Below are positions 1 to 64,000 of a DNA stretch of 64,000 nucleotides, in pieces. This DNA comes from Paracoccaceae bacterium (GTDB lineage: Bacteria > Pseudomonadota > Alphaproteobacteria > Rhodobacterales > Rhodobacteraceae). Within the stretch, counting starts at the first letter, position 1. Each line of letters opens with the position of its first letter. Both the position numbers and the translations under genes were made by a program. The notes under the pieces are model-generated. The model was not told where the DNA came from, did no database searches, and was given only the letters and a program-made list of their open reading frames with translations. The DNA lies in NCBI GenBank assembly GCA_033344815.1, contig JAWPMR010000001.1:3272136-3336135 (forward strand), in the 5' to 3' direction.

Positions 1-2438
1 GGGCGGCGCTGGTAGCGCCCGGGGTGGTGCTGAACAAGGATGGCAGCCTCCAGCGCTCGGCGCGCTTCCGTGGCCCCGATCTCGACAGCGCCGTCGCGGC
101 CGAACTTGTGGCAGTGGCGGGGCGGCTCAACAATGCCTTCCGCCGCCTCGGGTCGGGCTGGGCGATCTTTGTCGAAGCGCAACGGATCGCTGCCGCCGAC
201 TATCCCGACAGCCGCTTTCCCGATCCTGCCTCGGCCCTCGTGGATGCCGAACGCCGCGCCGCCTTCGCGGAGCAGGGGGTGCATTTCCAGTCGGAATACT
301 TCCTGACCCTCCTCTATCTGCCGCCAGCCGAAGAAGCCGCGCGTGCCGAGACCTGGCTCTACGAGGGACGCGAGAAGACCGGGATCGACACGGGCGAGGT
401 CCTGCGCGGCTTTATCGACCGCACCGACCGGGTGCTGGCGCTCTTCGACGGTTTCATGCCGGAGTGCCGCTGGCTCGATGATGGTGAGACGCTGAGCTAT
501 CTGCATTCGACCGTCTCGACCCACCGCCACCGGATCCGTGTGCCAGAGACCCCGGTCTTTCTCGATGCGCTTCTAGCCGATCAGCCCCTCACCGGCGGGC
601 TTGAACCCCGGCTGGGCGTGGCGCATCTGCGGGTTCTGACCCTCTCCGGCTTCCCCAACGCGACCACGCCCGGGATCCTCGATGAGCTCAACCGGCTGGC
701 CTTTCCCTATCGCTGGGCCACCCGCGCAATCCTGATGGACAAGACCGAGGCAACCCGGATGGTGACCCGCATCCGTCGCCAGTGGTTTGCAAAGCGCAAG
801 TCCATCGCGGCCATCCTGAAGGAGGTGATGACCAACGAACAGTCGTCACTGGTCGATACTGATGCGGCTAACAAGGCTGCCGACGCCGACATGGCCCTGC
901 AGGAGCTTGGTGCCGATGTCGCAGGCGAGGCTTATGTCACCGCGAGCCTGATCGTCTGGGATGAGGATCCCCGCCGCGCCGATGAAAAGCTGCGCCTGAT
1001 CGAAAAAGTCGTGCAGGGGCGCGACTTCACCGCGATGGTCGAGACGGTTAACGCTGTCGATGCCTGGCTTGGCTCTTTGCCGGGGCATGCTTACGCCAAT
1101 GTGCGCCAACCGCCGATCTCGACCCTGAACCTCGCCCATATCATCCCGCTGTCTGCGGTCTGGGCGGGCGAAGAGCGGGACACACATTTCAACGGGCCGC
1201 CGCTGCTCTACGGCAAAACCGAAGGCGCGACGCCCTTCCGCCTGTCGCTCCATGTGGGAGATGTCGGCCACACGCTGGTCATCGGGCCGACCGGGGCGGG
1301 CAAGTCCGTTTTGCTTGCGCTGATGGCGTTGCAGTTTCGCCGCTACCCGGGCGCGCAGGTCTTCGCCTTTGATTTCGGGGGGTCCATCCGGGCGGCAATC
1401 CTCGCCATGGGCGGAGACTGGCATGACCTGGGCGGCGAGCTGACCGACGAGGCCGAGACGGCGGTGTTTCTTCAGCCGCTGGCCCGCATCGATGACCCCG
1501 CCGAGCGATCCTGGGCCGCAGGCTGGATCAGCGCGATCCTGGCCCGCGAAGGCATCGCGATCACGCCCGATGTGAAAGAACACCTCTGGACCGCGCTGAC
1601 CTCGCTCGCCTCGGCCCCGGTTGGCGAGCGCACCATCACCGGCCTCGCGGTCCTGTTGCAATCAACCGATCTGAAACAGGCCTTGCGGCCCTATTGCCTG
1701 GGTGGGGCCCATGGGCGGTTGCTTGATGCGGAGATCGAGGAGCTTGGCGCGGCTTCAGTCCAGGCCTTCGAGATCGAGGGGCTGGTTGGTACTTCGGCAG
1801 CGCCTGCCGTCCTCTCCCATCTCTTCCACCGCATTGGCGACCGGCTGGACGGGCGACCAACGCTTCTGATCATCGACGAGGGCTGGCTCGCGCTTGATGA
1901 CGAGGGCTTCGCGGGCCAGTTGCGCGAATGGTTGAAAACACTGAGGAAGAAGAATGCCTCTGTGATCTTCGCGACCCAGTCACTCTCCGATATCGACGCG
2001 TCCGCCATCGCGCCTGCGATCATCGAAAGCTGCCCGACGCGGCTTCTTCTGCCCAACGAGCGCGCCATCGAGCCGCAGATTACCGCGATCTACCGCCGCT
2101 TCGGGCTGAACGACCGGCAGATCGAGATCCTCGCCCGCGCTACGCCGAAGCGCGATTACTACTGCCAGTCACGGCGCGGCAACCGGCTTTTTGAGCTTGG
2201 CCTTTCAGAGGTCGGCCTCGCGCTTTGCGCGACCTCCTCGAAATCTGATCAGTCGCGCATCATCGACATCATGGCCGAGCATGGCCGAGAGGGGTTTCTC
2301 GCCGCCTGGCTGCAGGCCCGGGGTGTCGGCTGGGCCGCCGACCTGATCCCGGACCTCACCAATCTCGCGCCCGACAGGGACGCAGATGATCCAGAAACCT
2401 TCCCAGACCCCCAAACCGAACAGGAGACAACATCATGA
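1..2438 (+). CDS. trbE: TrbE-type conjugation ATPase (VirB4 family), 5' end outside window
   Basis: TrbE/VirB4 proteins are cytoplasmic ATPases that power assembly of the conjugative type IV secretion channel and pilus. The frame is open from base 3 with no stop. The residues before the first possible start (GTG at 24) match the second trbE of this window (AALV then VLNKDGS), so the gene begins upstream and about 35 codons are missing. Walker A (GPTGAGKS, near 1280-1305) and Walker B (LLIIDEGW, near 1865-1890) are intact. The stop overlaps the trbJ start by four bases (ATGA), which implies translational coupling. It is a divergent paralogue of the copy at 34901-37423. Family assignment is firm; the exact start cannot be seen. 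Confidence 0.95.
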   Translation, partial: AALVAPGVVLNKDGSLQRSARFRGPDLDSAVAAELVAVAGRLNNAFRRLGSGWAIFVEAQRIAAADYPDSRFPDPASALVDAERRAAFAEQGVHFQSEYFLTLLYLPPAEEAARAETWLYEGREKTGIDTGEVLRGFIDRTDRVLALFDGFMPECRWLDDGETLSYLHSTVSTHRHRIRVPETPVFLDALLADQPLTGGLEPRLGVAHLRVLTLSGFPNATTPGILDELNRLAFPYRWATRAILMDKTEATRMVTRIRRQWFAKRKSIAAILKEVMTNEQSSLVDTDAANKAADADMALQELGADVAGEAYVTASLIVWDEDPRRADEKLRLIEKVVQGRDFTAMVETVNAVDAWLGSLPGHAYANVRQPPISTLNLAHIIPLSAVWAGEERDTHFNGPPLLYGKTEGATPFRLSLHVGDVGHTLVIGPTGAGKSVLLALMALQFRRYPGAQVFAFDFGGSIRAAILAMGGDWHDLGGELTDEAETAVFLQPLARIDDPAERSWAAGWISAILAREGIAITPDVKEHLWTALTSLASAPVGERTITGLAVLLQSTDLKQALRPYCLGGAHGRLLDAEIEELGAASVQAFEIEGLVGTSAAPAVLSHLFHRIGDRLDGRPTLLIIDEGWLALDDEGFAGQLREWLKTLRKKNASVIFATQSLSDIDASAIAPAIIESCPTRLLLPNERAIEPQITAIYRRFGLNDRQIEILARATPKRDYYCQSRRGNRLFELGLSEVGLALCATSSKSDQSRIIDIMAEHGREGFLAAWLQARGVGWAADLIPDLTNLAPDRDADDPETFPDPQTEQETTS

Positions 2439-3220
2439 CCCGCACACCCCATAGCCTTCGCAAATGCGTTAGCGCGTCTGCACTCGCTTTGACACTCGCC
2501 GCACCCCTTGGTCTGGCGCCGATCTTCGCCAGCCCGGCCCATGCCTTCTTCGGCGGCTTCGGTCGCATCGTTTACGACCCGCGCAATCACGCAGAGAACA
2601 TCCTCTCGGCGGCCCGCGCCATGGAGCAAATCAACAACCAGATCACCCAGCTGCAGAATGAAGCGCAAATGCTCATCAACCAGGCCAGCAATCTTGCGAG
2701 CCTGCCTTATTCCGCGCTCCAAACGTTGCAGCAGAATGTGGACCAGACACGCCAGCTTCTCTCTCAGGCACAGAACATTGCCTTCGACGTGAACCAGATC
2801 GACCAGATCTTCCAGCAGGACTATGCCAACATTCCACTCGCGGCACCCGAGGCACAGCTTCTGGCCGATGCGCGATCCCGTTGGGAAAACACCGTGGGCG
2901 GGTTGCAGGACGCGCTCCGGGTTCAGGCGGGCGTGGTTGGCAATATCGACAACCAGCGGGCAGAACTCTCCGCGCTTGTCGGCCAGAGCCAGTCCGCCGT
3001 GGGGGCCTTGCAGGCGACACAGGCGGGCAATCAGCTTCTGGCACTCCAGTCCCAGCAAATCGCCGATCTCGTCGCGGTCACCGCCGCCAATGGTCGTGCG
3101 ACGGCGCTTGTGGAGGCCGAACGCGCCGCAGCCGCCGAACAGGGCCGCGTCCAGCGCGAGCGCTTCCTCACCCCGGGTGCAGGTTACCAGCCTGGCAATG
3201 CCCAGATGTTCAACAACTGA
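2435..3220 (+). CDS. trbJ: TrbJ-type conjugal transfer protein
   Basis: TrbJ is a periplasmic component of P-type conjugation systems, with a role comparable to VirB5 in pilus assembly. The 261-residue product begins with a Sec signal peptide (basic start, hydrophobic run, cleavage probably after SPAHA), then the conserved FFGGFGRIVYDP stretch. The remainder is Gln/Asn-rich and helical, fitting the coiled-coil character of the family. It starts inside the last codons of trbE (ATGA) and lies directly before the small trbK-like gene. The second operon carries a clear homologue at 34137-34904 with the same signal-peptide boundary and motifs. Confidence 0.93.
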   Translation: MTRTPHSLRKCVSASALALTLAAPLGLAPIFASPAHAFFGGFGRIVYDPRNHAENILSAARAMEQINNQITQLQNEAQMLINQASNLASLPYSALQTLQQNVDQTRQLLSQAQNIAFDVNQIDQIFQQDYANIPLAAPEAQLLADARSRWENTVGGLQDALRVQAGVVGNIDNQRAELSALVGQSQSAVGALQATQAGNQLLALQSQQIADLVAVTAANGRATALVEAERAAAAEQGRVQRERFLTPGAGYQPGNAQMFNN

Positions 3221-3238
3221 CCGGCAAGGAGCAGACCC

Positions 3239-3517
3239 ATGGACGGATCGGTCCTTGCCCGCATCGCCGCCATCATCTTTGTCGCCGTGGCCATCACGGT
3301 GGCGGTGGTGCAGATGAGCCGGGAGGACGAGGGGCAGGTAGTGCGCCCGGGACCGGTCGCCGCACCCTTGGCCGATCCGCTGCGCGCCGAACAACGGCGG
3401 TGCCAGGAGTTGGGGGAGGCCGCGGCCTCCAATCCCGACTGTCTCGCCGTCTGGGCCGAGACCCGCGACCGATTCCTCGGGCGCGACACCGGCTCAAATC
3501 CAGCCGGGGGCGAATAG
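3239..3517 (+). CDS. trbK: TrbK-like entry-exclusion protein
   Basis: This 92-residue protein occupies the trbK slot between trbJ and trbL. In plasmids, TrbK limits uptake of a related element by a cell that already has one. An N-terminal hydrophobic segment (about residues 6-25) would anchor it in the inner membrane. The rest carries two cysteines in the pattern RRCQELG and DCLAVWAETR, which is shared with the copy at 33859-34128. There is no lipobox, so it belongs to the non-lipoprotein TrbK-alt type rather than the RP4 lipoprotein. A purine-rich site (CAAGGAGCAGA) lies just before the ATG. Function is inferred from position and this pattern. Confidence 0.8.
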   Translation: MDGSVLARIAAIIFVAVAITVAVVQMSREDEGQVVRPGPVAAPLADPLRAEQRRCQELGEAAASNPDCLAVWAETRDRFLGRDTGSNPAGGE

Positions 3518-3520
3518 GCC

Positions 3521-4873
3521 ATGGGCGGCACCGGCGTCATCGACACCTTCCTAGGCGTCTTCACCTCCTATATCGATTCCGGCTTCGGCCTTCTGGGCGG
3601 CGAGGTCGCCTTCGTCGCCAGCACGCTGATTGTGATCGACGTGACGCTCGCAGCACTCTTCTGGGCCTGGGGCGCCGATGATGACATCATTGCCCGCCTT
3701 GTCAAAAAGACCCTCTTCGTCGGCGTTTTCGCTTGGCTCATCTCCAACTGGAACAGTTTGGCGGCTATCGTCTTCGACAGTTTCGCGGGGCTGGGATTGC
3801 TTGCTTCCGGCACCGGGTTTTCGCCTGCCGATCTGTTGCGCCCTGGCCGGGTGGCGCAAACCGGGCTCGACGCCGGGCGGCCCCTTCTGGAAGCAACCGC
3901 CGATCTTATGGGCTTTGTCGCCTTCTTCGAGAACTTCATCCAGATTGCCTGCCTGCTTTTCGCCTGGGCGCTGGTGCTGCTGGCCTTCTTCCTGCTGGCC
4001 GTTCAGCTTTTCGTGACGCTGATTGAGTTCAAGCTGACGACGCTGGCGGGCTTCGTGCTGATCCCCTTCGGCCTCTTTGGCAAGACTGCCTTCATGGCCG
4101 AGCGGGTGCTGGGCAATGTGGTTTCCTCCGGTATCAAGGTGCTGGTGCTGGCCGTCATCATCGGCATCGGCTCTACGCTCTTTGGTCAGTTCACCGCGGG
4201 GTTCGGCGGCGTGACGCCCACCATCGACGAGGCCATGGCGATCGTGCTGGCCGCACTTTCGCTTCTGGGTCTGGGCATCTTCGGCCCGGGCATTGCCACC
4301 GGCCTCGTCTCGGGCGGTCCGCAGCTGGGTGCAGGGGCTGCCGTGGGCACTGGTCTTGCTGTCGGCGGTGCCGCATTCGCGACTGGCGGGGGCGCTATGC
4401 TCGCGGCGCGCGGGGCAGGCGCTTTGGCTTCCCGTGGCACCGCCGCCACGCGCGGTGCGGCCGCAGCAACCGGCGCGGCCTCGACCGCTTACAGCCTCGG
4501 GTCGATGGGCCAGACCGGTGCCGCAGCTGTCGCCTCCGGTTTGGGCGGTGTCGCGCGCTCTGCAGGCTCTGCCGCGGTCTCCCCCCTGCGCAATGCCGCG
4601 GCGTCAGCCACGGAAAGCCTACGTACAAGCCATGCCGACGGCGCGCGTGCCGGGTTCGCCGCCACGGGCGGCACCTCATCCTCAGGCTCGATTGCCATTG
4701 CTGCCAATCCAGCTGCCACCGGACCTGCAGGCGGCCCGCCCGCCTGGGCCCAATCCATGCGCCGCAATCAGGCGATGAGCCACGGCGTCTCTGCCGCCAC
4801 CCATGCGCTACGCGCGGGCGACAGCCCGGGCGGCGGTGCCTCTGTTTCCCTGTCCGAAAGTGATCGCACATGA
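3521..4873 (+). CDS. trbL: TrbL inner-membrane channel protein
   Basis: TrbL is the polytopic inner-membrane protein of P-type conjugation systems, equivalent to VirB6. The 450-residue product has an N-terminal membrane domain with several hydrophobic segments up to about residue 250. A long Ala/Gly/Ser-rich C-terminal tail follows, as is usual for the family. It begins three bases after the trbK stop and overlaps trbF by four bases. The counterpart at 32541-33854 shares the start MGGTGVID and the tail end SGDSPGGG/RAGDSPGGG. Confidence 0.93.
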   Translation: MGGTGVIDTFLGVFTSYIDSGFGLLGGEVAFVASTLIVIDVTLAALFWAWGADDDIIARLVKKTLFVGVFAWLISNWNSLAAIVFDSFAGLGLLASGTGFSPADLLRPGRVAQTGLDAGRPLLEATADLMGFVAFFENFIQIACLLFAWALVLLAFFLLAVQLFVTLIEFKLTTLAGFVLIPFGLFGKTAFMAERVLGNVVSSGIKVLVLAVIIGIGSTLFGQFTAGFGGVTPTIDEAMAIVLAALSLLGLGIFGPGIATGLVSGGPQLGAGAAVGTGLAVGGAAFATGGGAMLAARGAGALASRGTAATRGAAAATGAASTAYSLGSMGQTGAAAVASGLGGVARSAGSAAVSPLRNAAASATESLRTSHADGARAGFAATGGTSSSGSIAIAANPAATGPAGGPPAWAQSMRRNQAMSHGVSAATHALRAGDSPGGGASVSLSESDRT

Positions 4874-5559
4874 CCTTTTTCAAACGCTCCGCTACCCATT
4901 ACGGCAAAACGCCCGAACCCGAGACCCCCTATCAGAAGGCCGCCCAGGTCTGGGACGAGCGCATGGGTACGACCCGGGTGCAGGCGAAGAACTGGCGTCT
5001 CATGGCCTTCGGCTGCCTGATCCTCTCGTCCGGGTTCGCCACGGCGCTGGTCTGGCAGTCGGCGCGCGGCACAGTGGTTCCTTACGTCGTCGAAATCGAC
5101 CGCCACGGCGAGGCCCGTGCTGTCGAGGCGGCGACAGCGGGGTATAGTCCGACCGATCCTCAGATCGCCTGGCATCTGGCCCGATTCATCGAAGAGGTGC
5201 GGGGCCTGCCGGCTGATCCAGTGGTGGTCCGGCAGAACTGGCTGCGCGCCTATGAATTCGCCACCGACCGCGGGGCACTTGCGCTGAACGACCACGCCCG
5301 CGCCGATGACCCCTTCACCCGTGTGGGCGAGCAGCAGGTTTCTGTCGACGTCTCGAGCGTCATCCGCGCGTCGCCAGACAGTTTCCGGATCGCCTGGACG
5401 GAGCGGCATTATGACAACGGCCAACTCGCCCGGACCGAACGCTGGACCGCGATCCTGACCCTCGTGATCGACCCGCCGCGCACGGCAGAACGTCTGCGCG
5501 CCAATCCCCTCGGAATTTATGTCAACGCGATCAGCTGGTCGCGGGAGATGAGCCAATGA
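4870..5559 (+). CDS. trbF: TrbF conjugation protein (VirB8-like)
   Basis: TrbF is a bitopic inner-membrane assembly factor with the VirB8 fold in the periplasm. The 229-residue protein has a short cytosolic N-terminus containing YGKTPEPETPY, one membrane segment near residues 45-65, and a periplasmic domain with VRQNWLRAYEF and VSSVIRASPDSF. These motifs are nearly unchanged in the second copy (31858-32541). It overlaps trbL and trbG by ATGA junctions, so it is in the middle of a tightly coupled operon. Confidence 0.94.
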   Translation: MTFFKRSATHYGKTPEPETPYQKAAQVWDERMGTTRVQAKNWRLMAFGCLILSSGFATALVWQSARGTVVPYVVEIDRHGEARAVEAATAGYSPTDPQIAWHLARFIEEVRGLPADPVVVRQNWLRAYEFATDRGALALNDHARADDPFTRVGEQQVSVDVSSVIRASPDSFRIAWTERHYDNGQLARTERWTAILTLVIDPPRTAERLRANPLGIYVNAISWSREMSQ

Positions 5560-6542
5560 CCCTAAACCGTCCTATACTGCCCGTCGCCTTGCTCGCCGCT
5601 ATAATCATGACTGGATGTGCCAGCGACCGCCCGCCGCAATTCGCCTATGACGACGCAGTTCCGCCCTTGCCCGCGCCCCCAAGCGCCGCGACGGACGAGC
5701 GCCCGCGTCCGCTCCATGTCCCGCCCGCCTGGACACCAAGCCGAGGTGGAGAGACGGCACCGACGCCGGTCGCACAGGTGGGCAATGCAAATGACGCAGC
5801 CCGGGTGGAGCCCCGGCGCGCGGGGTATTTCAACGCGATCCAGATCTATCCCTGGTCCGAAGGCGCGCTCTATCAGGTCTATGCCGCCCCTGGGCAGATT
5901 ACGACGATCGCGCTTGAACCTGGCGAGCGCCTGACCGGCACCGGTCCCATTGCGGCGGGTGACACCGCCCGCTGGATCATCGGCGACACCGAAAGCGGCT
6001 CAGGCCGGGATACCCGTGTCCTCGTCCTTGTGAAACCCACGCGCCCCGACATCACCACCAATCTCGTCATCTCGACAGACAGGCGCACCTATATGATCGA
6101 GCTCAATGCCAGCGAAGAGACCTGGATGCCCGGCATTTCCTGGGCCTATCCACCAGCGCCTGAGACGCCGCGCGTTGCTGCTGCGACGCCAAGGATCCCG
6201 CCGCCCCATGCGCGCAACCATCGCTACGGGCTGCAGGTGCAAGGCGACGTTCCTCCTTGGCGTCCGGTTTCGGTATTCGACGATGGCCGCCGGGTCTATG
6301 TCGTCTTCCCCCGCGGGATCGGACAGGGCGAGATGCCGCCACTCTTCGTTCTCGGATCGGATGGCGAACTTGAGATCGTCAACAGCCGCATCCATGGCAA
6401 CGTTTTGATCATCGATCGCCTGTTTGGCGCGGCCGAACTCCGCCTCGGACGCGGTCCTCGACAGGAGGTCGTGCGCATCCTGCGGATCGAACAGCAGACC
6501 GACGCAGCTGCCGCCCAAGGACCTGCGGAGCGGCCGACATGA
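5556..6542 (+). CDS. trbG: TrbG outer-membrane core-complex lipoprotein (VirB9-like)
   Basis: TrbG is the VirB9 equivalent that helps form the outer-membrane core of the conjugation channel. The N-terminus is a lipoprotein signal with lipobox ending at the Cys of MTGCAS (about residue 21). A Pro-rich stretch follows, then the beta-rich VirB9 domain, with TNLVISTDRRTY in the middle and DDGRRVYVVFPRG towards the end. It overlaps both neighbours by four bases. The second operon has a homologue (30905-31861) with the same architecture. Confidence 0.93.
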   Translation: MTLNRPILPVALLAAIIMTGCASDRPPQFAYDDAVPPLPAPPSAATDERPRPLHVPPAWTPSRGGETAPTPVAQVGNANDAARVEPRRAGYFNAIQIYPWSEGALYQVYAAPGQITTIALEPGERLTGTGPIAAGDTARWIIGDTESGSGRDTRVLVLVKPTRPDITTNLVISTDRRTYMIELNASEETWMPGISWAYPPAPETPRVAAATPRIPPPHARNHRYGLQVQGDVPPWRPVSVFDDGRRVYVVFPRGIGQGEMPPLFVLGSDGELEIVNSRIHGNVLIIDRLFGAAELRLGRGPRQEVVRILRIEQQTDAAAAQGPAERPT

Positions 6543-7678
6543 CGGAGACACCTCATGACACCGCGTCGGCCATGCGGTTGCGCGCTGATCCGCCCCGCGT
6601 GACACGGATTTCGCGCAAGGTAATTATCAGCCTCGGTGTTGTTGCTGGCCTCGGGATCGGTGCGGCGCTGATTTTTGGGCTGCAGCGCCCGGACCGCACC
6701 GCTGCACCGGACGAGCTGATCACCACCGACCGTCGGCAGCCCGCTGATGGCTTGCGCGATCTGCCTGGCAGCTACGACGCGATCCCGCAGCTCGGCCCAC
6801 CTCTGCCGGGCGATCTCGGTGGTGGCATTCTCGATGCGCAGCAGCGCGGCCAACCTGTTGCGGCACCCAGCCTAACACCGCCCACCATGGACCCGGCAGA
6901 GCAACAACGTCTGGCTGAACTGGAGGCCGCCCGCGTCAGTGAGTTGTTTTTTCAGACACGACCTGGCGCATCGGCCATTTCACTCGGATCCCAAATGCCG
7001 TCCGGCGCGCCTAGGGCCGGGCTGGGCGTTCCCGCAGAAGCCGATCCCCGGCAAGCCTTTCTGAATGCACCCGTCGACCGTCGGACAGTTGCGCCCGACC
7101 GCGTCCAGCCGCCCGCCTCGCCCTACCTTTTGCAAGCGGGTTCCGTCATCCCAGCCGCCCTGATCACTGGCATTCGCTCCGACCTTCCCGGCCAGATCAC
7201 GGCGCAGGTCACCCAGAATGTCTATGACAGCCCAACCGGCAGCTTGCTTCTGATCCCACAAGGGACGCGCTTGATCGGCGAATACGACAACGGCGTAACC
7301 TTCGGTCAGCGCCGCGTGCTCCTGGTCTGGACGCGGCTGATCTTCCCCGATGGGCGTTCTCTCGTCCTCGAACGCCAGTCCGGGGCGGATGCGACGGGCT
7401 ATGCCGGTCTCGAAGACCGCGTCGACAATCACTGGGCCAGCGTCCTGCGCGCCGCGGGTCTCTCGACCCTACTGGCCATCGGCGCGGAACTTGCCACCGA
7501 CGAAGACGACCGCCTCGCCCGCGCGCTCCGCGACGGAGCTCTGAACACTATCAACGAGGTAGGACAGCGGATCATCGAACGACAGCTCGAAGTGCCGCCG
7601 ACCCTCACAATTCGCCCCGGCTTTCTAGTCCGCGTTATTGTGACGCGAGACCTAGTGTTTGAGCGTTTCAGAGAGTGA
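6539..7678 (+). CDS. trbI: TrbI channel protein (VirB10-like)
   Basis: TrbI spans the cell envelope like VirB10 and links the inner-membrane part of the channel to the outer-membrane core. The 379-residue product has a short cytosolic start, a membrane segment near residues 32-48, a Pro-rich linker, and a C-terminal VirB10 domain. That domain contains SPYLLQAGSVIPAALITG and IPQGTRLIGEYDN, both near-identical to the copy at 29736-30908. It is the last intact gene of this operon. The usual following gene (DUF2274) is present only as a fossil. Confidence 0.94.
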   Translation: MTETPHDTASAMRLRADPPRVTRISRKVIISLGVVAGLGIGAALIFGLQRPDRTAAPDELITTDRRQPADGLRDLPGSYDAIPQLGPPLPGDLGGGILDAQQRGQPVAAPSLTPPTMDPAEQQRLAELEAARVSELFFQTRPGASAISLGSQMPSGAPRAGLGVPAEADPRQAFLNAPVDRRTVAPDRVQPPASPYLLQAGSVIPAALITGIRSDLPGQITAQVTQNVYDSPTGSLLLIPQGTRLIGEYDNGVTFGQRRVLLVWTRLIFPDGRSLVLERQSGADATGYAGLEDRVDNHWASVLRAAGLSTLLAIGAELATDEDDRLARALRDGALNTINEVGQRIIERQLEVPPTLTIRPGFLVRVIVTRDLVFERFRE

Positions 7679-7679
7679 C

Positions 7680-7804
7680 ATAACCAAGTTGAAACTGTGT
7701 CCATGCCCGACGACAAACCGCTGAAGTAAGCTGTGAAACTGGCGGTGAGCCTGCATCGCGATCCTATTGCCTCTGACGAGATCCTTAGTCGCGAAGCAGG
7801 GCAG
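7680..7804 (+). pseudogene. Decayed DUF2274 gene at the end of trb operon 1
   Basis: Immediately after the trbI stop the sequence still reads as a degraded copy of the small DUF2274 gene that follows trbI in operon 2 (29476-29736). ATA (7680-7682) replaces the start ATG and leads to TKLKL. A one-base deletion between 7698 and 7708 shifts the frame. Reading then continues DDKPLK, a TAA stop at 7727-7729, and LHRDPIA ... REAGQ. From 7709 to 7804 it aligns without gaps to residues 11-42 of the intact protein, sharing DDKP, HRD, IA and GQ. Lost start, frameshift and internal stop make it non-functional. Confidence 0.85.
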
Positions 7805-8370
7805 GAATCGATTGCTCTTAGATGGACACCCGCAATAACCCCTACTTCAAACCCTAAACTACCTCTACGCTATTGAATTACAACAGGTTTAGAAATGAAA
7901 ACTGACATTATTGCCGGTGTGCATCTGGCTGATTGTGACGAAGCTCGAGCGGTTCGCTGACGAGCCAGCAACTCAAGCAAATCAAGATCGGGGCCCCCGT
8001 CGTTAACCATTGGGGTTCACCGCCCGATCGAACCGACACATGGCGTGCCCACAATTGCAGACACCGCTCGTACAAAAAAACTTGCTCAGTGGCCACACTT
8101 GAGCGATCTTACTCCCAATGGGCAGCCTACTTGGGAAATTCCTGAAAAATTCACCATTTGAGCTGAAGGAACATTTCGAGAGGCACTTGGTAGATGGTGG
8201 AGCTATTGTAGCCAATCGGCGAAGTGAGAGGCTTGATCAATCGCTAGAACTTTTGTGGTTATGGGAGCGAAAGCGCTTCGGGCAGGGTAGTTGGGGGTAA
8301 CTCATGAAAAAACTTGAACTCAAAATAGCATCAGACGACGTAATCCAACAATGTCGTTGAGAGATACCTT
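7805..8370. other. Intergenic stretch between trb operon 1 and the AT-rich operon
   Basis: No gene is firmly supported. GC falls sharply towards the right, marking a compositional boundary. A 60-codon reading frame at 8118-8300 and an 18-codon frame at 8304-8360 (MKKLELKIASDDVIQQCR) both lie on the plus strand just upstream of the GH13 gene. The 18-codon frame follows a G-rich ribosome-binding-like stretch (GGGGGTAACTC) and ends ten bases before the next start, so it could be a leader peptide. Neither resembles a known protein. The promoter of the downstream operon probably lies here but no convincing -35/-10 pair was recognised. Confidence 0.4.
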
Positions 8371-9861
8371 TTGTTAATAGTAGGTCTTTACCCGCAGCAA
8401 TTTCATCCTGGAGCACGAGAAACTCCTCTGGCTGAGACCTTTTTTAGGCTGAGATCCTCGATCCCGCCAAAAGTAATCCTTCACTTGTTACCAATGTGGA
8501 AGTCGGAAGGCGATGGCGGTTTTGCAGTCTCCTCTTGGTCTGACATTGATCCACGTTTTGGAAGCCTTAGTGAACTTGAAGATATAACCCGTTCCTGGCG
8601 CACAATAATTGACGGCATATTCAATCACGTTGCATGGGGCCATCCGATTGCTCAACAGTTTCTGCTAGACCCAGAACAGAATGCAGATATGCTTCACGCG
8701 GTAAAATCAGATGTTGAGCCAGAGGCACCATATGCGCCCCGAGGAGGCTCAGTATATTTGGAAAGCCAAATTGATGGCGCCAATTGGTATATCTGGCACA
8801 CCTTTGGTGAGCAAGCTGTCGATATCAATCTTTCAAACGATCAAGTGCGCGCACAGGTAGAAGCTGCGATAGAACTCTATGCAAGTATTGGGGTTTGGGG
8901 ATTACGGCTGGACGCACTGGGTTATTTTGGCAAGACAGCCCAAAACGTAGACCACACCCGCAACCCAGGCGGTGTTGAAGTGCATAACCCCGACGGAATT
9001 GAGATCTCGGAGGGTCTCATTGGTCATGCAGCTGGGGTCGGTCTAAAATGCCTGCTTCAAATTGACAGTGATGAGAAGGTAGATTTGTATAAGGATACTT
9101 TCAAACATCTGCCAGCGGTAATTGACTATTCCTTTACAGCGCATTTCGTTTTTTCGATTCTTTTTCAAGACCCTAGTCGAATTGCAAGCCATTTGGACGT
9201 TATCCGGGAAGGTGACGATTACTTGATTGTAAGGCCGTTGCGAACCCATGATGGTATACTTTTTCGATCACGAAACTCGAGTGATTTGGACCGATCTCGG
9301 TATGAATTCTATTTGGATAAAATGAATTTTCAAAAACGCGCTACGAACGGCATAATCTATGAGAGTAACAACTCACTTCCTCATCTTCTTGGAGTTCAAC
9401 AAGATCGATCACTTTTCAATAGAAAATTAGCGGCAGGGATTATCATTGCCGAACTTACAGCAACCTACAGCTACATCTACTTGAATGCGTTAGTCGGAGA
9501 CGAACCCGAACGCGAAAGAAAATTCGAGAGTGACCCAAGAGAATTACAACGGCGCTCGATTGACCCAAAGCAACTCGAGGGATGTTTTGACGACACACAG
9601 GGTATTTTGGGTGAGCTTTTATCAACTCTCGAAACACACTTCGATGTTGTTGGAGGCCGAAAGGCCTACAAAGTGTGGGCTGAAGGTGCTCTTCTAAGAA
9701 TCGAAAATGAGGCTCTAGGTTTGTCGGCGACTGTAAACTTCTCAGATAGTAACGTTGAAGTCGACACTGATGGAGAAGTGATCTTTAGCAATGGATTCAA
9801 CTCAACCGAGTTGGATGCATTTGGCTTAGTTTTGTGGCAGAATAAGCGGAAAGGAATGTGA
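8371..9861 (+). CDS. GH13 protein related to sucrose/glucosylglycerate phosphorylases, altered catalytic residue
   Basis: The 496-residue product follows the (beta/alpha)8 scaffold of the sucrose phosphorylase branch of GH13. Visible landmarks are FNHVAWG (about residues 84-90), VDINLSN (150-156), GLRLDALGY with nucleophile Asp181, and THDGI with His293-Asp294. At the third motif, where relatives have the Glu general acid/base (ILPEIHE or LIEVHS), this protein has LLQID with Gln230. Catalysis may therefore be lost or altered. The start is TTG at 8371; no ATG or GTG is in frame before the upstream stop at 8341, and GAGAGAT sits just upstream. It leads a five-gene AT-rich operon. Confidence 0.8.
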   Translation: MLIVGLYPQQFHPGARETPLAETFFRLRSSIPPKVILHLLPMWKSEGDGGFAVSSWSDIDPRFGSLSELEDITRSWRTIIDGIFNHVAWGHPIAQQFLLDPEQNADMLHAVKSDVEPEAPYAPRGGSVYLESQIDGANWYIWHTFGEQAVDINLSNDQVRAQVEAAIELYASIGVWGLRLDALGYFGKTAQNVDHTRNPGGVEVHNPDGIEISEGLIGHAAGVGLKCLLQIDSDEKVDLYKDTFKHLPAVIDYSFTAHFVFSILFQDPSRIASHLDVIREGDDYLIVRPLRTHDGILFRSRNSSDLDRSRYEFYLDKMNFQKRATNGIIYESNNSLPHLLGVQQDRSLFNRKLAAGIIIAELTATYSYIYLNALVGDEPERERKFESDPRELQRRSIDPKQLEGCFDDTQGILGELLSTLETHFDVVGGRKAYKVWAEGALLRIENEALGLSATVNFSDSNVEVDTDGEVIFSNGFNSTELDAFGLVLWQNKRKGM

Positions 9862-9862
9862 T

Positions 9863-10798
9863 ATGAAGTCTCTTGTACTAGACATAGGCGGATCTTCTGT
9901 AAAAAGTGGGCTTTTTGACAAGAAAACCTACACCTTGCAGGACCCATTGGATGTCCGCCTCGACCCGATCTCGATAACAGGGCACAAATTTTCGGATGTG
10001 AAGGAGGCTGTGATTTATGCAGTTAAGGTAGGACTGCAAACTGAGGCCATCACTTCAGTCGGAATTAGCACCACTGGATCGGTATGGCCAAATGGTGTTG
10101 TAAAGAGCGCCGGGCATTTTGAAGGCTACGAAAACATTGACTGGTCCAAGCTGATACGTTCTGAGTTCTCAGCAATCAAAACAGTGGCGACCGAGAATGA
10201 TGGGAAAGCTTCAGCTTGGGCAGAGTACAAACATTTTGGAGGGGTTGATGAGAGCCACGTACATTTCGTACTCGGAACTGGCGTTGGCAGCTCAACAATT
10301 GTTCGTGGCGAACTCATGCATGGAGATAGTGGAGAGGCAGGCTTCCTTGGCCACACCGTGGTAACATCTGAGCCAACAATCCTTTGTAGCTGTGAGCGAA
10401 CGGGATGCATTGAGACAATCGCGTCTGCGCCAGGGCTAGCCGCTGAACTTTCAAAGATCAAATCATCAGATGTCGAAGACTTTGCACAGTTCACGCGACT
10501 GCTTAGCGAAGGTGACCCTGAAGCATTTCAAGTACTCGAAAGAGCTTGTAAGGGCCTAGGATTGATTTCGGCAATCTTAGCGAATTCATTCAACCCCAAG
10601 AACATAACCTTTGGCGGTGGTGTGGTTTTGGGACTTCAGGACGCACTTAGAGTCACATCGACGCCAGATTTTTTTCTTGATGTCATTAATCAGGAAGTAA
10701 ATAGAGTGGCGTTCTCCAGGACTGCAGCCTCAACAAATCTCCACTATGGTGTCTTTGACAACGATGGTGGAATGGTTGGGGCTGGGCTACTTGCCTGA
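9863..10798 (+). CDS. ROK-family sugar kinase
   Basis: ROK kinases phosphorylate hexoses or amino sugars at the cost of ATP. The 311-residue protein shows the phosphate-binding motif DIGGSSVKSG near the N-terminus, an ENDGKASAWAE stretch with the presumed catalytic Asp, a second glycine-rich loop (GTGVGSS), and the zinc motif CSCERTGCIE typical of this family. No DNA-binding domain precedes it, so it is an enzyme rather than a NagC/XylR-type repressor. It starts one base after the GH13 stop, behind AAAGGAA. The natural substrate could be the sugar released by its neighbours, but this is inference. Confidence 0.88.
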   Translation: MKSLVLDIGGSSVKSGLFDKKTYTLQDPLDVRLDPISITGHKFSDVKEAVIYAVKVGLQTEAITSVGISTTGSVWPNGVVKSAGHFEGYENIDWSKLIRSEFSAIKTVATENDGKASAWAEYKHFGGVDESHVHFVLGTGVGSSTIVRGELMHGDSGEAGFLGHTVVTSEPTILCSCERTGCIETIASAPGLAAELSKIKSSDVEDFAQFTRLLSEGDPEAFQVLERACKGLGLISAILANSFNPKNITFGGGVVLGLQDALRVTSTPDFFLDVINQEVNRVAFSRTAASTNLHYGVFDNDGGMVGAGLLA

Positions 10799-10829
10799 GC
10801 CGGAAAATAACGACATTTAGGAAGTGGAA

Positions 10830-11849
10830 ATGGAAGTAGTAGTTCAGCTGGAAACCGAAACTGTTGATCTAGCTTGCATACGAAGTGAGGCTGGTAAACC
10901 TAAGATTTTATTTGAAACTCAATTTGCGCCCGATCTCTCAGATCCAACAGGCAAGGCGTTGTTTCGAGGCGTGGACGTCGAAGTGTCTAAAGCTGTGAGC
11001 AAGATCGCGCCAGGCATGGACGTCCATAACGTCAATGTATCGTTCGTAATGCCTGGTTCACTCCGCCCGCCCGATACAGTCGTTAGAGTTTCGAGGCTCA
11101 ATATACGACAAGAATGCAACGTAACAAGCTGTCTTTCGGAACACTCTGCGCGCTACACGCTCGTGAACGATGTATTAGCAAGCGCAATGGGGCATATTGG
11201 TTATTCACTTGACCAAGAACTAACCCAAGACTGGGAAAGCAAAGTCATCTTATTCATTTATGTAAATGAAGGCATTGGTTCTCTTATCGTTGCAAATTCG
11301 GCCCCTATAAGTGGCGCAGGCTTTGCAGGGCCACTTGGCCATGCAATTGTCGAGCCTAAAGGACAGTATTTTGACGACTTTAGAGCGCGTGGAGCACTAG
11401 AAACGTATTCATCAAGACCGTGGATCAGCGCTAACATCGTAAACCGGTTCTTCACAGAACGACACAAATCCCAGGAGGAAGATCTTGATATTTCCAACTC
11501 ATCTTTAAGGCGGGCATTGGAAGAAATTACTCTAGATAAAAAATACTCTCTTTCCATAGACTTAATAAATGTTGGAGTTGATACAAAAGATAATTTGGCG
11601 CTCTCAGCACTTCATGACGCTACTGATTATCTTGGCTTGGCAATTTCGCATATAATAGTCGCGCTTAATCCTCATCTAGTAGTCTTGGATGGTGGTGTGA
11701 TCCACAACGTACAAGGGTATTTTGAGCATACTGTGCATGCAATTAAAAAGTACACTTACGTTGACGGTTGGAACAGCACAACAATAGTTAGATCGCAAAA
11801 CTCGCCCAACAATACAATATACGGGGCAATAGATGCTAGAAAACTTTGA
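10830..11849 (+). CDS. Divergent ROK-fold protein lacking the zinc motif
   Basis: The protein (339 residues from ATG 10830; a GTG at 10824 is also possible, but AGGAAG at 10819-10824 fits the ATG better) has the ROK/actin-like fold. It retains EGIGSLIVAN, GPLGHAIVEP and LNPHLVVLDGGVI. The Cys-rich zinc motif of ROK proteins is gone: the corresponding place reads FRARGALETYSS with no cysteine. The N-terminal phosphate-binding motif is also poor (VVQLETETVDLACI). It may be a regulatory or structural partner of the intact kinase upstream, or a kinase of altered specificity. Confidence 0.7.
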   Translation: MEVVVQLETETVDLACIRSEAGKPKILFETQFAPDLSDPTGKALFRGVDVEVSKAVSKIAPGMDVHNVNVSFVMPGSLRPPDTVVRVSRLNIRQECNVTSCLSEHSARYTLVNDVLASAMGHIGYSLDQELTQDWESKVILFIYVNEGIGSLIVANSAPISGAGFAGPLGHAIVEPKGQYFDDFRARGALETYSSRPWISANIVNRFFTERHKSQEEDLDISNSSLRRALEEITLDKKYSLSIDLINVGVDTKDNLALSALHDATDYLGLAISHIIVALNPHLVVLDGGVIHNVQGYFEHTVHAIKKYTYVDGWNSTTIVRSQNSPNNTIYGAIDARKL

Positions 11850-12609
11850 AGGAATTAGAGTCCTGGTTAACGCCGATGATTTCCTTCTTGCAGGAAGCGT
11901 GGACCATGCCATCATACAGCTTTTTAAGGAAGGCGCGATATCGAATACAACAGCCATGATGTGCTTGCCCCAAAGCGTGCAAAGTTTGAGTGAATTGAAA
12001 TATAGTATAAATACCTATAAAATTGGTGTGCACCTGCAACTCACTTCTGGAAAGCCAATACTGAAAGATGTTCTAAGTCTTATTGACAGAAAAACACAAA
12101 GCTTTGCTCCCAAGGAAAATTTAAGTAATACTCGGGCGGATGAAGTGGAAAGAGAGTGGCGAGCACAAATTGATCTCTTCTGCCGTGTCATTGGGCACCC
12201 ACCTTCCCACTTGGATTCGCATCACGGACCGCACAGACTTAGCCATCTCCTCCCCATATATCTGAAATTGGCCTCTGAGTTCGGTGTGCCTGTCCGTGGC
12301 GGTACCTTGGCGCTAGGCAAGCAAATTTCGATGTTAGGCTGTCGCTCAACCGCTATTTGTACAAGTGACTGGACCGGACGAGGACAAAGCTCAGAAAAAT
12401 TGATGGAGAAAGTCCTTCATGTATTTTCAGTAGAAGGTCCTACAACGCTAGAGATCGTGACGCATCCATCGCTATTTGATCCAGAACTGCGCAAAATCAG
12501 CAGCCTGAACGACACTAGGTTCAATGACTATTCCGAACTCCGAAGATTTCGCGAACTTGTTGATAGTGAACCAAAGGTCAAAATGTATTCTTACGAGGCA
12601 AAGCAATGA
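11833..12609 (+). CDS. ChbG/YdjC-family carbohydrate deacetylase
   Basis: ChbG/YdjC (HpnK-like) enzymes use a divalent metal to remove N-acetyl groups from sugars such as chito-oligosaccharides. The 258-residue protein has the diagnostic motifs in order: VNADDF near the N-terminus, GVHLQLTSGKP, HLDSHHGPHR, and VTHPS near the C-terminus, which supply the metal ligands and catalytic Asp. It overlaps the upstream ROK-like gene by 17 bases and the downstream gene by four, so translation is probably coupled. Together with the kinase it points to processing of an acetylated sugar. Confidence 0.87.
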   Translation: MLENFEGIRVLVNADDFLLAGSVDHAIIQLFKEGAISNTTAMMCLPQSVQSLSELKYSINTYKIGVHLQLTSGKPILKDVLSLIDRKTQSFAPKENLSNTRADEVEREWRAQIDLFCRVIGHPPSHLDSHHGPHRLSHLLPIYLKLASEFGVPVRGGTLALGKQISMLGCRSTAICTSDWTGRGQSSEKLMEKVLHVFSVEGPTTLEIVTHPSLFDPELRKISSLNDTRFNDYSELRRFRELVDSEPKVKMYSYEAKQ

Positions 12610-13859
12610 AGCCATTAGCGCAGGCTTTTCTTAAGCAGGAAAAGTGGAAGAATTTTGAGTTCAAGGAATCACCGATTGATTTAGGACATGAGATTTTCGA
12701 AGGTGCGAACTTCCTGAATCATTATTTTGATGCTTTGCTGGCGCGAGGGTGTACTTTCAAGAACTCCTATTTCACGAAGTGTTCATTTCACAATTGCGAT
12801 TTCTCGAATTCAGAATTTTCTAGCTGTACGTTTGATGATTGTAAGTTTGTCAATTGCGAATTTGGTAATTTGGACTTTCTTGAAACACGATGCGCCCAAG
12901 TCGAATTCAGCACTTGCAGTGCCGAAAGTATTAGCTTGCAGGGAGGATCTTTTGTTCGAGGTCGCGTGTGTTGTTGCAACTTTTTGGAAATTATTGGCAA
13001 GAATGTTACAAAATTCGACACTACATTCGAGGAGGCGAATGCCGTCCGGTTTGATTTCGAAGGAACTTTCCTTGCTATCAGTTTCGAACAATGCCGCAAC
13101 GTTGAACTGTCGGCCAACGGAGGTGTTCCAAACATTTCAGCATCAACTTCATCGTTCAAAGAAATTTCGATTCGTAATTATCTTGGCCCATCAATTAGAT
13201 TGCGAGACTGTGAAGTCCTGACTGCTGATTTTGGAGGTCCAAGTAAGGGATTAGTATTGCATGCTTACAACTCACTTATTTTTGGGCCTGATCTCGAAAA
13301 GGTAGATCTAATTGCCAGTACGTTGCCGGGGTGTTCCATTATCAATGGAAACTGGCCCAATCAGGACGGCAAAACCAATTGGATCGGTCGGTTCGTACCA
13401 CCCGATAATTTGTTGGCAGAACCTGTTGATGACGTTATGGGCCTGTCCGAGACTGTGAGGCGAAATATCTCGCGGTCACAGGCGCTTGCCAGCTTAGAGC
13501 AAGAAAAATCAATATCTGTCGCAACATTTGTGTTGCATCGAATTGTCGGATTGACCACAGGGCATGGAAGAAGTCCCGCGCGTTTGCTTTGCTTTGCTTT
13601 GCTGCCTGCGACCCTTCTTAGCGTACTCCATGTGATTTATGTCCAAGAATTTGGCCCATTTGTCGATATTGAAAATCCTGCTTCTTTATCAGAATTTGTG
13701 AGTCTGTTTTGGATGTATTTCTCTCTTGTTGTAGGCTATGGAGATCGCTCAAGTCTTGCTTTGCTTCCAACTTTGGAGAGCGTGGCATGGGTCTTGAGTG
13801 TTTTGTTTTTGGGACTTGTAGTTACACTTTTTTCTAACTTTCTTTTTCGGCAAGGCTAA
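12606..13859 (+). CDS. Pentapeptide-repeat protein with C-terminal K+-channel-like pore
   Basis: The 417-residue protein has two parts. Residues about 49-92 hold nine consecutive pentapeptide repeats of the A(D/N)LXX-like type with Phe at the centre (CTFKN, SYFTK, CSFHN, CDFSN and so on), which predict a right-handed quadrilateral beta-helix. Residues about 325-417 contain two hydrophobic helices flanking a pore loop with the potassium selectivity signature GYGD (377-380). This resembles the two-transmembrane Ion_trans_2 pore. It overlaps the deacetylase gene by ATGA and closes the operon. Domain calls are visible in sequence; the function of the combination is unknown. Confidence 0.75.
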   Translation: MKPLAQAFLKQEKWKNFEFKESPIDLGHEIFEGANFLNHYFDALLARGCTFKNSYFTKCSFHNCDFSNSEFSSCTFDDCKFVNCEFGNLDFLETRCAQVEFSTCSAESISLQGGSFVRGRVCCCNFLEIIGKNVTKFDTTFEEANAVRFDFEGTFLAISFEQCRNVELSANGGVPNISASTSSFKEISIRNYLGPSIRLRDCEVLTADFGGPSKGLVLHAYNSLIFGPDLEKVDLIASTLPGCSIINGNWPNQDGKTNWIGRFVPPDNLLAEPVDDVMGLSETVRRNISRSQALASLEQEKSISVATFVLHRIVGLTTGHGRSPARLLCFALLPATLLSVLHVIYVQEFGPFVDIENPASLSEFVSLFWMYFSLVVGYGDRSSLALLPTLESVAWVLSVLFLGLVVTLFSNFLFRQG

Positions 13860-14026
13860 ATGCTCCGTCCTGGATAATGACATTCGTCGTCTGCAATCTT
13901 CTCCGCAGGTTGATTTTGAGGAACCTTTTGGACAGGCCTCTAAGTTGTTGAGAATTCTTCACAAGAAAGCGACGAAGTGCATGTGTTGATCTAACGCTTG
14001 AAGCTTTGCGGTAGCAGTTTGACGAT

Positions 14027-14089
14027 GATCCTTAGCTTATTGCGGTTGCCGAAGGTTGTGAGGTGTGGGTTAGACACACGCTAAGGATC
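14027..14089. repeat. Ten-base perfect inverted repeat
   Basis: GATCCTTAGC at 14027-14036 is matched by GCTAAGGATC at 14080-14089, with 43 bases between. No T-run follows, so it is not an obvious terminator. It could be an operator, a remnant of an insertion-sequence end or chance; it lies downstream of the pentapeptide-channel gene. Confidence 0.4.
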
Positions 14090-14189
14090 GTGCCTAATTG
14101 AAACCGACGCCACGACCGAGATCATTGTTATTTGCAGTATCGTTGACCTTTATAACGCGGCAAGCTGCCGAACGCCATTTTTCGTAAAT

Positions 14190-14226
14190 CGCAGGAAACG
14201 TAAGTTGCGAGCCCCCGCAACCAATG
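14190..14226 (+). repeat. Left att-like repeat resembling tRNA-fMet 3' end
   Basis: A 37-base segment matches the one at 27275-27311 at 31 of 37 positions by direct comparison. Its core CCCCCGCAACCA (14212-14223) is what the acceptor end of an initiator tRNA gene looks like, including the encoded CCA. A complete tRNA is absent. As the pair brackets the cargo and the serine recombinase, it is a candidate attachment-site remnant. Confidence 0.6.
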
Positions 14227-14324
14227 CCATCGGAAAACCAAAGATATTTCAGTGACTTGGCGGGCGGCTAAGAGTTGCAGCTCACGCGACCCATGTAGTA
14301 TCTATAACTTAGCCCTATAGGTGC

Positions 14325-14347
14325 AAATCACCCCGCAACCAATTGCG
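14325..14347 (+). repeat. Second left tRNA-3'-end-like repeat
   Basis: CAAATCACCCCGCAACCAA (within 14325-14343) resembles the T-arm/acceptor end of tRNA-fMet (CAAATCC ... CCCCGCAACCA). It lies about 119 bases right of the first copy, mirroring the doublet at 27298 and 27395 on the other side of the island. Interpreted as another integration scar. Confidence 0.45.
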
Positions 14348-14386
14348 TCGGAGCACTCTAGCGAATAGCGGGCGTCGATCTCGTGA

Positions 14387-14478
14387 CGGATGGTGATGAT
14401 TATGATTAAATTACAGTGGCTTGCGTGTGGTCGTGCGCAGCTAATGTTCATGTTCTGATCGTATGACTTCGCGCTGCG
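14387..14478. repeat. Dispersed intergenic repeat, copy A
   Basis: This segment resembles 39274-39365: both run GGATGG..., CAGTGGCTTGCGTG / CAGTGACTTGCGTG, GTGCAGCT or GCGCAGCT, ATGTTC, and end GCTGCGTC. Similarity is clear by eye but imperfect. Copies lie outside genes in two gene-poor scars, so a degraded insertion-sequence end is one explanation. Confidence 0.4.
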
Positions 14479-15045
14479 TCGCGTGCATGTCGGTCAGGGG
14501 ACGGGTGCGCATTCCAGTTGATCCGCCCGCGTGTTCCGACGGCATCCGTCGAGCGTACAGCAAAAAAGAAAGCACAATTCAAAAGTCGGGGACTTTGTCG
14601 GCATTTGTAACCAAACTCGGATACAAAGGCTAACCCCCAAATAACAACCATCCTTCCTTTTCGGAGAATGCGCTAATCCTCGAATTAGTTTGTCCCGTGC
14701 TATTTCGCGAAAGTGTTCACAGGCTGCCGCTCTTAGGGCAAGGCAGGTACACCGACCGGCCAATGATGCCATCAAACACGCGGAACTGCTGACCAGATGG
14801 GTGGTAGTCTTCGAAACAGGCCGCAAGGTTCCAGCGAAGTATGCGTGAAAGGGCAAAATGCAAAAAAGATGCTTCGTGAGGCAGTGCCATGACCGCGCTT
14901 GGTCCGCGATTGTGGACTAGGCCCCGCACCTAGCAGAAAAGCCTCGCTGTTCTAAAAGCAAGCCGATATTGTTTCGCCAGTACTCCGCCATCAAGGAGCG
15001 CTGGCCGGCCGAAAGGCCAGGCGTGCGATTAGGGGACAGGGACGA

Positions 15046-15834
15046 ATGGCGGATTTTGAAGATTTGATCTGGCACGATGACAGGATGGTTTTGGACGGCT
15101 GGACCTTCCGGCTAGAACACACGCCCGGCGACAATTGGCCAGAAAGCATCGAGTACTTTCGTTTATTCAAAACCCGCGACGTTATTGATCAGTATCACCG
15201 GTTCTGGCGAGCGCACGGTGCTTTGGCACCCGAGTTCCACCCTCTCCATGTTCTTGAGTTGGGTATCTGGGACGGCGCCAGCGCTGCGCTGTGGGCGGAG
15301 CTTCTGGCACCCGAGCGCTTGGTCGCTGTCGATCTGGCTCGGCGCAACGATAGCGCCTACTTTGAGAAATTCCGTAGAACTCGCGGCCATGGCGCGCGCC
15401 TGGTCACGCGGTGGGCGACCGATCAATCCGATCGAACGGCTTTGGGCGAGATATTTAACCGCGACTTAGGCGGGCGGCTGGATATGGTGATCGACGATGC
15501 CTCGCACGATCTTTCCGCGACAAAGGCAAGCTTTGAGATCTTGTTCCCCTTGCTGGCGCCAGGTGGCCTCTACTTCATCGAGGACTGGTCCTGGCCGCAT
15601 TGGTACAATTTTCAGTCAGCCGAGCATCCATGGTCGAATAGGGCGCCGCTCAGCCGGTTGGCCGAGACGCTGATGCGGGCGGCTGGGTCGATGCCGGATG
15701 ATGGCCCAAAGATGATCACGTCGCTGTTCGTGCAGCGCGATGTTCTGGCTGTCGAGCGCGGCACGCGGCAGGTCGGGGCTCCAGCCGAATTTCGATTGAA
15801 GGACTATGCCCTAATTCGTCCGCAAGATCGCTGA
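15046..15834 (+). CDS. Class I SAM-dependent methyltransferase (Methyltransf_24-like)
   Basis: The 262-residue protein has a Rossmann-type methyltransferase core: a nucleotide-binding motif around HVLELGIWDGASA, an acidic strand end in LVAVDLA, and LDMVIDDASHD followed by FEILFPLLAPGGLYFIEDW. This resembles the methyltransferases of sugar and natural-product pathways related to cephalosporin-hydroxylase-like and Methyltransf_24 families. It is the leftmost gene of the island cargo, transcribed away from the oxygenase genes and separated from them by 62 bases (convergent). Substrate is unknown. Confidence 0.75.
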   Translation: MADFEDLIWHDDRMVLDGWTFRLEHTPGDNWPESIEYFRLFKTRDVIDQYHRFWRAHGALAPEFHPLHVLELGIWDGASAALWAELLAPERLVAVDLARRNDSAYFEKFRRTRGHGARLVTRWATDQSDRTALGEIFNRDLGGRLDMVIDDASHDLSATKASFEILFPLLAPGGLYFIEDWSWPHWYNFQSAEHPWSNRAPLSRLAETLMRAAGSMPDDGPKMITSLFVQRDVLAVERGTRQVGAPAEFRLKDYALIRPQDR

Positions 15835-15896
15835 GCATCGACAGCATAGGACGACGGGACATCGCACGAGCAGCCGTACCCTAGAGCAAGCTGGGC

Positions 15897-16679
15897 CTAC
15901 AGGTCGCCAGTTCCGTGGCGCGCGAGCGCATCGGCATAGCGACGATAACTCGGCATTTCCCGCCGACGTTTGCTGACCGGCCAAAGGTTGGTCAGGCTGA
16001 CCGAGAATCCATCGTTCGTTACCCGGTGCCACCAGCAGCTTGGAATATAGATCATCTCGCCGCGCTGGACCGTCAGCGTGATACTGTCTGCGCAAGCCGT
16101 TGCGCGGCTCACCAGATCGCGATCCGTCAGGCTGGAGAAGTTCGAGCAATAGTGGTGGGTGGCATAGGGGGCCAGATCATCCGTTTGCTCGGGTGGGAAA
16201 AGAATAAAGCGTTTGGAGCCCTCGAGCACCAGCACAACGTTGTCTGGCAGATCATAGTGCATGTGCGTTCCACTGCGTCTATTTCCGACAAACAAAACCC
16301 GATTGTCCGGAGGACCGCCCGGACCATTTAAGCACGGCAGGTCTGCGGAAAGGACACCGTCCAAGCTCTCCGCATCGATTGCCGAGATATAGTGCACATC
16401 TGGGTAGTGATCACAGAATACGATGCGCTCCAGAGCGTCAGACGCCGCCATGCGCTTGCGGAAGTATCGCCCGTTGTTAACGTTTGGTCGGGGGTGATAC
16501 ATGCCATCGCAGCTGTACTCAACCCACAGCCTGCTGGTGCCAAGCCTGGTGCTCAATCTGGCTGCGGACCAATTGCCGAGCGCGCAGGGCGAGAGTTTTT
16601 GTGGCAGTACGGCTGGGCGGTACTCGTACCTAGGCGCGTCGATCGTGATCACCCGGCGCCGAAACGACGGGCAGGTCAT
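15897..16679 (-). CDS. Cupin/JmjC-type Fe(II) oxygenase
   Basis: The 260-residue protein looks like the cupin_8/JmjC hydroxylases, which use Fe(II) and 2-oxoglutarate to hydroxylate proteins, peptides or small molecules. The facial triad is visible: His141 and Asp143 in GTHMHYDLPDN, and distal His218 in IPSCWWHRVTN. A Lys in EGSKRFILFPP (about 156) sits where 2-oxoglutarate is often bound. Its ATG overlaps the stop of the upstream methyltransferase gene (ATGA), making it the last gene of a five-gene minus-strand operon. Peptide hydroxylation would suit the context; this is inferred. Confidence 0.8.
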   Translation of the reverse strand: MTCPSFRRRVITIDAPRYEYRPAVLPQKLSPCALGNWSAARLSTRLGTSRLWVEYSCDGMYHPRPNVNNGRYFRKRMAASDALERIVFCDHYPDVHYISAIDAESLDGVLSADLPCLNGPGGPPDNRVLFVGNRRSGTHMHYDLPDNVVLVLEGSKRFILFPPEQTDDLAPYATHHYCSNFSSLTDRDLVSRATACADSITLTVQRGEMIYIPSCWWHRVTNDGFSVSLTNLWPVSKRRREMPSYRRYADALARHGTGDL

Positions 16680-17866
16680 GGATTTGTCCGCATGCAGACC
16701 GCTACGGTACGCACAACCGCAGGCATTTCACCGAACAGGCGCAGCGCCATCGAAACATCGCCTCGCATCCGCATCCTGTCTGCATAGTAAAGCCCCCAGA
16801 ATGAAGACGGCGTGCCGAGTAGCTGGACTAGATCCGCCTCATTCGCGGTCAGGATTACATCCGGTATTCGGCTGGAGACGGTCGCAACCTCGGCGCTTTC
16901 GCCGTCGGAGATCCAGTGGATTCTCTTTAGCGAATCTTCGTCGACAATCTCCAGGCAAACATGCGCCGCGACAGCAAGATGCGCCCCGCCGACCCGGCTC
17001 GATGCTTTCAACATCGCCTGGGGGCTTTGGGCGCCTCCGGGCGCTACGATCTCGCACGGGGCGTCGGTCGCTGGCGGCGCAAGACCTTGCTTTTTCTCCA
17101 GGCGCACCGCACCGAAATGATATCGTACGATCCGGAAGTCGGTGCCCTCAAGCTCGGGCAGAACCATGATCATCGGAGCCGACCCCGGGGCGGGTTCGGT
17201 TGGCAAAGGATCAGGTGCTGCCAGTCCCGAACGGGCGATAATCTCGGTCTGCAGGTCGATAATGGAGACCGGGGGATCACCCAGCGCGCGGGCACCGGCG
17301 CCAAAGTCAAAGGTCAAAAAGAGCTGCCCGTCGGGGCTTAATGCACGGTGGATCTCTGTAAAGAATGATTGGCGTTGGCGTTTCATCAAACCCTCAAAAA
17401 CTGAGATCGAAACGGCAGCGTCGAAGGCTCCGGATTTCACATCCCACCCGCACTCCGGCGCAATCTCCAAGGCACAGAGGCGGTCCGCAATGCCCAGTGC
17501 CGCCGCGTTTGACTGCACGGCAGTTACCGCATGGGGATCGATATCTACGACTGTGACGTGATAGCCAGAAAGGGCCAGTTCATAACAAAAGAGACTGCCG
17601 CCGCCGCCGACATCGAGCACCGAAGATCCGCGACCGAAATCCTCTTGGATACGTAGGGCGGTATGTACATGCTCCCAGTCGCGACCTCGGTCTTGACGCA
17701 ATGCGAGCCCAAGCGACCGCATCTTGAAAACCAACGCGAGATTGCGCTGGCGCTGGGCTGCATAATCGAGTCGGTCGAAGTACGGCGCAAAGCTTTCTGG
17801 GATCGCGGTGTATTGCGGAAGTTTTCCCCCGCGGTTTGCGCGTCGTGCCGAGTGCTGCGCCGTCAT
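16676..17866 (-). CDS. Methyltransferase with C-terminal SCP2-like domain
   Basis: The chosen start (ATG 17864-17866) overlaps the stop of the upstream gene by ATGA; a longer open frame upstream lacks support. Residues about 60-220 are a class I methyltransferase: motif I SVLDVGGGGS (82-91), VTVVDIDPHA, and LSPDGQLFLTFD. The last 100 residues (CLEIVDEDSL ... DVILTANEADLVQLLG ... MRMRGDVSMALRLFG) resemble an SCP2 sterol-carrier fold, which forms a hydrophobic pocket. Such a fusion could present a lipid-like or peptide substrate to the methyltransferase. The SCP2 call is moderately certain; the MT call is firm. Confidence 0.75.
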   Translation of the reverse strand: MTAQHSARRANRGGKLPQYTAIPESFAPYFDRLDYAAQRQRNLALVFKMRSLGLALRQDRGRDWEHVHTALRIQEDFGRGSSVLDVGGGGSLFCYELALSGYHVTVVDIDPHAVTAVQSNAAALGIADRLCALEIAPECGWDVKSGAFDAAVSISVFEGLMKRQRQSFFTEIHRALSPDGQLFLTFDFGAGARALGDPPVSIIDLQTEIIARSGLAAPDPLPTEPAPGSAPMIMVLPELEGTDFRIVRYHFGAVRLEKKQGLAPPATDAPCEIVAPGGAQSPQAMLKASSRVGGAHLAVAAHVCLEIVDEDSLKRIHWISDGESAEVATVSSRIPDVILTANEADLVQLLGTPSSFWGLYYADRMRMRGDVSMALRLFGEMPAVVRTVAVCMRTNP

Positions 17867-18756
17867 GGAGTTCGTCCTGCTTTGTCCAGGTCCAGTATCT
17901 CGGGGCCTCGCGTCGGCCGGTCGCGCCGTAGTCCGGCGAGGAAAATCTCGCGATCTGAGAGAACGGCGAGCGACGCGACATCGTCCGGAATATCGCAGCC
18001 AAGCTGATCGAGTATCGCCCGGAACGCACGCTGAATTCGGGGTCCTAGCATAGAAGCCAGCGCCCGCCGCGCGCAATGGGCCTGGGTGTCCTCGTCATAG
18101 GTGCTGTCTTCGACCGCATAGACTCGAAATACAAGCCAGAGTCCTCGGTCCGGGATCGGCGATGTGTCCAAAGGTCCGGAAAATCCCGGGGAAAGTGCCT
18201 TTTGGCGGACCGCACCAGGCGCCTCCCAAGCATAGATCGTCAACTTTGACAAAGGATGCTCGGATACTCCATCGGCAAACAAAACTGAGTAGCGCCGTGC
18301 CAACGTGTCAAAGCTTGTGTCGCATTCCGTCAGAACGTGGCAAAGCTCTTGGGCAATGCCCTCATCTTCAACAGCGATGTACCCGGCGTGGATCCGCGCG
18401 TATGAATCCGGATCTGCGTCGAAAAGTGCCCGCCCCGCGGTTGCCACATCAGGATGCGCCAGAAACGCTTGCTCTAGCAGGTCTGACTCGAGAGTTTGGA
18501 CCCAAGAATCGATGGTGAGCCCACGAACTGCCAGCCACGAGATTGTTGCGCCGCGGGACAACAAACCATGACGTCGGCGCATCTGGTCCGCTACCGCCTG
18601 CAGTGCCTCGCCATCGCAGATGACGCCCATAGCATCGGCAAGTTGTGCAAGAGCGGTCTGCCGTGCTGCGCGTTGTAGGGTGCCCGGGGGCATGGCGAGC
18701 ACAAGCTGATCGAGAAGCCGGCCGGGAAGATCTGAAGTTGCCGCCATTGATTGCAT
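17863..18756 (-). CDS. Parvulin/PpiC-like peptide-maturation protein
   Basis: The 297-residue protein is soluble, with no signal peptide. Its central region (IHAGYIAVEDEGIAQELC, TSFDTLARRYSVLF, then GPLDTSPIPDRGLWLVFRV) follows the layout of a PpiC/parvulin domain, where a small insertion-prone loop precedes SFDTLARRYS. The C-terminus (LGPRIQRAFRAILDQLG) is helical. Parvulin-like proteins of this size, sometimes annotated as putative peptide maturation system proteins, occur beside RiPP precursors. The start is directly abutting the upstream PhyH stop. Enzymatic activity is not assured; it may act as a chaperone or carrier for the precursor. Confidence 0.6.
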   Translation of the reverse strand: MQSMAATSDLPGRLLDQLVLAMPPGTLQRAARQTALAQLADAMGVICDGEALQAVADQMRRRHGLLSRGATISWLAVRGLTIDSWVQTLESDLLEQAFLAHPDVATAGRALFDADPDSYARIHAGYIAVEDEGIAQELCHVLTECDTSFDTLARRYSVLFADGVSEHPLSKLTIYAWEAPGAVRQKALSPGFSGPLDTSPIPDRGLWLVFRVYAVEDSTYDEDTQAHCARRALASMLGPRIQRAFRAILDQLGCDIPDDVASLAVLSDREIFLAGLRRDRPTRGPEILDLDKAGRTP

Positions 18757-19578
18757 CTATCCTTTTGAGTTCCAGATAACCGGGAACTCGCCTGGTTCCA
18801 GCAGTTGTCCGTCATTCTCTGGTCGGCCGACAGTGCGCTCCTGCGTTGCTGCGGGACGGCAACGGTGGCGTACGTCCTCGCCCGCGCAGCGGACGGAGAA
18901 GGCCCGCCGCCGCCAAGCCGTGGCGTTGCACGGAGCAGCGTGGGCGGTCATTGCATGAAACACTAGGCAATCTCCGGGTTGCATCTCGAAACCGATAATT
19001 GTCGCACCAACGGATTCTGGGTCCTGCATAACTGGCATGTAGCGCGGGCCAAATTCGGCGCCGGTGGTGAAGTCGCGCGGGCTGTACGCCTGCCAGCGGT
19101 GGCTTCCAGCGGCAAAGGTCATGCCTGCGCTCCGAGGAACCGCATCCACTGGCACCCAAATCGAACACATCTGTCGGCCCTCAACGGGCCAGTACGGCAT
19201 ATCCTGGTGCCAGGGTGTCTCCTTTCTTGTCCCGGCTTCCTTCACAATCAGTTGATCGGTGAAGTAGCGGATCGAGCGAGCGCGCATCAGCCGCCCGGCG
19301 AGCTCGGCGGCTGGCGAAGCCAGGACGAACCGCTCGAATGCGGAAAACCGGACGAGACCCTGATCGATGTAGAAGCGCCGACGGACGCCATCGACGAGAA
19401 TGTCTTCGCATGTCTCAAGGGTTGGGGCTGGTGCCGCATCGGCCTGTGTGCAAACCTCACAGAGTGTCTTCATCTCGTCGGGGGTGAATATTTGGCGCAC
19501 ACATGCAACGCCGTCGGTCTCAAAGTCCGTAACCGCTCGGCTCAAGGCCGTGTCGCTGAGGCGATCGCTTAGCAACAT
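18757..19578 (-). CDS. PhyH-type Fe(II)/2-oxoglutarate dioxygenase
   Basis: The 273-residue protein belongs to the phytanoyl-CoA dioxygenase superfamily, whose bacterial members hydroxylate, halogenate or desaturate amino acids and natural products. The iron ligands are visible: His124-x-Asp126 in TPWHQDMPYW and distal His213 in MTAHAAP, with a downstream Arg (RRAFSVR) to bind 2-oxoglutarate. There is a His (HQD) and no Gly/Ala at the Asp position, so hydroxylation rather than halogenation is the simplest guess. It sits second in the minus-strand operon, 22 bases after the other PhyH gene. Confidence 0.85.
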   Translation of the reverse strand: MLLSDRLSDTALSRAVTDFETDGVACVRQIFTPDEMKTLCEVCTQADAAPAPTLETCEDILVDGVRRRFYIDQGLVRFSAFERFVLASPAAELAGRLMRARSIRYFTDQLIVKEAGTRKETPWHQDMPYWPVEGRQMCSIWVPVDAVPRSAGMTFAAGSHRWQAYSPRDFTTGAEFGPRYMPVMQDPESVGATIIGFEMQPGDCLVFHAMTAHAAPCNATAWRRRAFSVRCAGEDVRHRCRPAATQERTVGRPENDGQLLEPGEFPVIWNSKG

Positions 19579-19600
19579 TTACTGTGCTCCTATTGTAGTG

Positions 19601-20416
19601 TCATTCAAACCCTGTATGACCCAGATATGGATGATGGATACGGTATCCGATCAGTTGAAGTACATCTTGGGGAAGCCGATCGAGCCGCTCGCGGGGGACA
19701 GTCAGATAGAAGTTTTCCTCCTGGCGCAGCCAGCCGAGCATCAAAGAGATCGACAGTGCCCGGCGCGGCTGGTCGGTGCGATTGGCGCCCGAACAGTGCA
19801 GCACCCCGCCAAGCAACGGCAGAACTGCGCCGCACGCCATGTCCGTTGTTACAAGCTGTTCTGGTCGAACAGGATCGACCGCATCCAGATCCAGCCGGCC
19901 AGGTCCGATTTTGTCGGGATCGCGCGCCCAGCGATGGCTGCCCGGCACCACCAGTGTGCCGCCATTTTCTGTCGTGAAATCGGTCATTGGAATAAGGAAG
20001 TTGATAACCGCCACCGGTCGGGGCCACGGCATCGGCCAGATCACATCGTCGCGGTGAATTGTACCCTGCGCGCTGCCTGGCTGAACCTCTATCAGGTGAA
20101 TCGCCGAAAGCTGGTAGGACGCGCAATGTGGCAACAAGAATCGCGTAGCGATGTTGTGGAGCAAATCTGATTGCAGAATTGGAACTATAGCCAGCGTTTT
20201 GGCCAGAACCGCGCCAACCCGCGCCGCGCCAGCGGCGAGCTCGCGCCGCAGGCGCGCACGATCCGTCGCAAGATATGGCGCTAGATCATCGTCGATCCGC
20301 TGGATCAGAGCCGGATCGATCACATCGCGGATCGCCGCCACGCCATCGCGTTCTAGCGCGCCGAGCATATCCTCGACGTCGGATTGACTGTTGAACTCTT
20401 CCAGTTGGGTGTTCAT
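19601..20416 (-). CDS. PhyH-type Fe(II)/2-oxoglutarate dioxygenase, first gene of operon
   Basis: A second PhyH-superfamily protein, 271 residues from the ATG at 20414-20416 (a start seven codons earlier is open but has no better ribosome site). Ligands are His121 and Asp123 in GTIHRDDVIW and His207 in GGVLHCSGANR, with an Arg in DQPRRALSISLMLGW for 2-oxoglutarate. It is clearly distinct from the neighbouring oxygenase, so the pathway likely has sequential oxidations. It faces the GNAT gene across a 139-base divergent region that should hold promoters for both directions. Confidence 0.85.
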   Translation of the reverse strand: MNTQLEEFNSQSDVEDMLGALERDGVAAIRDVIDPALIQRIDDDLAPYLATDRARLRRELAAGAARVGAVLAKTLAIVPILQSDLLHNIATRFLLPHCASYQLSAIHLIEVQPGSAQGTIHRDDVIWPMPWPRPVAVINFLIPMTDFTTENGGTLVVPGSHRWARDPDKIGPGRLDLDAVDPVRPEQLVTTDMACGAVLPLLGGVLHCSGANRTDQPRRALSISLMLGWLRQEENFYLTVPRERLDRLPQDVLQLIGYRIHHPYLGHTGFE

Positions 20417-20555
20417 GGCTGTCTCGCAAAGGCACATCGTCTATAAGTAAAGGAATAATCCCAGTAAAGGCGTACCTGTTACGAAAAGTCCACTTGGCAG
20501 CGAATTCGCCCGTTGCTATTCTTCCCGGTGTTAAAAAAAGGAGTGGCCAGAACAG

Positions 20556-21053
20556 ATGGATCTTGCGCTGGTAGCAGACTTTCCCGATCTCATTCCTACG
20601 CTCGGTGAGTGGTATCGCAATAGCTGTCCGGAAGAGAAGGAATCAGGACGTGACCCGGAGGATGATTTCCGCGGCTGTGCCAACCGCGATACGTTACCGA
20701 TAGCGCTGGTTGCGCTGCAGAATGGCGAGCCCGTTGGAGCGACCTTCGTCCTCGGAACTGTATCGCGGGCGGACCCGGCTCTAGGTCCTTGGCTGGATGG
20801 CGGTTTCGTGCCGTCATCGGAACGGCACAATGAAATATGCATGTTCATGAAAGTCGGATCGATCGCGCTTTGCCACAAAATGGGATTCGTGCGTGTCAAT
20901 CAAGGTGTGCGCTCGGAAACTGCAGCGCAGTGGTATGAGAAGAAGGGCTGGGTCCGATTCGATCTGCCCGGCAGTAATGATCCATCGGCGATATATCTGA
21001 CGCGTAGTACTGAAGCACTGAAGGCACCCGCCGGACGACGTTGGTGTTTTTAG
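20556..21053 (+). CDS. GNAT-family N-acetyltransferase
   Basis: This 165-residue protein resembles GNAT acetyltransferases, which move an acetyl group from acetyl-CoA to an amine. The central strand pattern (LPIALVALQNGEPVGATFVLG) and the C-terminal YEKKGWVRF segment are characteristic. The acetyl-CoA loop in the middle (VGSIALCHKMGF) is short and divergent, so catalytic competence is not assured. A GGAG sits about twelve bases before the ATG. It is divergent from the oxygenase operon and upstream of the glycosyltransferase; it could acetylate a product amine or provide self-protection. Confidence 0.65.
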   Translation: MDLALVADFPDLIPTLGEWYRNSCPEEKESGRDPEDDFRGCANRDTLPIALVALQNGEPVGATFVLGTVSRADPALGPWLDGGFVPSSERHNEICMFMKVGSIALCHKMGFVRVNQGVRSETAAQWYEKKGWVRFDLPGSNDPSAIYLTRSTEALKAPAGRRWCF

Positions 21054-21060
21054 CTCCGCG

Positions 21061-21080
21061 AAGGATCTATAAGGATCTAT
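21061..21080 (+). repeat. Perfect tandem decamer
   Basis: AAGGATCTAT occurs twice in direct tandem between the GNAT gene and the glycosyltransferase, about 100 bases upstream of the latter's chosen start. It might be a regulator binding site or replication slippage. Confidence 0.5.
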
Positions 21081-21178
21081 ATCGTGAAAAGTTCCCGTCG
21101 CAGAACGCAAAGCGAAGTATGGAATAGGTGTCTTTGTGTAGGTCTAACGGTGCACGAACAGCGGCCCGTAAGCATTTG

Positions 21179-22354
21179 ATGCGGGTCTCTCTTATCACTC
21201 TAGACGGCCTCTTCCCGCCAGCGCATGGTGGGGCTCATGTCCTGCAGATGATCGCTCAGGGACTTGCAGAGCTCGGGCACGATGTTTCTTGCCTGATCCG
21301 ACTGGCCGACGAAGATGCTAGCGATCTCACCGATCAGACAGTCGCGGGCCTTGCCGCGAGCGGTTTGAGGTATTCGCGATCATCAAGTGGTGTGGTGCGA
21401 TTCAAGAGTGGGGCGCTCAGCGGCGCAGGCGTCATCGATGCTGGCGGGCGGTTCCTTCCGTTCGTTCTATCCGAACTCCGGCGCACGGGCGCGGAGACCG
21501 TTATTATGTCGGATATCGGAGGCAGGCCCGCGCACACGTTGCTCTCAGTCATCGCCGAGCGGTTCACGGGAATGTTGGTGTATGCACCGCAAACTGTCCA
21601 CTTTTTGCCTGGCGGGCCGCTCGCGGTTCAGGCTGACCCTGCTGCCACAAAGGCGATGCGCCTTTGCCGCGTGGTCGTACCGAGCCAGTACTTGGCGGCC
21701 TATCTTCGGCAGCACTTGGGAATAGCGGCGCGCGTTAACCTGCCGCCGTTGTTTGCGCTTTCGGAAGTGCCGCCGCGACCGCAGCCCTTTGGTGGGCCGG
21801 TTGGCGTATTCAATCCTAACACATGGAAGGGGCTGCCGATCTTGCTGGCACTTGCCGACCGGCGGCCGGATTTGCAGTTTCTGGTACGGTGCGGCTGGCG
21901 GACTCTTCATACCGAGCGTGATGCCTTGTCGCAGCGCGGCAACGTTATCATTGAGGACCACTCCCATGACGGCGGAACGGTATATGATCAAGCGTCGATC
22001 ATCCTCGTACCGTCGCTCTGCTATGAATCGTTGGGCCTCGTTTCGATTGAGGCGATGCTGCGTGGCCTGCCCGTTGTAAGTGCGCGACATGGCGGTTTAG
22101 CCGAGGCCGGCCTCGGAACTGCAGTGCTTTGTACTGCGGTGCCAATCGTTTTCGAGGACGACCGGAAAAATCCAGGAGGTCACGTGCGCCAGCACGTGCC
22201 CGAGCAACCTCTCGATGACTGGCTCGCCGCTATCGACCGTCTGACCAACGACCGGGCTTGGTACGAGCAGCGCGCGCGACATGCCATTATCAGGTCGCAT
22301 GCATTCGCGCGCAGTCTGACTTGGGAGTCGACCGAGCGCTCCTTTTTGGGCTAG
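21179..22354 (+). CDS. GT4-like glycosyltransferase
   Basis: The product (391 residues from the ATG at 21179; an upstream GTG-type start at 21128 adds 17 unconvincing residues) is a GT-B-fold glycosyltransferase. The N-terminus MRVSLITLDGLFPPAHGGA shows the usual nucleotide-sugar-enzyme opening with the glycine-rich acceptor loop. The C-terminal half holds the ExxxxxxxE retaining-enzyme motif in YESLGLVSIEAM and PVVSARHGGLAE. It probably glycosylates the pathway product. It converges with the ligase gene, with 23 bases between the stops. Confidence 0.82.
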   Translation: MRVSLITLDGLFPPAHGGAHVLQMIAQGLAELGHDVSCLIRLADEDASDLTDQTVAGLAASGLRYSRSSSGVVRFKSGALSGAGVIDAGGRFLPFVLSELRRTGAETVIMSDIGGRPAHTLLSVIAERFTGMLVYAPQTVHFLPGGPLAVQADPAATKAMRLCRVVVPSQYLAAYLRQHLGIAARVNLPPLFALSEVPPRPQPFGGPVGVFNPNTWKGLPILLALADRRPDLQFLVRCGWRTLHTERDALSQRGNVIIEDHSHDGGTVYDQASIILVPSLCYESLGLVSIEAMLRGLPVVSARHGGLAEAGLGTAVLCTAVPIVFEDDRKNPGGHVRQHVPEQPLDDWLAAIDRLTNDRAWYEQRARHAIIRSHAFARSLTWESTERSFLG

Positions 22355-22377
22355 AATATTGATGGTACAGCATGATT

Positions 22378-24111
22378 TCAGCCAAGCAGCGTTTTGCCGT
22401 CTTCCGTGGCGTGCATGAACTGGGCACCACCGGATTCCCACAGCTGGCGATAATGACGATGTCGGCGCTTTCCACTGATGGTCGTCGCAAGCGTGTTGGG
22501 GGCCAACGTTACTACTTCGTCAGGCACGACCCCGAGTTTCTCCGCCGCGCTGCGACGGATGGCACGCAGCGCCTGGGTCTTGGCATCGTTTGAGGTTAGC
22601 TCAACGATCAATACGATCCGCTCTGTCCCGCGCTCTGGGTCGACCGCTCCGAAGGCCGCGAAGCGCCCGGCATCGACGCCTTCGATATCCTCTAAAACCG
22701 CCGTGAACTCGTCCGGGTCGATCTTGCGGCCGCGTATATTTATGGCGTCTTGTGACCGGCCGATCCAAAAGAGTTGACCATGGCGGAGATATCCAAGGTC
22801 TCCGGTCAACAGTAGCTTACCTTCGAACATAGCATCCGTGGCAGCCTGATCGTAGAGATACCCTTCGAACCGCGACGGGCTGTCGAGCACGATCTGCCCT
22901 ACCGTGCGCTCAGAAAGAGCACGGCCGTAGTCATCCCGAGTCAATACCGACAATCCTGGCCATGGTGCGCCCACAGTAGCGACGTCAGAACGTCGGGCGC
23001 CAGCGCTCCAGTCGGCTGCAATTCTACGCGTCTCAATTGCCCCGGCATCAAGCGAATCGACCAATAGCGGCGAGTCACCAGTCGAGGAAAAAGTTGCACC
23101 GCCGGTGTTTTCGGCCAAACCGTAGTTCGCCCGCAATGTCTCAGGGCGTAGCCCAGTACCGGATAGTGTCTCGAGCATCGCGGAAATGCTCGACGGTAGT
23201 ACTCTCTCGCCCGCGTTCCAGATTGCGCGGATCCCGGATAGCGACAGTCCAGCAATTAGATCCGGATCGACACGGTCGGCGATCTGGCGCAGTGCGAAGT
23301 TCGGTGCCGCGGTAATAGTGGCACCGCTTGCGTGCAACCCTCTCAGCCACATGGCCGGGTTACCGGCGAAGACCTGCGGGCTCATAAATGTTGCTGGTAT
23401 GCCATGCAAGAGCGAGACGAACAGGAAATTTAGCAGTCCGACGGTGTGGTGCAGGCCCGACCACGAGAAGAACCGGTCGCCGGGGCCAAGGGCCATAGAA
23501 TGTGCGACACCGGCGATAGCCGTTCGCATTGCCGGAGCATGCCAAATACAAACCCGGCTTGCTCCAGTGGTACCCGATGTCAGCTGCAATGCGTGGCAAC
23601 GCGCAATGCGATTCGCACGCCTTGGTAATTCTATAACCACCGTAGCAGTTTCAAGCGCCGCGAGATGGAGACACATAACGGGTGCGCCAGACGCTTCCAC
23701 TAAGTCTCTCGCTGCAGCAATCTGAGAGTGATTTCGCGTTGCCACGAGAACGACACGAGCATCGGTTATGGCTTGGGCGTGGGTCAAGACGGCCGTCGCG
23801 TTTGAAAAGCCCCCATCAAGCGCAGGTAGGACCAATGGCGGACAGCCCACGAGCACCGCGGCAACGATACAAATTGCGGCGTCCACTTCACCATCGCCGA
23901 ACGGCATGATGAGCACAGGCTCGGCTGCCATGAGCCCCGCATGGACAAGTCCGTATGCGACCGTTCGGGCCTGCGTCAGAACTTCCCCGCGTGTGCGCCA
24001 GATAAGCTCTCCGTCGCGATAGTACTGAGCCAAGGCTAGAGCGCTGGGGTTATGAGACAGCGCAGCCTCGACTTCAGCGGCGAATGCGGTATTCGGCTTA
24101 TCGGACTTCAA
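22378..24111 (-). CDS. Adenylate-forming ligase (acyl/amino-acid activating)
   Basis: The 577-residue protein is an ANL-superfamily enzyme that makes an acyl-adenylate, then a thioester. Visible motifs: LQLTSGTTGASRV (A3 phosphate loop), YGLAENTG (A5), LLTGDLGYL then GRSQDAINIRGRKIDPDEF (A7-A8), and ISGKRRHRHY with the terminal catalytic Lys (A10). It has no fused carrier domain. The acyl-carrier domain of the gene upstream is the likely acceptor. Start is TTG 24109-24111 behind AAAGGAGA. Pocket residues were not read, so the acid substrate is unknown. Confidence 0.85.
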   Translation of the reverse strand: MKSDKPNTAFAAEVEAALSHNPSALALAQYYRDGELIWRTRGEVLTQARTVAYGLVHAGLMAAEPVLIMPFGDGEVDAAICIVAAVLVGCPPLVLPALDGGFSNATAVLTHAQAITDARVVLVATRNHSQIAAARDLVEASGAPVMCLHLAALETATVVIELPRRANRIARCHALQLTSGTTGASRVCIWHAPAMRTAIAGVAHSMALGPGDRFFSWSGLHHTVGLLNFLFVSLLHGIPATFMSPQVFAGNPAMWLRGLHASGATITAAPNFALRQIADRVDPDLIAGLSLSGIRAIWNAGERVLPSSISAMLETLSGTGLRPETLRANYGLAENTGGATFSSTGDSPLLVDSLDAGAIETRRIAADWSAGARRSDVATVGAPWPGLSVLTRDDYGRALSERTVGQIVLDSPSRFEGYLYDQAATDAMFEGKLLLTGDLGYLRHGQLFWIGRSQDAINIRGRKIDPDEFTAVLEDIEGVDAGRFAAFGAVDPERGTERIVLIVELTSNDAKTQALRAIRRSAAEKLGVVPDEVVTLAPNTLATTISGKRRHRHYRQLWESGGAQFMHATEDGKTLLG

Positions 24112-24201
24112 ATGAGGTCTCCTTTCGGCTCATTTGTTCGGCGTTGGCGGGCTTTCGTATCGGAATCAGGCCACAATAACTGCGCAATAGTGTCGGCAAG
24201 G

Positions 24202-26382
24202 CTATCTTCGCCCAGTGCAGTCGGAAGCGTCGTCATGGGAGCTTTGCGCTTGGCTCCGTTGCAGCGCCCTTTGAAAGAGAGCTTGCAAATTGGTTACCTC
24301 GAATAGATTGGCACTTCCACGCTCCCAACTTTCAAGCTCGACGTCAAGAGCCTCCTCAATCGCGGCAATCACTTGAGCCAGTCCCAGTGAGTCGATTCCC
24401 AAATCCGCAATGTGTTCTAAATCATCCGGCGGCGCTTGGCCGGCTTCTTTTGAAATTACGGTGTTGATCACTTGTGCGAGCTGTTGCTTGCCATATGACG
24501 CAGGGTCGGCCCCAGGATTTTCCCCTTTCGATGTTAGGTTTCGTGGTCCGTCTTCGCGTGGCCTGGGCAACTTTGGTTCAAGTTCGGGCGCGCGGAGAAT
24601 GATCTCGCGCATCCGCCATAGCTCGTGGCGGCCGAGTCGGACGACATTCGACGCCTCTGCGTCAGGTACGTCTGTAATGTCAGCCCACAAAACGGCTTGC
24701 GCACCGGCCGCTGTGGCGATTCTGGAAATCTGGTCGCGTTTGTCCCGGTTTACAATGGTCGACGCGATCATGTCGCGGCTGAAGAGCGAATCCAATCTGG
24801 CAGAGGTTTCTGGCATGCCCTTTTGTAGATCCGCTTTGTCCATGTCAGAGAGGCAGATCAACCGATGGCCCCGGCGCCAGAGCGTGCCGAGTGCTTCCGA
24901 TATCCCAGCGAACCGGAAGTCTTGAACATCGGCCAAGAAATTAGTCATTGACGCGCGCGCGAGCCCACGATCATCCGCGTCCAGCGGCCACAACAGCCCG
25001 CGCGGCTCGAAAACAATCGCATGGACTCCTGGCGCATCGAGCCGGCGCAGTATACGCAAGATCTCCATCGTAACGCCAAGGGCTGGATCGGGCTGGCCCG
25101 CACCAGGCGGCGGCGGGCGCTCCGGTGGGCTAGCGGCATCGGGTCGGTGGGGGACCCATGACCAAGAGCTCATCGGCGCGCGATGGGCAGATGCATTTAT
25201 CATATCATCCCAATATCGAGGAATTCCCAGCCGCTCGCGCGCATCGATTTCATCGATCAGTACCGCTGGTGGAACCGTCTCCAATGCTTCGCAGACGGCT
25301 AGGTTGATCCTGCAGAACAAATCGCGCAGCCGGAAGGCATCGGCAGAACCCGGGGCATGGATGCCGAGCGCCGGCGGATGTGCGGCGACAACGGCGATCG
25401 GTGCCGGCGACTTGGAGCGGACCTGTTGCAGCCAGCCCTCAATTGTCTCAACTACCCGCGCCATCAGCGCTTCTGCATCAGTCCATGCGCCGCGTGCTGC
25501 GAATTGAACGACATAGGGAACGAACTGGCCGGCGCTTATGACGATAAGATCAGGTGGGTTTGGCCCCAAGTCATCTTCGGGCGCGACGATGCTATGAATG
25601 TCGATCGCATAACCCGCCGCATATCCATGAAACACTAGGCACTCGGCGAATTGCTGAGCGATGCAGGGCCCGATCAGCGCGATTCTGCGCGCGGCGCTCG
25701 GCCGATCGATGCGAGCGACTGTAAATGGGCGGTGGATCTGGCGGTATTGGTCGTCCGGCCGCGTCACTAATCGTAGATTTGGAAGCATCTCCAAGTCTAG
25801 CCTCAGCCGATGCGCCGCCGCGGCTTGCTCCTGCTCGGCGGACTGGCAGAGCAGCAGCCGACTGAACAGAAACGCCCAGATATGGCACTCGGTTGAATCG
25901 ATGCTCCTGCCGTCAGCGAATGTTTGTAGATAAGCCCAAAGGCCCGCATCCAGCTGGGTCACCGGGCCGGCAGCGTGTGTAACAAGCCAGTTGCCGTTTG
26001 TCAGGCTGAGCGAAGTGATAGCGCGCGACAGATAGAGACGCCCGGTCGGGAGAGAAGGCTCGGACGGCTCTAGTGTGCTGAGGCTGCACAACTCGATCTC
26101 ACGTGCGGCTAAACTGGCGGCTTCGGCATAAGCTTGGCGAATTTGCCCAGCTTCGCTGACACCAGAACCGGCATCCGCGGACCAGATCAAGCCCGCGTCA
26201 GACATAGCCTCAGTGAGCTGCGTCGCTGTGGCGCTTTCCCAGTTTTGGCGCCGGAATTCACCGACATGCGGCGGTCCGAGAACCAAGCGTTTGCGGCCCA
26301 GAATATGGGACAATATGAGGTGCTTTTCCCCGATAGGGCAAAAGGCGACTAGCTTGCTCAACGAAATCGACTGTACTGCCAT
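24202..26382 (-). CDS. FkbH-like (inactive HAD) protein fused to acyl carrier domain
   Basis: About 726 residues from ATG 26380-26382 (a TTG four codons earlier is possible). A central SGNH-like section (IALIGPCIAQQFAECLV), then a HAD-like section, matches the FkbH layout. In FkbH the HAD loop DLDNTLW dephosphorylates glycerate-type substrates for loading. Here it reads FEPRGLLW, with neither Asp, so the phosphatase chemistry is probably gone. The C-terminal 80 residues are a carrier domain with DLGIDSLGL, Ser665 being the phosphopantetheine site. It sits between the precursor gene and the ligase, suggesting the ligase loads it. A tethering role with non-catalytic HAD is inferred. Confidence 0.7.
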   Translation of the reverse strand: MAVQSISLSKLVAFCPIGEKHLILSHILGRKRLVLGPPHVGEFRRQNWESATATQLTEAMSDAGLIWSADAGSGVSEAGQIRQAYAEAASLAAREIELCSLSTLEPSEPSLPTGRLYLSRAITSLSLTNGNWLVTHAAGPVTQLDAGLWAYLQTFADGRSIDSTECHIWAFLFSRLLLCQSAEQEQAAAAHRLRLDLEMLPNLRLVTRPDDQYRQIHRPFTVARIDRPSAARRIALIGPCIAQQFAECLVFHGYAAGYAIDIHSIVAPEDDLGPNPPDLIVISAGQFVPYVVQFAARGAWTDAEALMARVVETIEGWLQQVRSKSPAPIAVVAAHPPALGIHAPGSADAFRLRDLFCRINLAVCEALETVPPAVLIDEIDARERLGIPRYWDDMINASAHRAPMSSWSWVPHRPDAASPPERPPPPGAGQPDPALGVTMEILRILRRLDAPGVHAIVFEPRGLLWPLDADDRGLARASMTNFLADVQDFRFAGISEALGTLWRRGHRLICLSDMDKADLQKGMPETSARLDSLFSRDMIASTIVNRDKRDQISRIATAAGAQAVLWADITDVPDAEASNVVRLGRHELWRMREIILRAPELEPKLPRPREDGPRNLTSKGENPGADPASYGKQQLAQVINTVISKEAGQAPPDDLEHIADLGIDSLGLAQVIAAIEEALDVELESWERGSANLFEVTNLQALFQRALQRSQAQSSHDDASDCTGRR

Positions 26383-26481
26383 CTGATGATACAAATACGC
26401 TTAGCGACACGGCAAATAGTGTCAACGGAAAGCCTACACTGCCAAACGCTTTTCAAGCCTTCCCATTTGGGAAAACAGGCT

Positions 26482-26658
26482 TCAACCGCGAACTCCGGCG
26501 CACAGATTAGGAAGCGAGGCGTTGTCGCCGTTTTCTTCCTCAGCTTCCAATTCATCAATCTTGATCTTGCGAATCTTCTCTTTGGCGGCCTCCTTGCTGG
26601 CTTTGTCTTTGGTGTCCTTCTTGTCGGCGGTTGGCTTGTCGCTTGCTTTTTTGCTCAT
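26482..26658 (-). CDS. Candidate RiPP precursor peptide (58 residues)
   Basis: The short gene runs ATG 26656-26658 to TGA 26482-26484, preceded by GGAATGGGATC. The product begins MSKKASDKPTADKKDTKD, a Lys/Asp/Ala-rich start, then an amphipathic helix KIRKIKIDELEAEEEN, and ends DNASLPNLCAGVRG. That shape, a charged helical leader and a short C-terminal core with Asn, Ser, Pro and one Cys, is typical of ribosomally made modified peptides. It stands 99 bases upstream of the FkbH-like/carrier gene on the same strand and beside oxygenases and a maturation protein. Translation has not been tested. It could instead be an unrelated small basic protein. Confidence 0.6.
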   Translation of the reverse strand: MSKKASDKPTADKKDTKDKASKEAAKEKIRKIKIDELEAEEENGDNASLPNLCAGVRG

Positions 26659-26810
26659 GATCCCATTCCATAATCTCTAGCACAGGATTAACCCTGTTGC
26701 ACGATGATCCTGTCAAGTTAGTTTGCCTTCGGCAAGCGGATCATCGGCATGCGGGCACCCCAATTGCCCTGCAGGACAAACAGATACCCTCCTGCATTCC
26801 AGGCTGAACA

Positions 26811-26984
26811 TCCCGCGACAAGGCCATCCGGTATAACAAGCGCCGATACAAGCGGCGCAACCGCATCGAGATAATGTTCGGTCGGCTGAAGGACTGGCGT
26901 TGGGTCGTAACCCGCTATGACATAAGCCCGAAGGTGTTCCTGTCCGCCGTCACCCTCGCCGCAGCCATCATATTCTGGCTATGA
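26811..26984 (+). pseudogene. IS5-family transposase C-terminal remnant
   Basis: The plus-strand frame from about 26811 to the TGA at 26982-26984 encodes RYNKRRYKRRNRIEIMFGRL followed by KDWRWVVTRYD and LAAAIIFWL. This is the familiar C-terminal end (YxxRxxIExxFGRLK-WRR) of IS5/IS1182-like transposases. The upstream two-thirds is missing and no inverted repeat pair was found. It marks past transposition next to the precursor gene. Confidence 0.75.
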
Positions 26985-27237
26985 ACGTCAATGAGTCCGG
27001 AGCCTGGTCTTGGCCTCGTTGTTCGTCGCAATCAAACCGCGCAGTGATTTCGAAGAAAGATGATGATTGAGGTGCCACTTCCGCTCATGGAGGATCGGAC
27101 CGAAACTCAAGTGGCGTGAGACACTTGGGCCTTATGCACCTGCGGATCGTGTGCATAGGGCGTATCGGCGCGCTCCTTTTGAGGTGCGAAGGCTGAAGTC
27201 GCGCCGTCCGCACCTTTTCACGCCGCGCTTGCCGATT
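26985..27237. other. Non-coding gap
   Basis: No gene or structured signal is evident between the IS5-family remnant and the recombinase 3' end. Confidence 0.4.
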
Positions 27238-29013
27238 CTACGCCGCAAGCTGAGGCACCACGCCCTCCACCAACCGCAGAAATCGTGAATTGCGAGTCCC
27301 CGCAACCAACGATAATTGCGAATCCTCCGCTGACCCTGCCGCGGAGGTTTTTGCTTTTTGGGGCCCAGCGCACAGAGATCGTCTGTTGCGCCCTCCCGCA
27401 ACCAACTCAAATTGCGATTGACCCGCCCTTGTGGTGGGTTTTTTGCGTTTTAGGGAAATGCCAAGGATTCCAGCAAGATCGCCCCTCACATCGATGAGCA
27501 TTTCGTCGTCGGTCGGCGTCAAAATTATCTCATCGACGAGTGAGCGCAAAATCTCCGTGGCCTCCAGTCGTTTGGCCTCGATTTCGTCCTGCAGGGAGGA
27601 ATGCAGTTTCTCGACCTGCAGGCGGTAGAATCCCGCCATTTCGGGATGTAGCAGCGGGGGCGGCTCATCGGCGTTGGCGAGCAAAATTTCGAGTTCCAGC
27701 TTCCTGCTTTCCAGCAGCTTGCTCTTTTCCTTCACCATTTCCACCGGTAGAACATCGTTGAGAAAGAGTTGAAGTATCTTGTCTAACTCTCGATCAATTT
27801 TTGCCAGCTCAGTTCGCCCAGCCTCGATCGTTGATCGCTCTTCAATCCGAAGGCGGTTCATTTCGCCTGTAAACTCATCGCAGAATTCTTTGAACAAGAC
27901 CGGTTCCATTAGGTGATGACGTAAGGCACCCAACACACGATCTTCCAGATGATCACGGCGTATGTTTTTGCGATTGTCGCACGTCCCCTTGTTCCGGGCT
28001 GTCGCACACCCGACAAGATCAGCCGAGATCATGGTGTAGCCACCACCGCAGCACGCGCATTTGGTTAGCCCAGAGAACAGATATTTGGGGCGGCGGCGGT
28101 CGCGGAAATGATTTTCCGATGTCGGTTCGCCACCACGCTTGTGCTTAAGTTGCGATTGCCGTTCTTTTACAGACGCCCACAGGTCATCATCGACAATACG
28201 AAGTTCCGGGACTTCATGGATGATCCACTCATCTTCGGGGTTCATCCGCGCTTGCCGACGGCCCGTATCTGGATCCTTCAGGAAACGTTGTCGGTTCCAG
28301 ATCAGCCGCCCGATGTATATCTCATTGTTCAAAATGCCGGTGCCACGCTTGGCGTTGCCGTTGATGGTGCTGAACCCCCAATCGCCACCGCTGGGTGCTC
28401 GGATACCGTCCTTGTTCAATTCGGTCGCGATGCGCTTGGGTGATTTCCCAGAGACGTAGTCCGTCAGGATTCGGCGGATCACACCTGCTTCGTACTCGTT
28501 GATCGTTCGGTCACCCCTTATGGGCTCCCCTTCCGACGAGAACTTCTTCACGACGTCATATCCATAGGCGTTACCGCCTCCTGATTTTCCCATCTCAACG
28601 CGTCCACGAAGGCCCCGGCGCGTTTTGTCGGCCAAGTCCTTCAGAAAGAGGGCGTTCATCGTTCCCTTGAGCCCGACATGGAGGTGCGTGATTTCGCCTT
28701 CGGACAGCGTGACAATCTTTACGTCCGCATATGCCATTCGCTTGTGAAGGCCCGCGATATCTTCCTGATCGCGGGACAGTCGATCCATTGCCTCCGACAA
28801 GACCAAGCTGAAGCGTCCGCGAAGGGCATCTTCGATCAAGGCCTGGATACCTGGCCTCAGAAGAGATGCGCCGGACACGGCGTGGTCAGAGTATTCTTCA
28901 ACGATAGTCCAGCCCTGCTTCTCAGCATGTAATCGGCACACCCTGAACTGGTCTGCGATCGACGCATCCCTTTGGTTGTCGCTTGAATATCTGGCGTACA
29001 GGGCGATTTTCAC
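27238..29013 (-). CDS. Large serine recombinase (site-specific integrase)
   Basis: About 591 residues. The N-terminal resolvase domain begins KIALYARYSSDNQRDAS with catalytic Ser, followed by the recombinase domain (RILTDYVSGKSPKRIATEL), a zinc ribbon (KCACCGG ... CATARNKGTC) and a coiled-coil. The start was placed at GTG 29011-29013 because CAGGAGA lies just upstream and it clears the stop of the preceding small gene (29033). The last about 60 codons read through the att-like repeats (LVAGG..., LVAGT...), so the native C-terminus is uncertain. It probably integrated this island at a tRNA-fMet-like end. Confidence 0.88.
   Translation of the reverse strand: MKIALYARYSSDNQRDASIADQFRVCRLHAEKQGWTIVEEYSDHAVSGASLLRPGIQALIEDALRGRFSLVLSEAMDRLSRDQEDIAGLHKRMAYADVKIVTLSEGEITHLHVGLKGTMNALFLKDLADKTRRGLRGRVEMGKSGGGNAYGYDVVKKFSSEGEPIRGDRTINEYEAGVIRRILTDYVSGKSPKRIATELNKDGIRAPSGGDWGFSTINGNAKRGTGILNNEIYIGRLIWNRQRFLKDPDTGRRQARMNPEDEWIIHEVPELRIVDDDLWASVKERQSQLKHKRGGEPTSENHFRDRRRPKYLFSGLTKCACCGGGYTMISADLVGCATARNKGTCDNRKNIRRDHLEDRVLGALRHHLMEPVLFKEFCDEFTGEMNRLRIEERSTIEAGRTELAKIDRELDKILQLFLNDVLPVEMVKEKSKLLESRKLELEILLANADEPPPLLHPEMAGFYRLQVEKLHSSLQDEIEAKRLEATEILRSLVDEIILTPTDDEMLIDVRGDLAGILGISLKRKKPTTRAGQSQFELVAGGRNRRSLCAGPQKAKTSAAGSAEDSQLSLVAGTRNSRFLRLVEGVVPQLAA
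27275..27311 (+). repeat. Right att-like repeat resembling tRNA-fMet 3' end
   Basis: This 37-base segment matches 14190-14226 at 31 of 37 positions and carries TCCCCGCAACCAA (27297-27309), like an initiator tRNA acceptor end. It lies inside the recombinase 3' coding region. Confidence 0.6.
27324..27356 (+). terminator. Intrinsic terminator
   Basis: CCTCCGC (27324-27330) and GCGGAGG (27341-27347) form a perfect seven-pair stem with a ten-base loop, followed by TTTTTGCTTTTT. It reads on the plus strand, directly after the tRNA-end-like repeat. Confidence 0.75.
27386..27415 (+). repeat. Second right tRNA-3'-end-like repeat
   Basis: TTGCGCCCTCCCGCAACCAA begins at 27386 and again resembles a tRNA-fMet end followed by ATTGCG. 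It mirrors the doublet at the left boundary. Confidence 0.5.
27421..27446 (+). terminator. Intrinsic terminator
   Basis: ACCCGCC (27421-27427) pairs with GGTGGGT (27433-27439, one G-T pair), followed by TTTTTTG. This hairpin after a tRNA-end-like repeat is what commonly ends an rRNA/tRNA-fMet transcript. Confidence 0.65.
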
Positions 29014-29032
29014 AATTCGATCTCCTGAAACA

Positions 29033-29212
29033 TCAGGAGCGCGGCTGTCGACGTGCTCCCGACTGCTGGTCATACCATTCTCGTGCAGCACGACGCGCTA
29101 GAAGGCGAACCAACTCGGCCAAGCGCGGGTCATGGCTTCCGGCGGAACTCGTAAGGCTCAAGAGACGACCGGGATCGTCTTTGCCTTTTCGATGTGCCTT
29201 CGGCTTGGTCAT
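29033..29212 (-). CDS. Small protein upstream of the serine recombinase
   Basis: The 59-residue product (ATG 29210-29212) begins MTKPKAHRKGKDDPGR and has a helical LAELVRLLARRAAREWYDQ segment. The Trp/Tyr-rich basic helix and the position 19 bases before the recombinase fit the small accessory genes often found beside such integrases. It may be a directionality or DNA-binding cofactor. No family can be named. Confidence 0.6.
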   Translation of the reverse strand: MTKPKAHRKGKDDPGRLLSLTSSAGSHDPRLAELVRLLARRAAREWYDQQSGARRQPRS

Positions 29213-29475
29213 TATACCGCTGTCCGACTCAAATGGAAGATAACTCCATTGCCACAATCGCGGACATGAGCAGTTGGAGCAACTTTGCAGAGAGCGAAGT
29301 CTGGCGTGCCAATAAGCGCTTGTGGCGATGTTTTGTTACGCTGGCGAAAAACAGCGCAATATGCCGTAGTGCAAATACTTGCTCATTTCGGTGCCTCTTG
29401 GCGCCTGCCCAACTGCTTCTGGGCCGTTTGCTATCTGACTTAACCATCACAAACCAATTGCCCATATCTTGTCCG
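29213..29475. other. Non-coding gap between island and trb operon 2
   Basis: No gene is supported. It is the junction between the recombinase genes and the DUF2274 gene of trb operon 2. Confidence 0.4.
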
Positions 29476-29736
29476 TTACTTGGGACGCGCCCCAGACAGC
29501 TGTTGGGCAGCCGATTCTTGCGTTTCGCGCCTCAGCTTTGCAAAGCCGCGATCCGTCGCCATGAAGCGTTCGACCATCGGTGCGATCAATTTTGCGGGGT
29601 CCTGGATGGTTTGTCCGGTCTCCTTCTCCAGCACCGTTGCATACGCGATCAGATCGCGATGGACGGGTGCGGGCAGTTCGACCGTCAGCTTGACCGGTTT
29701 GTCATCCGACAAAGCGCCCAGTTTTAATTTCGTCAT
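29476..29736 (-). CDS. DUF2274 protein at end of trb operon 2
   Basis: The 86-residue protein begins MTKLKLGALSDDKPVKLTVE and carries VHRDLIAYATVL, the hallmarks of DUF2274, a small family typically found after trbI in alphaproteobacterial conjugation clusters. Its function is not known. Its ATG overlaps the trbI stop (TGATG). The decayed counterpart in operon 1 lies at 7680-7804. It is the last gene of the operon. Confidence 0.88.
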   Translation of the reverse strand: MTKLKLGALSDDKPVKLTVELPAPVHRDLIAYATVLEKETGQTIQDPAKLIAPMVERFMATDRGFAKLRRETQESAAQQLSGARPK

Positions 29737-30908
29737 CAGTGGCCTCCTTGTGGTTCGAGGATCAGATCGCGGGTCACGATCACACGCACCGGAAACCCCG
29801 GTCGGATCGTCAGGGTCGGTGGCACATCGATCTGACGACGGACAATCTCGCGGCCAGCATCTCCGATGGTGTCCTGTGCGCCGTCGCGGATGGCACTGGC
29901 GATGGGGTCTTCATCGTCTGCACCCAACTCGGTGCCGATGTTGAGCAGGGTCGAAAGCGCCGCGGCCCTGAACAGTCCATCCCAATGGTGATCGACACCG
30001 TCCTCAAGGCCTGCATATCCCGCGCTATCGGCCCCGGGTTGCCGTTCCAGAACGATGGAATGGCCATCGGGCAAGATGATCCGGGTCCACAGAAGCAGGA
30101 TGCGGCGTTGTCCGAAGCCGACAACATTGTCGTATTCGCCGATGAGTCGCGATCCTTGCGGCAGCAGGAGGTAGCGGCCTGACGGGCTGTCATAGACGTG
30201 TTGGGTCACTTGGGCGACAACTTGGCCGGGGAGGTCGGAACGAATGCCTGAGACGAGGGCGGCGGGAATGACGGACCCTGCCTGAAGGATGTAAGGTGAG
30301 GCGGGCGGTGTCACCCTGTCGGGGGCAACGATGCGACGGTCGACGGGGGCATTGAGGAAGGCCAGTTGCCGATCCTGATCCGTCTGAGCTGCGCTACCTG
30401 GTTGCGATGCGGGGAAACTGTTCGGTGGTGTGGCACCGGGTGCCGCGAAGCCAGAAGGTGCGGTCGGTGATTGCGTTGCAAAGAACACTTCACTGGTACG
30501 GGCTGCCTCTTCTTCGGCCAGACGGCGCTGCTCGGCCGGATCGGGTCCCGGCATCGGCGAGGCGGGGACGGGTTGTCCTGCGTCTTGGGTTCGCAGGATA
30601 GGGCGCCCGAGGTCTCCGGGCAGCGCGGGTCCGAGTTGCGGGATGCCGCTATAATCTGAAGGCAGGCGGCGCAATTCGTCGGCGGTGGGGCGGTTTTCGG
30701 TCGTGAAGAGCTCACCGGGGCGATCTCGGGCCGGGCGGTCCTGCAAGGCAAAGATTAACGCGCCACCGATGCCGACGGCGGTGATCACGGCGAGGCCACC
30801 GAGGACCTTGCGGGACAGGCGCACGACGCGGGCCGGTTCTGGCCGCAGCCGGAAGGGGTCTGCAGAGCCGGGCAACGGTGCCTCGGGATCTTGAGCTGAC
30901 GAGGTCAT
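29736..30908 (-). CDS. trbI: TrbI channel protein (VirB10-like), operon 2
   Basis: 390 residues. A transmembrane segment lies near residues 33-50, followed by a Pro-rich linker (RLAEEEAARTSEVFF within) and a C-terminal VirB10 domain with SPYILQAGSVIPAALVSG and LLPQGSRLIGEYDNV. It shares these motifs with the copy at 6539-7678 while the linker differs greatly, so the two operons have diverged for some time. It overlaps trbG by four bases and DUF2274 by one. Confidence 0.94.
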   Translation of the reverse strand: MTSSAQDPEAPLPGSADPFRLRPEPARVVRLSRKVLGGLAVITAVGIGGALIFALQDRPARDRPGELFTTENRPTADELRRLPSDYSGIPQLGPALPGDLGRPILRTQDAGQPVPASPMPGPDPAEQRRLAEEEAARTSEVFFATQSPTAPSGFAAPGATPPNSFPASQPGSAAQTDQDRQLAFLNAPVDRRIVAPDRVTPPASPYILQAGSVIPAALVSGIRSDLPGQVVAQVTQHVYDSPSGRYLLLPQGSRLIGEYDNVVGFGQRRILLLWTRIILPDGHSIVLERQPGADSAGYAGLEDGVDHHWDGLFRAAALSTLLNIGTELGADDEDPIASAIRDGAQDTIGDAGREIVRRQIDVPPTLTIRPGFPVRVIVTRDLILEPQGGH

Positions 30909-31861
30909 GGGCGCTGCCTCCCATCTGTCCGCACGATCCTGACCATCTGCTGATCGTTACCCCCGAGGCGCAATTCAGCGGCGGCAAAGAGCCGGTCCAC
31001 GATCAGGATGTTGCGGATCACGCGCGTGTTGACGAGTTCGGCGCTGCCATCGGCCCCGAGAACGAAGAGGGGCGGCATCTCGCCTTGCACGATACCGCGT
31101 GGGAACACGACATAGACGCGACGGCCATCGTCGAAGACACTGTCCGGCCGCCAAGGCGGGGTGTCACCCTCGACTTGCAGCCCATAGCGATAGTTGCGGT
31201 GGCTGGCCGGAGGGATCACGGGCGCTTGAACCGCCGGTGGACGCGGCTGGACGCGCCCCGGCGGATAGCCCCAGGCGACCGACGGCATGTAGGAATCTTC
31301 ATTCGCGCGCAGCTCCAGCAGATAAGTGCGTCGGTCGGTGTTGATGACGAGATTTGTGGAGATGTCGGGCCGGGTCGGTTTGACGAGGATATGGACGCGG
31401 GCCGTCCGACCGTTGCCGCTTTCGGTGTCCCCGATGATCCAGCGCGTCGTGTCCCCGGCTGCAATCGGCCCCGCGCCGGTTAATTGCTCGCCAGGTTCCA
31501 GCGCGATATTGGTGATCTGACCGGGCGCGGCATAGATTTGGTAAAGTGCGCCTTCGCTGTATGGGAAGACCTGGATCGCGTTGTAGTACCCCTCGCGGCG
31601 CGGTTCGACGCGGGCGGCTGCATTGGCATTTATGACGCGGGCCTCTGCCGTGGCGGCATCCGCATCACCGCCCCGCGACGGGGTCCAGGGCGGTGGGGTG
31701 TGGATCGCCCGAATGGGTTCTTCGACGACCGGTGGCGGCGCGGCGGGCAAGGACGGAACGTCACTGTCATAGTCGATTTCAGGGGGTGTATAGGTTGCGC
31801 AAGCGGTGAGCAAAAGGCACGCGGTCAGGGTGATGGGGAAGGTGAGGTTTACGCGTGTCAT
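30905..31861 (-). CDS. trbG: TrbG core-complex lipoprotein (VirB9-like), operon 2
   Basis: The start was set at ATG 31859-31861 (MTRVNLTFPITLTACLLLTAC), which overlaps the trbF stop; a longer open frame upstream is the overlapping reading of trbF. The lipobox ends at Cys of LTAC near residue 19. The VirB9 domain carries TNLVINTDRRTY and DDGRRVYVVFPRG. Confidence 0.93.
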   Translation of the reverse strand: MTRVNLTFPITLTACLLLTACATYTPPEIDYDSDVPSLPAAPPPVVEEPIRAIHTPPPWTPSRGGDADAATAEARVINANAAARVEPRREGYYNAIQVFPYSEGALYQIYAAPGQITNIALEPGEQLTGAGPIAAGDTTRWIIGDTESGNGRTARVHILVKPTRPDISTNLVINTDRRTYLLELRANEDSYMPSVAWGYPPGRVQPRPPAVQAPVIPPASHRNYRYGLQVEGDTPPWRPDSVFDDGRRVYVVFPRGIVQGEMPPLFVLGADGSAELVNTRVIRNILIVDRLFAAAELRLGGNDQQMVRIVRTDGRQRP

Positions 31862-32541
31862 TGCTGAAGCTCCCGAGACCAGTTGATGGCGTGGACGTAG
31901 ATGCCGAGGGGGTTCTGACGGAGCCGTTCGGCGCTGCGGGGTGGCTGGACCGAGATGGTCAGGATCGCCGTCCAGCGCTCGGTTGCGGCCAGGCTGCCGT
32001 CCTGATAGCGCCGCTCGGTCCACGCGATGCGGAAACTGTCGGGCGAGGCGCGAATGACGCTGGAGACATCGACCGAGATCTGAACCTCGCCGACCTGCGC
32101 AAAGGGATCGTTGGACCGGGCATGATCGTTCAGCGCCATTGCGCCGCGATCCGTGGTGAACTCATAAGCGCGCAGCCAGTTTTGCCGGACGACGATGGGG
32201 TCGGCCGGGATTGCCCTGACCCGTTCGATGAACTGCGCGAGGTGATAGGCGATCTGCGGATCACTCGCCAGGTAATCAGCACTGGCGGGGGCGATGCTGC
32301 GGGCCTCGCCCAGCTGATCGACCTCGACGACCCAAGGCACGACGGTGCCCTGGGTCGATTGCCAGACGAGGCCGAAGGCCAGTCCGGCGGACAGGAACAG
32401 CGACCCGAAAGCCATTAGACGCCAGTTTTTCGCCTGCACGCGGGCCGATCCGATGCGGTCATCCCAGACCTGTGCCGCTCTTTGATAAGGCGTCTCGGGT
32501 TCCGGGGTCTTGCCGTAATTGAGTGAGGGGCGTTTGAACAT
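31858..32541 (-). CDS. trbF: TrbF conjugation protein (VirB8-like), operon 2
   Basis: The start is ATG 32539-32541 (MFKRPSLNYGKTPEPETPYQ), overlapping the end of trbL by one base. One transmembrane segment lies near residues 41-60, followed by the periplasmic domain with VRQNWLRAYEF and VSSVIRASPDSF. It shares roughly two-thirds of residues with the copy at 4870-5559 by visual comparison. Confidence 0.94.
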   Translation of the reverse strand: MFKRPSLNYGKTPEPETPYQRAAQVWDDRIGSARVQAKNWRLMAFGSLFLSAGLAFGLVWQSTQGTVVPWVVEVDQLGEARSIAPASADYLASDPQIAYHLAQFIERVRAIPADPIVVRQNWLRAYEFTTDRGAMALNDHARSNDPFAQVGEVQISVDVSSVIRASPDSFRIAWTERRYQDGSLAATERWTAILTISVQPPRSAERLRQNPLGIYVHAINWSRELQQ

Positions 32542-33854
32542 CAGGGATCCCTTTCCGAAAGGCTGACAGAGGTGCCGCCGCCGGGGCTGTCGCCGGAGCG
32601 CAGGGCATGGGTGGCGGCGGTCGCGCCATGGTGAAGGGTTTGTGCGCGACCCATGCGGGCTGCCCAAGCGGGCGGGCTGGACGCAGGTGCTGGGGCGGTG
32701 GGACTACCGCCGCCGGTGATCGCACCGCCGCTGGCCGCAACCGCCGCCCGTGCCCCGCCTTGGGCGCTGTCGCTCAAGGCTGACGCGGCCCGGCGCAAGG
32801 GGCTGGCGGCGACACCGGCTCCAGCCCGCGCGATACCACCGACCCCAGACGCAACGCCTGCAGCTCCGGTTCGTCCGGCTGACCCGAGACTGTAGGCGGC
32901 AGAGGCCCCGCCGACCGTTGCAGCTCCGCCGCGTGCTCCGGCAACGACACCACGTCCAGCAGCACTGGCCGCCATGCCCGTTCCGGCCATCCCGACGGCG
33001 GTGACGCCGCCTGCGACGAGGCCAGTGCCCACGGCTGCTCCCATGCTGAGTTGAGGCCCGCCCGAGATCAGCCCGTTGGCGATGCCGGGCCCAAAGATGC
33101 CGAGGCCGAGCAGCGAGAGAGCCGCCAGCACGATGGCCATAGCCTCTTCGATATTGGGCTGATCGCCGCCGAACCCGGCGGTGAACTCACCGAAAAGGCT
33201 CGATCCAATCCCGATGATGACAGCGAGCACCAGCACCTTGACGCCGGAGGAGACGACATTGCCGAGAACGCGCTCGGCCAGAAACGCCGTCTTGCCGAAA
33301 AGGCCGAAAGGGATCAGCACGAAACCGGCAAGGGTTGTCAGCTTGAACTCGATCAGGGTGATGAAAAGCTGGACCGAGAGGATGAAGAAGGCCAGAAGCA
33401 CCATCGCCCAGGCAAACATCAGCACGATGATCTGAATGAAGTTCTCGAAGAAGCTGACATAGCCCATCAGGTCGGAGATCGAAGCGAGGATCGGGCGCCC
33501 GGCATCAAGCCCAACCTGGGCGACGCGCCCGGGGCGCATAAGATCGGTGGCGCTGAACCCGGTGCCACTGGCCTGCAGGCCGAGCCCGGCGAAGCTCTCA
33601 AAAACGATGCGGGCCAGCGCGTTCCAGTTTGAGATGATATAGGCGAAGGCACCCACAAAGAGGGTCTTCTTGATCAGCCGCGCGAGGATGTCGTCATCCG
33701 CACCCCAGGCCCAGAAGAGGGCGGCCAACGTGACGTCGATGACGATCAGCGTTGTGGCAAGGAAGGCAACCTCGCCGCCCAGAAGGCCGAACCCACTGTC
33801 GATGTAGCTGGTGAAGACCTCGAGGAAGCGGTCGATGACGCCGGTGCCACCCAT
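32541..33854 (-). CDS. trbL: TrbL inner-membrane channel protein, operon 2
   Basis: 437 residues, starting MGGTGVIDRFLEVFTSYIDS, with an N-terminal polytopic membrane domain and an Ala/Gly/Ser-rich tail. The membrane part is strongly similar to the operon 1 copy; the tail differs in composition and length. It is four bases downstream of the trbK-like gene. Confidence 0.93.
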   Translation of the reverse strand: MGGTGVIDRFLEVFTSYIDSGFGLLGGEVAFLATTLIVIDVTLAALFWAWGADDDILARLIKKTLFVGAFAYIISNWNALARIVFESFAGLGLQASGTGFSATDLMRPGRVAQVGLDAGRPILASISDLMGYVSFFENFIQIIVLMFAWAMVLLAFFILSVQLFITLIEFKLTTLAGFVLIPFGLFGKTAFLAERVLGNVVSSGVKVLVLAVIIGIGSSLFGEFTAGFGGDQPNIEEAMAIVLAALSLLGLGIFGPGIANGLISGGPQLSMGAAVGTGLVAGGVTAVGMAGTGMAASAAGRGVVAGARGGAATVGGASAAYSLGSAGRTGAAGVASGVGGIARAGAGVAASPLRRAASALSDSAQGGARAAVAASGGAITGGGSPTAPAPASSPPAWAARMGRAQTLHHGATAATHALRSGDSPGGGTSVSLSERDP

Positions 33855-33858
33855 TGGT

Positions 33859-34128
33859 TCACTCCTCCGGGTCTGGGGAAAGTGCCGGGTTCAGGAAACG
33901 GCGGCGAGTCTCGGACCAAGTGGCGGCGCAATCTTCGTCTTCTAAAGCGGCATCACCAAGCGACTGACATCGGCGCAGTTCTACCGTCAGGGGATCAGAG
34001 CTGTCCGTGAAGTTGGGCACAGATCGGACGTCGATCACGTCCTCACGGGCGATCTCAAGCAATGCGCCGAGGACCGCCATGAAAGCGATAACGCCAATGC
34101 CTAATCTGAGGAGGAACGCGCCTTTCAT
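33859..34128 (-). CDS. trbK: TrbK-like entry-exclusion protein, operon 2
   Basis: 89 residues with an N-terminal membrane segment (LGIGVIAFMAVLGALL) and two cysteines in RRCQSLGD and EDCAATWSETRRRF, matching the operon 1 copy in pattern but little else. Exclusion specificity often lies in such proteins, so the divergence between copies could matter for compatibility. Confidence 0.78.
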   Translation of the reverse strand: MKGAFLLRLGIGVIAFMAVLGALLEIAREDVIDVRSVPNFTDSSDPLTVELRRCQSLGDAALEDEDCAATWSETRRRFLNPALSPDPEE

Positions 34129-34136
34129 CTCCCGTC

Positions 34137-34904
34137 TCAGTTCTGAAACATCTGGGCATTACCCGGCTGATAGCCGGTGCCGGGTTCCAGAAACCGCCGC
34201 CGTTGCTCTCGTGCTTGCTCCTGTGCCGCGGCCATTTGCGCCGCTTCCAGGTTCTGCGCACGACCCTGTGCCGCCATCAGTGCTGTCAGGTCCGAAATCT
34301 GCTGTGATTGCAGGGCGAGCAACTGATTGCCAGCTTGTGTCGCCTGCAACGCGCCGGTCGCGCCCTGGCTTTCGCCAATCAGTGCCGACATCTGGGCGCG
34401 GTTGGTGTCCAGATTGCCGACAACACCGGCCTGCACCCGCATCGCGTCCTGCAATCCACCAACAGTGGTCTGCCAACGCTCACGGGCCCCGTCGACGAGC
34501 GCTTGATCACTGGCCGTGAGCGAGGCCGGGCCGTAATCGGTCTGAAATGCCTGATCGATCGCCTGCACGTCATAGGCGATGCGCTGTGCTTCGCCCAGAA
34601 GCTGTTGCGTGCGCTGCACTGATTGCTGCAGGTCCTGCAGCGCCGAATAGGGCAGGCTTGTGAGGTTGCGTGCCTGATTGATCAGCATCTGCGCTTCGTT
34701 CTGCAGCGAGGTGATTTGGTTGTTGATCTGTTCGAGCGCGCGGGCGGCGGAGACGATATTCTCGGCATGATTCTGCGGATCGTAGACGATGCGCCCAAAG
34801 CCGCCGAAGAATGCATGGGCAGGTGTGGCGGTGAGTGTCGCTGTTGCGGGAACTGCGAGCAGCAGCGCTGTTGCGATGCGGAGCGTGAGGTTCTTGGTGG
34901 TCAT
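34137..34904 (-). CDS. trbJ: TrbJ-type conjugal transfer protein, operon 2
   Basis: 255 residues with a signal peptide ending near PAHA, then FFGGFGRIVYDPQNHAENI. The body is Gln/Asn/Ala-rich and helical. The start overlaps trbE by four bases. It mirrors 2435-3220. Confidence 0.93.
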   Translation of the reverse strand: MTTKNLTLRIATALLLAVPATATLTATPAHAFFGGFGRIVYDPQNHAENIVSAARALEQINNQITSLQNEAQMLINQARNLTSLPYSALQDLQQSVQRTQQLLGEAQRIAYDVQAIDQAFQTDYGPASLTASDQALVDGARERWQTTVGGLQDAMRVQAGVVGNLDTNRAQMSALIGESQGATGALQATQAGNQLLALQSQQISDLTALMAAQGRAQNLEAAQMAAAQEQAREQRRRFLEPGTGYQPGNAQMFQN

Positions 34905-37423
34905 GGGGAAGTCTCCTGTTGGGTGAGGGGTGTGGGACTCAGCTGTGGGTCATTGGCGTTTGTTTCTTCGGTATTCGAAGCTGGTAGCACGGGTGACAGA
35001 TTGGTCAGGCTGGGAAGCAGATCGACCGCCCAATCCGCGCCGCGTTCGCGTAGCCAAGCCGAGACGAAACCGTCGCGCCCGTATTCGGCGAGAATGCGGG
35101 AGATCGCAGTCTGGTCGGATTTGGACGAGGTGGCGGTGAAGGCGAGGGCAATCTCGCCCAGACCGAGGTCGAAAAGCCGGTTGCCTCGGCGCGACTGGCA
35201 ATAATAGTCGCGCTTGGGCGTGGCCCGGGCGAGGATGTCGATCTGCCGGTCGTTCAAGCCGAAGCGGCGATAGATATCGGCGATCTGTGGCTCGAGGGCG
35301 CGTTCGTTCGGCAAGAACAGCCGGGTCGGGCAGCTCTCGATGATCGCGGGCGCGATGGCCGAGCCGTCGATATCCGCCAATGACTGGGTCGCGAACACGA
35401 CGCTGGCGTTCTTTTTGCGCAGGGTCTTCAACCATTCGCGCAACTGCCCGGCGAAACCTGTGTCATCCAACGCTAGCCAGCCTTCGTCGATGATCAGCAG
35501 AGTTGGCGAGCCGTCGAGGCGGGCTTCGATCCGGTGGAAGAGATAGGCCAGCACGGCAGGGGCAGCGCCTGTGCCGATCAGCCCTTCCGTCTCGAAAGCT
35601 TGGACAGTGGCGGTGCCGAGCCGCTCGACCTCGGCATCCAGCAAATGACCGAAGGGGCCGCCAATACAATAGGGCTGCAGGGCGCGTTTGAGGTCTTGGG
35701 ATTGCAGTAGCACTGAAAGACCCGTCAGGGTCCGCTCGACCATCGGCGCGGAGGCCAGAGACGATAGTGCAGACCAAAGGTGATCTTTGACATCCGGCGT
35801 GACGGTTACGCCTTCACGCGCAAGGATGCTGCCGATCCAATCAGCAGCCCAGTTGCGGGTTGCGGATTCATGAATGCGGGCGAGGGGCTGTAGGGCCACG
35901 GGGTCCGACGCATCGTCGGACAACGCACCGCCCAGATCGTGCCAGTCACCGCCCATGGCAAGCGCTGCGGCCCGGATCGATCCGCCGAAATCGAAGGTGA
36001 AGACCTGTGCACCCGCGTAGCGCCGAAATTGCAAGGCCATCAGGGCCAGCAGCACGGACTTTCCAGCGCCAGTTGGCCCGATGACCAATGTGTGCCCAAC
36101 ATCGCCGACATGCAGGGACAACCGGAACGGGGTCGAGCCTTCGGTCTGGCCGAAGAGCAGCGGAGGGGCCGCGAAATGATCATCTTGTTCCGGTCCCGCC
36201 CAGACGGCTGATAGTGGAATCATATGGGCGAGGTTGAGTGTCGAGACTGGCGGCTGGCGGACATTGGCGTAGACATGGCCGGGGAGAGAGCCGAGCCATG
36301 CTTCGACGGCATTGGTGGTCTCAGCGATGCAGGTGAAATCCCGGCCTTGAATGACCTTCTCGGCAAGTCGCAGTTTTTCGTTGGCAATGTGGGCATCCGT
36401 GTCCCAGACTGCTACGGTCGCGGTGACATAGGCTTCGCCGATCAGATCGGATCCAAGCTCCTGCAAAGCGGCATCGGCATCCATTGCCTTGTTGTGGGCA
36501 TCCGTATCGAGAAGGGCTGACGTCTCATTCGTCATAATCTCCTTGAGGACGGCCGCGATGGATTTGCGCTTGGCAAACCATTGCCGACGTATCTTGGCGA
36601 GGAGCCGCGTCGCATCGGTCTTGTCGAGCATGATCGCCCGCGTTGACCAGCGATAGGGAAAGGCGAGCCGGTTGAGATCGTCGAGAATGCCGGGCGTGGT
36701 CGCACTCGGGAAGCCGGTGATCGTGAGGATGCGCAGATGTGCGTTCCCCATCATCGGCTCAAGTCCCGCCGTCAGTGGCTGATCGGCGAGCAGCGCATCG
36801 AGATGCATCGGTACTTCGGGCACGCGGACGCGCTGCACTTTGGTCGAGATCGTCGCATGTAGGTAGGTCAGAGTATCGGCATCATCGAGCCAGATACTCT
36901 CCGGCATGAACCCCTCAAGAAGTTGCAGCACGCGATCGGTCCGGTCGACAAAGCCGGCCAGCGTCTCGCGGGCGTTGGCCCCGCTCTCGCGATCGCGTCC
37001 TTCGTACAAGAACCGTTCCGCACGTGCGGCCTCCTCGGCGGGCGGTAGATACAGCAGCGACAGGAAATACCGCGACTCGAAATGCGCGCCTTCCTCTTCG
37101 AACTGCGCCTTGCGCTCGGCGTCGACCAAAGCCGACGCCGCGTCTGGAAACTGGCTGTCGGGATAGGAGAGGGCGGGCACGCGCTGCGCTTCGACGAAGA
37201 CTGCCCAGCCAGAGCCGAGCCGTCGCAACGCATTGTTGATCCGGCCCGCGACGGCGACCAGTTCAGCAGGCACGGCACTGTCGAGATCCGGACCACGAAA
37301 GCGTGCGGTGCGTTGGAGGGAGCCATCCTTGTTCAGGATCACGCCTTGGCCGACAAGCGCCGCCCAAGGCAGAAAATCGGCCAGATGGGAAGATTTGCGG
37401 CGATATTCGGCGAGGTTCATCAT
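34901..37423 (-). CDS. trbE: TrbE-type conjugation ATPase (VirB4 family), operon 2
   Basis: 840 residues, complete. Starts with adjacent ATG codons (MMNLAEYRRKSSHLADFLPW; the second is at 37418-37420) behind GGAG. Walker A GPTGAGKS (about residue 448-456) and Walker B LLIIDEGW are intact, with an arginine-finger-like segment ATQSLADID following. It gives the full N-terminus missing from the operon 1 copy. Confidence 0.95.
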   Translation of the reverse strand: MMNLAEYRRKSSHLADFLPWAALVGQGVILNKDGSLQRTARFRGPDLDSAVPAELVAVAGRINNALRRLGSGWAVFVEAQRVPALSYPDSQFPDAASALVDAERKAQFEEEGAHFESRYFLSLLYLPPAEEAARAERFLYEGRDRESGANARETLAGFVDRTDRVLQLLEGFMPESIWLDDADTLTYLHATISTKVQRVRVPEVPMHLDALLADQPLTAGLEPMMGNAHLRILTITGFPSATTPGILDDLNRLAFPYRWSTRAIMLDKTDATRLLAKIRRQWFAKRKSIAAVLKEIMTNETSALLDTDAHNKAMDADAALQELGSDLIGEAYVTATVAVWDTDAHIANEKLRLAEKVIQGRDFTCIAETTNAVEAWLGSLPGHVYANVRQPPVSTLNLAHMIPLSAVWAGPEQDDHFAAPPLLFGQTEGSTPFRLSLHVGDVGHTLVIGPTGAGKSVLLALMALQFRRYAGAQVFTFDFGGSIRAAALAMGGDWHDLGGALSDDASDPVALQPLARIHESATRNWAADWIGSILAREGVTVTPDVKDHLWSALSSLASAPMVERTLTGLSVLLQSQDLKRALQPYCIGGPFGHLLDAEVERLGTATVQAFETEGLIGTGAAPAVLAYLFHRIEARLDGSPTLLIIDEGWLALDDTGFAGQLREWLKTLRKKNASVVFATQSLADIDGSAIAPAIIESCPTRLFLPNERALEPQIADIYRRFGLNDRQIDILARATPKRDYYCQSRRGNRLFDLGLGEIALAFTATSSKSDQTAISRILAEYGRDGFVSAWLRERGADWAVDLLPSLTNLSPVLPASNTEETNANDPQLSPTPLTQQETSP

Positions 37424-37426
37424 CGC

Positions 37427-37696
37427 TCACACTCCGAGATGGCCGGGAATGCGCAGATGGCGGCGCACCACGTCGACGAAGAGAGGATCGCGTTTCGCCG
37501 CCCAGACCGCGGCGAGATGGCCCGCGATCCAGATCAGCAGACCGACCAGCCAGAGTTGCAGCCCAAGCCCGATGGCGGCCGCAAGTGTGCCAATTAGAAT
37601 GGCGATCGAGCGCGGCGCGCCAGCCAGCAAGATGGGTTCGGTCAGCGCCTGATGGACCGGGATGACGAAGCCGGGGATGGTGTCAGGATCGAACAT
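37427..37696 (-). CDS. trbD: TrbD (VirB3-like) inner-membrane protein
   Basis: 89 residues with a basic-flanked hydrophobic hairpin (SIAILIGTLAAAIGLGLQLW and LVGLLIWIAGHLAAVWA), the usual form of VirB3-like TrbD, which works with TrbE at the inner membrane. It lies between trbC (one base overlap) and trbE. Confidence 0.9.
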   Translation of the reverse strand: MFDPDTIPGFVIPVHQALTEPILLAGAPRSIAILIGTLAAAIGLGLQLWLVGLLIWIAGHLAAVWAAKRDPLFVDVVRRHLRIPGHLGV

Positions 37697-38031
37697 CAGA
37701 TCACCGCCCCGCCACCGAAGGAGAAGAATGAAAGGAAGAAGCTCGATGCCGCAAAGGCGATGGAGATGCCGAAGACGATTTGGATCAGCCGCCGCGCGCC
37801 ACCCGAGCTGTCGCCGAAGGCGAGGGTCAGCCCGGTGATGATGATGATCATCACCGCGATGATCTTGGCGACTGGACCTTCGATGGACTCAAGGATTGCC
37901 TGTAGCGGCGCCTCCCAAGGCATCGACGAGCCTGCTGCGCGGGCGGGGGTGGCCATGCTCAGCGAGACGAAAGCGGAAATGCAAAGGGCGTCGACCGCCC
38001 GGCGGCTTGTTAGAAAGCTGTTGGACATCAA
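37696..38031 (-). CDS. trbC: TrbC prepilin (VirB2-like)
   Basis: 111 residues. A signal peptide ends near PARAAGSS, followed by two hydrophobic helices (IIAVMIIIITGLTLAFG and IVFGISIAFAASSFFLSFF), as in the TrbC/VirB2 pilin subunit. Whether it is cyclised like RP4 TrbC cannot be read from sequence. It overlaps trbB by four bases. Confidence 0.9.
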   Translation of the reverse strand: MMSNSFLTSRRAVDALCISAFVSLSMATPARAAGSSMPWEAPLQAILESIEGPVAKIIAVMIIIITGLTLAFGDSSGGARRLIQIVFGISIAFAASSFFLSFFSFGGGAVI

Positions 38032-39008
38032 AGGGATCCTTTGCTGGTGTCGGTTGCGGGGGAGAGACGATAGTCACCGGTCGAATCGATCCTTTCGACG
38101 TTCGCCAGTTCAGTGAGGCGGCGCACGAAACCGCGCCCCGATATGACTGCGACGAGGTCAATCGTTTCGGCGATCAGTGCGCGCGGGACGGTGACCACGG
38201 CTTCCTGGATGAGTTGCTCCATGCGACGCAGCGCGCCAAGAGCGGTCCCGGCATGGATTGTGCCGATACCGCCGGGGTGACCCGTGCCCCAGGCCTTGAG
38301 GAGATCGAGCGCCTCTGGGCCACGGACCTCGCCAATGGGGATGCGGTCAGGTCGTAGGCGCAAAGATGAGCGGACGAGATCGGAGAGCGAAGCCACATTG
38401 TCCTTGGTGCGCAGCGCCACGAGGTTTGGCGCAGCACATTGCAACTCGCGTGTGTCCTCAATTAGGACGACGCGGTCTTCCGTTTTGGCAACTTCGGCGA
38501 GGAGTGCATTGGTGAGCGTTGTCTTACCGGTGGAGGTGCCGCCTGCGACAAGAATGTTGCGACGGTCGGCGACCGCGACGCTCAGGGTTTCTGCCTGTGC
38601 TTGGGTCATTATGCCTGCGGTCACGTAATCTCCAAGCGTGAAGACAGCCACGGCCGGCTTGCGTATTGCGAAGGTGGGTGCTGCAACAACTGGCGGGAGC
38701 AGCCCCTCGAACCGTTCTCCTGTCTCGGGTAGCTCGGCGGACACGCGTGGCGCACCCGTATGAACTTCGACGCTGACATGATGGGCGACCAAGCGAATGA
38801 TGCGTTCTCCATCCGCATGGGAAACGCAGTGATCGGTCGGGCGAAGACCTTCGGACAAACGATCAATCCAGAGCCGTCCATCAGGATTGAGCATGACCTC
38901 GACGACTTGTGCATCATCAAGATATCCTGCGATAGAAGGTCCAAGCGCAGTGCGCAGCATGCGGCTGCCGCGTGAAACTGCCTCTGAGTGTTGATGTGCC
39001 GCGGTCAT
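38028..39008 (-). CDS. trbB: TrbB traffic ATPase (VirB11-like)
   Basis: The start is ATG 39006-39008 ([11 protein letters not shown]) behind AAAGGGA; an in-frame ATG at 39033-39035 adds nine residues without better support. The protein has [15 protein letters not shown], Walker [14 protein letters not shown], then [10 protein letters not shown] and [19 protein letters not shown] typical of VirB11 ATPases. It is the first trb gene here: the usual traG/copG genes upstream are absent, replaced by a rearranged region. Confidence 0.94.
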
Positions 39009-39494
39009 GAGCGTCCCTTTTCTGCGGGGCGACACATGACGGCCCGGGTTGTGGGGACGATCAAGAAGACTGGAAAGGGATGTTTCGCAACAGCTTCAAG
39101 GGTGTAGAAGTGCCTTGGCGTGGAAAGACAGGGAAACGGCGGTGTGGTGTTCGGAAACAGGGTTTACCAATTGATGCAATCCAACTGCGAGAAACCACAT
39201 TGCGGGTAAAACCCAAGTGGCTTCGCAGTTACATGGGTGCACCATCGGCGTCGTGGTCTATGCCATCAATGATGGATGGAAGTGATTCAGTATGAGTTTC
39301 AGTGACTTGCGTGCCTACGTGTGCAGCTCATGTTCTTCTTTCAATCGTACGTTCACGTGCTGCGTCCAACTGTTTTCGGAGGCTTGGCGAGCGTGACCCT
39401 TGGGCATACCACCCCGTGGCACCGCATCCCTCAACGCTTAGCCCTGCATAGGCGCCAAAGCGCGCGATTTCTGTGAACGTCAACACGCCCTAGC
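39009..39494. other. Gene-poor scar upstream of trbB
   Basis: No gene supported. A 71-codon plus-strand frame at 39080-39295 shows no family resemblance. The 39274-39365 segment repeats 14387-14478. Confidence 0.4.
39274..39365. repeat. Dispersed intergenic repeat, copy B
   Basis: Resembles 14387-14478 (shared CAGTGACTTGCGTG / CAGTGGCTTGCGTG, GCAGCT, ATGTTC, GCTGCGTC). Confidence 0.4.
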
Positions 39495-39566
39495 TCAGGA
39501 CGTATTCTTTCCTTTAATCCCGGCCATCATGCGGGAGCGGGCCTCGGCATCGACGATATCCACCAT
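39495..39566 (-). pseudogene. vsr: Truncated vsr (very short patch repair endonuclease) start
   Basis: A 23-codon frame (ATG 39564-39566, AAAGG upstream) reads MVDIVDAEARSRMMAGIKGK then NTS and stop. This is the recognisable N-terminus of Vsr (typically MADIVDP..RSRMM..I.GKDTKPE), the endonuclease that nicks T:G mismatches next to cytosine methylation sites. The catalytic domain is entirely missing, and no partner DNA methyltransferase is present, so it is a remnant. Confidence 0.8.
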
Positions 39567-39776
39567 CACCTTTCTTGGCCTCTGGCCCGCGGATATCTTG
39601 GTCGCACGAAGACATCTTCTGATCTCCAAACAAGCAGATGGGCAGTGTCCCCAATGGTGGTGTAGGAGGAAGCGCGCGGAGCCTCCGGCGTAGCGCAGCC
39701 CGCGGCCGCGGGTGACGCTGGCGGTCACCGCCGATCTTCGGAAAAGGTTCGGTTTGCGAGACCTGAAACCTAAAAC
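39567..39776. other. Non-coding stretch left of IS6-family element
   Basis: No gene supported between the vsr remnant and the insertion element. Confidence 0.4.
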
Positions 39777-40601
39777 GGCTCTGTTGCGTTACGTTCTTGA
39801 AGTACGACGTTGCTCGTAGCTTTGACAGGGGAATTCACGTGCAGCGTCCAGATCCGTTCAAACAACACCGTTTTCCGAAAGATGTGATCCTGTTGGCTGT
39901 CCGCTGGTACTGTCGATACCCGTTGTCCTATCGTGGCGTGCGAGATCTTTTGGCCGAACGAGGGATCACAGTTGATGCGGCGACGATCTATCGGTGGGTC
40001 CAGAAGTTTGGGCCTGAAATTCGCAAGCGCGCTTTCGGGCGACATCGCTCGTGGCTCGGGCTGCAATGGCACGTGGATGAAGCCTAGTTGCGAGTGAACG
40101 GCCGTTGGTGCTATTTGTGGCGCGCAGTCGCTCAGCGCGGCCAGTTGATCGATTTTCGACTTACCGCCCGCCGAAACGCCAGCGCAGCAAGGGCGTTCAT
40201 GCGCCAGGCAAGAGAGACGGCACGGTGCTACGACCCCCTGACAATCGTCACGGACAAGGCACACAGCTATGCAAAGGTGATAGAGGAAATGAATTTCGGC
40301 AATGGGCCAGGCGACAGGATTCGGCACGTCGACCGAAAATATCTCAACAACCGGATCGAAGCAGACCATGCTGCGCTGAAACAGCTCCTGAGGCCGAAAC
40401 GAAGTTTTCGAAAACTCACCGCGGCCAAGAACACGCTGAAAGGCATCGAGACCCATCGCGCTATCAAGAAAGGCCACTTCGCGAACAATAAGGCTGGTGT
40501 CTTGAATGAGATCGCCTTCGTGGCAAACCTGTTCGATGCGGCCGCATAATATGCAACAAGCTTGGCCTATCCGGCTCTACGCAGGCTAACGCAACAGAGC
40601 C
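39777..40601 (+). mobile_element. IS6-family insertion sequence
   Basis: The element is 825 bases with perfect 15-base terminal inverted repeats: GGCTCTGTTGCGTTA at 39777-39791 and its reverse complement at 40587-40601. The GGCTCTGTTGC start is the IS6-family hallmark. The eight bases flanking each end (39769-39776 and 40602-40609) do not match, so no target duplication remains; this suggests adjacent deletion or cointegrate resolution. The transposase has an internal stop. Confidence 0.92.
39797..40549 (+). pseudogene. IS6-family transposase with internal amber codon
   Basis: Opening at TTG 39797 the frame encodes the N-terminal helix-turn-helix (DVILLAVRWYCRYPLSYRGV) and WHVDEA, then meets TAG (40085-40087) where relatives read DETYI, before continuing VNGRWCYLWRAVAQRG ... 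IVTDKAHSY ... HVDRKYLNNRIEADHAALK to 40549. The DDE residues Asp of VDE, Asp of TDKA and Glu of NRIEADH are all present, so a single nonsense change breaks an otherwise intact enzyme. Confidence 0.9.
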
Positions 40602-40603
40602 AG

Positions 40604-40678
40604 TGGTGCACAGCGGCTGCGGCTCTGAGCGACCCAGCGTTGGAGGCGCAGTTGAAACGGCTGTCGGCTGAGGCGTGA
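40604..40678 (+). pseudogene. Truncated 3' end of an unknown gene at IS junction
   Basis: The frame from 40604 to TGA 40676-40678 reads WCTAAAALSDPALEAQLKRL then SAEA and stop, ending with a plausible helical C-terminus and the GC-rich codon use of the T6SS region. It starts right at the IS edge, so an upstream gene was cut. Family cannot be named. Confidence 0.4.
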
Positions 40679-40691
40679 GGCCCTTGGGCCG

Positions 40692-41204
40692 TCAGAGCGC
40701 CATCTGGATCTCGACCCGGCGGTTGCGGTCGCCGCGGGGGTTTTCCGGCTCCAGCAGGTGGCGTTCGCCCACGCCGACGGCCTGAAGCTGGGTTTCCTCA
40801 ACCCCGCATTCTCCCGTTAGATGGGCCACCACGGCAGACGCGCGCTGCTCGGAGAGGGCTTTGTTGTAAGCCTCGGCCCCGGCGGCGTCGGTGTGACCGA
40901 TGATGTTGATATTGGCGCCGCTGGTCGCATTGATCGCGGTGCAGAGTTCAGCCAGATCGGCGATTTCACTCTCAAGGATATCGGCCGAATCAAAGGCGAA
41001 CTGGATACGCAACTGGACCTGATCCTCGACAGGCATGGTACGATAGCCGTCGTCGGCGGTCTCGGTGGGGTAAAACTCGACCCCCTTGGCAAGGCCCAAG
41101 GCCTGCCGTTCAAGGCGCGCAAGAATCTCTTCTGCGGTCATGTCCTGGGCAAGTGCACCCGTGGGCAGGGCAAGGAGGGCGGACAGGATCAATGGTCTCA
41201 GCAT
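40692..41204 (-). CDS. Small OmpA-domain protein
   Basis: 170 residues from ATG 41202-41204 with GGAGA upstream. A signal peptide ends near ALPTGALAQ, followed by an OmpA-like peptidoglycan-binding domain with IIGHTDAAGAEAYNKALSEQ and RGDRNRRVEIQ. Likely a periplasmic cell-wall anchor. It is divergent from the PP2C gene (141 bases between starts) and sits at the edge of the T6SS block. Confidence 0.82.
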   Translation of the reverse strand: MLRPLILSALLALPTGALAQDMTAEEILARLERQALGLAKGVEFYPTETADDGYRTMPVEDQVQLRIQFAFDSADILESEIADLAELCTAINATSGANINIIGHTDAAGAEAYNKALSEQRASAVVAHLTGECGVEETQLQAVGVGERHLLEPENPRGDRNRRVEIQMAL

Positions 41205-41344
41205 GGGGCATCTCCGGTGCGTGTAACGCATAAGAGAATGATACAAAGATGACGCAGATCCGGCAATAAAAACCGTGGCCCGAACACGGCAATATCATTT
41301 CACTCGGAAATTTGGCACACTGCCGATGCGGCAGGGGAGGAGTG

Positions 41345-42100
41345 ATGCGAACACCGACAACGCGGATACCGGGCCAGACGGCTCAGCCCCTCAGGTTTGA
41401 TGGCACCGGCGCCACCCATCGCGGGTATGTAAGGGACCTGAACGAGGACGCCATCCTGCTAGACCCTTCCGGGGCGATCTGGGCCGTGGTGGATGGTATG
41501 GGCGGGATGCGCCGAGGCGATCTGGCTGCCGAGATCACCACCGAGGCCCTGGCCAAAACCATTCTGTCCGGTGACCCGGCCGAGGACCTATGGGCGGCTC
41601 TGGAGGTCGCCAATACGAGCGTTCTGGAGATAGCACGGGCCGAGGGCTCGGAGGGGATGGGCGCAACCGTGGTGGCCTTTGCGCAGTACCGGGGCCATGC
41701 GGCGGTGGTGTGGGCCGGCGACAGTCGCGGTTATGTCCTGCGTGCGGGCTATTTGCAGCAACTCACGAAGGATCACTCCGTGGTCCAATCCCTGCTGGAT
41801 CGCGGTCTGATCACACCCGTCGAAGCCGAAACCCACCCCGAGGCACATGTGGTCACCCAGGCCATCGGTGTGGTGTCGCCGCTGGTCGCCGAGATGGTGC
41901 GCGTGGAGCCTGCGCCGAGCGATCGTTATCTTCTATGCAGCGATGGCCTGTCGGGCGTGGTTTGCGCGGCAGAGATTGCCGCACATTTGGAAAAGGCAGG
42001 GGACCCGGGTGCGGCGGTCGATGCTTTGATAGCAGCCGCCTTGGCGGCGGGGGCGCCGGACAACGTGTCGGTTGTCGTGATCGACGTCAGGGCGGGCTGA
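41345..42100 (+). CDS. PP2C-type Ser/Thr phosphatase (PppA-like)
   Basis: 251 residues from ATG 41345 behind GGGGAGGAG. All PP2C motifs are present: RDLNEDAI, VVDGMGGM, GSEGMGATVVAF, GDSRGYV, LLCSDGLSG and PDNVSVVVIDV. In T6SS clusters such phosphatases (PppA) reverse threonine phosphorylation made by PpkA, acting on the FHA protein, which is encoded here at 54820-56079. A kinase is not seen in the window. It leads a plus-strand run with the peptidase, TssM-like and VgrG genes. Confidence 0.88.
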   Translation: MRTPTTRIPGQTAQPLRFDGTGATHRGYVRDLNEDAILLDPSGAIWAVVDGMGGMRRGDLAAEITTEALAKTILSGDPAEDLWAALEVANTSVLEIARAEGSEGMGATVVAFAQYRGHAAVVWAGDSRGYVLRAGYLQQLTKDHSVVQSLLDRGLITPVEAETHPEAHVVTQAIGVVSPLVAEMVRVEPAPSDRYLLCSDGLSGVVCAAEIAAHLEKAGDPGAAVDALIAAALAAGAPDNVSVVVIDVRAG

Positions 42101-42105
42101 GCGAA

Positions 42106-42921
42106 ATGCGGATCATCGAGGCGACGATTCTTGCCATGGGGCTGGTGCTGGGGGCGGGGGTGTTCGTGGGCCTCAATCACCTGCTGATGCCCGCGGGCAC
42201 GGATGTCGCCGTCATCGCTTCGCTGGAGCGGCGGGTGAGCCTGCAGGGCGCGCGTATCTCGACGCTGGAGCGGGACTTGGAGGCAATGCGGACCGAGGTG
42301 GCTGCCGCGCGTGCTGCCCTGCGCGCAGATCCCGACGTGGTTCTGAGCGAGGAGGATCACGGCGCCATCGCCACCACTGAGGCCCCGACCGAGGCCATTC
42401 GCGTCGCCCGTGCTCGGTTCAATCGTGACCTCAGACATGCAAACAGCGCCTTCATGATCCAGACGCTTGGGCCGCCCCGGTCAAGCTACAGCGACCAATG
42501 CGACCCGCTGGAAAACCCCCGGCTGCGCGGCGCCCTTGTGACCGAGCGCTTTGTTGATTTTCGCGTCACGCTGGTGCGCCCTGCGATGGAGTCCTTTCGC
42601 GCTGTGATGGCGCAGATCGAGGCAGCCGACCCCGATCTATATTCCCAGTTGGGAACTGCGGGGGGACTGTGTCCGAGGTTGATCCGGGGCAGTGACACCG
42701 CGGTGTCCAACCATTCCTTCGGAACTGCAGTGGATCTGAAGATCGCGGGGGTTCTGGACCCCTTTGCCGATGGCGAGACCCACGCTGGCCTAGTCCTCAT
42801 CGCGACTATCTTCAACGATGCGGGCTGGTTCTGGGGTGGGGGCTATGGCCGCGAGGATTCGATGCATTTCGAGGCCAGCCGCGATCTGATCGAACGCTGG
42901 GTGTCCGAGGGTGCGCTGTGA
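42106..42921 (+). CDS. M15-like D,D/L,D-peptidase, membrane-anchored
   Basis: 271 residues. An N-terminal membrane segment (ILAMGLVLGAGVFVGLN) is followed by a coiled-coil (ERRVSLQGARISTLERDLEA) and a C-terminal M15 peptidase domain. The zinc site is recognisable: SNHSFGTAVD (SxHxxGxAxD) and EDSMHFE. Such peptidases cut peptidoglycan stem peptides. It starts five bases after the PP2C stop and overlaps the next gene by ATGA. Whether it remodels the wall for T6SS assembly or is an effector cannot be told; the membrane anchor favours the first. Confidence 0.8.
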   Translation: MRIIEATILAMGLVLGAGVFVGLNHLLMPAGTDVAVIASLERRVSLQGARISTLERDLEAMRTEVAAARAALRADPDVVLSEEDHGAIATTEAPTEAIRVARARFNRDLRHANSAFMIQTLGPPRSSYSDQCDPLENPRLRGALVTERFVDFRVTLVRPAMESFRAVMAQIEAADPDLYSQLGTAGGLCPRLIRGSDTAVSNHSFGTAVDLKIAGVLDPFADGETHAGLVLIATIFNDAGWFWGGGYGREDSMHFEASRDLIERWVSEGAL

Positions 42922-45290
42922 GCCTTTACGCTATTGAGGCAAGCGAGGTCATGATGTTGATCGACGCCGTCTCCAAGGACCAGCAGAACGATGCGGCGCA
43001 GATTGCCGTTGCCGCCGAGCGATTGCTCGACGGCTTTGCCCAGCGTCTGGAGGCCGCACAGACCCCGCCGGGCGCCGCAGACGCCGCCCGCTATGGTCTG
43101 GCCGTGGTTGTCGATGCGGTGGTCCGCCGGGCGCCGGGGTGTTCTCTGGCCACCTGGGGTGCGTTGACGAACGGCACCCTCGGCGGCGGGGATCCGCTGT
43201 CGCGGGAGCGGCTGGAGACGCTGGCGGAAAAGGCCGGAACGCTGGGGCCGGAATACGATGATCTTGCGCGGTTTCTCGAGACCTGTCTGGCCCGCGCACA
43301 GGCGGATCCAGCAACGGCGCCCGGGCCAAAGGTCTGGCCCGCGCTTGGGGCGGCGGTGTTGTTGGTTCTGTTGGCGGCGGGGGCATCGTTTTTCTGGACA
43401 CGGGCCGAGCAGGGCCGCGCGGTCGCGGAGGCTGCGGTAAACTTTCGCGCCGAGGTGGCGGCGGCGCGGGGCGATCCAGCGGCCCTGATCCTGGTCATGG
43501 ACACGTTGCACGGGGCAGGTACGGAGGTGTCGGAGTCCGTCGGCGCGTGGGCGATGCCGATGCCGGGGCAGGTGGCCGCGGCGGTGGTTTATGGCGAAGT
43601 TTTGGCGGAGACATCGGGGCCGTTTCTGGCCGGCATGCTGGAGTCGGCGTTTGCCAGCGACGGTACTGCGGAAGGGAACTACGCGCATCTGCGCATCTGG
43701 CACATGGGTGCGGGCGCGGGGGCATGGAAGCCCGCGGTTTTCCGGGCGTGGCTTGCCGCGCGGGTGGAGGCAGACCCTTCTCAGGCAGGCGCGGCGGCGC
43801 ATCTGGCGCGGGTGGACAGCCCCCCGGAACGACTGGTGCTGTTGATCCCCGCGCGGGTGGAAGACGCGCGCCGGATCGCGGGTACGGCCCCCCTGAGCGC
43901 GCGGATCTGGGTGGAGTTGCGGGCGCTGGAGAGCGTTGCGGCCTTGCCTTCGTGGCGGGCGGGAGAGTCCCTGCCGGATCTGGCGAGGGTCGCCGAGCGG
44001 GCCAGTGGGCGGGCGTTGAACGCGCCTGTGCCGGGCCTGTTCACGCAGGCGGGCTGGGACCATGCGGTGCGCGTGGCCATCCCGGCGGCGGAATTGGCGG
44101 CGCGGGCGGCCAGCCAGGACCTGTCGCTGCCCCTGCCTACCGAGGAGGCGCGGGCGGATATCTCGGTGCGCCTGCAGCGTGAAACCATCGCTGCATGGCG
44201 GGCCTTTCTCGACGACCTGACGTTGCACCCTCTGCGGGGTCAGGCCTCGGCGGTGGAGATGTTCGGAGTCCTCGGGCGCTCCGACAGCCCGCTGTATCGG
44301 TTGGCGCAGGTGGTTTGGGCCGAGAGCGGGGCGGCGGACGGGGGCCGGAGCTTTGACACGCAACTGATGGCGCGCACTGCCTTTGACCGGCTCAAGACCT
44401 ATGCTGATGACGGCGGGTTTGAGGAGATTGCGCATTTGTTTGGCCTATTGACGCTGGCGCTGGCCCGCCAGGAGGCGGATGGGGCGGTCGATATCGAAGC
44501 CTTGATGAGCCATGGCGACCGCGCGCAGTCGATTAGCACGCTGGACCGCGCCCCAGGGGTGGTGAATCGGATTGTGCGCGACGTGCTGGTGCAGACCTCG
44601 CAAGCGTTGATTGAGGGCGCGAAAGATCCCGTAAGCGCGTTCTGGAGCGGTGTTCTGCGGTCCGAGTGCGTGGCGCTGATGGCGCGGTTCCCGTTTGGAC
44701 CCGGGGCGGATCTGGATCTGTCCGACATTGCCGCGGCGCTGGGACCGCAGAGCTCAATGCGCCGCTATATGGAGCGGCGCATCCTGCCGCTGATCGACAC
44801 CGGCGTCCAGCCGTGGCAGTGGCGTCCGGAGGCGCAGTTTCGCGGCTATGATCCTCAAAGTGCCACTTTTTTCCAGAGCCTCGCCGCCCTGAGCGCGCTT
44901 CTCGACGCGCCGGAGCGCGCGCGGGAGGTGCGCCTGTCGCTGTTTGGTGCGGCGGGCGGACCGGTGGAAATCACGCTGGGCGGGGTGGGGCAGGATCTGC
45001 CACAGGACGGCACCGAGATCGCGTTTCGCTGGCCGGGCACCCGGGCGGAGGCGGGCCTGTCGCTCGGTTTTCGCGGCGCGGGTACCGAGATTACCGCGCG
45101 CGGCACATGGGGGTTGGCGCGGCTGGCGCTGGCGCATGGATTGCGGCCGCGTGAAAGCGGGCGAAGCTATTTTCTGGATGTCCGCGACCCGCCGGCGCGC
45201 CTGTTAATGGAGGTGGTTTTTGCGGACGAGATAAACGCGCTGACGATTGCGCAGGCGCTGTCGCGCGCCCGCTGCCCGACGCGCCTGTAA
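42918..45290 (+). CDS. TssM/IcmF-related protein, second copy
   Basis: 790 residues. A TssM-like C-terminus is visible (MARFPFGPGADLDLSDIAAA, SSMRRYMERRILPLIDTG, WQWRP, then a beta-rich FRWPGTRAE segment). One membrane segment lies near residues 138-156 (VWPALGAAVLLVLLAAG). The N-terminal 130 residues (LYAIEASEVMMLIDAVSK) are cytosolic and unlike TssM. There is no Walker A. It is distinct from the full TssM at 48117-51671, and lies between the peptidase and VgrG. A specialised membrane-complex component is plausible. Confidence 0.7.
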   Translation: MSLYAIEASEVMMLIDAVSKDQQNDAAQIAVAAERLLDGFAQRLEAAQTPPGAADAARYGLAVVVDAVVRRAPGCSLATWGALTNGTLGGGDPLSRERLETLAEKAGTLGPEYDDLARFLETCLARAQADPATAPGPKVWPALGAAVLLVLLAAGASFFWTRAEQGRAVAEAAVNFRAEVAAARGDPAALILVMDTLHGAGTEVSESVGAWAMPMPGQVAAAVVYGEVLAETSGPFLAGMLESAFASDGTAEGNYAHLRIWHMGAGAGAWKPAVFRAWLAARVEADPSQAGAAAHLARVDSPPERLVLLIPARVEDARRIAGTAPLSARIWVELRALESVAALPSWRAGESLPDLARVAERASGRALNAPVPGLFTQAGWDHAVRVAIPAAELAARAASQDLSLPLPTEEARADISVRLQRETIAAWRAFLDDLTLHPLRGQASAVEMFGVLGRSDSPLYRLAQVVWAESGAADGGRSFDTQLMARTAFDRLKTYADDGGFEEIAHLFGLLTLALARQEADGAVDIEALMSHGDRAQSISTLDRAPGVVNRIVRDVLVQTSQALIEGAKDPVSAFWSGVLRSECVALMARFPFGPGADLDLSDIAAALGPQSSMRRYMERRILPLIDTGVQPWQWRPEAQFRGYDPQSATFFQSLAALSALLDAPERAREVRLSLFGAAGGPVEITLGGVGQDLPQDGTEIAFRWPGTRAEAGLSLGFRGAGTEITARGTWGLARLALAHGLRPRESGRSYFLDVRDPPARLLMEVVFADEINALTIAQALSRARCPTRL

Positions 45291-45366
45291 ACCGGCGTTT
45301 CCCGCTGGCGCCGGTTTCGCGTATACTTACGATATTTCATCGAGGTGTTGGGTTTGGGAGAGTGAC

Positions 45367-47655
45367 ATGTCAGTTTTGATCAATGTGAAAGTGACCACGC
45401 CGCTGGAGCCGGATGTCTTTGAGTTCGAATGGCTGTCGGGCCGGGAAGCGGTAAGCGACGAGTACAGTTTTGACCTGGGCCTGACGGCGCAGGACTTGGA
45501 TATCGCCGCCGTCGATTTGTTGGGCCTGCCGGTCACGGTGAGCCTGGGCACGCCAGAGGGCGAGCGGCATTTCACCGGTCTTGTTTCGCGATTTTGCATG
45601 TCGCACTTCGCCCGCGGTCAGGCACATTACAAGCTGACGTTCCGGCCCTGGTCGTGGTTTTTGTCGCACCGGTTCGACTGCCGCATCTTTCAGCACAAGA
45701 ACGTGCTGGACATCGTGCAGGAGGTGCTGGGTGAGCACCCTGCTGCGGCCATCGACGACCGCACCAGCGCGACCTATCCCGAACGCGATTACACCGTGCA
45801 GTTCGGGGAAAGTGATCTGGATTTCGCCAAGCGGCTGCTGGAGGATGAGGGAATCTTTTACTTCTTTGAAACGGGCTCGGGCGAGGCGACCCTTGTTTTG
45901 TCCGATGACATCGGCGCGCTGGACCCCGCGCCGGGTTATGAGACGGTGAATTACAACCCCGAGGGGTCCGAGTTGTTGGAGGATGTCGACACGATCCAGC
46001 ACTGGCATTGCCAAAGCGCGGTAGTGTCGGGGGCCGTGGCGCATACGAATTATGACTTCATGAACCCCGGCACGAACCTGATGACCACGCAGGCCAACCC
46101 CCTCGGCTATGACGGTGACGACCCGGAGGTTTATCGCTATCCGGAAGCGCATCTCGATGTGGGCCGCGGCGAGACCATCGCCACCACCCGGCAACAGGAA
46201 CTGCAGGCCCCCCACCGCCGGGTGACGGCCAAGGGCCGGGTGCGGGGTCTTTACGCCGGAGCGGTTTTTGCCTTTGCCGAATATGCCCGCGCCGCGGAGA
46301 ACGGAGATTATTTCGTAGTTGCGGCGCAGTTTAACCTGAGCGCTGATGGTACCACGGAGCAGGACCATTTCGGTGTGTTTGAATTGCAGCCCGCCGAACT
46401 TGCGTTCCGACCGGCCCGGCGCACGCCGCGCCCAGTCATGAAGGGCCCCCACACGGCCACTGTGGTCGGTCCCGACGGCGAGGAGATCTATACCGATGAA
46501 TGGAGCCGGGTGAAGGTGCATTTCCATTGGGACCGGCTGGGCCCGTCGGGCGAGACGACAAGCTGTTTCGTGCGCGTGGCCTCGGTCTGGGCGGGATCGG
46601 GATGGGGGTTTTTGCAGGTGCCGCGGATCGGTGAGGAGGTGATCGTCGATTTCATTGACGGCGATCCAGACCGCCCGCTGATCACCGGGCGGGTCTATAA
46701 CGCGGCGCAGATGCCGCCCTTTCCCCTGCCGGGGAACAAGACGCAATCGGGCGTGATGACCAAAAGTTCGCCCGGCGGCGGGGGCGAGAATATCCTGCGG
46801 TTTGAAGACAAGGCGGGCAATGAAGAGATCTACATGCAGGCGCAGAAGGATCTCAACGAGCTGATCAAGAACAATGAAGGCAGGACGATCCAGAACGATT
46901 TTACCGAGACCGTGGAGAACAACGCGACGCAAACTGTAGTGGGCGTGCGGTCGGAGACGGTGAACGGCACCAAGGATGTGACGGTCGATGGCGACAGGAC
47001 GGTCGTGTTGAATTCGAACGACAGCGAGACCGTAGCCTCTGACCGCAGCCTTACGGTCGGGGGCAACGAGGTGATCGGCGTTAGCGGCAACTCCAACGAA
47101 ACGATCAGCGGTAGCCACAGCCAGTCCGTCACCGGATCGCAGACGATCACGGCCACCGGGCCGCGCATTGTGAATGCGGCGGCCACCGAGACAGTGAATG
47201 TCGCCGCCGCACAGTCGATCAACGTGCTGGGCGGGCGGTCGGTGGTGGTGGTGGGCGGTGAGATGCACACGATCTCTGGCGCCGATGGCTGGGGAGTGTC
47301 GGGCGCGCAGACGATCAATATTGGTGGGGCGCAGACTATGGGGATCGGCGGGGGCCAGACCTTTAACGTTGGCGGCGATCAGGGATTTACGGTAACCGGC
47401 AGTAAGTCGGTGAGCGTTGGCGGCACCTACGGCCTTCAGGTGACCGGGAAAATGGGTCTGAAGACGGACGCCGATGGAAAGATCGAGGCCGCCGGCAAGC
47501 TGGAACTGAAGTGTGGGAGCGCGAAGATCGTGCTGGAGAGCGGGGGCAAGATCACACTCGATGGCTCGGAGATCATTCTGAAGTCCTCGGGCAAGATCGG
47601 CCTCGATGCCGGGGGCGACATCATCGGCAACGGCAGCACCATCAGCTTGAATTGA
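45367..47655 (+). CDS. vgrG: VgrG spike protein (TssI)
   Basis: 762 residues from ATG 45367 (a longer open frame begins in the preceding gene). VgrG trimers tip the T6SS needle. The N-terminal gp27/gp5-like part is visible, with YTVQFGESDLDFAKRLLEDE, then DEWSRVKVHFHWDRLG, GSGWGFLQVPRIGEEVIVDF and DGDPDRPLITGRVYN. A C-terminal beta-helix of repeating G/T/V strands follows, ending in KITLDGSEIILKSSGKIGLD. There is no appended toxin domain. It converges with tagF, whose 3' end overlaps by 14 bases. Confidence 0.95.
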   Translation: MSVLINVKVTTPLEPDVFEFEWLSGREAVSDEYSFDLGLTAQDLDIAAVDLLGLPVTVSLGTPEGERHFTGLVSRFCMSHFARGQAHYKLTFRPWSWFLSHRFDCRIFQHKNVLDIVQEVLGEHPAAAIDDRTSATYPERDYTVQFGESDLDFAKRLLEDEGIFYFFETGSGEATLVLSDDIGALDPAPGYETVNYNPEGSELLEDVDTIQHWHCQSAVVSGAVAHTNYDFMNPGTNLMTTQANPLGYDGDDPEVYRYPEAHLDVGRGETIATTRQQELQAPHRRVTAKGRVRGLYAGAVFAFAEYARAAENGDYFVVAAQFNLSADGTTEQDHFGVFELQPAELAFRPARRTPRPVMKGPHTATVVGPDGEEIYTDEWSRVKVHFHWDRLGPSGETTSCFVRVASVWAGSGWGFLQVPRIGEEVIVDFIDGDPDRPLITGRVYNAAQMPPFPLPGNKTQSGVMTKSSPGGGGENILRFEDKAGNEEIYMQAQKDLNELIKNNEGRTIQNDFTETVENNATQTVVGVRSETVNGTKDVTVDGDRTVVLNSNDSETVASDRSLTVGGNEVIGVSGNSNETISGSHSQSVTGSQTITATGPRIVNAAATETVNVAAAQSINVLGGRSVVVVGGEMHTISGADGWGVSGAQTINIGGAQTMGIGGGQTFNVGGDQGFTVTGSKSVSVGGTYGLQVTGKMGLKTDADGKIEAAGKLELKCGSAKIVLESGGKITLDGSEIILKSSGKIGLDAGGDIIGNGSTISLN

Positions 47656-48148
47656 GGGCTGCGGAAATGGCCCGGGAAGGGTCAACGCCGGGGGCGGCGT
47701 GGTACCGGTCCTGGCGGGGTTGCCAGGCATAGAACCCGGGCGCTAGGGTGCCGTTCTCTGGTGCGGAACAGGGGGGCAATGCGGCACAGAGCGTGTCGAT
47801 GTCGGGCGCATGCAGCGCGAGGACAGCGGCCGTAAGGATCGTCAGCGCTGTCTCGGTCGCATCGAGGTCCCAGGGCGCGTCTAGCGCGATCCGAAAAGTC
47901 AGGGGATAGGCCCGGCCCACGGCATCGGTGCTGGGCAGGATCAGCGCGCACCAGGGGCGCAGCGCCACTTCGCTGAGGTGCAGGCCCCCGGTGGGCAGGT
48001 CGAGCGGTAGATGGGCCACGAGCCACCGGTCCCACAGGTCGCGGGCGCGGGGACCCATGCCGCGCGCCACGAAGTCGCCGTGGGCCGGCAATTTACCAAA
48101 GACCGCAACGGGGCGCTCAAAACGCGTCGGGGCAGGCAAAACCGTCAA
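47642..48148 (-). CDS. tagF: TagF, T6SS-associated regulator
   Basis: 168 residues with the SciT/ImpM/TagF signature AVFGKLPAHGDFVARG and RPWCALILPSTDAVGRAYP. TagF represses T6SS activity post-translationally in some bacteria, independently of or with the PpkA/PppA system. It follows tssM with a 32-base overlap at its start. Confidence 0.9.
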   Translation of the reverse strand: MTVLPAPTRFERPVAVFGKLPAHGDFVARGMGPRARDLWDRWLVAHLPLDLPTGGLHLSEVALRPWCALILPSTDAVGRAYPLTFRIALDAPWDLDATETALTILTAAVLALHAPDIDTLCAALPPCSAPENGTLAPGFYAWQPRQDRYHAAPGVDPSRAISAALNSS

Positions 48149-51100
48149 ACACCGTGAGATCGAAAGGGTTGATGAGGCTTTGGGCCCGTAACTCCAGAAT
48201 GGCCCAGTGCGACGGCGTGCTAAGCCGCAGGCGGTAGACGAGTTGGCGGGTCGTCGGCGTGAGGCCCCCGCGCAGCAAGCGCAGGAAGGACCAGTCGCCG
48301 GTGAGGGTCTCGTCCTCCTGCTGGAAGCCGTCGAGCGATGTGAAGGCCACGGAGACCACGTCCGAGCGGTTGAGACCGGGCCAGGTGAAGGGCTTGGGCT
48401 CGATGAAGGCGTGGCGGTAGATCAGCGGCTCGCCGTCGATCGACAGGGTCATGGAGGCGGCATTGGGCGACATGTCCACGGGTTGCAGGCTGAAGCGCAT
48501 GATCGGACCCGGCCCCGCGCCCCCTGACCACAGCGCGTTCCGGATCTCGCGCGCCTTGCGGAGCGCATCGAGGGGGGCGGGATCGCGCGTGATGCCCGGT
48601 CGCCAGGTCCAGGTGCGATCATCGATGTAATTGGCTATCTCGTTCTTGGTGAAGCTGTCCATGATCCCGTCCGGCCCCAACAGCGTGGCGAAATCCTGGA
48701 TCGTGGTGTCGTCGCGCGCTCCGGTGTCAAAGGGGAAGCGTCCTTCGGTGAACAGGCGGCAGGTGCCGAGGTAATTCTCCTGCCACCGGTCATTGACACG
48801 GGCCAGCACCGCCTCGAGGGCCAGATCGTTGACGTCATCGGCGATCCCCACGACCCAGGTGCTGATCGGATCGGGCAGCTTGTTGGCGGAGGCCACCAGC
48901 GCGCCGGTCAAAAGCGAAAGCCCGCCCATCTCATCGAGAGCGCGCCGGGGATCACCGCTGTTGCGGGCGGTCTGAAGCTGGCCCTTGAGTTCGAGCATGG
49001 CGGTAACGACCTCGTCGATCTTGGGCGCCTCGGCGTCGACCTCTTCGATGATGCCCCGGATCGGGCGATAGTATAGCGACACGCGCATCCCATCGCCTAC
49101 AGGCGCCTCCGCGGCGGAAGCGCTGCCGCCGCCGTTCTTGGCGGCGGCCTTGCCCGCCTTGCATGCAAATTTGGCGATCTTGCAAACGGTTTTCATGACC
49201 GTCTTGCGGGCTTTGGCTGGCACCACACGCCCGCCTCCGTCGGTGGCAGCAAGATCGGTTTGGTAGGCGATACCGTTGAGCATGGTGACGAAAGCGCCGT
49301 TCGCGCTTGAGACGTTTTCAAGCACGGTGATCGCCTGGCCGATGTCGTCGGATGGCAGCGGGATCAGGCGCAGATCGGTGAGCAGGAGGTCCCATTCGGA
49401 GATGAAGCGCTGATAATAAAGCTCAAGTACCTCGGCGCGCAGCGTGTCCTCGGAACGCGCCGCACTGTCGGCGCAGGAGGCGAGGAAAAAGGTGCTTTCG
49501 GCGGTGTAGCGTTCGACGACGGCGTCTAGGTTGGGCAGGATGGCCTGCCGAAAGGCATCGCGGGTGAAGGCGCCGTCCGTGCCTTCGCGCAGGGTTCGGT
49601 TGGAAAAGCGGGAAAAGACCTCATCGGCGCGACCCGCCGCGTTTGCCCGCGGGATCCAGTCCGGCATAGCGGTTACTTCGGGCAGGGCTAGTACCTCGTC
49701 TAGCGCCAGTTCCGCCAGCGACAGATTGTTGCAAATTACTTCTTCCGAGAGCGCCACGAGGGGCGCATTAGGGGTCACGGCGGTACGATTGCGCGGAAGG
49801 TTGGCAAACACGCGCTCCTGGTGGGCGCGAGCCTCTGGTGTGGGGTCGAGCACCACGGGCGTGACCTTTGACAGTTCGCTGAACCACCAGTTGGCGGCCT
49901 CCTCGGGTCCGTGGCTGCCGGTGCGGGTGAGGAATTTGTAGACCTTAAGAGCGCCAAGCTGGAACCTGGGGTCTTGCAGGCGCTCCCACATGGTTTGCTC
50001 CAGCAGAGCGACCATGCGCGGTTCGAGCGCGTTCGTGAGCACCCTGTCGTAGTTTGCCGACTGGATGCGCGACAGATCGCCTGCGGCAGAGGGCCCGAGC
50101 GCGCCGATGGCGGTGGGGTTCTTGTCGACCGCGGCGTTCGCCACATCCGTGACTGCCGCTAGCGCCACGCCAAAGTCTGGAGCCGCGTCCGAGACGACTT
50201 CAGGGAGGATCCCGGCCGAAAGCCGGGGCGTCACCTGAGCGAACGCTTCGCTTTGGGCGGTAAGCGTGCGGGACCAGCTTGCGTAGTTGATCGCAAAAAG
50301 CAGCGCCAGCACCACCGTGGCGGTCACGCTCACCCCAGCGACGCCGGCGAATATTGCCTTGCTCCGGCGGATAGAGGCGGCGTCCTGAGTGGCCAGCCCG
50401 GCCTCGGGAAAGATCACCCGCGCCATCAGGTCGTGCAGGAAGAAGGATCGCTTTTCGCGCACGGGCGCGGTGGCGTGCGCGGGCGCGGGCAGGCCAAACT
50501 CGGCGGCCATGGCGGAAACCATGCGCGTGATAGGCGTGCCCTCCTGCGTGGCCGAGGTCAGATAGATGCCCCGCAGCCACGCGGCCTCGCCCTCACCGGC
50601 GGCGCCGATGCGTTCGGCTAGCATGCGGATGGGGCGCACGAGCGTCTCCAGCTGGCCCGGAAAGCGGAACACCCTGGCGCGGCGGGCAGGGTCGGTTTCC
50701 GCGCCCAGCATTCCGGGCACGCCTGCGTCAATGCGGGTGAAGAGCGTGCGCAATTCAGCCGCGATGCCGGTGCCATCCATGCGCACGCCCTCGGGGAAGG
50801 TCGCACCCCAGACCTGGCGGCGCTCCTCGTCCAAGACCCGGTCCCCGAAGTAGGTGTTGAACCCGGGCACAAGGTCCAGTTTGGTGATCATCAGATAGAC
50901 CGGCAGGACCACGCCGAGGCGCGCTTGGATCTCATCGAGACGGTTGCGGATGTCGCGCGCGTGGTTGGTGAGGGCCATCTCGTCGCCTAAAAGTTCCTGT
51001 ACGGATACCGCGACAATCACCCCGTTGAGGGCGCGACGGCCCCGATGTTTCTTAAGAATGTCGAGAAAGCCGAGCCATTCGCCTGCATCGAGGCCCGGAT

Positions 51101-51671
51101 CGCTGCGTTGTTCGACGAGTCGCCCCGCCGTGTCGATCATCACCGCGTTTTCAGTGAAGAACCAGTCGCAGTTGCGAGTGCCGCCGTGACCCTTTAGGTC
51201 GTCTTCAGTCTCCACGAGACTGACGAGACCCGCCTGTTTGAGCGCAGTTGTCTTGCCTGTGCCCGGCGGGCCGATGAAGACATACCAAGGGACGGTTTTA
51301 AGGTAGGTGCGCGCGGTATTGCGTTTGGAGGCATGCAGTGTGTCGAGCGCACGGCGAAACTTCTCGTTGATCAGGCCCACGCTTTCGGCGACGGGGTCGG
51401 AGGGTTCGGGTTCAGGCGGAGCGAGGGTCTTGCGGAATGCCCCTTCTGCTTTGAGCTTGCGGTATTCGCGCAGGAGCACCCAGATCAGGAGCGCCAGAAA
51501 GATCCCGATAGCAAGCAACCAGCGCACGATCTCGGCGCCGAGCGGCGCCCAGCCGCCGATTTCGACGAGGTCACCGAACGCAAGGATGCCGTAGAGCAGC
51601 AGGCAAAGGCCCATGAAGGTCCAAAAACGGCGACGGAAGGGGAAAAAGAGGAGCGCTTTCAAACGGGTCAT
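48117..51671 (-). CDS. tssM: TssM (IcmF) membrane-complex protein
   Basis: 1184 residues. Two N-terminal membrane helices (about 16-66), Walker A GPPGTGKTTALKQAG (134-148), Walker B-like MIDTAGRLVEQ, a third helix near 446-468, and the long periplasmic C-terminus ending in FRWPG-like strands. TssM forms the trans-envelope core with TssL and TssJ. The intact Walker A suggests it binds and may hydrolyse ATP. Its start overlaps tssL by ATGA. Confidence 0.95.
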   Translation of the reverse strand: MTRLKALLFFPFRRRFWTFMGLCLLLYGILAFGDLVEIGGWAPLGAEIVRWLLAIGIFLALLIWVLLREYRKLKAEGAFRKTLAPPEPEPSDPVAESVGLINEKFRRALDTLHASKRNTARTYLKTVPWYVFIGPPGTGKTTALKQAGLVSLVETEDDLKGHGGTRNCDWFFTENAVMIDTAGRLVEQRSDPGLDAGEWLGFLDILKKHRGRRALNGVIVAVSVQELLGDEMALTNHARDIRNRLDEIQARLGVVLPVYLMITKLDLVPGFNTYFGDRVLDEERRQVWGATFPEGVRMDGTGIAAELRTLFTRIDAGVPGMLGAETDPARRARVFRFPGQLETLVRPIRMLAERIGAAGEGEAAWLRGIYLTSATQEGTPITRMVSAMAAEFGLPAPAHATAPVREKRSFFLHDLMARVIFPEAGLATQDAASIRRSKAIFAGVAGVSVTATVVLALLFAINYASWSRTLTAQSEAFAQVTPRLSAGILPEVVSDAAPDFGVALAAVTDVANAAVDKNPTAIGALGPSAAGDLSRIQSANYDRVLTNALEPRMVALLEQTMWERLQDPRFQLGALKVYKFLTRTGSHGPEEAANWWFSELSKVTPVVLDPTPEARAHQERVFANLPRNRTAVTPNAPLVALSEEVICNNLSLAELALDEVLALPEVTAMPDWIPRANAAGRADEVFSRFSNRTLREGTDGAFTRDAFRQAILPNLDAVVERYTAESTFFLASCADSAARSEDTLRAEVLELYYQRFISEWDLLLTDLRLIPLPSDDIGQAITVLENVSSANGAFVTMLNGIAYQTDLAATDGGGRVVPAKARKTVMKTVCKIAKFACKAGKAAAKNGGGSASAAEAPVGDGMRVSLYYRPIRGIIEEVDAEAPKIDEVVTAMLELKGQLQTARNSGDPRRALDEMGGLSLLTGALVASANKLPDPISTWVVGIADDVNDLALEAVLARVNDRWQENYLGTCRLFTEGRFPFDTGARDDTTIQDFATLLGPDGIMDSFTKNEIANYIDDRTWTWRPGITRDPAPLDALRKAREIRNALWSGGAGPGPIMRFSLQPVDMSPNAASMTLSIDGEPLIYRHAFIEPKPFTWPGLNRSDVVSVAFTSLDGFQQEDETLTGDWSFLRLLRGGLTPTTRQLVYRLRLSTPSHWAILELRAQSLINPFDLTVFDGFACPDAF

Positions 51672-53026
51672 TTGGCGATCGTCTTTTGCAGGAGGATTTC
51701 GACGCGCCGATTGCGGGCGCGCCCTTCGGAGGTGCCGTTGGTGTCAATGGGATCGGAGGCGCCCTTGCCCTCGGCGATGACGAAATTCTCGGGCAGTCCG
51801 TGTTCAAGCAGCAGGTCGCGCACCGTGCCCGCGCGGGCCTCGGACAGGCGCTGGTTGTTTGTGAAGGGGTTCGAGGATTGCACCGGGATCGAGTCTGTGT
51901 GTCCCAGCACCGTTACGCGGGCGATGAGAATGTCGTATTCGAGGATCACCTCGGCCACGCGCGCGATGAAGTCCTCGTACGGCGGATTGATGGTGGCTTT
52001 GCCCGAGCGGAAAAGCTCGGGGTTGGTGGCTTGCAGAACGAGGCGGGTCGCGAGCGGGTCGTCGGTTGATCGACCCTCGTCGAGCACTGGGGCCAGCGCT
52101 TCGGTCTGGAGCACGAATTCCGACAGGAGGTTGATCTCGGGTGTCTCGAAGTTTTCGGGCGGTGGCGTGGCCTCGCGCTCAAGGGAGATGGTGCGCACGA
52201 TCTCGGCGCGTTTGAGCGGTGGCACAAGCGCGGAGACATCTTCGACCGCAGCTGCCTTGTGCGTGAGGGTGGCGGACAATCCGGCGTGGGTCAGTGTCAG
52301 GATGGTGGCGGCGCCCAAAACCATGACCCAAAGCGGCACGGGCGCGCGGCGGGGCGCGTCCGGAACGGTGGCGCCTTCCCACCGGAGAGACAGGCGCGCA
52401 TCCGCGCGAGGGCCCGCCACCACGCGCCCGATCTCGGCCATCAGGTGCAAAAGCTCAGGCGCGGCGGAGCCGTCAGCCTGGCGGTATTTGCCCAGAAAAC
52501 CCAGCGTCAGACAGGTATAGGCCAGCGTCAGAAGCTCGGGGTCTCGGTCGGCAAAGCGGCTGAGTTCGGCCAAATCGTCGAAAAACCTGACGCCGGTATC
52601 GCCGCCCCGATCCTCAAGCAGAAAGGTGAGGTCTTCATTAGGCCATACGCTGCGGGCGCCCCAGGGCGTGTTGATGGCCAGATCGTCGGCAAGGGCGGCC
52701 ACCATCCAGGCGGCTTGGCGGGCGCGATGCCCGTCAACTCCAAGCGCCACGGCGCGGTCGCGTCCGCGCAGAATGCGGTCATGAAGCTTGAGCCGCAGCG
52801 TTTCGGGATCTGACGGCGGCTCTGCGCGGGACAGGTCGGGAATGACATCGAGCACTTCACCGAAGGCCTCGAAAAAGGGGTTGGTGGTTGGTCGCCGGGT
52901 GGGTCCCGTCATCGGCGTCGAGGCGACTGCTCCTGATGCTGCGGGCGGCGGCGTCCCCTGTCCGATGGATCGGATCTTGGTCCGTGAAGCTGAGCGTCGG
53001 AGGCCGAGGGGATGGTCGTCGCTCAT
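51668..53026 (-). CDS. tssL: TssL (DotU/IcmH) with peptidoglycan-binding OmpA domain
   Basis: 452 residues. The N-terminal DotU/IcmH domain (DDLAINTPWGARSVWPNEDL) is followed by a single membrane helix (APVPLWVMVLGAATILTLTH) and a C-terminal OmpA-like domain with VLGHTDSIPVQSSNPFTNNQ and GRARNRRVEILLQ. This extended TssL would anchor the complex to the cell wall, so no separate TagL is needed. It begins four bases after the TssK stop. Confidence 0.94.
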   Translation of the reverse strand: MSDDHPLGLRRSASRTKIRSIGQGTPPPAASGAVASTPMTGPTRRPTTNPFFEAFGEVLDVIPDLSRAEPPSDPETLRLKLHDRILRGRDRAVALGVDGHRARQAAWMVAALADDLAINTPWGARSVWPNEDLTFLLEDRGGDTGVRFFDDLAELSRFADRDPELLTLAYTCLTLGFLGKYRQADGSAAPELLHLMAEIGRVVAGPRADARLSLRWEGATVPDAPRRAPVPLWVMVLGAATILTLTHAGLSATLTHKAAAVEDVSALVPPLKRAEIVRTISLEREATPPPENFETPEINLLSEFVLQTEALAPVLDEGRSTDDPLATRLVLQATNPELFRSGKATINPPYEDFIARVAEVILEYDILIARVTVLGHTDSIPVQSSNPFTNNQRLSEARAGTVRDLLLEHGLPENFVIAEGKGASDPIDTNGTSEGRARNRRVEILLQKTIAK

Positions 53027-53030
53027 GGCA

Positions 53031-54365
53031 TCACCTGTAGACTACGTAGCAGTTCAGGCGCGGATCGTCGGGCAGGGTGCCGATGATCCCAAGCGCGAAA
53101 CCAGGCGGTTTGGCGGCATCGGCCCAGAAATTCGAGGACTGATCAAACTCGAGGCACACTGCCTCGCCGTCGCGCGGCACGTCGCGAGGGTGGCTACGCA
53201 ATTCCTTAAGGGACACGCCCGGTTTTCGCTGTGCCCAATGGGTCTGAAACTCGGCGGCCCCCGCGATGATTGCGTCGGTAAACCGATGTGCCACCGTCTC
53301 GGGCGACATGTCGGACATCACCCGCAGGATGACACTGCCATTGCGCAGCACCTCGGGGTTGTCGAGCCGGATCGCCCAAATGTTGTCACCGCGTTTGGTG
53401 GTTTCAAGCTCGGTGTACTTGGGTGTGTGGTGCGCGAGGGAGGCCAGAAGCGGCCGTATGGTATCAAGCAGTGTTGTGAATGCGCCCTGTGGGTGGGCGT
53501 GGACGTAATCGGGCAGGGGCCGCATCGACATATCAGCGGTCTCGTAGGTGGCCAGACGCCCCGCCAGTTCGGCCAAATAGCCATAAAGCTCGGACGGGTG
53601 CTGGGTGTCCTGTGCGCCGATATGCCGAAGCCGACCAAGGGCTGCATTGGCCAGTTCAAGCTTGAGCAGGCTTTCGTATCCGCCCGCGGTCTGGCCATGC
53701 ACCGCCTTTGCGTGCACGGCGACCGCCTGCTCGAAACCGACAATTAACTCTCTTATAAGACGCGCATAATTCGGTGTGGCCCCGATGGTAAGCGCGGGCA
53801 GGAGGAAAGCGGAATTAAGGCGGATCTCGCCGGTGGCGGAGACCGATTGCACGTCGGCAACCGCTAGGCTGACGCGGCGGTCCATCTCGGCGTCTGGGGC
53901 GTCGAGCCGGGGCGCGAGGGTTGCAACCTCGATCTGCTCTGCCGCGCCGGTGTTCACGGTGATGTCGCGCGCCGTGTCATCGAACAGCCCCGCGTAGCGC
54001 GCGCCCGAGGTGGCCTCGCCTGCGCGATCGAACACCTTGCTGTCGGCCCGCGCCTCCGGGATCGAGAGCGACACCGTGCCCGTGGCGCTGTCGGCGGTGA
54101 AGACTAGGGGCGGGGGGATGGCCGCTGTGCCCGGGATGTCAAAGGGTGTCCCGTCCGGGAAAATGCCGCGTGCGCGGTCGATTGAGATACGGCCCTCGCC
54201 AAGGGCAGCGGGGTCAATCTCCAGCGTCTCGAAGCCGAAGGCTGGCGCGCCGCCAACCATCCGCGCGGCGTTGAAAAGCCAGTCTGTATAGCGATCCTGC
54301 CGCTGGAAATGCTGCTGTCTGAGAAACATTCCCTCGGACCAGATGACTTTGTGCCATTCCGCCAT
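53031..54365 (-). CDS. tssK: TssK baseplate protein
   Basis: 444 residues starting MAEWHKVIWSEGMFLRQQHF, the recognisable TssK opening. TssK links the baseplate to the membrane complex. A run of beta-rich N-terminal and helical C-terminal sections fits the family and normal length. It lies 12 bases downstream of tssJ. Confidence 0.93.
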   Translation of the reverse strand: MAEWHKVIWSEGMFLRQQHFQRQDRYTDWLFNAARMVGGAPAFGFETLEIDPAALGEGRISIDRARGIFPDGTPFDIPGTAAIPPPLVFTADSATGTVSLSIPEARADSKVFDRAGEATSGARYAGLFDDTARDITVNTGAAEQIEVATLAPRLDAPDAEMDRRVSLAVADVQSVSATGEIRLNSAFLLPALTIGATPNYARLIRELIVGFEQAVAVHAKAVHGQTAGGYESLLKLELANAALGRLRHIGAQDTQHPSELYGYLAELAGRLATYETADMSMRPLPDYVHAHPQGAFTTLLDTIRPLLASLAHHTPKYTELETTKRGDNIWAIRLDNPEVLRNGSVILRVMSDMSPETVAHRFTDAIIAGAAEFQTHWAQRKPGVSLKELRSHPRDVPRDGEAVCLEFDQSSNFWADAAKPPGFALGIIGTLPDDPRLNCYVVYR

Positions 54366-54377
54366 TGTTGCGTCCCG

Positions 54378-54815
54378 TCAGTTGAGCACGAGCCCGGAGG
54401 GCCCGACGGTGAGGGTGACGTCACTGGTCCTGCCGGATGCAACGGGCAGAACCTGTTGCCGCGCCTTGCCTGCGGGGTCGCGAAAGCCCGCCAACAGCCC
54501 GACCGCGGTGGCGCCATCAGCGACGGCAATATCCAGTGCCGCCGTACCGCCCGGTGGTAGGACCAGCGTGTCTTCTTGCAGCAGGTCCGCGCCCAAGGTG
54601 CCTGCCGCGTCGCTTTGAAGGGCAGCGAACGGGGCGGATTGGAACGACACGGGCGTGGTGAGGTGATAGACCGCAACTGTGAGTGGGCGGTCACTGCCGT
54701 CAGGCCCGGGGTTCATGCCCGCTGCCGCTGTTGCATTGAGGCTGACGACCGTTGGCCCGGGTTTGAGGCAGCCCGCAAGTCCCACAATCAGAAGTACAAC
54801 GATGATGGTGCGCAT
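54378..54815 (-). CDS. tssJ: TssJ outer-membrane lipoprotein
   Basis: 145 residues from ATG 54813-54815; longer open frames lack support. The lipoprotein signal MRTIIVVLLIVGLAGC is clear (Cys16). The rest is a small beta-sandwich with YHLTTPVSFQSAPFAAL, as in TssJ, which binds TssM's periplasmic part at the outer membrane. Confidence 0.9.
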   Translation of the reverse strand: MRTIIVVLLIVGLAGCLKPGPTVVSLNATAAAGMNPGPDGSDRPLTVAVYHLTTPVSFQSAPFAALQSDAAGTLGADLLQEDTLVLPPGGTAALDIAVADGATAVGLLAGFRDPAGKARQQVLPVASGRTSDVTLTVGPSGLVLN

Positions 54816-54819
54816 GTGT

Positions 54820-56079
54820 CTATCCCCTTTTGTCACTGTCGTAGACGCGGGCGAATTCCGTCCCCACGCTGCCCAGAAACTTTTGCTCCGCGGCCTCGGA
54901 CAGGTCTTTGTATTTACTTTTGTACAACTGCCAATGAGTCGAGTCACGGCCACCGGCGGCCGCTCGTTGAAGCCAGCCCTTAGTGTCGGCTTCCTGCTCA
55001 AACCGCTCTGGGTTCATATCCGCGATCAGTTTTCGCAGCGCGGCCTCAAGCCCGTTCCAGGTGCTCAGGTTATGCAGTGCCAGATCGCGAAAAGCCTGGT
55101 CGATGGCCGTTTTAGGGTCGAGAAAGCCCTCACCTTCGGGGCGGATCAGGGCGGCCAAAGGGCGGTCGGTGCCGGGCAGTGTCTTGAGCGGATTGTTGTC
55201 ACGGACGCCAACCTGAGTTTTGCGCACGGGTAGGCCATCGCGCTGTTTGTCTCGGGCGCGCAACATGTAGATCAGCCCATCAACGAGGGATCTGTAGCGC
55301 TGGCCCAGAGCCTTCATCTGAGCCTCGGCGTCGTCTGTTGGGAAATCCGCAGGATCCAGCCCTGCGCCACATAGAAAGGCGGCGTAGAGATCGTCGGACA
55401 AAGGCATGGATGGGGCGACGTCGTGTTCGTGGACCGTCTCTGAAGGCTTTTGGGGCGTGCCTTGTCGTCGTTGCGGATCGGGCGGGGCCCGGCGCTGGAT
55501 ATTGGGAGGCTCGATAACATGACGGCCCTTGGGAAGGTTTGCTACCGGTGGCGCGGCGGGTGTATGCGTGGGTTCGCCCGGGAAAAGGCCGCCTGCATCC
55601 AGTCCGCCAGCCGATGGCGGTGGCTTGACCGGTAGTGGTGTAGACTGCGGGCTGTCATCAAGGCCGGGGATCGGATTTGGGGTGGAGGGACTTGTCCGCA
55701 GGCCAAGGTCGATGGTTGGCATTGGCGCAGGCTTTTCCTTTGAACCCTGCGCTTCCCCATCTATTTGTTGCGCGATGACTGAAATCACGTAGTCCCCAAG
55801 CCCGAGTGTGGTGCCTGGCCCGATCAGAGCGGAGTTGCCGCGCCCGAGGGCTGTCGCGCCACCATTGAGCATCAGCCCATTTGTAGAGGTGTCGGTCACG
55901 CAGTAGCCCTCGGAGGTGCTCGTGATCACACAGTGTTGGCCTGAGACAATGCATTCGGGGTCGTCGATCACCCAGTGGCAGTCGATCTCGCGTCCGATGA
56001 CGACGTCGGTTTCACCGAGCGGTAGCTCGGTCTGGAGTTGCGCTTGGGGCGCGTGGGTCAGGGTGAGCAACAGCGTCAT
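54820..56079 (-). CDS. tagH: FHA-domain T6SS protein (TagH/Fha-like)
   Basis: 419 residues from ATG 56077-56079, overlapping the tssG stop (ATGA). An N-terminal FHA domain (DVVIGREIDCHWVIDDPECI ... VSGQHC ... STNGLMLNG) recognises phosphothreonine. A Pro-rich linker follows, then a C-terminal VI_FHA region (GLDPADFPTDDAEAQMKALG). In P. aeruginosa, Fha is phosphorylated by PpkA and dephosphorylated by PppA to switch the apparatus on and off. Confidence 0.9.
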   Translation of the reverse strand: MTLLLTLTHAPQAQLQTELPLGETDVVIGREIDCHWVIDDPECIVSGQHCVITSTSEGYCVTDTSTNGLMLNGGATALGRGNSALIGPGTTLGLGDYVISVIAQQIDGEAQGSKEKPAPMPTIDLGLRTSPSTPNPIPGLDDSPQSTPLPVKPPPSAGGLDAGGLFPGEPTHTPAAPPVANLPKGRHVIEPPNIQRRAPPDPQRRQGTPQKPSETVHEHDVAPSMPLSDDLYAAFLCGAGLDPADFPTDDAEAQMKALGQRYRSLVDGLIYMLRARDKQRDGLPVRKTQVGVRDNNPLKTLPGTDRPLAALIRPEGEGFLDPKTAIDQAFRDLALHNLSTWNGLEAALRKLIADMNPERFEQEADTKGWLQRAAAGGRDSTHWQLYKSKYKDLSEAAEQKFLGSVGTEFARVYDSDKRG

Positions 56080-57095
56080 GGGCCAGCCTCGCGGAATGTG
56101 GTGCGCACGGCGCGCAGGCACAGATCATCTGCCGGTGCCGCGTCTATGCGCCCCAGCCAGGCGTCGCGTCCTAGTCCAACCTGGCCAAGCCGCGCGGGTG
56201 GCACGTCTTCCCCCGCAAGCACCAGGCGCACATCTGCATCGGGACCGCCTCCTATGAGCCGTGAGAGGGCGCGTCTGAGACGATCAAACCGCACCGATCC
56301 GGGCAAGAACTGTCGATATTCGCTGAGCTTCATGGGCCCAAGGGTCACTTCAATCCTGTTTTGACGCATGTAGATGCGCGCGCCGGCCACGGTATCGACC
56401 CCAAGCCGCCCGCCGACCGGGTGCGCGAGCCGCGATTGCAGGCGGGGCGGCAGGTCCATCCAATTTCCCACAAATTCGCGCACGGTCACGGGCACACCAA
56501 AGAGATGCTGCAATCCTGAGGCTAGTTTGCCGGGCCAGGTCTGTTCCTGCGCCATCGAGGTGGCTTGCGTCAGGCACATGGCATCAATGTGCGGATCTCC
56601 AGTCCGTCCCTCCGGCAGGCCGAGGCCGGAAATCGCACGCCCCATGCTACCGACTACGCCGGTGCCACCCCGGTCGGCGTCCACCTCTGCGCGGGTGTCG
56701 GCCCAGGCGCGGTAGAATAAGCCGATCATACGATGCTGCAGCATGTTGCAGAAATCGAGAAAGCCGGTATCAGCTACAATGTCGCCTGTTTCCTCGTCAT
56801 ACCAGCGGTCGGATTGACGACGTTGCATCCACCAACTCAGGTGCAGCGGCATTGGACCTTCGGGCCCAAAGAGACCAAAGGCGTTCACCGTCAACACCGC
56901 GGGCCTCTTCCCGCGCGCGGGTCGCAGATTGTCTATGTCGCCCTTGGCAAAACCTGTCCGCAGGGCCTGGGCCAGGCGGGCGGGCTCGTCGGCCCTATCC
57001 CGCGTGCGCCCGTAAACGGCCTTGCCGTCTTCGAGTTGCCGCAGCGCCTGAAAAAAGCTGGTGCCAATGGGCAGGTCTGGAAGATCGTCGTTCAT
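56076..57095 (-). CDS. tssG: TssG baseplate protein
   Basis: 339 residues from ATG 57093-57095, coupled to the tssF stop by ATGA; an earlier start in the same frame adds eleven residues only. It carries ALRQLEDGKAVYGRT, LTVNAFGLFGPEGPMPLH and the beta-rich C-terminal domain (GAGAR-type: GVDTVAGARIYMRQNRIEV). TssG forms the wedge with TssF and TssE. Confidence 0.93.
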   Translation of the reverse strand: MNDDLPDLPIGTSFFQALRQLEDGKAVYGRTRDRADEPARLAQALRTGFAKGDIDNLRPARGKRPAVLTVNAFGLFGPEGPMPLHLSWWMQRRQSDRWYDEETGDIVADTGFLDFCNMLQHRMIGLFYRAWADTRAEVDADRGGTGVVGSMGRAISGLGLPEGRTGDPHIDAMCLTQATSMAQEQTWPGKLASGLQHLFGVPVTVREFVGNWMDLPPRLQSRLAHPVGGRLGVDTVAGARIYMRQNRIEVTLGPMKLSEYRQFLPGSVRFDRLRRALSRLIGGGPDADVRLVLAGEDVPPARLGQVGLGRDAWLGRIDAAPADDLCLRAVRTTFREAGP

Positions 57096-58972
57096 ATCGT
57101 GCGGCGCACTCCTGGACGCATTGGCCATGCCACGCTTTCGCCGGAGCGGGCGAGAGTTGTGGTGCAGCGCACAAAAGCATTAAGCCCGGCGTAGCGAGAG
57201 AAAACCTGGCCCAGCAACGCGCCGAGCAGGAACCGGGACTGGCCCACAAAGACCTGATCGTCGAAGTCGCAGGTCACGTCGGTTACGGTGCCGAAACAGA
57301 TAGGCCCGTCCAGCGGCAAGCGCTCGGGCGTTTCAGCGGACTGCACGGCAATCAGAGCGCGGGCGTGATCGCGCAGGGTTGAGTCCCCCCGATCCGCATA
57401 AATTTGCAGCAGCCCCCGGAGGGGCACTGAGCCTTCGCCTTCCTCGGCCAGAGAGAGAAAGTTCAAAGACAGATGTGCCACCAGGCGCCAGGAGATGTCT
57501 TCTAGGACAGTTTCGCTGGCCGCGTTGCGAAGAAGACCTGATTTCAGGGCGGGTATGGGGCGTTTAAGGGCGGAGAGCAGCCGGATCTTGCCCACGGGAA
57601 GGCCGCTTTGCGAGGTGAGATTGGGCCGAGGCTCGAGAATGGGCAGATCGCGATTGCTGCACAGCGCCCGAATATCCAATCGGCGCACGCGCCGCCGTGC
57701 CTCGCCCATGCGCCGTTGCGACAGGCTGATGCGCACCTCGTCGCCGTTGTAGGTGGATCTGTATTTGCCCTGCGCCTTCTCGCCGGGACCCGGTCTGCGG
57801 GGCTGGCGCTCGATCGCGTAGACCGGGCCATCGGCGGCCAGGGCCCCGACAGAGGCTGCGTTGGAGATATGGGTCTCGTCGCCATCGTCGCGTTCGAGGT
57901 CCTTGACCGACACAAGGGCATAGATTTCGTAATCGCGCGGGCGGGCCTTGTCGGCAAAAACCACCTTTCCGTTGCCGCGGGTGTCCACATCCACCGTGCT
58001 GCACTCACGCTCGAAGAGATTGACGATTGGCGTGGAGAACAGGAGCATGTTGCGCGGCTTGACTGCTGCAATCTGGGGAACCGGGCGGGCGAGAGGAATG
58101 AAGATTTCAAGCGTCTGACCTTCGGCGGTTGCACCGCGTATCGCGGGGCCGAGGCCGTCAAGCGTCATGTTGTGAAATCGCTCGGGCAGCACGAAGTATT
58201 CGCGCAGCAGCCGGTACCCTTCAAAGCCCGCGCGGGTGCGGGGAAACAGGCTGTCGCAATCGTCGATCCCCTGCATTCCCGCTTTGTCCAGCCGCGTGAT
58301 CGGACCGTTCCGGGGCCGGGCCAAGGCCCCGCTGCCGTGCCCATGGACCGCGTCAAAGAGCGCACCAGCCATCGGTGCACCCTCGAATGTGAAGGTCAGG
58401 GCATCAAGGCTCAGCGCGGCGAGCGGATCTGCGCCCGCCGGCGCAATTTCGATCCTGAGCGCTGCCTCGGCGGTGCCAATCTCGGCGTCGGTCAGCCCGG
58501 CCGCTTCCAGGGTGCTTCGGTTGGCGAGGTAGTCGGTGGCCCGGACCTGGATGGGCCAAAGGTGGACGTCCTGCGCGGTTGTATACGTGGCCCGCGTCTG
58601 GATGTCGTCCTGAGGGTCGGTGATCAGACGCGTCCCGCGGGAGACGTGGTAGCCGTCGAACATGCCCATCACCTGGTCGCCTGGTTCCATGACGATGCGC
58701 CCCACCGACGGCGTCGGCGCCGCGAGGTCGGGATAGAGCATCTCGAGAATATCGCGGCTCAACCGCGCCTGTTCGGTGTCGATCTTCAGCCGCGTTCGCG
58801 CGGCGAGAAAAGCCACACCCTCAAGCAGACGCTCGACATAAGGGTCGGGACAGGGGGTTTCCTTGAGCGACAGGTGCCGGGCGATCTGTCCGTTCATGTC
58901 GGCAAAATCGGCGGCGAGGTGCCGCAAATAGGTCAGATCATCGTTGTAGTATTCGAGAAACAGGCGATCCAT
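57092..58972 (-). CDS. tssF: TssF baseplate protein
   Basis: 626 residues. Starts MDRLFLEYYNDDLTYLRHLA, with DPYVERLLEGVAFLAARTRLKID soon after, diagnostic for TssF (ImpG). It is the central wedge subunit. It abuts tssE with one-base overlap. Confidence 0.95.
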   Translation of the reverse strand: MDRLFLEYYNDDLTYLRHLAADFADMNGQIARHLSLKETPCPDPYVERLLEGVAFLAARTRLKIDTEQARLSRDILEMLYPDLAAPTPSVGRIVMEPGDQVMGMFDGYHVSRGTRLITDPQDDIQTRATYTTAQDVHLWPIQVRATDYLANRSTLEAAGLTDAEIGTAEAALRIEIAPAGADPLAALSLDALTFTFEGAPMAGALFDAVHGHGSGALARPRNGPITRLDKAGMQGIDDCDSLFPRTRAGFEGYRLLREYFVLPERFHNMTLDGLGPAIRGATAEGQTLEIFIPLARPVPQIAAVKPRNMLLFSTPIVNLFERECSTVDVDTRGNGKVVFADKARPRDYEIYALVSVKDLERDDGDETHISNAASVGALAADGPVYAIERQPRRPGPGEKAQGKYRSTYNGDEVRISLSQRRMGEARRRVRRLDIRALCSNRDLPILEPRPNLTSQSGLPVGKIRLLSALKRPIPALKSGLLRNAASETVLEDISWRLVAHLSLNFLSLAEEGEGSVPLRGLLQIYADRGDSTLRDHARALIAVQSAETPERLPLDGPICFGTVTDVTCDFDDQVFVGQSRFLLGALLGQVFSRYAGLNAFVRCTTTLARSGESVAWPMRPGVRRTI

Positions 58973-59706
58973 CAGGCGTCATCCATACGCGCCGAGGTCT
59001 TGGCTGTGTTGAAATCGATCTCCGCAATCAGGCTCAGATGCTCGGGCGCGGGGGATAGGCGCACTTCGCCACTGATTAAAACCTCGACCCCTGAGCGCGT
59101 TGCGGTCCGTCTGGGGCGGCGCACTTCAACCCGCAACTTGTCCGGCGCGAGGCGTGGCTCGAACGTTAAGAGCGCGTCGCGCAGTTCCTTTTCCATCTGG
59201 TTCAGGTCCAGCGACCGGCGGTGCCGCCCGACCAGCGGCACGATGCCGTAGTTCACCACACTCGTCTGGACTTCGGGAAAGTCCGAGAGGTCGCGCACAA
59301 GGTCCGGGCGATTGCGCATTTCCTCTTCTGTGAGTGCCAGTTTGCAGTCATAGCGGGCCGTGTTCATCAGCGCCTCGATATCGCGCCGGACCGCTTCGAC
59401 GACATTTCGCACGGATACCACGATCCCGGTGCGTTCCAGAACCCGCATTTTGCGTTCCGCCTCGCCGAGTGCCTTGAGATGGCGTTGCTGGTCCTTGGAC
59501 AGGACGGCCGTTTCCGAGAAAGGCGCAGAGCCTGACAACAGGCGTTTGAGCTTGTTTTGCCCAATTTCGGTTTCGAGCTCAGCCTGCAGGTTGCGGACCT
59601 CAAGGCCAAGTCCGGGCAGATCATTCTTGAGACGATCCCAAAGCGTCGGCTGCGCCGCCGCTTCGGTCGCTTCGAGCCCCGTGTCAGAGCTTTGCGGGTC
59701 AGGCAT
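58972..59706 (-). CDS. tssE: TssE baseplate protein (gp25-like) with long N-terminal extension
   Basis: 244 residues; typical TssE is about 140-170. The gp25-like domain lies in the C-terminal half (TSVVNYGIVPLVGRHRRS, MEKELRDALLTFEPRLAP). The first 90 residues form a charged helical extension (LQAELETEIGQNKLKRLLSG) not usual for the family, possibly contacting TssC or another sheath component. It lies between hcp and tssF. Confidence 0.85.
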   Translation of the reverse strand: MPDPQSSDTGLEATEAAAQPTLWDRLKNDLPGLGLEVRNLQAELETEIGQNKLKRLLSGSAPFSETAVLSKDQQRHLKALGEAERKMRVLERTGIVVSVRNVVEAVRRDIEALMNTARYDCKLALTEEEMRNRPDLVRDLSDFPEVQTSVVNYGIVPLVGRHRRSLDLNQMEKELRDALLTFEPRLAPDKLRVEVRRPRRTATRSGVEVLISGEVRLSPAPEHLSLIAEIDFNTAKTSARMDDA

Positions 59707-59712
59707 CTAGCA

Positions 59713-60216
59713 TCACGGCCGGTTGTTGGGATCGAGGAAGTGCTCGAACTCCAGGGACTCGCCTTCTTTCGGGCTGCGTTTCGGTGCAGTGTAGGTATAA
59801 AGAATGCTTTCTGCCGTGAGCGCAACGCGCTCGACAACCCGTGTCGGGCTATCGGGGCTGCCGTCGTTCATCTGGCTGAACTCCACGACCTTCACCACGT
59901 TCATATCGAGCGTCAAGTAGTCAACTTCCTCTTCTTCATCTTCGAAGGAAAGCATGATCTTTGCGGTGTCAAAGGTCATGTTCAGCGACAACGCCTTCAT
60001 GATGTTGATCGATGCGAGACAGTTGTACTTGATGAGCGTCACATCATGGGTCAGAACCTGGCCCGTGACCGCATCGCCCTGAGCCTGGCGCTCGCGCTTG
60101 CGTGTCATTCCCGAGCCATATCCGATGATGGTGAACATATCTTCGCGGTCGCTGCCCCGCGCCTCTCCCGGAACATCTCCCGGGTCGCCCAGCTGGGCGT
60201 ATCCTACAATTGGCAT
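59713..60216 (-). CDS. hcp: Hcp tube protein (TssD)
   Basis: 167 residues with a Hcp-type fold: MPIVGYAQLGDPG, DVTLIKYNCLASINIMKALS and YLTLDMNVVKVVEFSQ. Hexamers stack to form the inner tube. It is located 35 bases after tssC. Confidence 0.9.
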   Translation of the reverse strand: MPIVGYAQLGDPGDVPGEARGSDREDMFTIIGYGSGMTRKRERQAQGDAVTGQVLTHDVTLIKYNCLASINIMKALSLNMTFDTAKIMLSFEDEEEEVDYLTLDMNVVKVVEFSQMNDGSPDSPTRVVERVALTAESILYTYTAPKRSPKEGESLEFEHFLDPNNRP

Positions 60217-60251
60217 GATCTACGTCCTTCCCGATAATTTACATTGAGCCG

Positions 60252-61757
60252 TCACCCACGTTTTGACGGCAGGGTCGAAACAAGGCTGAGTTTTGATTTC
60301 AGGCCTTCTAGAAAAAAGAGCGGTCGGAGTGAAAATTTCGCGTCGTAATAGCCAGGGCGCCCTTCTACGCTGGAAACCTCGACCTCGGCTTCGGCGAGAG
60401 GCGCACGGGCCTTTTCGGCGTCGGTGGCCAAGGGGGGTGCCACGTAAAGGCTGATCCACTTCTGCAGAAACTCCTGCATGTCGGAGCGTTCCTTGAAGGT
60501 GCCCACCTTGTCGCGTGCGATAGCCTTGAGGTAGTGCGCAAACCGGGTCACGGGCATAAGGTACGCGATATTTGCGGACAGCCTGATATTTGAGGCCGCT
60601 TCCATGTCTGCGTACTGCCCGGCCAGCTTTTCTGCGTTCTGCAGGGACATTATCCCGAGAAATGCGGCGTTGTCGGTGTGTTTTCGATGCAGAAGCGGGA
60701 TCATGCCCAAGGCGGACAGTTCGCCCTCGCGCTCGTCGTCGATGGCCACCTCGGTGGGGCATTTCATGCCGATACCGCCGTCATCGGTCGAAAAGGCGTG
60801 CACCGGAAGATCGATAACCGTGCCACCGCCTTCGACGCCGCGGATCTGAGTTGCGAAGCCATTTTCGTTTTGGCTGCGGTTGATGTTCACGCCCAAGGCA
60901 TAGGCCGCATTCATCCAAACGTAATTCTCGTGCTGGCCCTCGATCTCTTCGTTGAAGCGGAAGCCTTTGACACGCCCGTCTTCCTCCGAATACGGCAGGC
61001 GGCTCAAAACACGCGGCATAGTTAGGCCGATGTACTTGGCCTCGTCCTTTTCGCGGAAGCCATTCCATGTTGCATATGCCGCGTTCGAGACGATTTTCTC
61101 CAGATCCTGCGGATTTGGCAATTCTTCCCAGGTATTCATGCGGAAAAGCTTTGGTCCTGCGGCTGCGAAGAACGGCGCGTGGGCGGAGGCAGAGACCTTG
61201 GCCATATTGCGCAAAAGTTGCACGTCAGTCGCGTTGTGGTCGAATTCATAATCGCCCAGGATGCAGCCGTAGGGCTCGCCCCCGAATTGGGAGTATTCCT
61301 CAGTATAGAGTTTACGGAAAATCGGCGAAGTCATATACTCGTTCTCGCCCTCGAAATCCGCGAGCGTTTCGCCTAGTTCTTCCTTTTTGATCGACATCAC
61401 GCGGATCTTGAGTTTCTCACTCGTGGATGTGTTCTTCACCAGATAGTTGAGGCCGCGCCATGCCCCTTCGAGTCTGGTGATTTCGGGGGCGTGCAGAACC
61501 TCGTTCATCTGGGCGGTCAAAAGCGTGTCGATGCCTGCGATCAGTTCCTTGACTGCCTTTTTGGCGTTGCTTGAAACGGCGGATTTGCCGCTTTCATCCA
61601 TGGCCAGCCTGGCCAGCGTGCCAAGCATCTTCTGAAAGCTTGCTTTTTCAGCGTCATCCAGGCGGAACGCCTCTTCGAGCTGGCCGGTGTACTCGGAAAA
61701 GTCGAGCGTCTGCTCCGCGCCGCCGGCCTGTTCTTCGAGCTTTGCGTCATCAGCCAT
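60252..61757 (-). CDS. tssC: TssC large sheath protein
   Basis: 501 residues. Contains EITRLEGAWRGLNYLVKNT and MSIKKEELGETLADF, YGCILGDYEFDH and FSTDDGGIGMKCPTEVAIDD, classical TssC motifs. TssB-TssC heterodimers form the contractile sheath. It overlaps tssB by one base. Confidence 0.95.
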   Translation of the reverse strand: MADDAKLEEQAGGAEQTLDFSEYTGQLEEAFRLDDAEKASFQKMLGTLARLAMDESGKSAVSSNAKKAVKELIAGIDTLLTAQMNEVLHAPEITRLEGAWRGLNYLVKNTSTSEKLKIRVMSIKKEELGETLADFEGENEYMTSPIFRKLYTEEYSQFGGEPYGCILGDYEFDHNATDVQLLRNMAKVSASAHAPFFAAAGPKLFRMNTWEELPNPQDLEKIVSNAAYATWNGFREKDEAKYIGLTMPRVLSRLPYSEEDGRVKGFRFNEEIEGQHENYVWMNAAYALGVNINRSQNENGFATQIRGVEGGGTVIDLPVHAFSTDDGGIGMKCPTEVAIDDEREGELSALGMIPLLHRKHTDNAAFLGIMSLQNAEKLAGQYADMEAASNIRLSANIAYLMPVTRFAHYLKAIARDKVGTFKERSDMQEFLQKWISLYVAPPLATDAEKARAPLAEAEVEVSSVEGRPGYYDAKFSLRPLFFLEGLKSKLSLVSTLPSKRG

Positions 61758-62290
61758 CAGTTGTCTCCCTTCGGCGCATCATCGCCGCCAGCGGCGGGCA
61801 CGGTCTCCATGATTTTGGAAAGCATCGGTTTGTTCTTGAGGAGCGACGCGATTTCCTTCTCCGCATCAGCTTTGCCGTCCATCAAGCCCAGAAGGTCTTC
61901 GAGGTCCTGACGCATTTTGAGAAGGCTCTTAAGTTCGGGGATCTGCTTGGCCATCTCATCCGGCGTGAAATCGGACATCGATTTGAACTTCAGATCAAAG
62001 CTGAGCGTCCGATCTTCGCTGTCCTCCTCGCCTTCGTCGAGCGGCAGGACGTTCTTCACATCGCCTTTTGCGCGCGGCTCGATCGCCTGCATGAGCTTTG
62101 GTAGTTCTTCGGCATCCGTAACCTTGAAGTCGCGCTGTGCCACTGGCCGCGTGGCGTATTCGGTCTTGCTTTCCCCTGCGAGATCGGACATCACGCCCAT
62201 AACAAAAGGCAATTCCACCAGTTTGGTCGCGCCGTTGACGTCAACCTCATATTCGACCTTGATGCGGGCCTTTGAATTCTTCCGTGTCAT
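61757..62290 (-). CDS. tssB: TssB small sheath protein
   Basis: 177 residues. Contains ELPFVMGVMSDLAGES and a helical C-terminus (LPKLMQAIEPRAKGDVKNV), as expected for TssB (ImpB/VipA). Its start overlaps tssA by four bases. Confidence 0.95.
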   Translation of the reverse strand: MTRKNSKARIKVEYEVDVNGATKLVELPFVMGVMSDLAGESKTEYATRPVAQRDFKVTDAEELPKLMQAIEPRAKGDVKNVLPLDEGEEDSEDRTLSFDLKFKSMSDFTPDEMAKQIPELKSLLKMRQDLEDLLGLMDGKADAEKEIASLLKNKPMLSKIMETVPAAGGDDAPKGDN

Positions 62291-63429
62291 GATATCTTCC
62301 CTTTGCTGTCAACGCTTGGCCCGATAATGGCGTTGAAGTCCTTCAAACCGCCCGGGGCCATGTCCTCCAAGAGTTCAACGAACGTTTTGTTGACCGCGTT
62401 TCGCGTCCGTTGCGCGAGCACGGGCACCGGGCTTGCAGGTTCGGTGCGTTTGTAGAAATCGATGATCCGGTCGAGCGCGTCGATCACGTCATCGCGGGAC
62501 GCGATGGTGCCCTGCGCGGATTGAGCGGCAACCGGCTGTGCCTGGGTTGCTAAGTCGGCCGTGTGGCTTTGGTCCGAGGCATCTGGCACTGTGGCGGGCG
62601 TTGGTGACGCTGCCGCGGGTTTGATGCCGTCAATAGTGGCATTCATCCCCCGCAAAATGCGCCCAAGCTCCGGGATTGCGAAGATGGGCCCCTTTTCGCC
62701 CAGTTTTTCAGTCATCACCGTCTCCAGCGCATCGAGCGCCACGGCCGCATCGGTGGCATCTTTCTTCAGAGCCGCAAACTTCTCGGCATTGTCCCGGGCT
62801 AAGCCGCGCAAGGCGTCTTTCACGCGTTTAATCAACTGTGTTTGTGTGTGTATGACAGCCTGCCGGTCTTTGTCCCCGGCAAGCTCAGGCAGGCCGTCCG
62901 CCGCTTGCTGCGGGCTGAGCATTGCGCGCGACAGATCCTCGCCCGTAATTTCATCGTCGCCAGGCTGCGCAAGAAACGTGCGGTGCTTGAGCGGGCCGAC
63001 GAGCCCGCTGGTGCGCCCATCCAACTGGCGCAGGGCGGTCATGCGGCGCCGCGCGGCATCTTCAACCGGCTGATTGGCGCGCAGGACGGGATAGGCCGTA
63101 TCCCAAAAATCGCGGCAGGTGTCGCGCAGTAGGAGCAAGCCGTCGCGGAGTCCCGCAAGGCCACGAAGCTCAAACATCGCACGGGTGACGATCACCAAAA
63201 GGCGCAAATCCTTGCCGGATTCCGCGAGGGCCTCTGCCTTTTCCAGGACTGTTGCCCAATCGGGAGGTCGGGTGATGGAGTCGGAGACGTTGTTGAGGTC
63301 GTCCGTGACGACGTCGACGACCGGTTGGCACAAGCGTTCGATTTCGTCAAATCGCGGGTCCTCACGCAATTCGACGCCAGCGGGATTGTCACCCTGCACG
63401 GGCTCTAGCCACTTGCGCGGTTCGAACAA
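62287..63429 (-). CDS. tssA: TssA cap protein
   Basis: 380 residues. The N-terminal ImpA domain is visible in NPAGVELREDPRFDEIERLC, with WATVLEKAEALAESGKDLRL following. The C-terminus ends with a helical region DRIIDFYKRTEPASPVPVLA. TssA coordinates sheath and tube assembly. It is the first gene of the core minus-strand run, preceded by a 110-base gap. Confidence 0.9.
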   Translation of the reverse strand: MFEPRKWLEPVQGDNPAGVELREDPRFDEIERLCQPVVDVVTDDLNNVSDSITRPPDWATVLEKAEALAESGKDLRLLVIVTRAMFELRGLAGLRDGLLLLRDTCRDFWDTAYPVLRANQPVEDAARRRMTALRQLDGRTSGLVGPLKHRTFLAQPGDDEITGEDLSRAMLSPQQAADGLPELAGDKDRQAVIHTQTQLIKRVKDALRGLARDNAEKFAALKKDATDAAVALDALETVMTEKLGEKGPIFAIPELGRILRGMNATIDGIKPAAASPTPATVPDASDQSHTADLATQAQPVAAQSAQGTIASRDDVIDALDRIIDFYKRTEPASPVPVLAQRTRNAVNKTFVELLEDMAPGGLKDFNAIIGPSVDSKGKIS

Positions 63430-63539
63430 ATCACATCCCCCGAAAATTCTTTAACAACAATTAATGATACAACCGCAGGTACCACCGCGCAAGTGAAGCG
63501 ATTGACGTTTCGGCAAGGAAAACCGGACCAGAAGCGTTG

Positions 63540-64000
63540 TTATTGGGCGGGTTCGACTCGCCAAAGACGATAAGCCATGCTCACGTCGCCCGCCGTTTGC
63601 GAATTTCGAATCGCCATGAGGAAGGACTCGGGCGTGGTTCCAACGGTCTGAGATTCGATCAGTGGACCTGCGCTGAAGATTGCCACAACGGCAACTTCGC
63701 CCACGTCGTATTCCTGCATGATGAGATGCGCATTGGTCAGTGGCGCGTCCCCGCGCCCCCGTGATCTGTTGCCCAGAACGCGGATGATTTGCTGACCACC
63801 CGACTCTTCGCGCAGCGCTGGAATTCGGGTATTTTGAGTTTTTAGGTTGGGCAGAATATGGGTCAGCTCGCCAGATGCGCCCTGGTACAGAACCCAGAGA
63901 TAGCCGTCTTCGACTCCGGGAAAATGCACGTCGACGACCGGGTTGTCTCCAACGGTGAACGTACCCGACAGCGCGGGTTGATCGGTCGCGCCGTCGCGAA
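63540..64000 (-). CDS. DUF4384-domain protein, cut by right edge
   Basis: The minus-strand frame is open to the window edge (no stop up to base 64000); a GTG at 63927-63929 is probably not the start, since the reading continues upstream through FTVGDNPVVDV. The visible part (DGYLWVLYQGASGELTHILP and PLTNAHLIMQEYDVGEVAVV) resembles DUF4384, a beta domain often at the end of T6SS-linked kinases or effectors. Its job here is unknown. Confidence 0.65.
   Translation of the reverse strand, partial: RDGATDQPALSGTFTVGDNPVVDVHFPGVEDGYLWVLYQGASGELTHILPNLKTQNTRIPALREESGGQQIIRVLGNRSRGRGDAPLTNAHLIMQEYDVGEVAVVAIFSAGPLIESQTVGTTPESFLMAIRNSQTAGDVSMAYRLWRVEPAQ

Follow-up and report, generated by a model that had tools for sequence, protein, structure and literature searches.

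Proteins of the TIGR04500 type are among those associated with the ATP-grasp loci of graspetides (PMC8939145). In the rosaritide system (MirA/MirB/MirC, group 21 graspetides), the TIGR04500 protein MirC is needed for this RiPP: no mass shift came from the synthetase without MirC or from MirC without the synthetase, both MirC domains were required, MirC copurified with the synthetase, and its N-domain is weakly RRE-like (PMC13097080). Lipolanthines, goadvionins and selidamides carry an acyl group on a ribosomal peptide, and the characterised lipidated RiPPs are described with GNATs and lanthionine synthetases in two further papers (PMC9505594, PMC13060382). GNAT clusters without a lanthionine synthetase have already been reported in PMC13060382, so that absence alone would not be new. 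The phaeornamide cluster has a putative Fe/2OG hydroxylase and a marine alphaproteobacterium as its source.

We analysed a window of 64,000 nucleotides, the whole stretch of DNA under study, from a single-contig genome of 5.08 Mb. It contains a locus that shares with the rosaritide system (PMC13097080) a precursor-like peptide and a TIGR04500-type partner. In contrast to that system, neither a graspetide ATP-grasp synthetase nor a peptidase-ABC exporter was matched among the island proteins scanned, and the N-domain of MirC has no counterpart in the match of the window protein, which covers model positions 129-327 only. An acyl group on the ribosomal peptide is proposed here as in the lipidated RiPPs; unlike those that have been characterised, the window has a ligase/ACP pair, no lanthionine synthetase in our scans and a GNAT-like protein that lacks the P-loop. 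An Fe/2OG-type oxygenase and an alphaproteobacterial host are shared with the phaeornamide cluster. Our best reading is that the locus encodes a candidate orphan, acyl-carrier-linked RiPP precursor, with no known class-defining enzyme seen. That a 58-aa ORF is the precursor of this small modified peptide is a tentative assignment, to which we give a little less than even confidence.

The first-pass annotation had placed an overlooked short gene at 26482..26658. The ORF is present on the minus strand, with an ATG start and 58 aa plus stop. Its product, the candidate precursor, is rich in Lys, Glu and Asp, with the highest Lys+Glu+Asp fraction of all 561 ORFs in the window that reach 40 aa, and it has one Cys and a compact tail with few charged residues. 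We found its synonymous codon usage to be close to that in the island genes (z 2.9, matched by 0 of 1000 simulations; 0.0005 of 2000 in a separate run), with a rank of 8/243 among window ORFs of 45-75 aa. An antisense ORF of 52 aa with a TTG start (26522-26680, plus strand) ranked 3/243, as good as the peptide, and therefore codon usage did not settle the strand. These ranks would fit a 58-aa ORF that is untranslated, being either a mirror of the hydrophobic antisense ORF or a product of chance. We regard this as highly improbable, given the extreme charge of the peptide among the 561 ORFs, the position of its gene, the fold that follows its stop, the TTG with which the antisense ORF begins, and the fact that the hydrophobicity of that ORF is expected from the complement of Lys/Glu codons.

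No match to the peptide was found in Pfam or NCBIfam. It was among five proteins that gave nothing in PADLOC at 1e-3, and PHROGs returned only phrog_3002 (function unknown) at E 0.87. These results bear on whether the peptide could instead be a small regulator, a nucleic-acid-binding or accessory protein, or a recombinase/IS passenger, and not a substrate. Its high charge would agree with such a role, as would the presumably IS5-like transposase tail and the serine recombinase directly upstream. However, having just one Cys and a tail that is compact and largely free of charge would be atypical of such proteins, and this, together with the profile searches, makes the role improbable.

Searches for relatives returned the peptide itself and no other match in its own genome and in 260 genomes of the class (1/260), and found none in the six TIGR04500-bearing genomes. 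Among 390 genomes of the order three matched, namely the peptide itself and two at E ~0.1, both dismissed on reading. One of these lay within an Arg/Ala-rich 133-aa ORF; the second fell on a charged linker within what we take to be a TadC-like secretion protein. BLAST against 72,556 plasmid records and 50,697 phage records gave no credible relative, a weak negative because its low-complexity filter may mask the charged leader; a scan of IMG/VR gave none, likewise a weak negative as it requires near-identical 8-mers, and the best match in the PDB had E 1.8. The first-pass annotation had suggested that a conserved leader and a variable core might be seen beside similar genes. As no homologue was found to compare, there was no leader/core pattern to set against this expectation. 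It is possible that the cluster is rare or evolves fast.

We read from the sequence an inverted repeat without a T-run directly after the peptide stop (26455..26481, minus), at which the terminator listing for the minus strand has no entry. The 66 nt following the stop (26425-26490, minus) gave a fold of -23.7 kcal/mol with z -2.5, and 2 of 200 shuffles were equally stable. The repeat is possibly an attenuator or a processing site between the precursor and enzyme genes. Within 26400-27300 there are two exact TTGACA boxes on the minus strand, one upstream of the peptide (26716-26711) and one between the peptide and carrier genes (26425-26420). The former belongs to a promoter-like site found by eye, with an 18-nt spacer and a weak -10 of GTTAAT (26687..26716, minus). 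The promoter scan listed neither box. Its sole site (26415-26386) is weak, 0.5 such sites being expected from chance alone, and the promoter evidence near the peptide is weak. The carrier gene, whose ATG lies ~100 bases after the peptide stop, could have its own promoter at the second box. Because of this box, and because the scan rejected both, a single promoter for the peptide, carrier and ligase genes is not established. Rfam gave nothing at gathering scores across window positions 14000-30000.

The gene that had been called parvulin-like does encode a parvulin-related protein, at 17863..18756 (minus), and its NCBIfam match is to the TIGR04500-type (PpiC-related) proteins. At E 1e-5 the single model matched was TIGR04500, 'putative peptide maturation system protein' (43.7 bits, E 2e-11). 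At a limit of 0.1 a PPIase model came second with E 0.03, so that TIGR04500 is closer than other PPIase models, and Pfam gave no match at a limit of 10. The support from this match is tempered by a score below the curated cut-off of 180 bits, by its start at model position 129, and by the 29-30 bits that the same model also gives to three ORFs that we take to be SurA-like. A role in peptide maturation here would follow from what is known of the family. Through this protein the RiPP reading is now better supported than it was in the first-pass annotation. It relies on the TIGR04500-type protein, the layout of the genes and the composition of the peptide, and remains circumstantial. A short gene near modification genes and a TIGR04500-type protein in a coupled operon ~6 kb away speak for a precursor, and the lack of relatives and of a class-defining enzyme speaks against it. 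A single-sequence structure model of the TIGR04500-type protein had a mean pLDDT of 37.0 and was discarded.

A search of 398 phylum genomes with this protein gave matches in 5 at E 1e-3, its own included. The TIGR04500 model at 1e-6 matched 10 of the 398, again including the own genome, and none exceeded the cut-off; all eight proteins scanned with the model were under 180 bits (43.7-97.9). Three of the nine matches outside the own genome were set aside as SurA-like, which is our reading of ORFs of 451-490 aa scoring 29-30 bits. The six proteobacterial relatives that we inspected were all located in peptide-export islands. Five of them have a C39-peptidase ABC exporter adjoining or close by; the sixth, on a 4.6-kb contig, adjoins an HlyD gene. 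We take these islands with PpiC-related proteins to resemble NHLM. The window has a related TIGR04500-type protein in common with them, whereas no C39-ABC exporter or HlyD gene was found among its island proteins scanned. One plasmid relative was found, in Tolypothrix, where the surrounding genes include HopA1, APH and peptidase-ABC genes and one for an 82-aa peptide. On that plasmid (4975-5223 and 6647-10367) the small precursor-like peptide is accompanied, besides HopA1 and APH, by an aldo/keto reductase gene and two convergent TIGR04500-type genes, and the peptidase-ABC exporter is further on. From its sequence we read the 82-aa peptide as a putative RiPP precursor, in a region that presumably resembles a class V lanthipeptide cluster.

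Downstream of the 58-aa ORF on the same strand is the gene for an orphan carrier protein (24202..26379, minus; the ATG at 26379 was preferred over the TTG at 26394 of the longer frame 24202-26394). The protein consists of an N-terminal 230 aa of no assigned family, a degenerate FkbH-like region and a C-terminal acyl carrier domain (PF00550, E 3e-6) in which the DSL serine motif is kept. A single-sequence structure model of the N-terminal part reached a mean pLDDT of 34.5 and was discarded. FkbH proteins act in glyceryl-ACP formation. The FkbH model TIGR01686 was not among the NCBIfam matches of the carrier protein at E 1, nor did it match in the own genome at 1e-10. Of 20 FkbH loci that were fetched, 18 gave a motif-bearing ORF; four long ones were dropped, and we built an FkbH profile from the remaining 14. 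The profile scored the carrier protein at 21.4 bits, compared with at most -0.3 for 300 shuffles. Furthermore, hhalign against the 14 FkbH proteins gave a probability of 88.5 over 305 columns, compared with 0.3 for a control protein; an earlier round with six FkbH sequences had given 87.1%. The HMM match covers only the portion before the HAD region, and the HAD part was aligned by hhalign alone. In this alignment the FkbH DLDNTLW falls on FEPRGLLW, and both DxD aspartates are gone. Thus, of the FkbH-like/acyl-carrier gene named in the first-pass annotation, a remote homology over ~300 residues and the carrier domain held up, but the catalytic DxD motif is lost and TIGR01686 is unmatched. Given this loss, the protein is more likely to be a scaffold than an active FkbH enzyme.

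Plasmid records gave no match to the carrier protein, either as a whole (E 1e-5) or as a 368-aa piece (E 10). Of the 398 phylum genomes, 27 had a match at E 0.01, 26 without counting the own genome. Twenty-five of these matches covered only the ACP end (query 587 onward), and the remaining one covered 380-517 and has an in-frame stop. In the genus the gene is present in 1 of 19 genomes, its own, and absent from the 18 other congeners. A scan of a collection of 84,980 species found no relative, a weak negative as the patterns require near-identical 8-mers, and viral scans guided by alignments of the carrier protein found nothing. In the literature searched, which was largely without subscription journals, FkbH was not joined with RiPP and precursor peptide, and goadvionin was not joined with acyl carrier protein and GNAT.

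The next gene encodes an adenylating enzyme resembling acyl-AMP and acyl-CoA ligases (22378..24111, minus; PF00501, E 1.6e-27). Among NCBIfam models it came closest to one for a long-chain acyl-CoA ligase and one for a fatty acyl-AMP ligase, falling well short of the cut-off in either case, and from what is known of such families it is likely to load the ACP. Plasmid records held 422 matches to the ligase, all below 60% identity, and two remote relatives, at 26-27% identity, turned up in a viral scan. A further viral scan, and the 84,980-species collection with its 25 pattern stretches, found no relative; both used strict patterns and are weak negatives. No cluster like that of the window was seen in the annotated neighbourhoods of ligase and PhyH relatives that we inspected. 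In pearlin and LysW logic, a small molecule is built on a peptide or protein scaffold and then cleaved from it. The 58-aa peptide might serve in the same manner, with attachment at its C-terminal Gly or at its Cys. A charged small protein next to an adenylating enzyme, with no exporter seen, would agree with this. However, no ligase family of the LanB or LysX type was found in our scans and the adenylating enzyme is similar to long-chain acyl-CoA and acyl-AMP ligases, so we consider a scaffold peptide very improbable.

The remaining enzymes form a compact minus-strand run of PhyH oxygenase 1 (19601..20437), PhyH oxygenase 2 (18757..19578), the TIGR04500-type protein, a class I methyltransferase (16676..17866) and a cupin_8/JmjC hydroxylase (15897..16679). 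The HxD motif is kept in all three oxygenases. The ATG of the TIGR04500-type gene directly follows the stop of the second PhyH gene, and the next two joints, into the methyltransferase and cupin genes, are ATGA overlaps. The peptide gene is outside this operon, ~6 kb from it, on the same strand and before the carrier and ligase genes. The methyltransferase had no match in plasmid records. All the neighbours named in the first-pass annotation (carrier gene, ligase, oxygenases and recombinase) were recovered by family scans. Three plus-strand genes are of uncertain membership in the cluster: a GT4 glycosyltransferase (21128..22354; family scan), a Methyltransf_24 methyltransferase (15046..15834) convergent to the cupin gene, and a candidate GNAT-like acyltransferase (20556..21053). 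The last has 12 Rhizobium plasmid relatives, 11 of them annotated as GNAT, has no Pfam or NCBIfam match, and lacks the GNAT P-loop [QR]xxGx[GA] as that motif is given in PMC13060382.

The same enzymes could make a non-peptidic, carrier-bound small molecule. The ligase, ACP, oxygenases and methyltransferases would then give a hydroxylated acyl product, the TIGR04500-like protein would be an enzyme chaperone, and the 58-aa ORF would be unrelated. RiPP classes are defined by enzymes such as LanM/LanB, YcaO, radical SAM, ATP-grasp and MNIO, and none of these was found among the island proteins scanned. In addition, plasmid relatives of the cupin protein were near NRPS-type genes in all three neighbourhoods inspected, from 12 matching records, and one of two annotated neighbourhoods of PhyH relatives has an adjoining carrier protein, the surrounding region also encoding a PKS and a condensation domain. 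However, the scans of the island proteins showed no condensation, ketosynthase or thioesterase family, and the TIGR04500 match is specific. We therefore judge a small-molecule cluster to be rather unlikely. A Scytonema plasmid has, at 9833-11600, a JmjC protein adjoining a 'cephalosporin hydroxylase' and an NRPS, and the cupin/JmjC gene of the window likewise adjoins the Methyltransf_24 gene.

If the 58-aa peptide is a RiPP precursor and thus the substrate of these enzymes, its Lys/Glu/Asp-rich N-terminal part would be the leader, and the tail (about DNASLPNLCAGVRG) would carry the core and the modified residue. The TIGR04500-type protein may hold the precursor or deliver it to the modifying enzymes, as has been proposed for MirC in rosaritide. 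The core could be modified by the Fe/2OG oxygenases (two PhyH and one cupin_8) and the methyltransferase, while the ligase would adenylate an acid and load it onto the carrier domain that forms one protein with the degenerate FkbH-like region. The acyl group would then be handed from the carrier domain to the peptide, and leader removal and export of the product would be expected. No exporter and no leader peptidase were found among the island proteins scanned, which is a real gap in this reading. The full scheme with acyl transfer to the peptide, which we infer from the ligase/ACP pair, is unlikely as it stands.

Slightly less probable still is the further proposal that the locus represents a new RiPP class. 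Here a degenerate FkbH-like scaffold with a built-in carrier, loaded by a dedicated AMP ligase, would pass an oxygenase-tailored acyl group to a ribosomal peptide presented by the TIGR04500-type protein. Such a class would combine ribosomal peptide chemistry with carrier-protein logic without a PKS, an NRPS or a lanthionine synthetase. The main reading, if right, would connect a ribosomal peptide with a ligase/ACP pair dedicated to it and extend the use of TIGR04500-type partners beyond graspetides. It would also reveal a natural-product cluster that escapes genome mining when the rules look for class enzymes or precursors already known.

The first-pass annotation had described the locus as a recombinase-mobilised island. 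A family scan identified a serine recombinase next door (27238-29091), on the upstream side of the peptide gene, and the 18 other congeners searched lack the carrier gene. Mobilisation by the recombinase is plausible. The transposase remnant, a C-terminus recognised by eye just upstream of the peptide gene (26830-26985, plus), is one that we take to be IS5-like. The 8-29 kb island is flanked by two trb-type conjugation gene sets in opposite orientation (24-7678, plus, and 29476-39035, minus). In the best records, plasmid trb genes share ~75-79% identity with the left set, and the right set was recognised by eye because it resembles the left one. A repeat search gave one 29-nt family of two copies, taken as chance. 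A low-GC block (8371-13859, plus; ~0.44-0.46) encodes an alpha-amylase-like protein, two ROK proteins, a YdjC-like protein and a pentapeptide-repeat protein. On the other side of the island, an IS240-type DDE transposase (39797-40549, plus) consists of two consecutive same-frame ORFs split by a stop, and the translations of 41312-63429 were recognised by eye as a type VI secretion-like gene set with a PP2C-like phosphatase.
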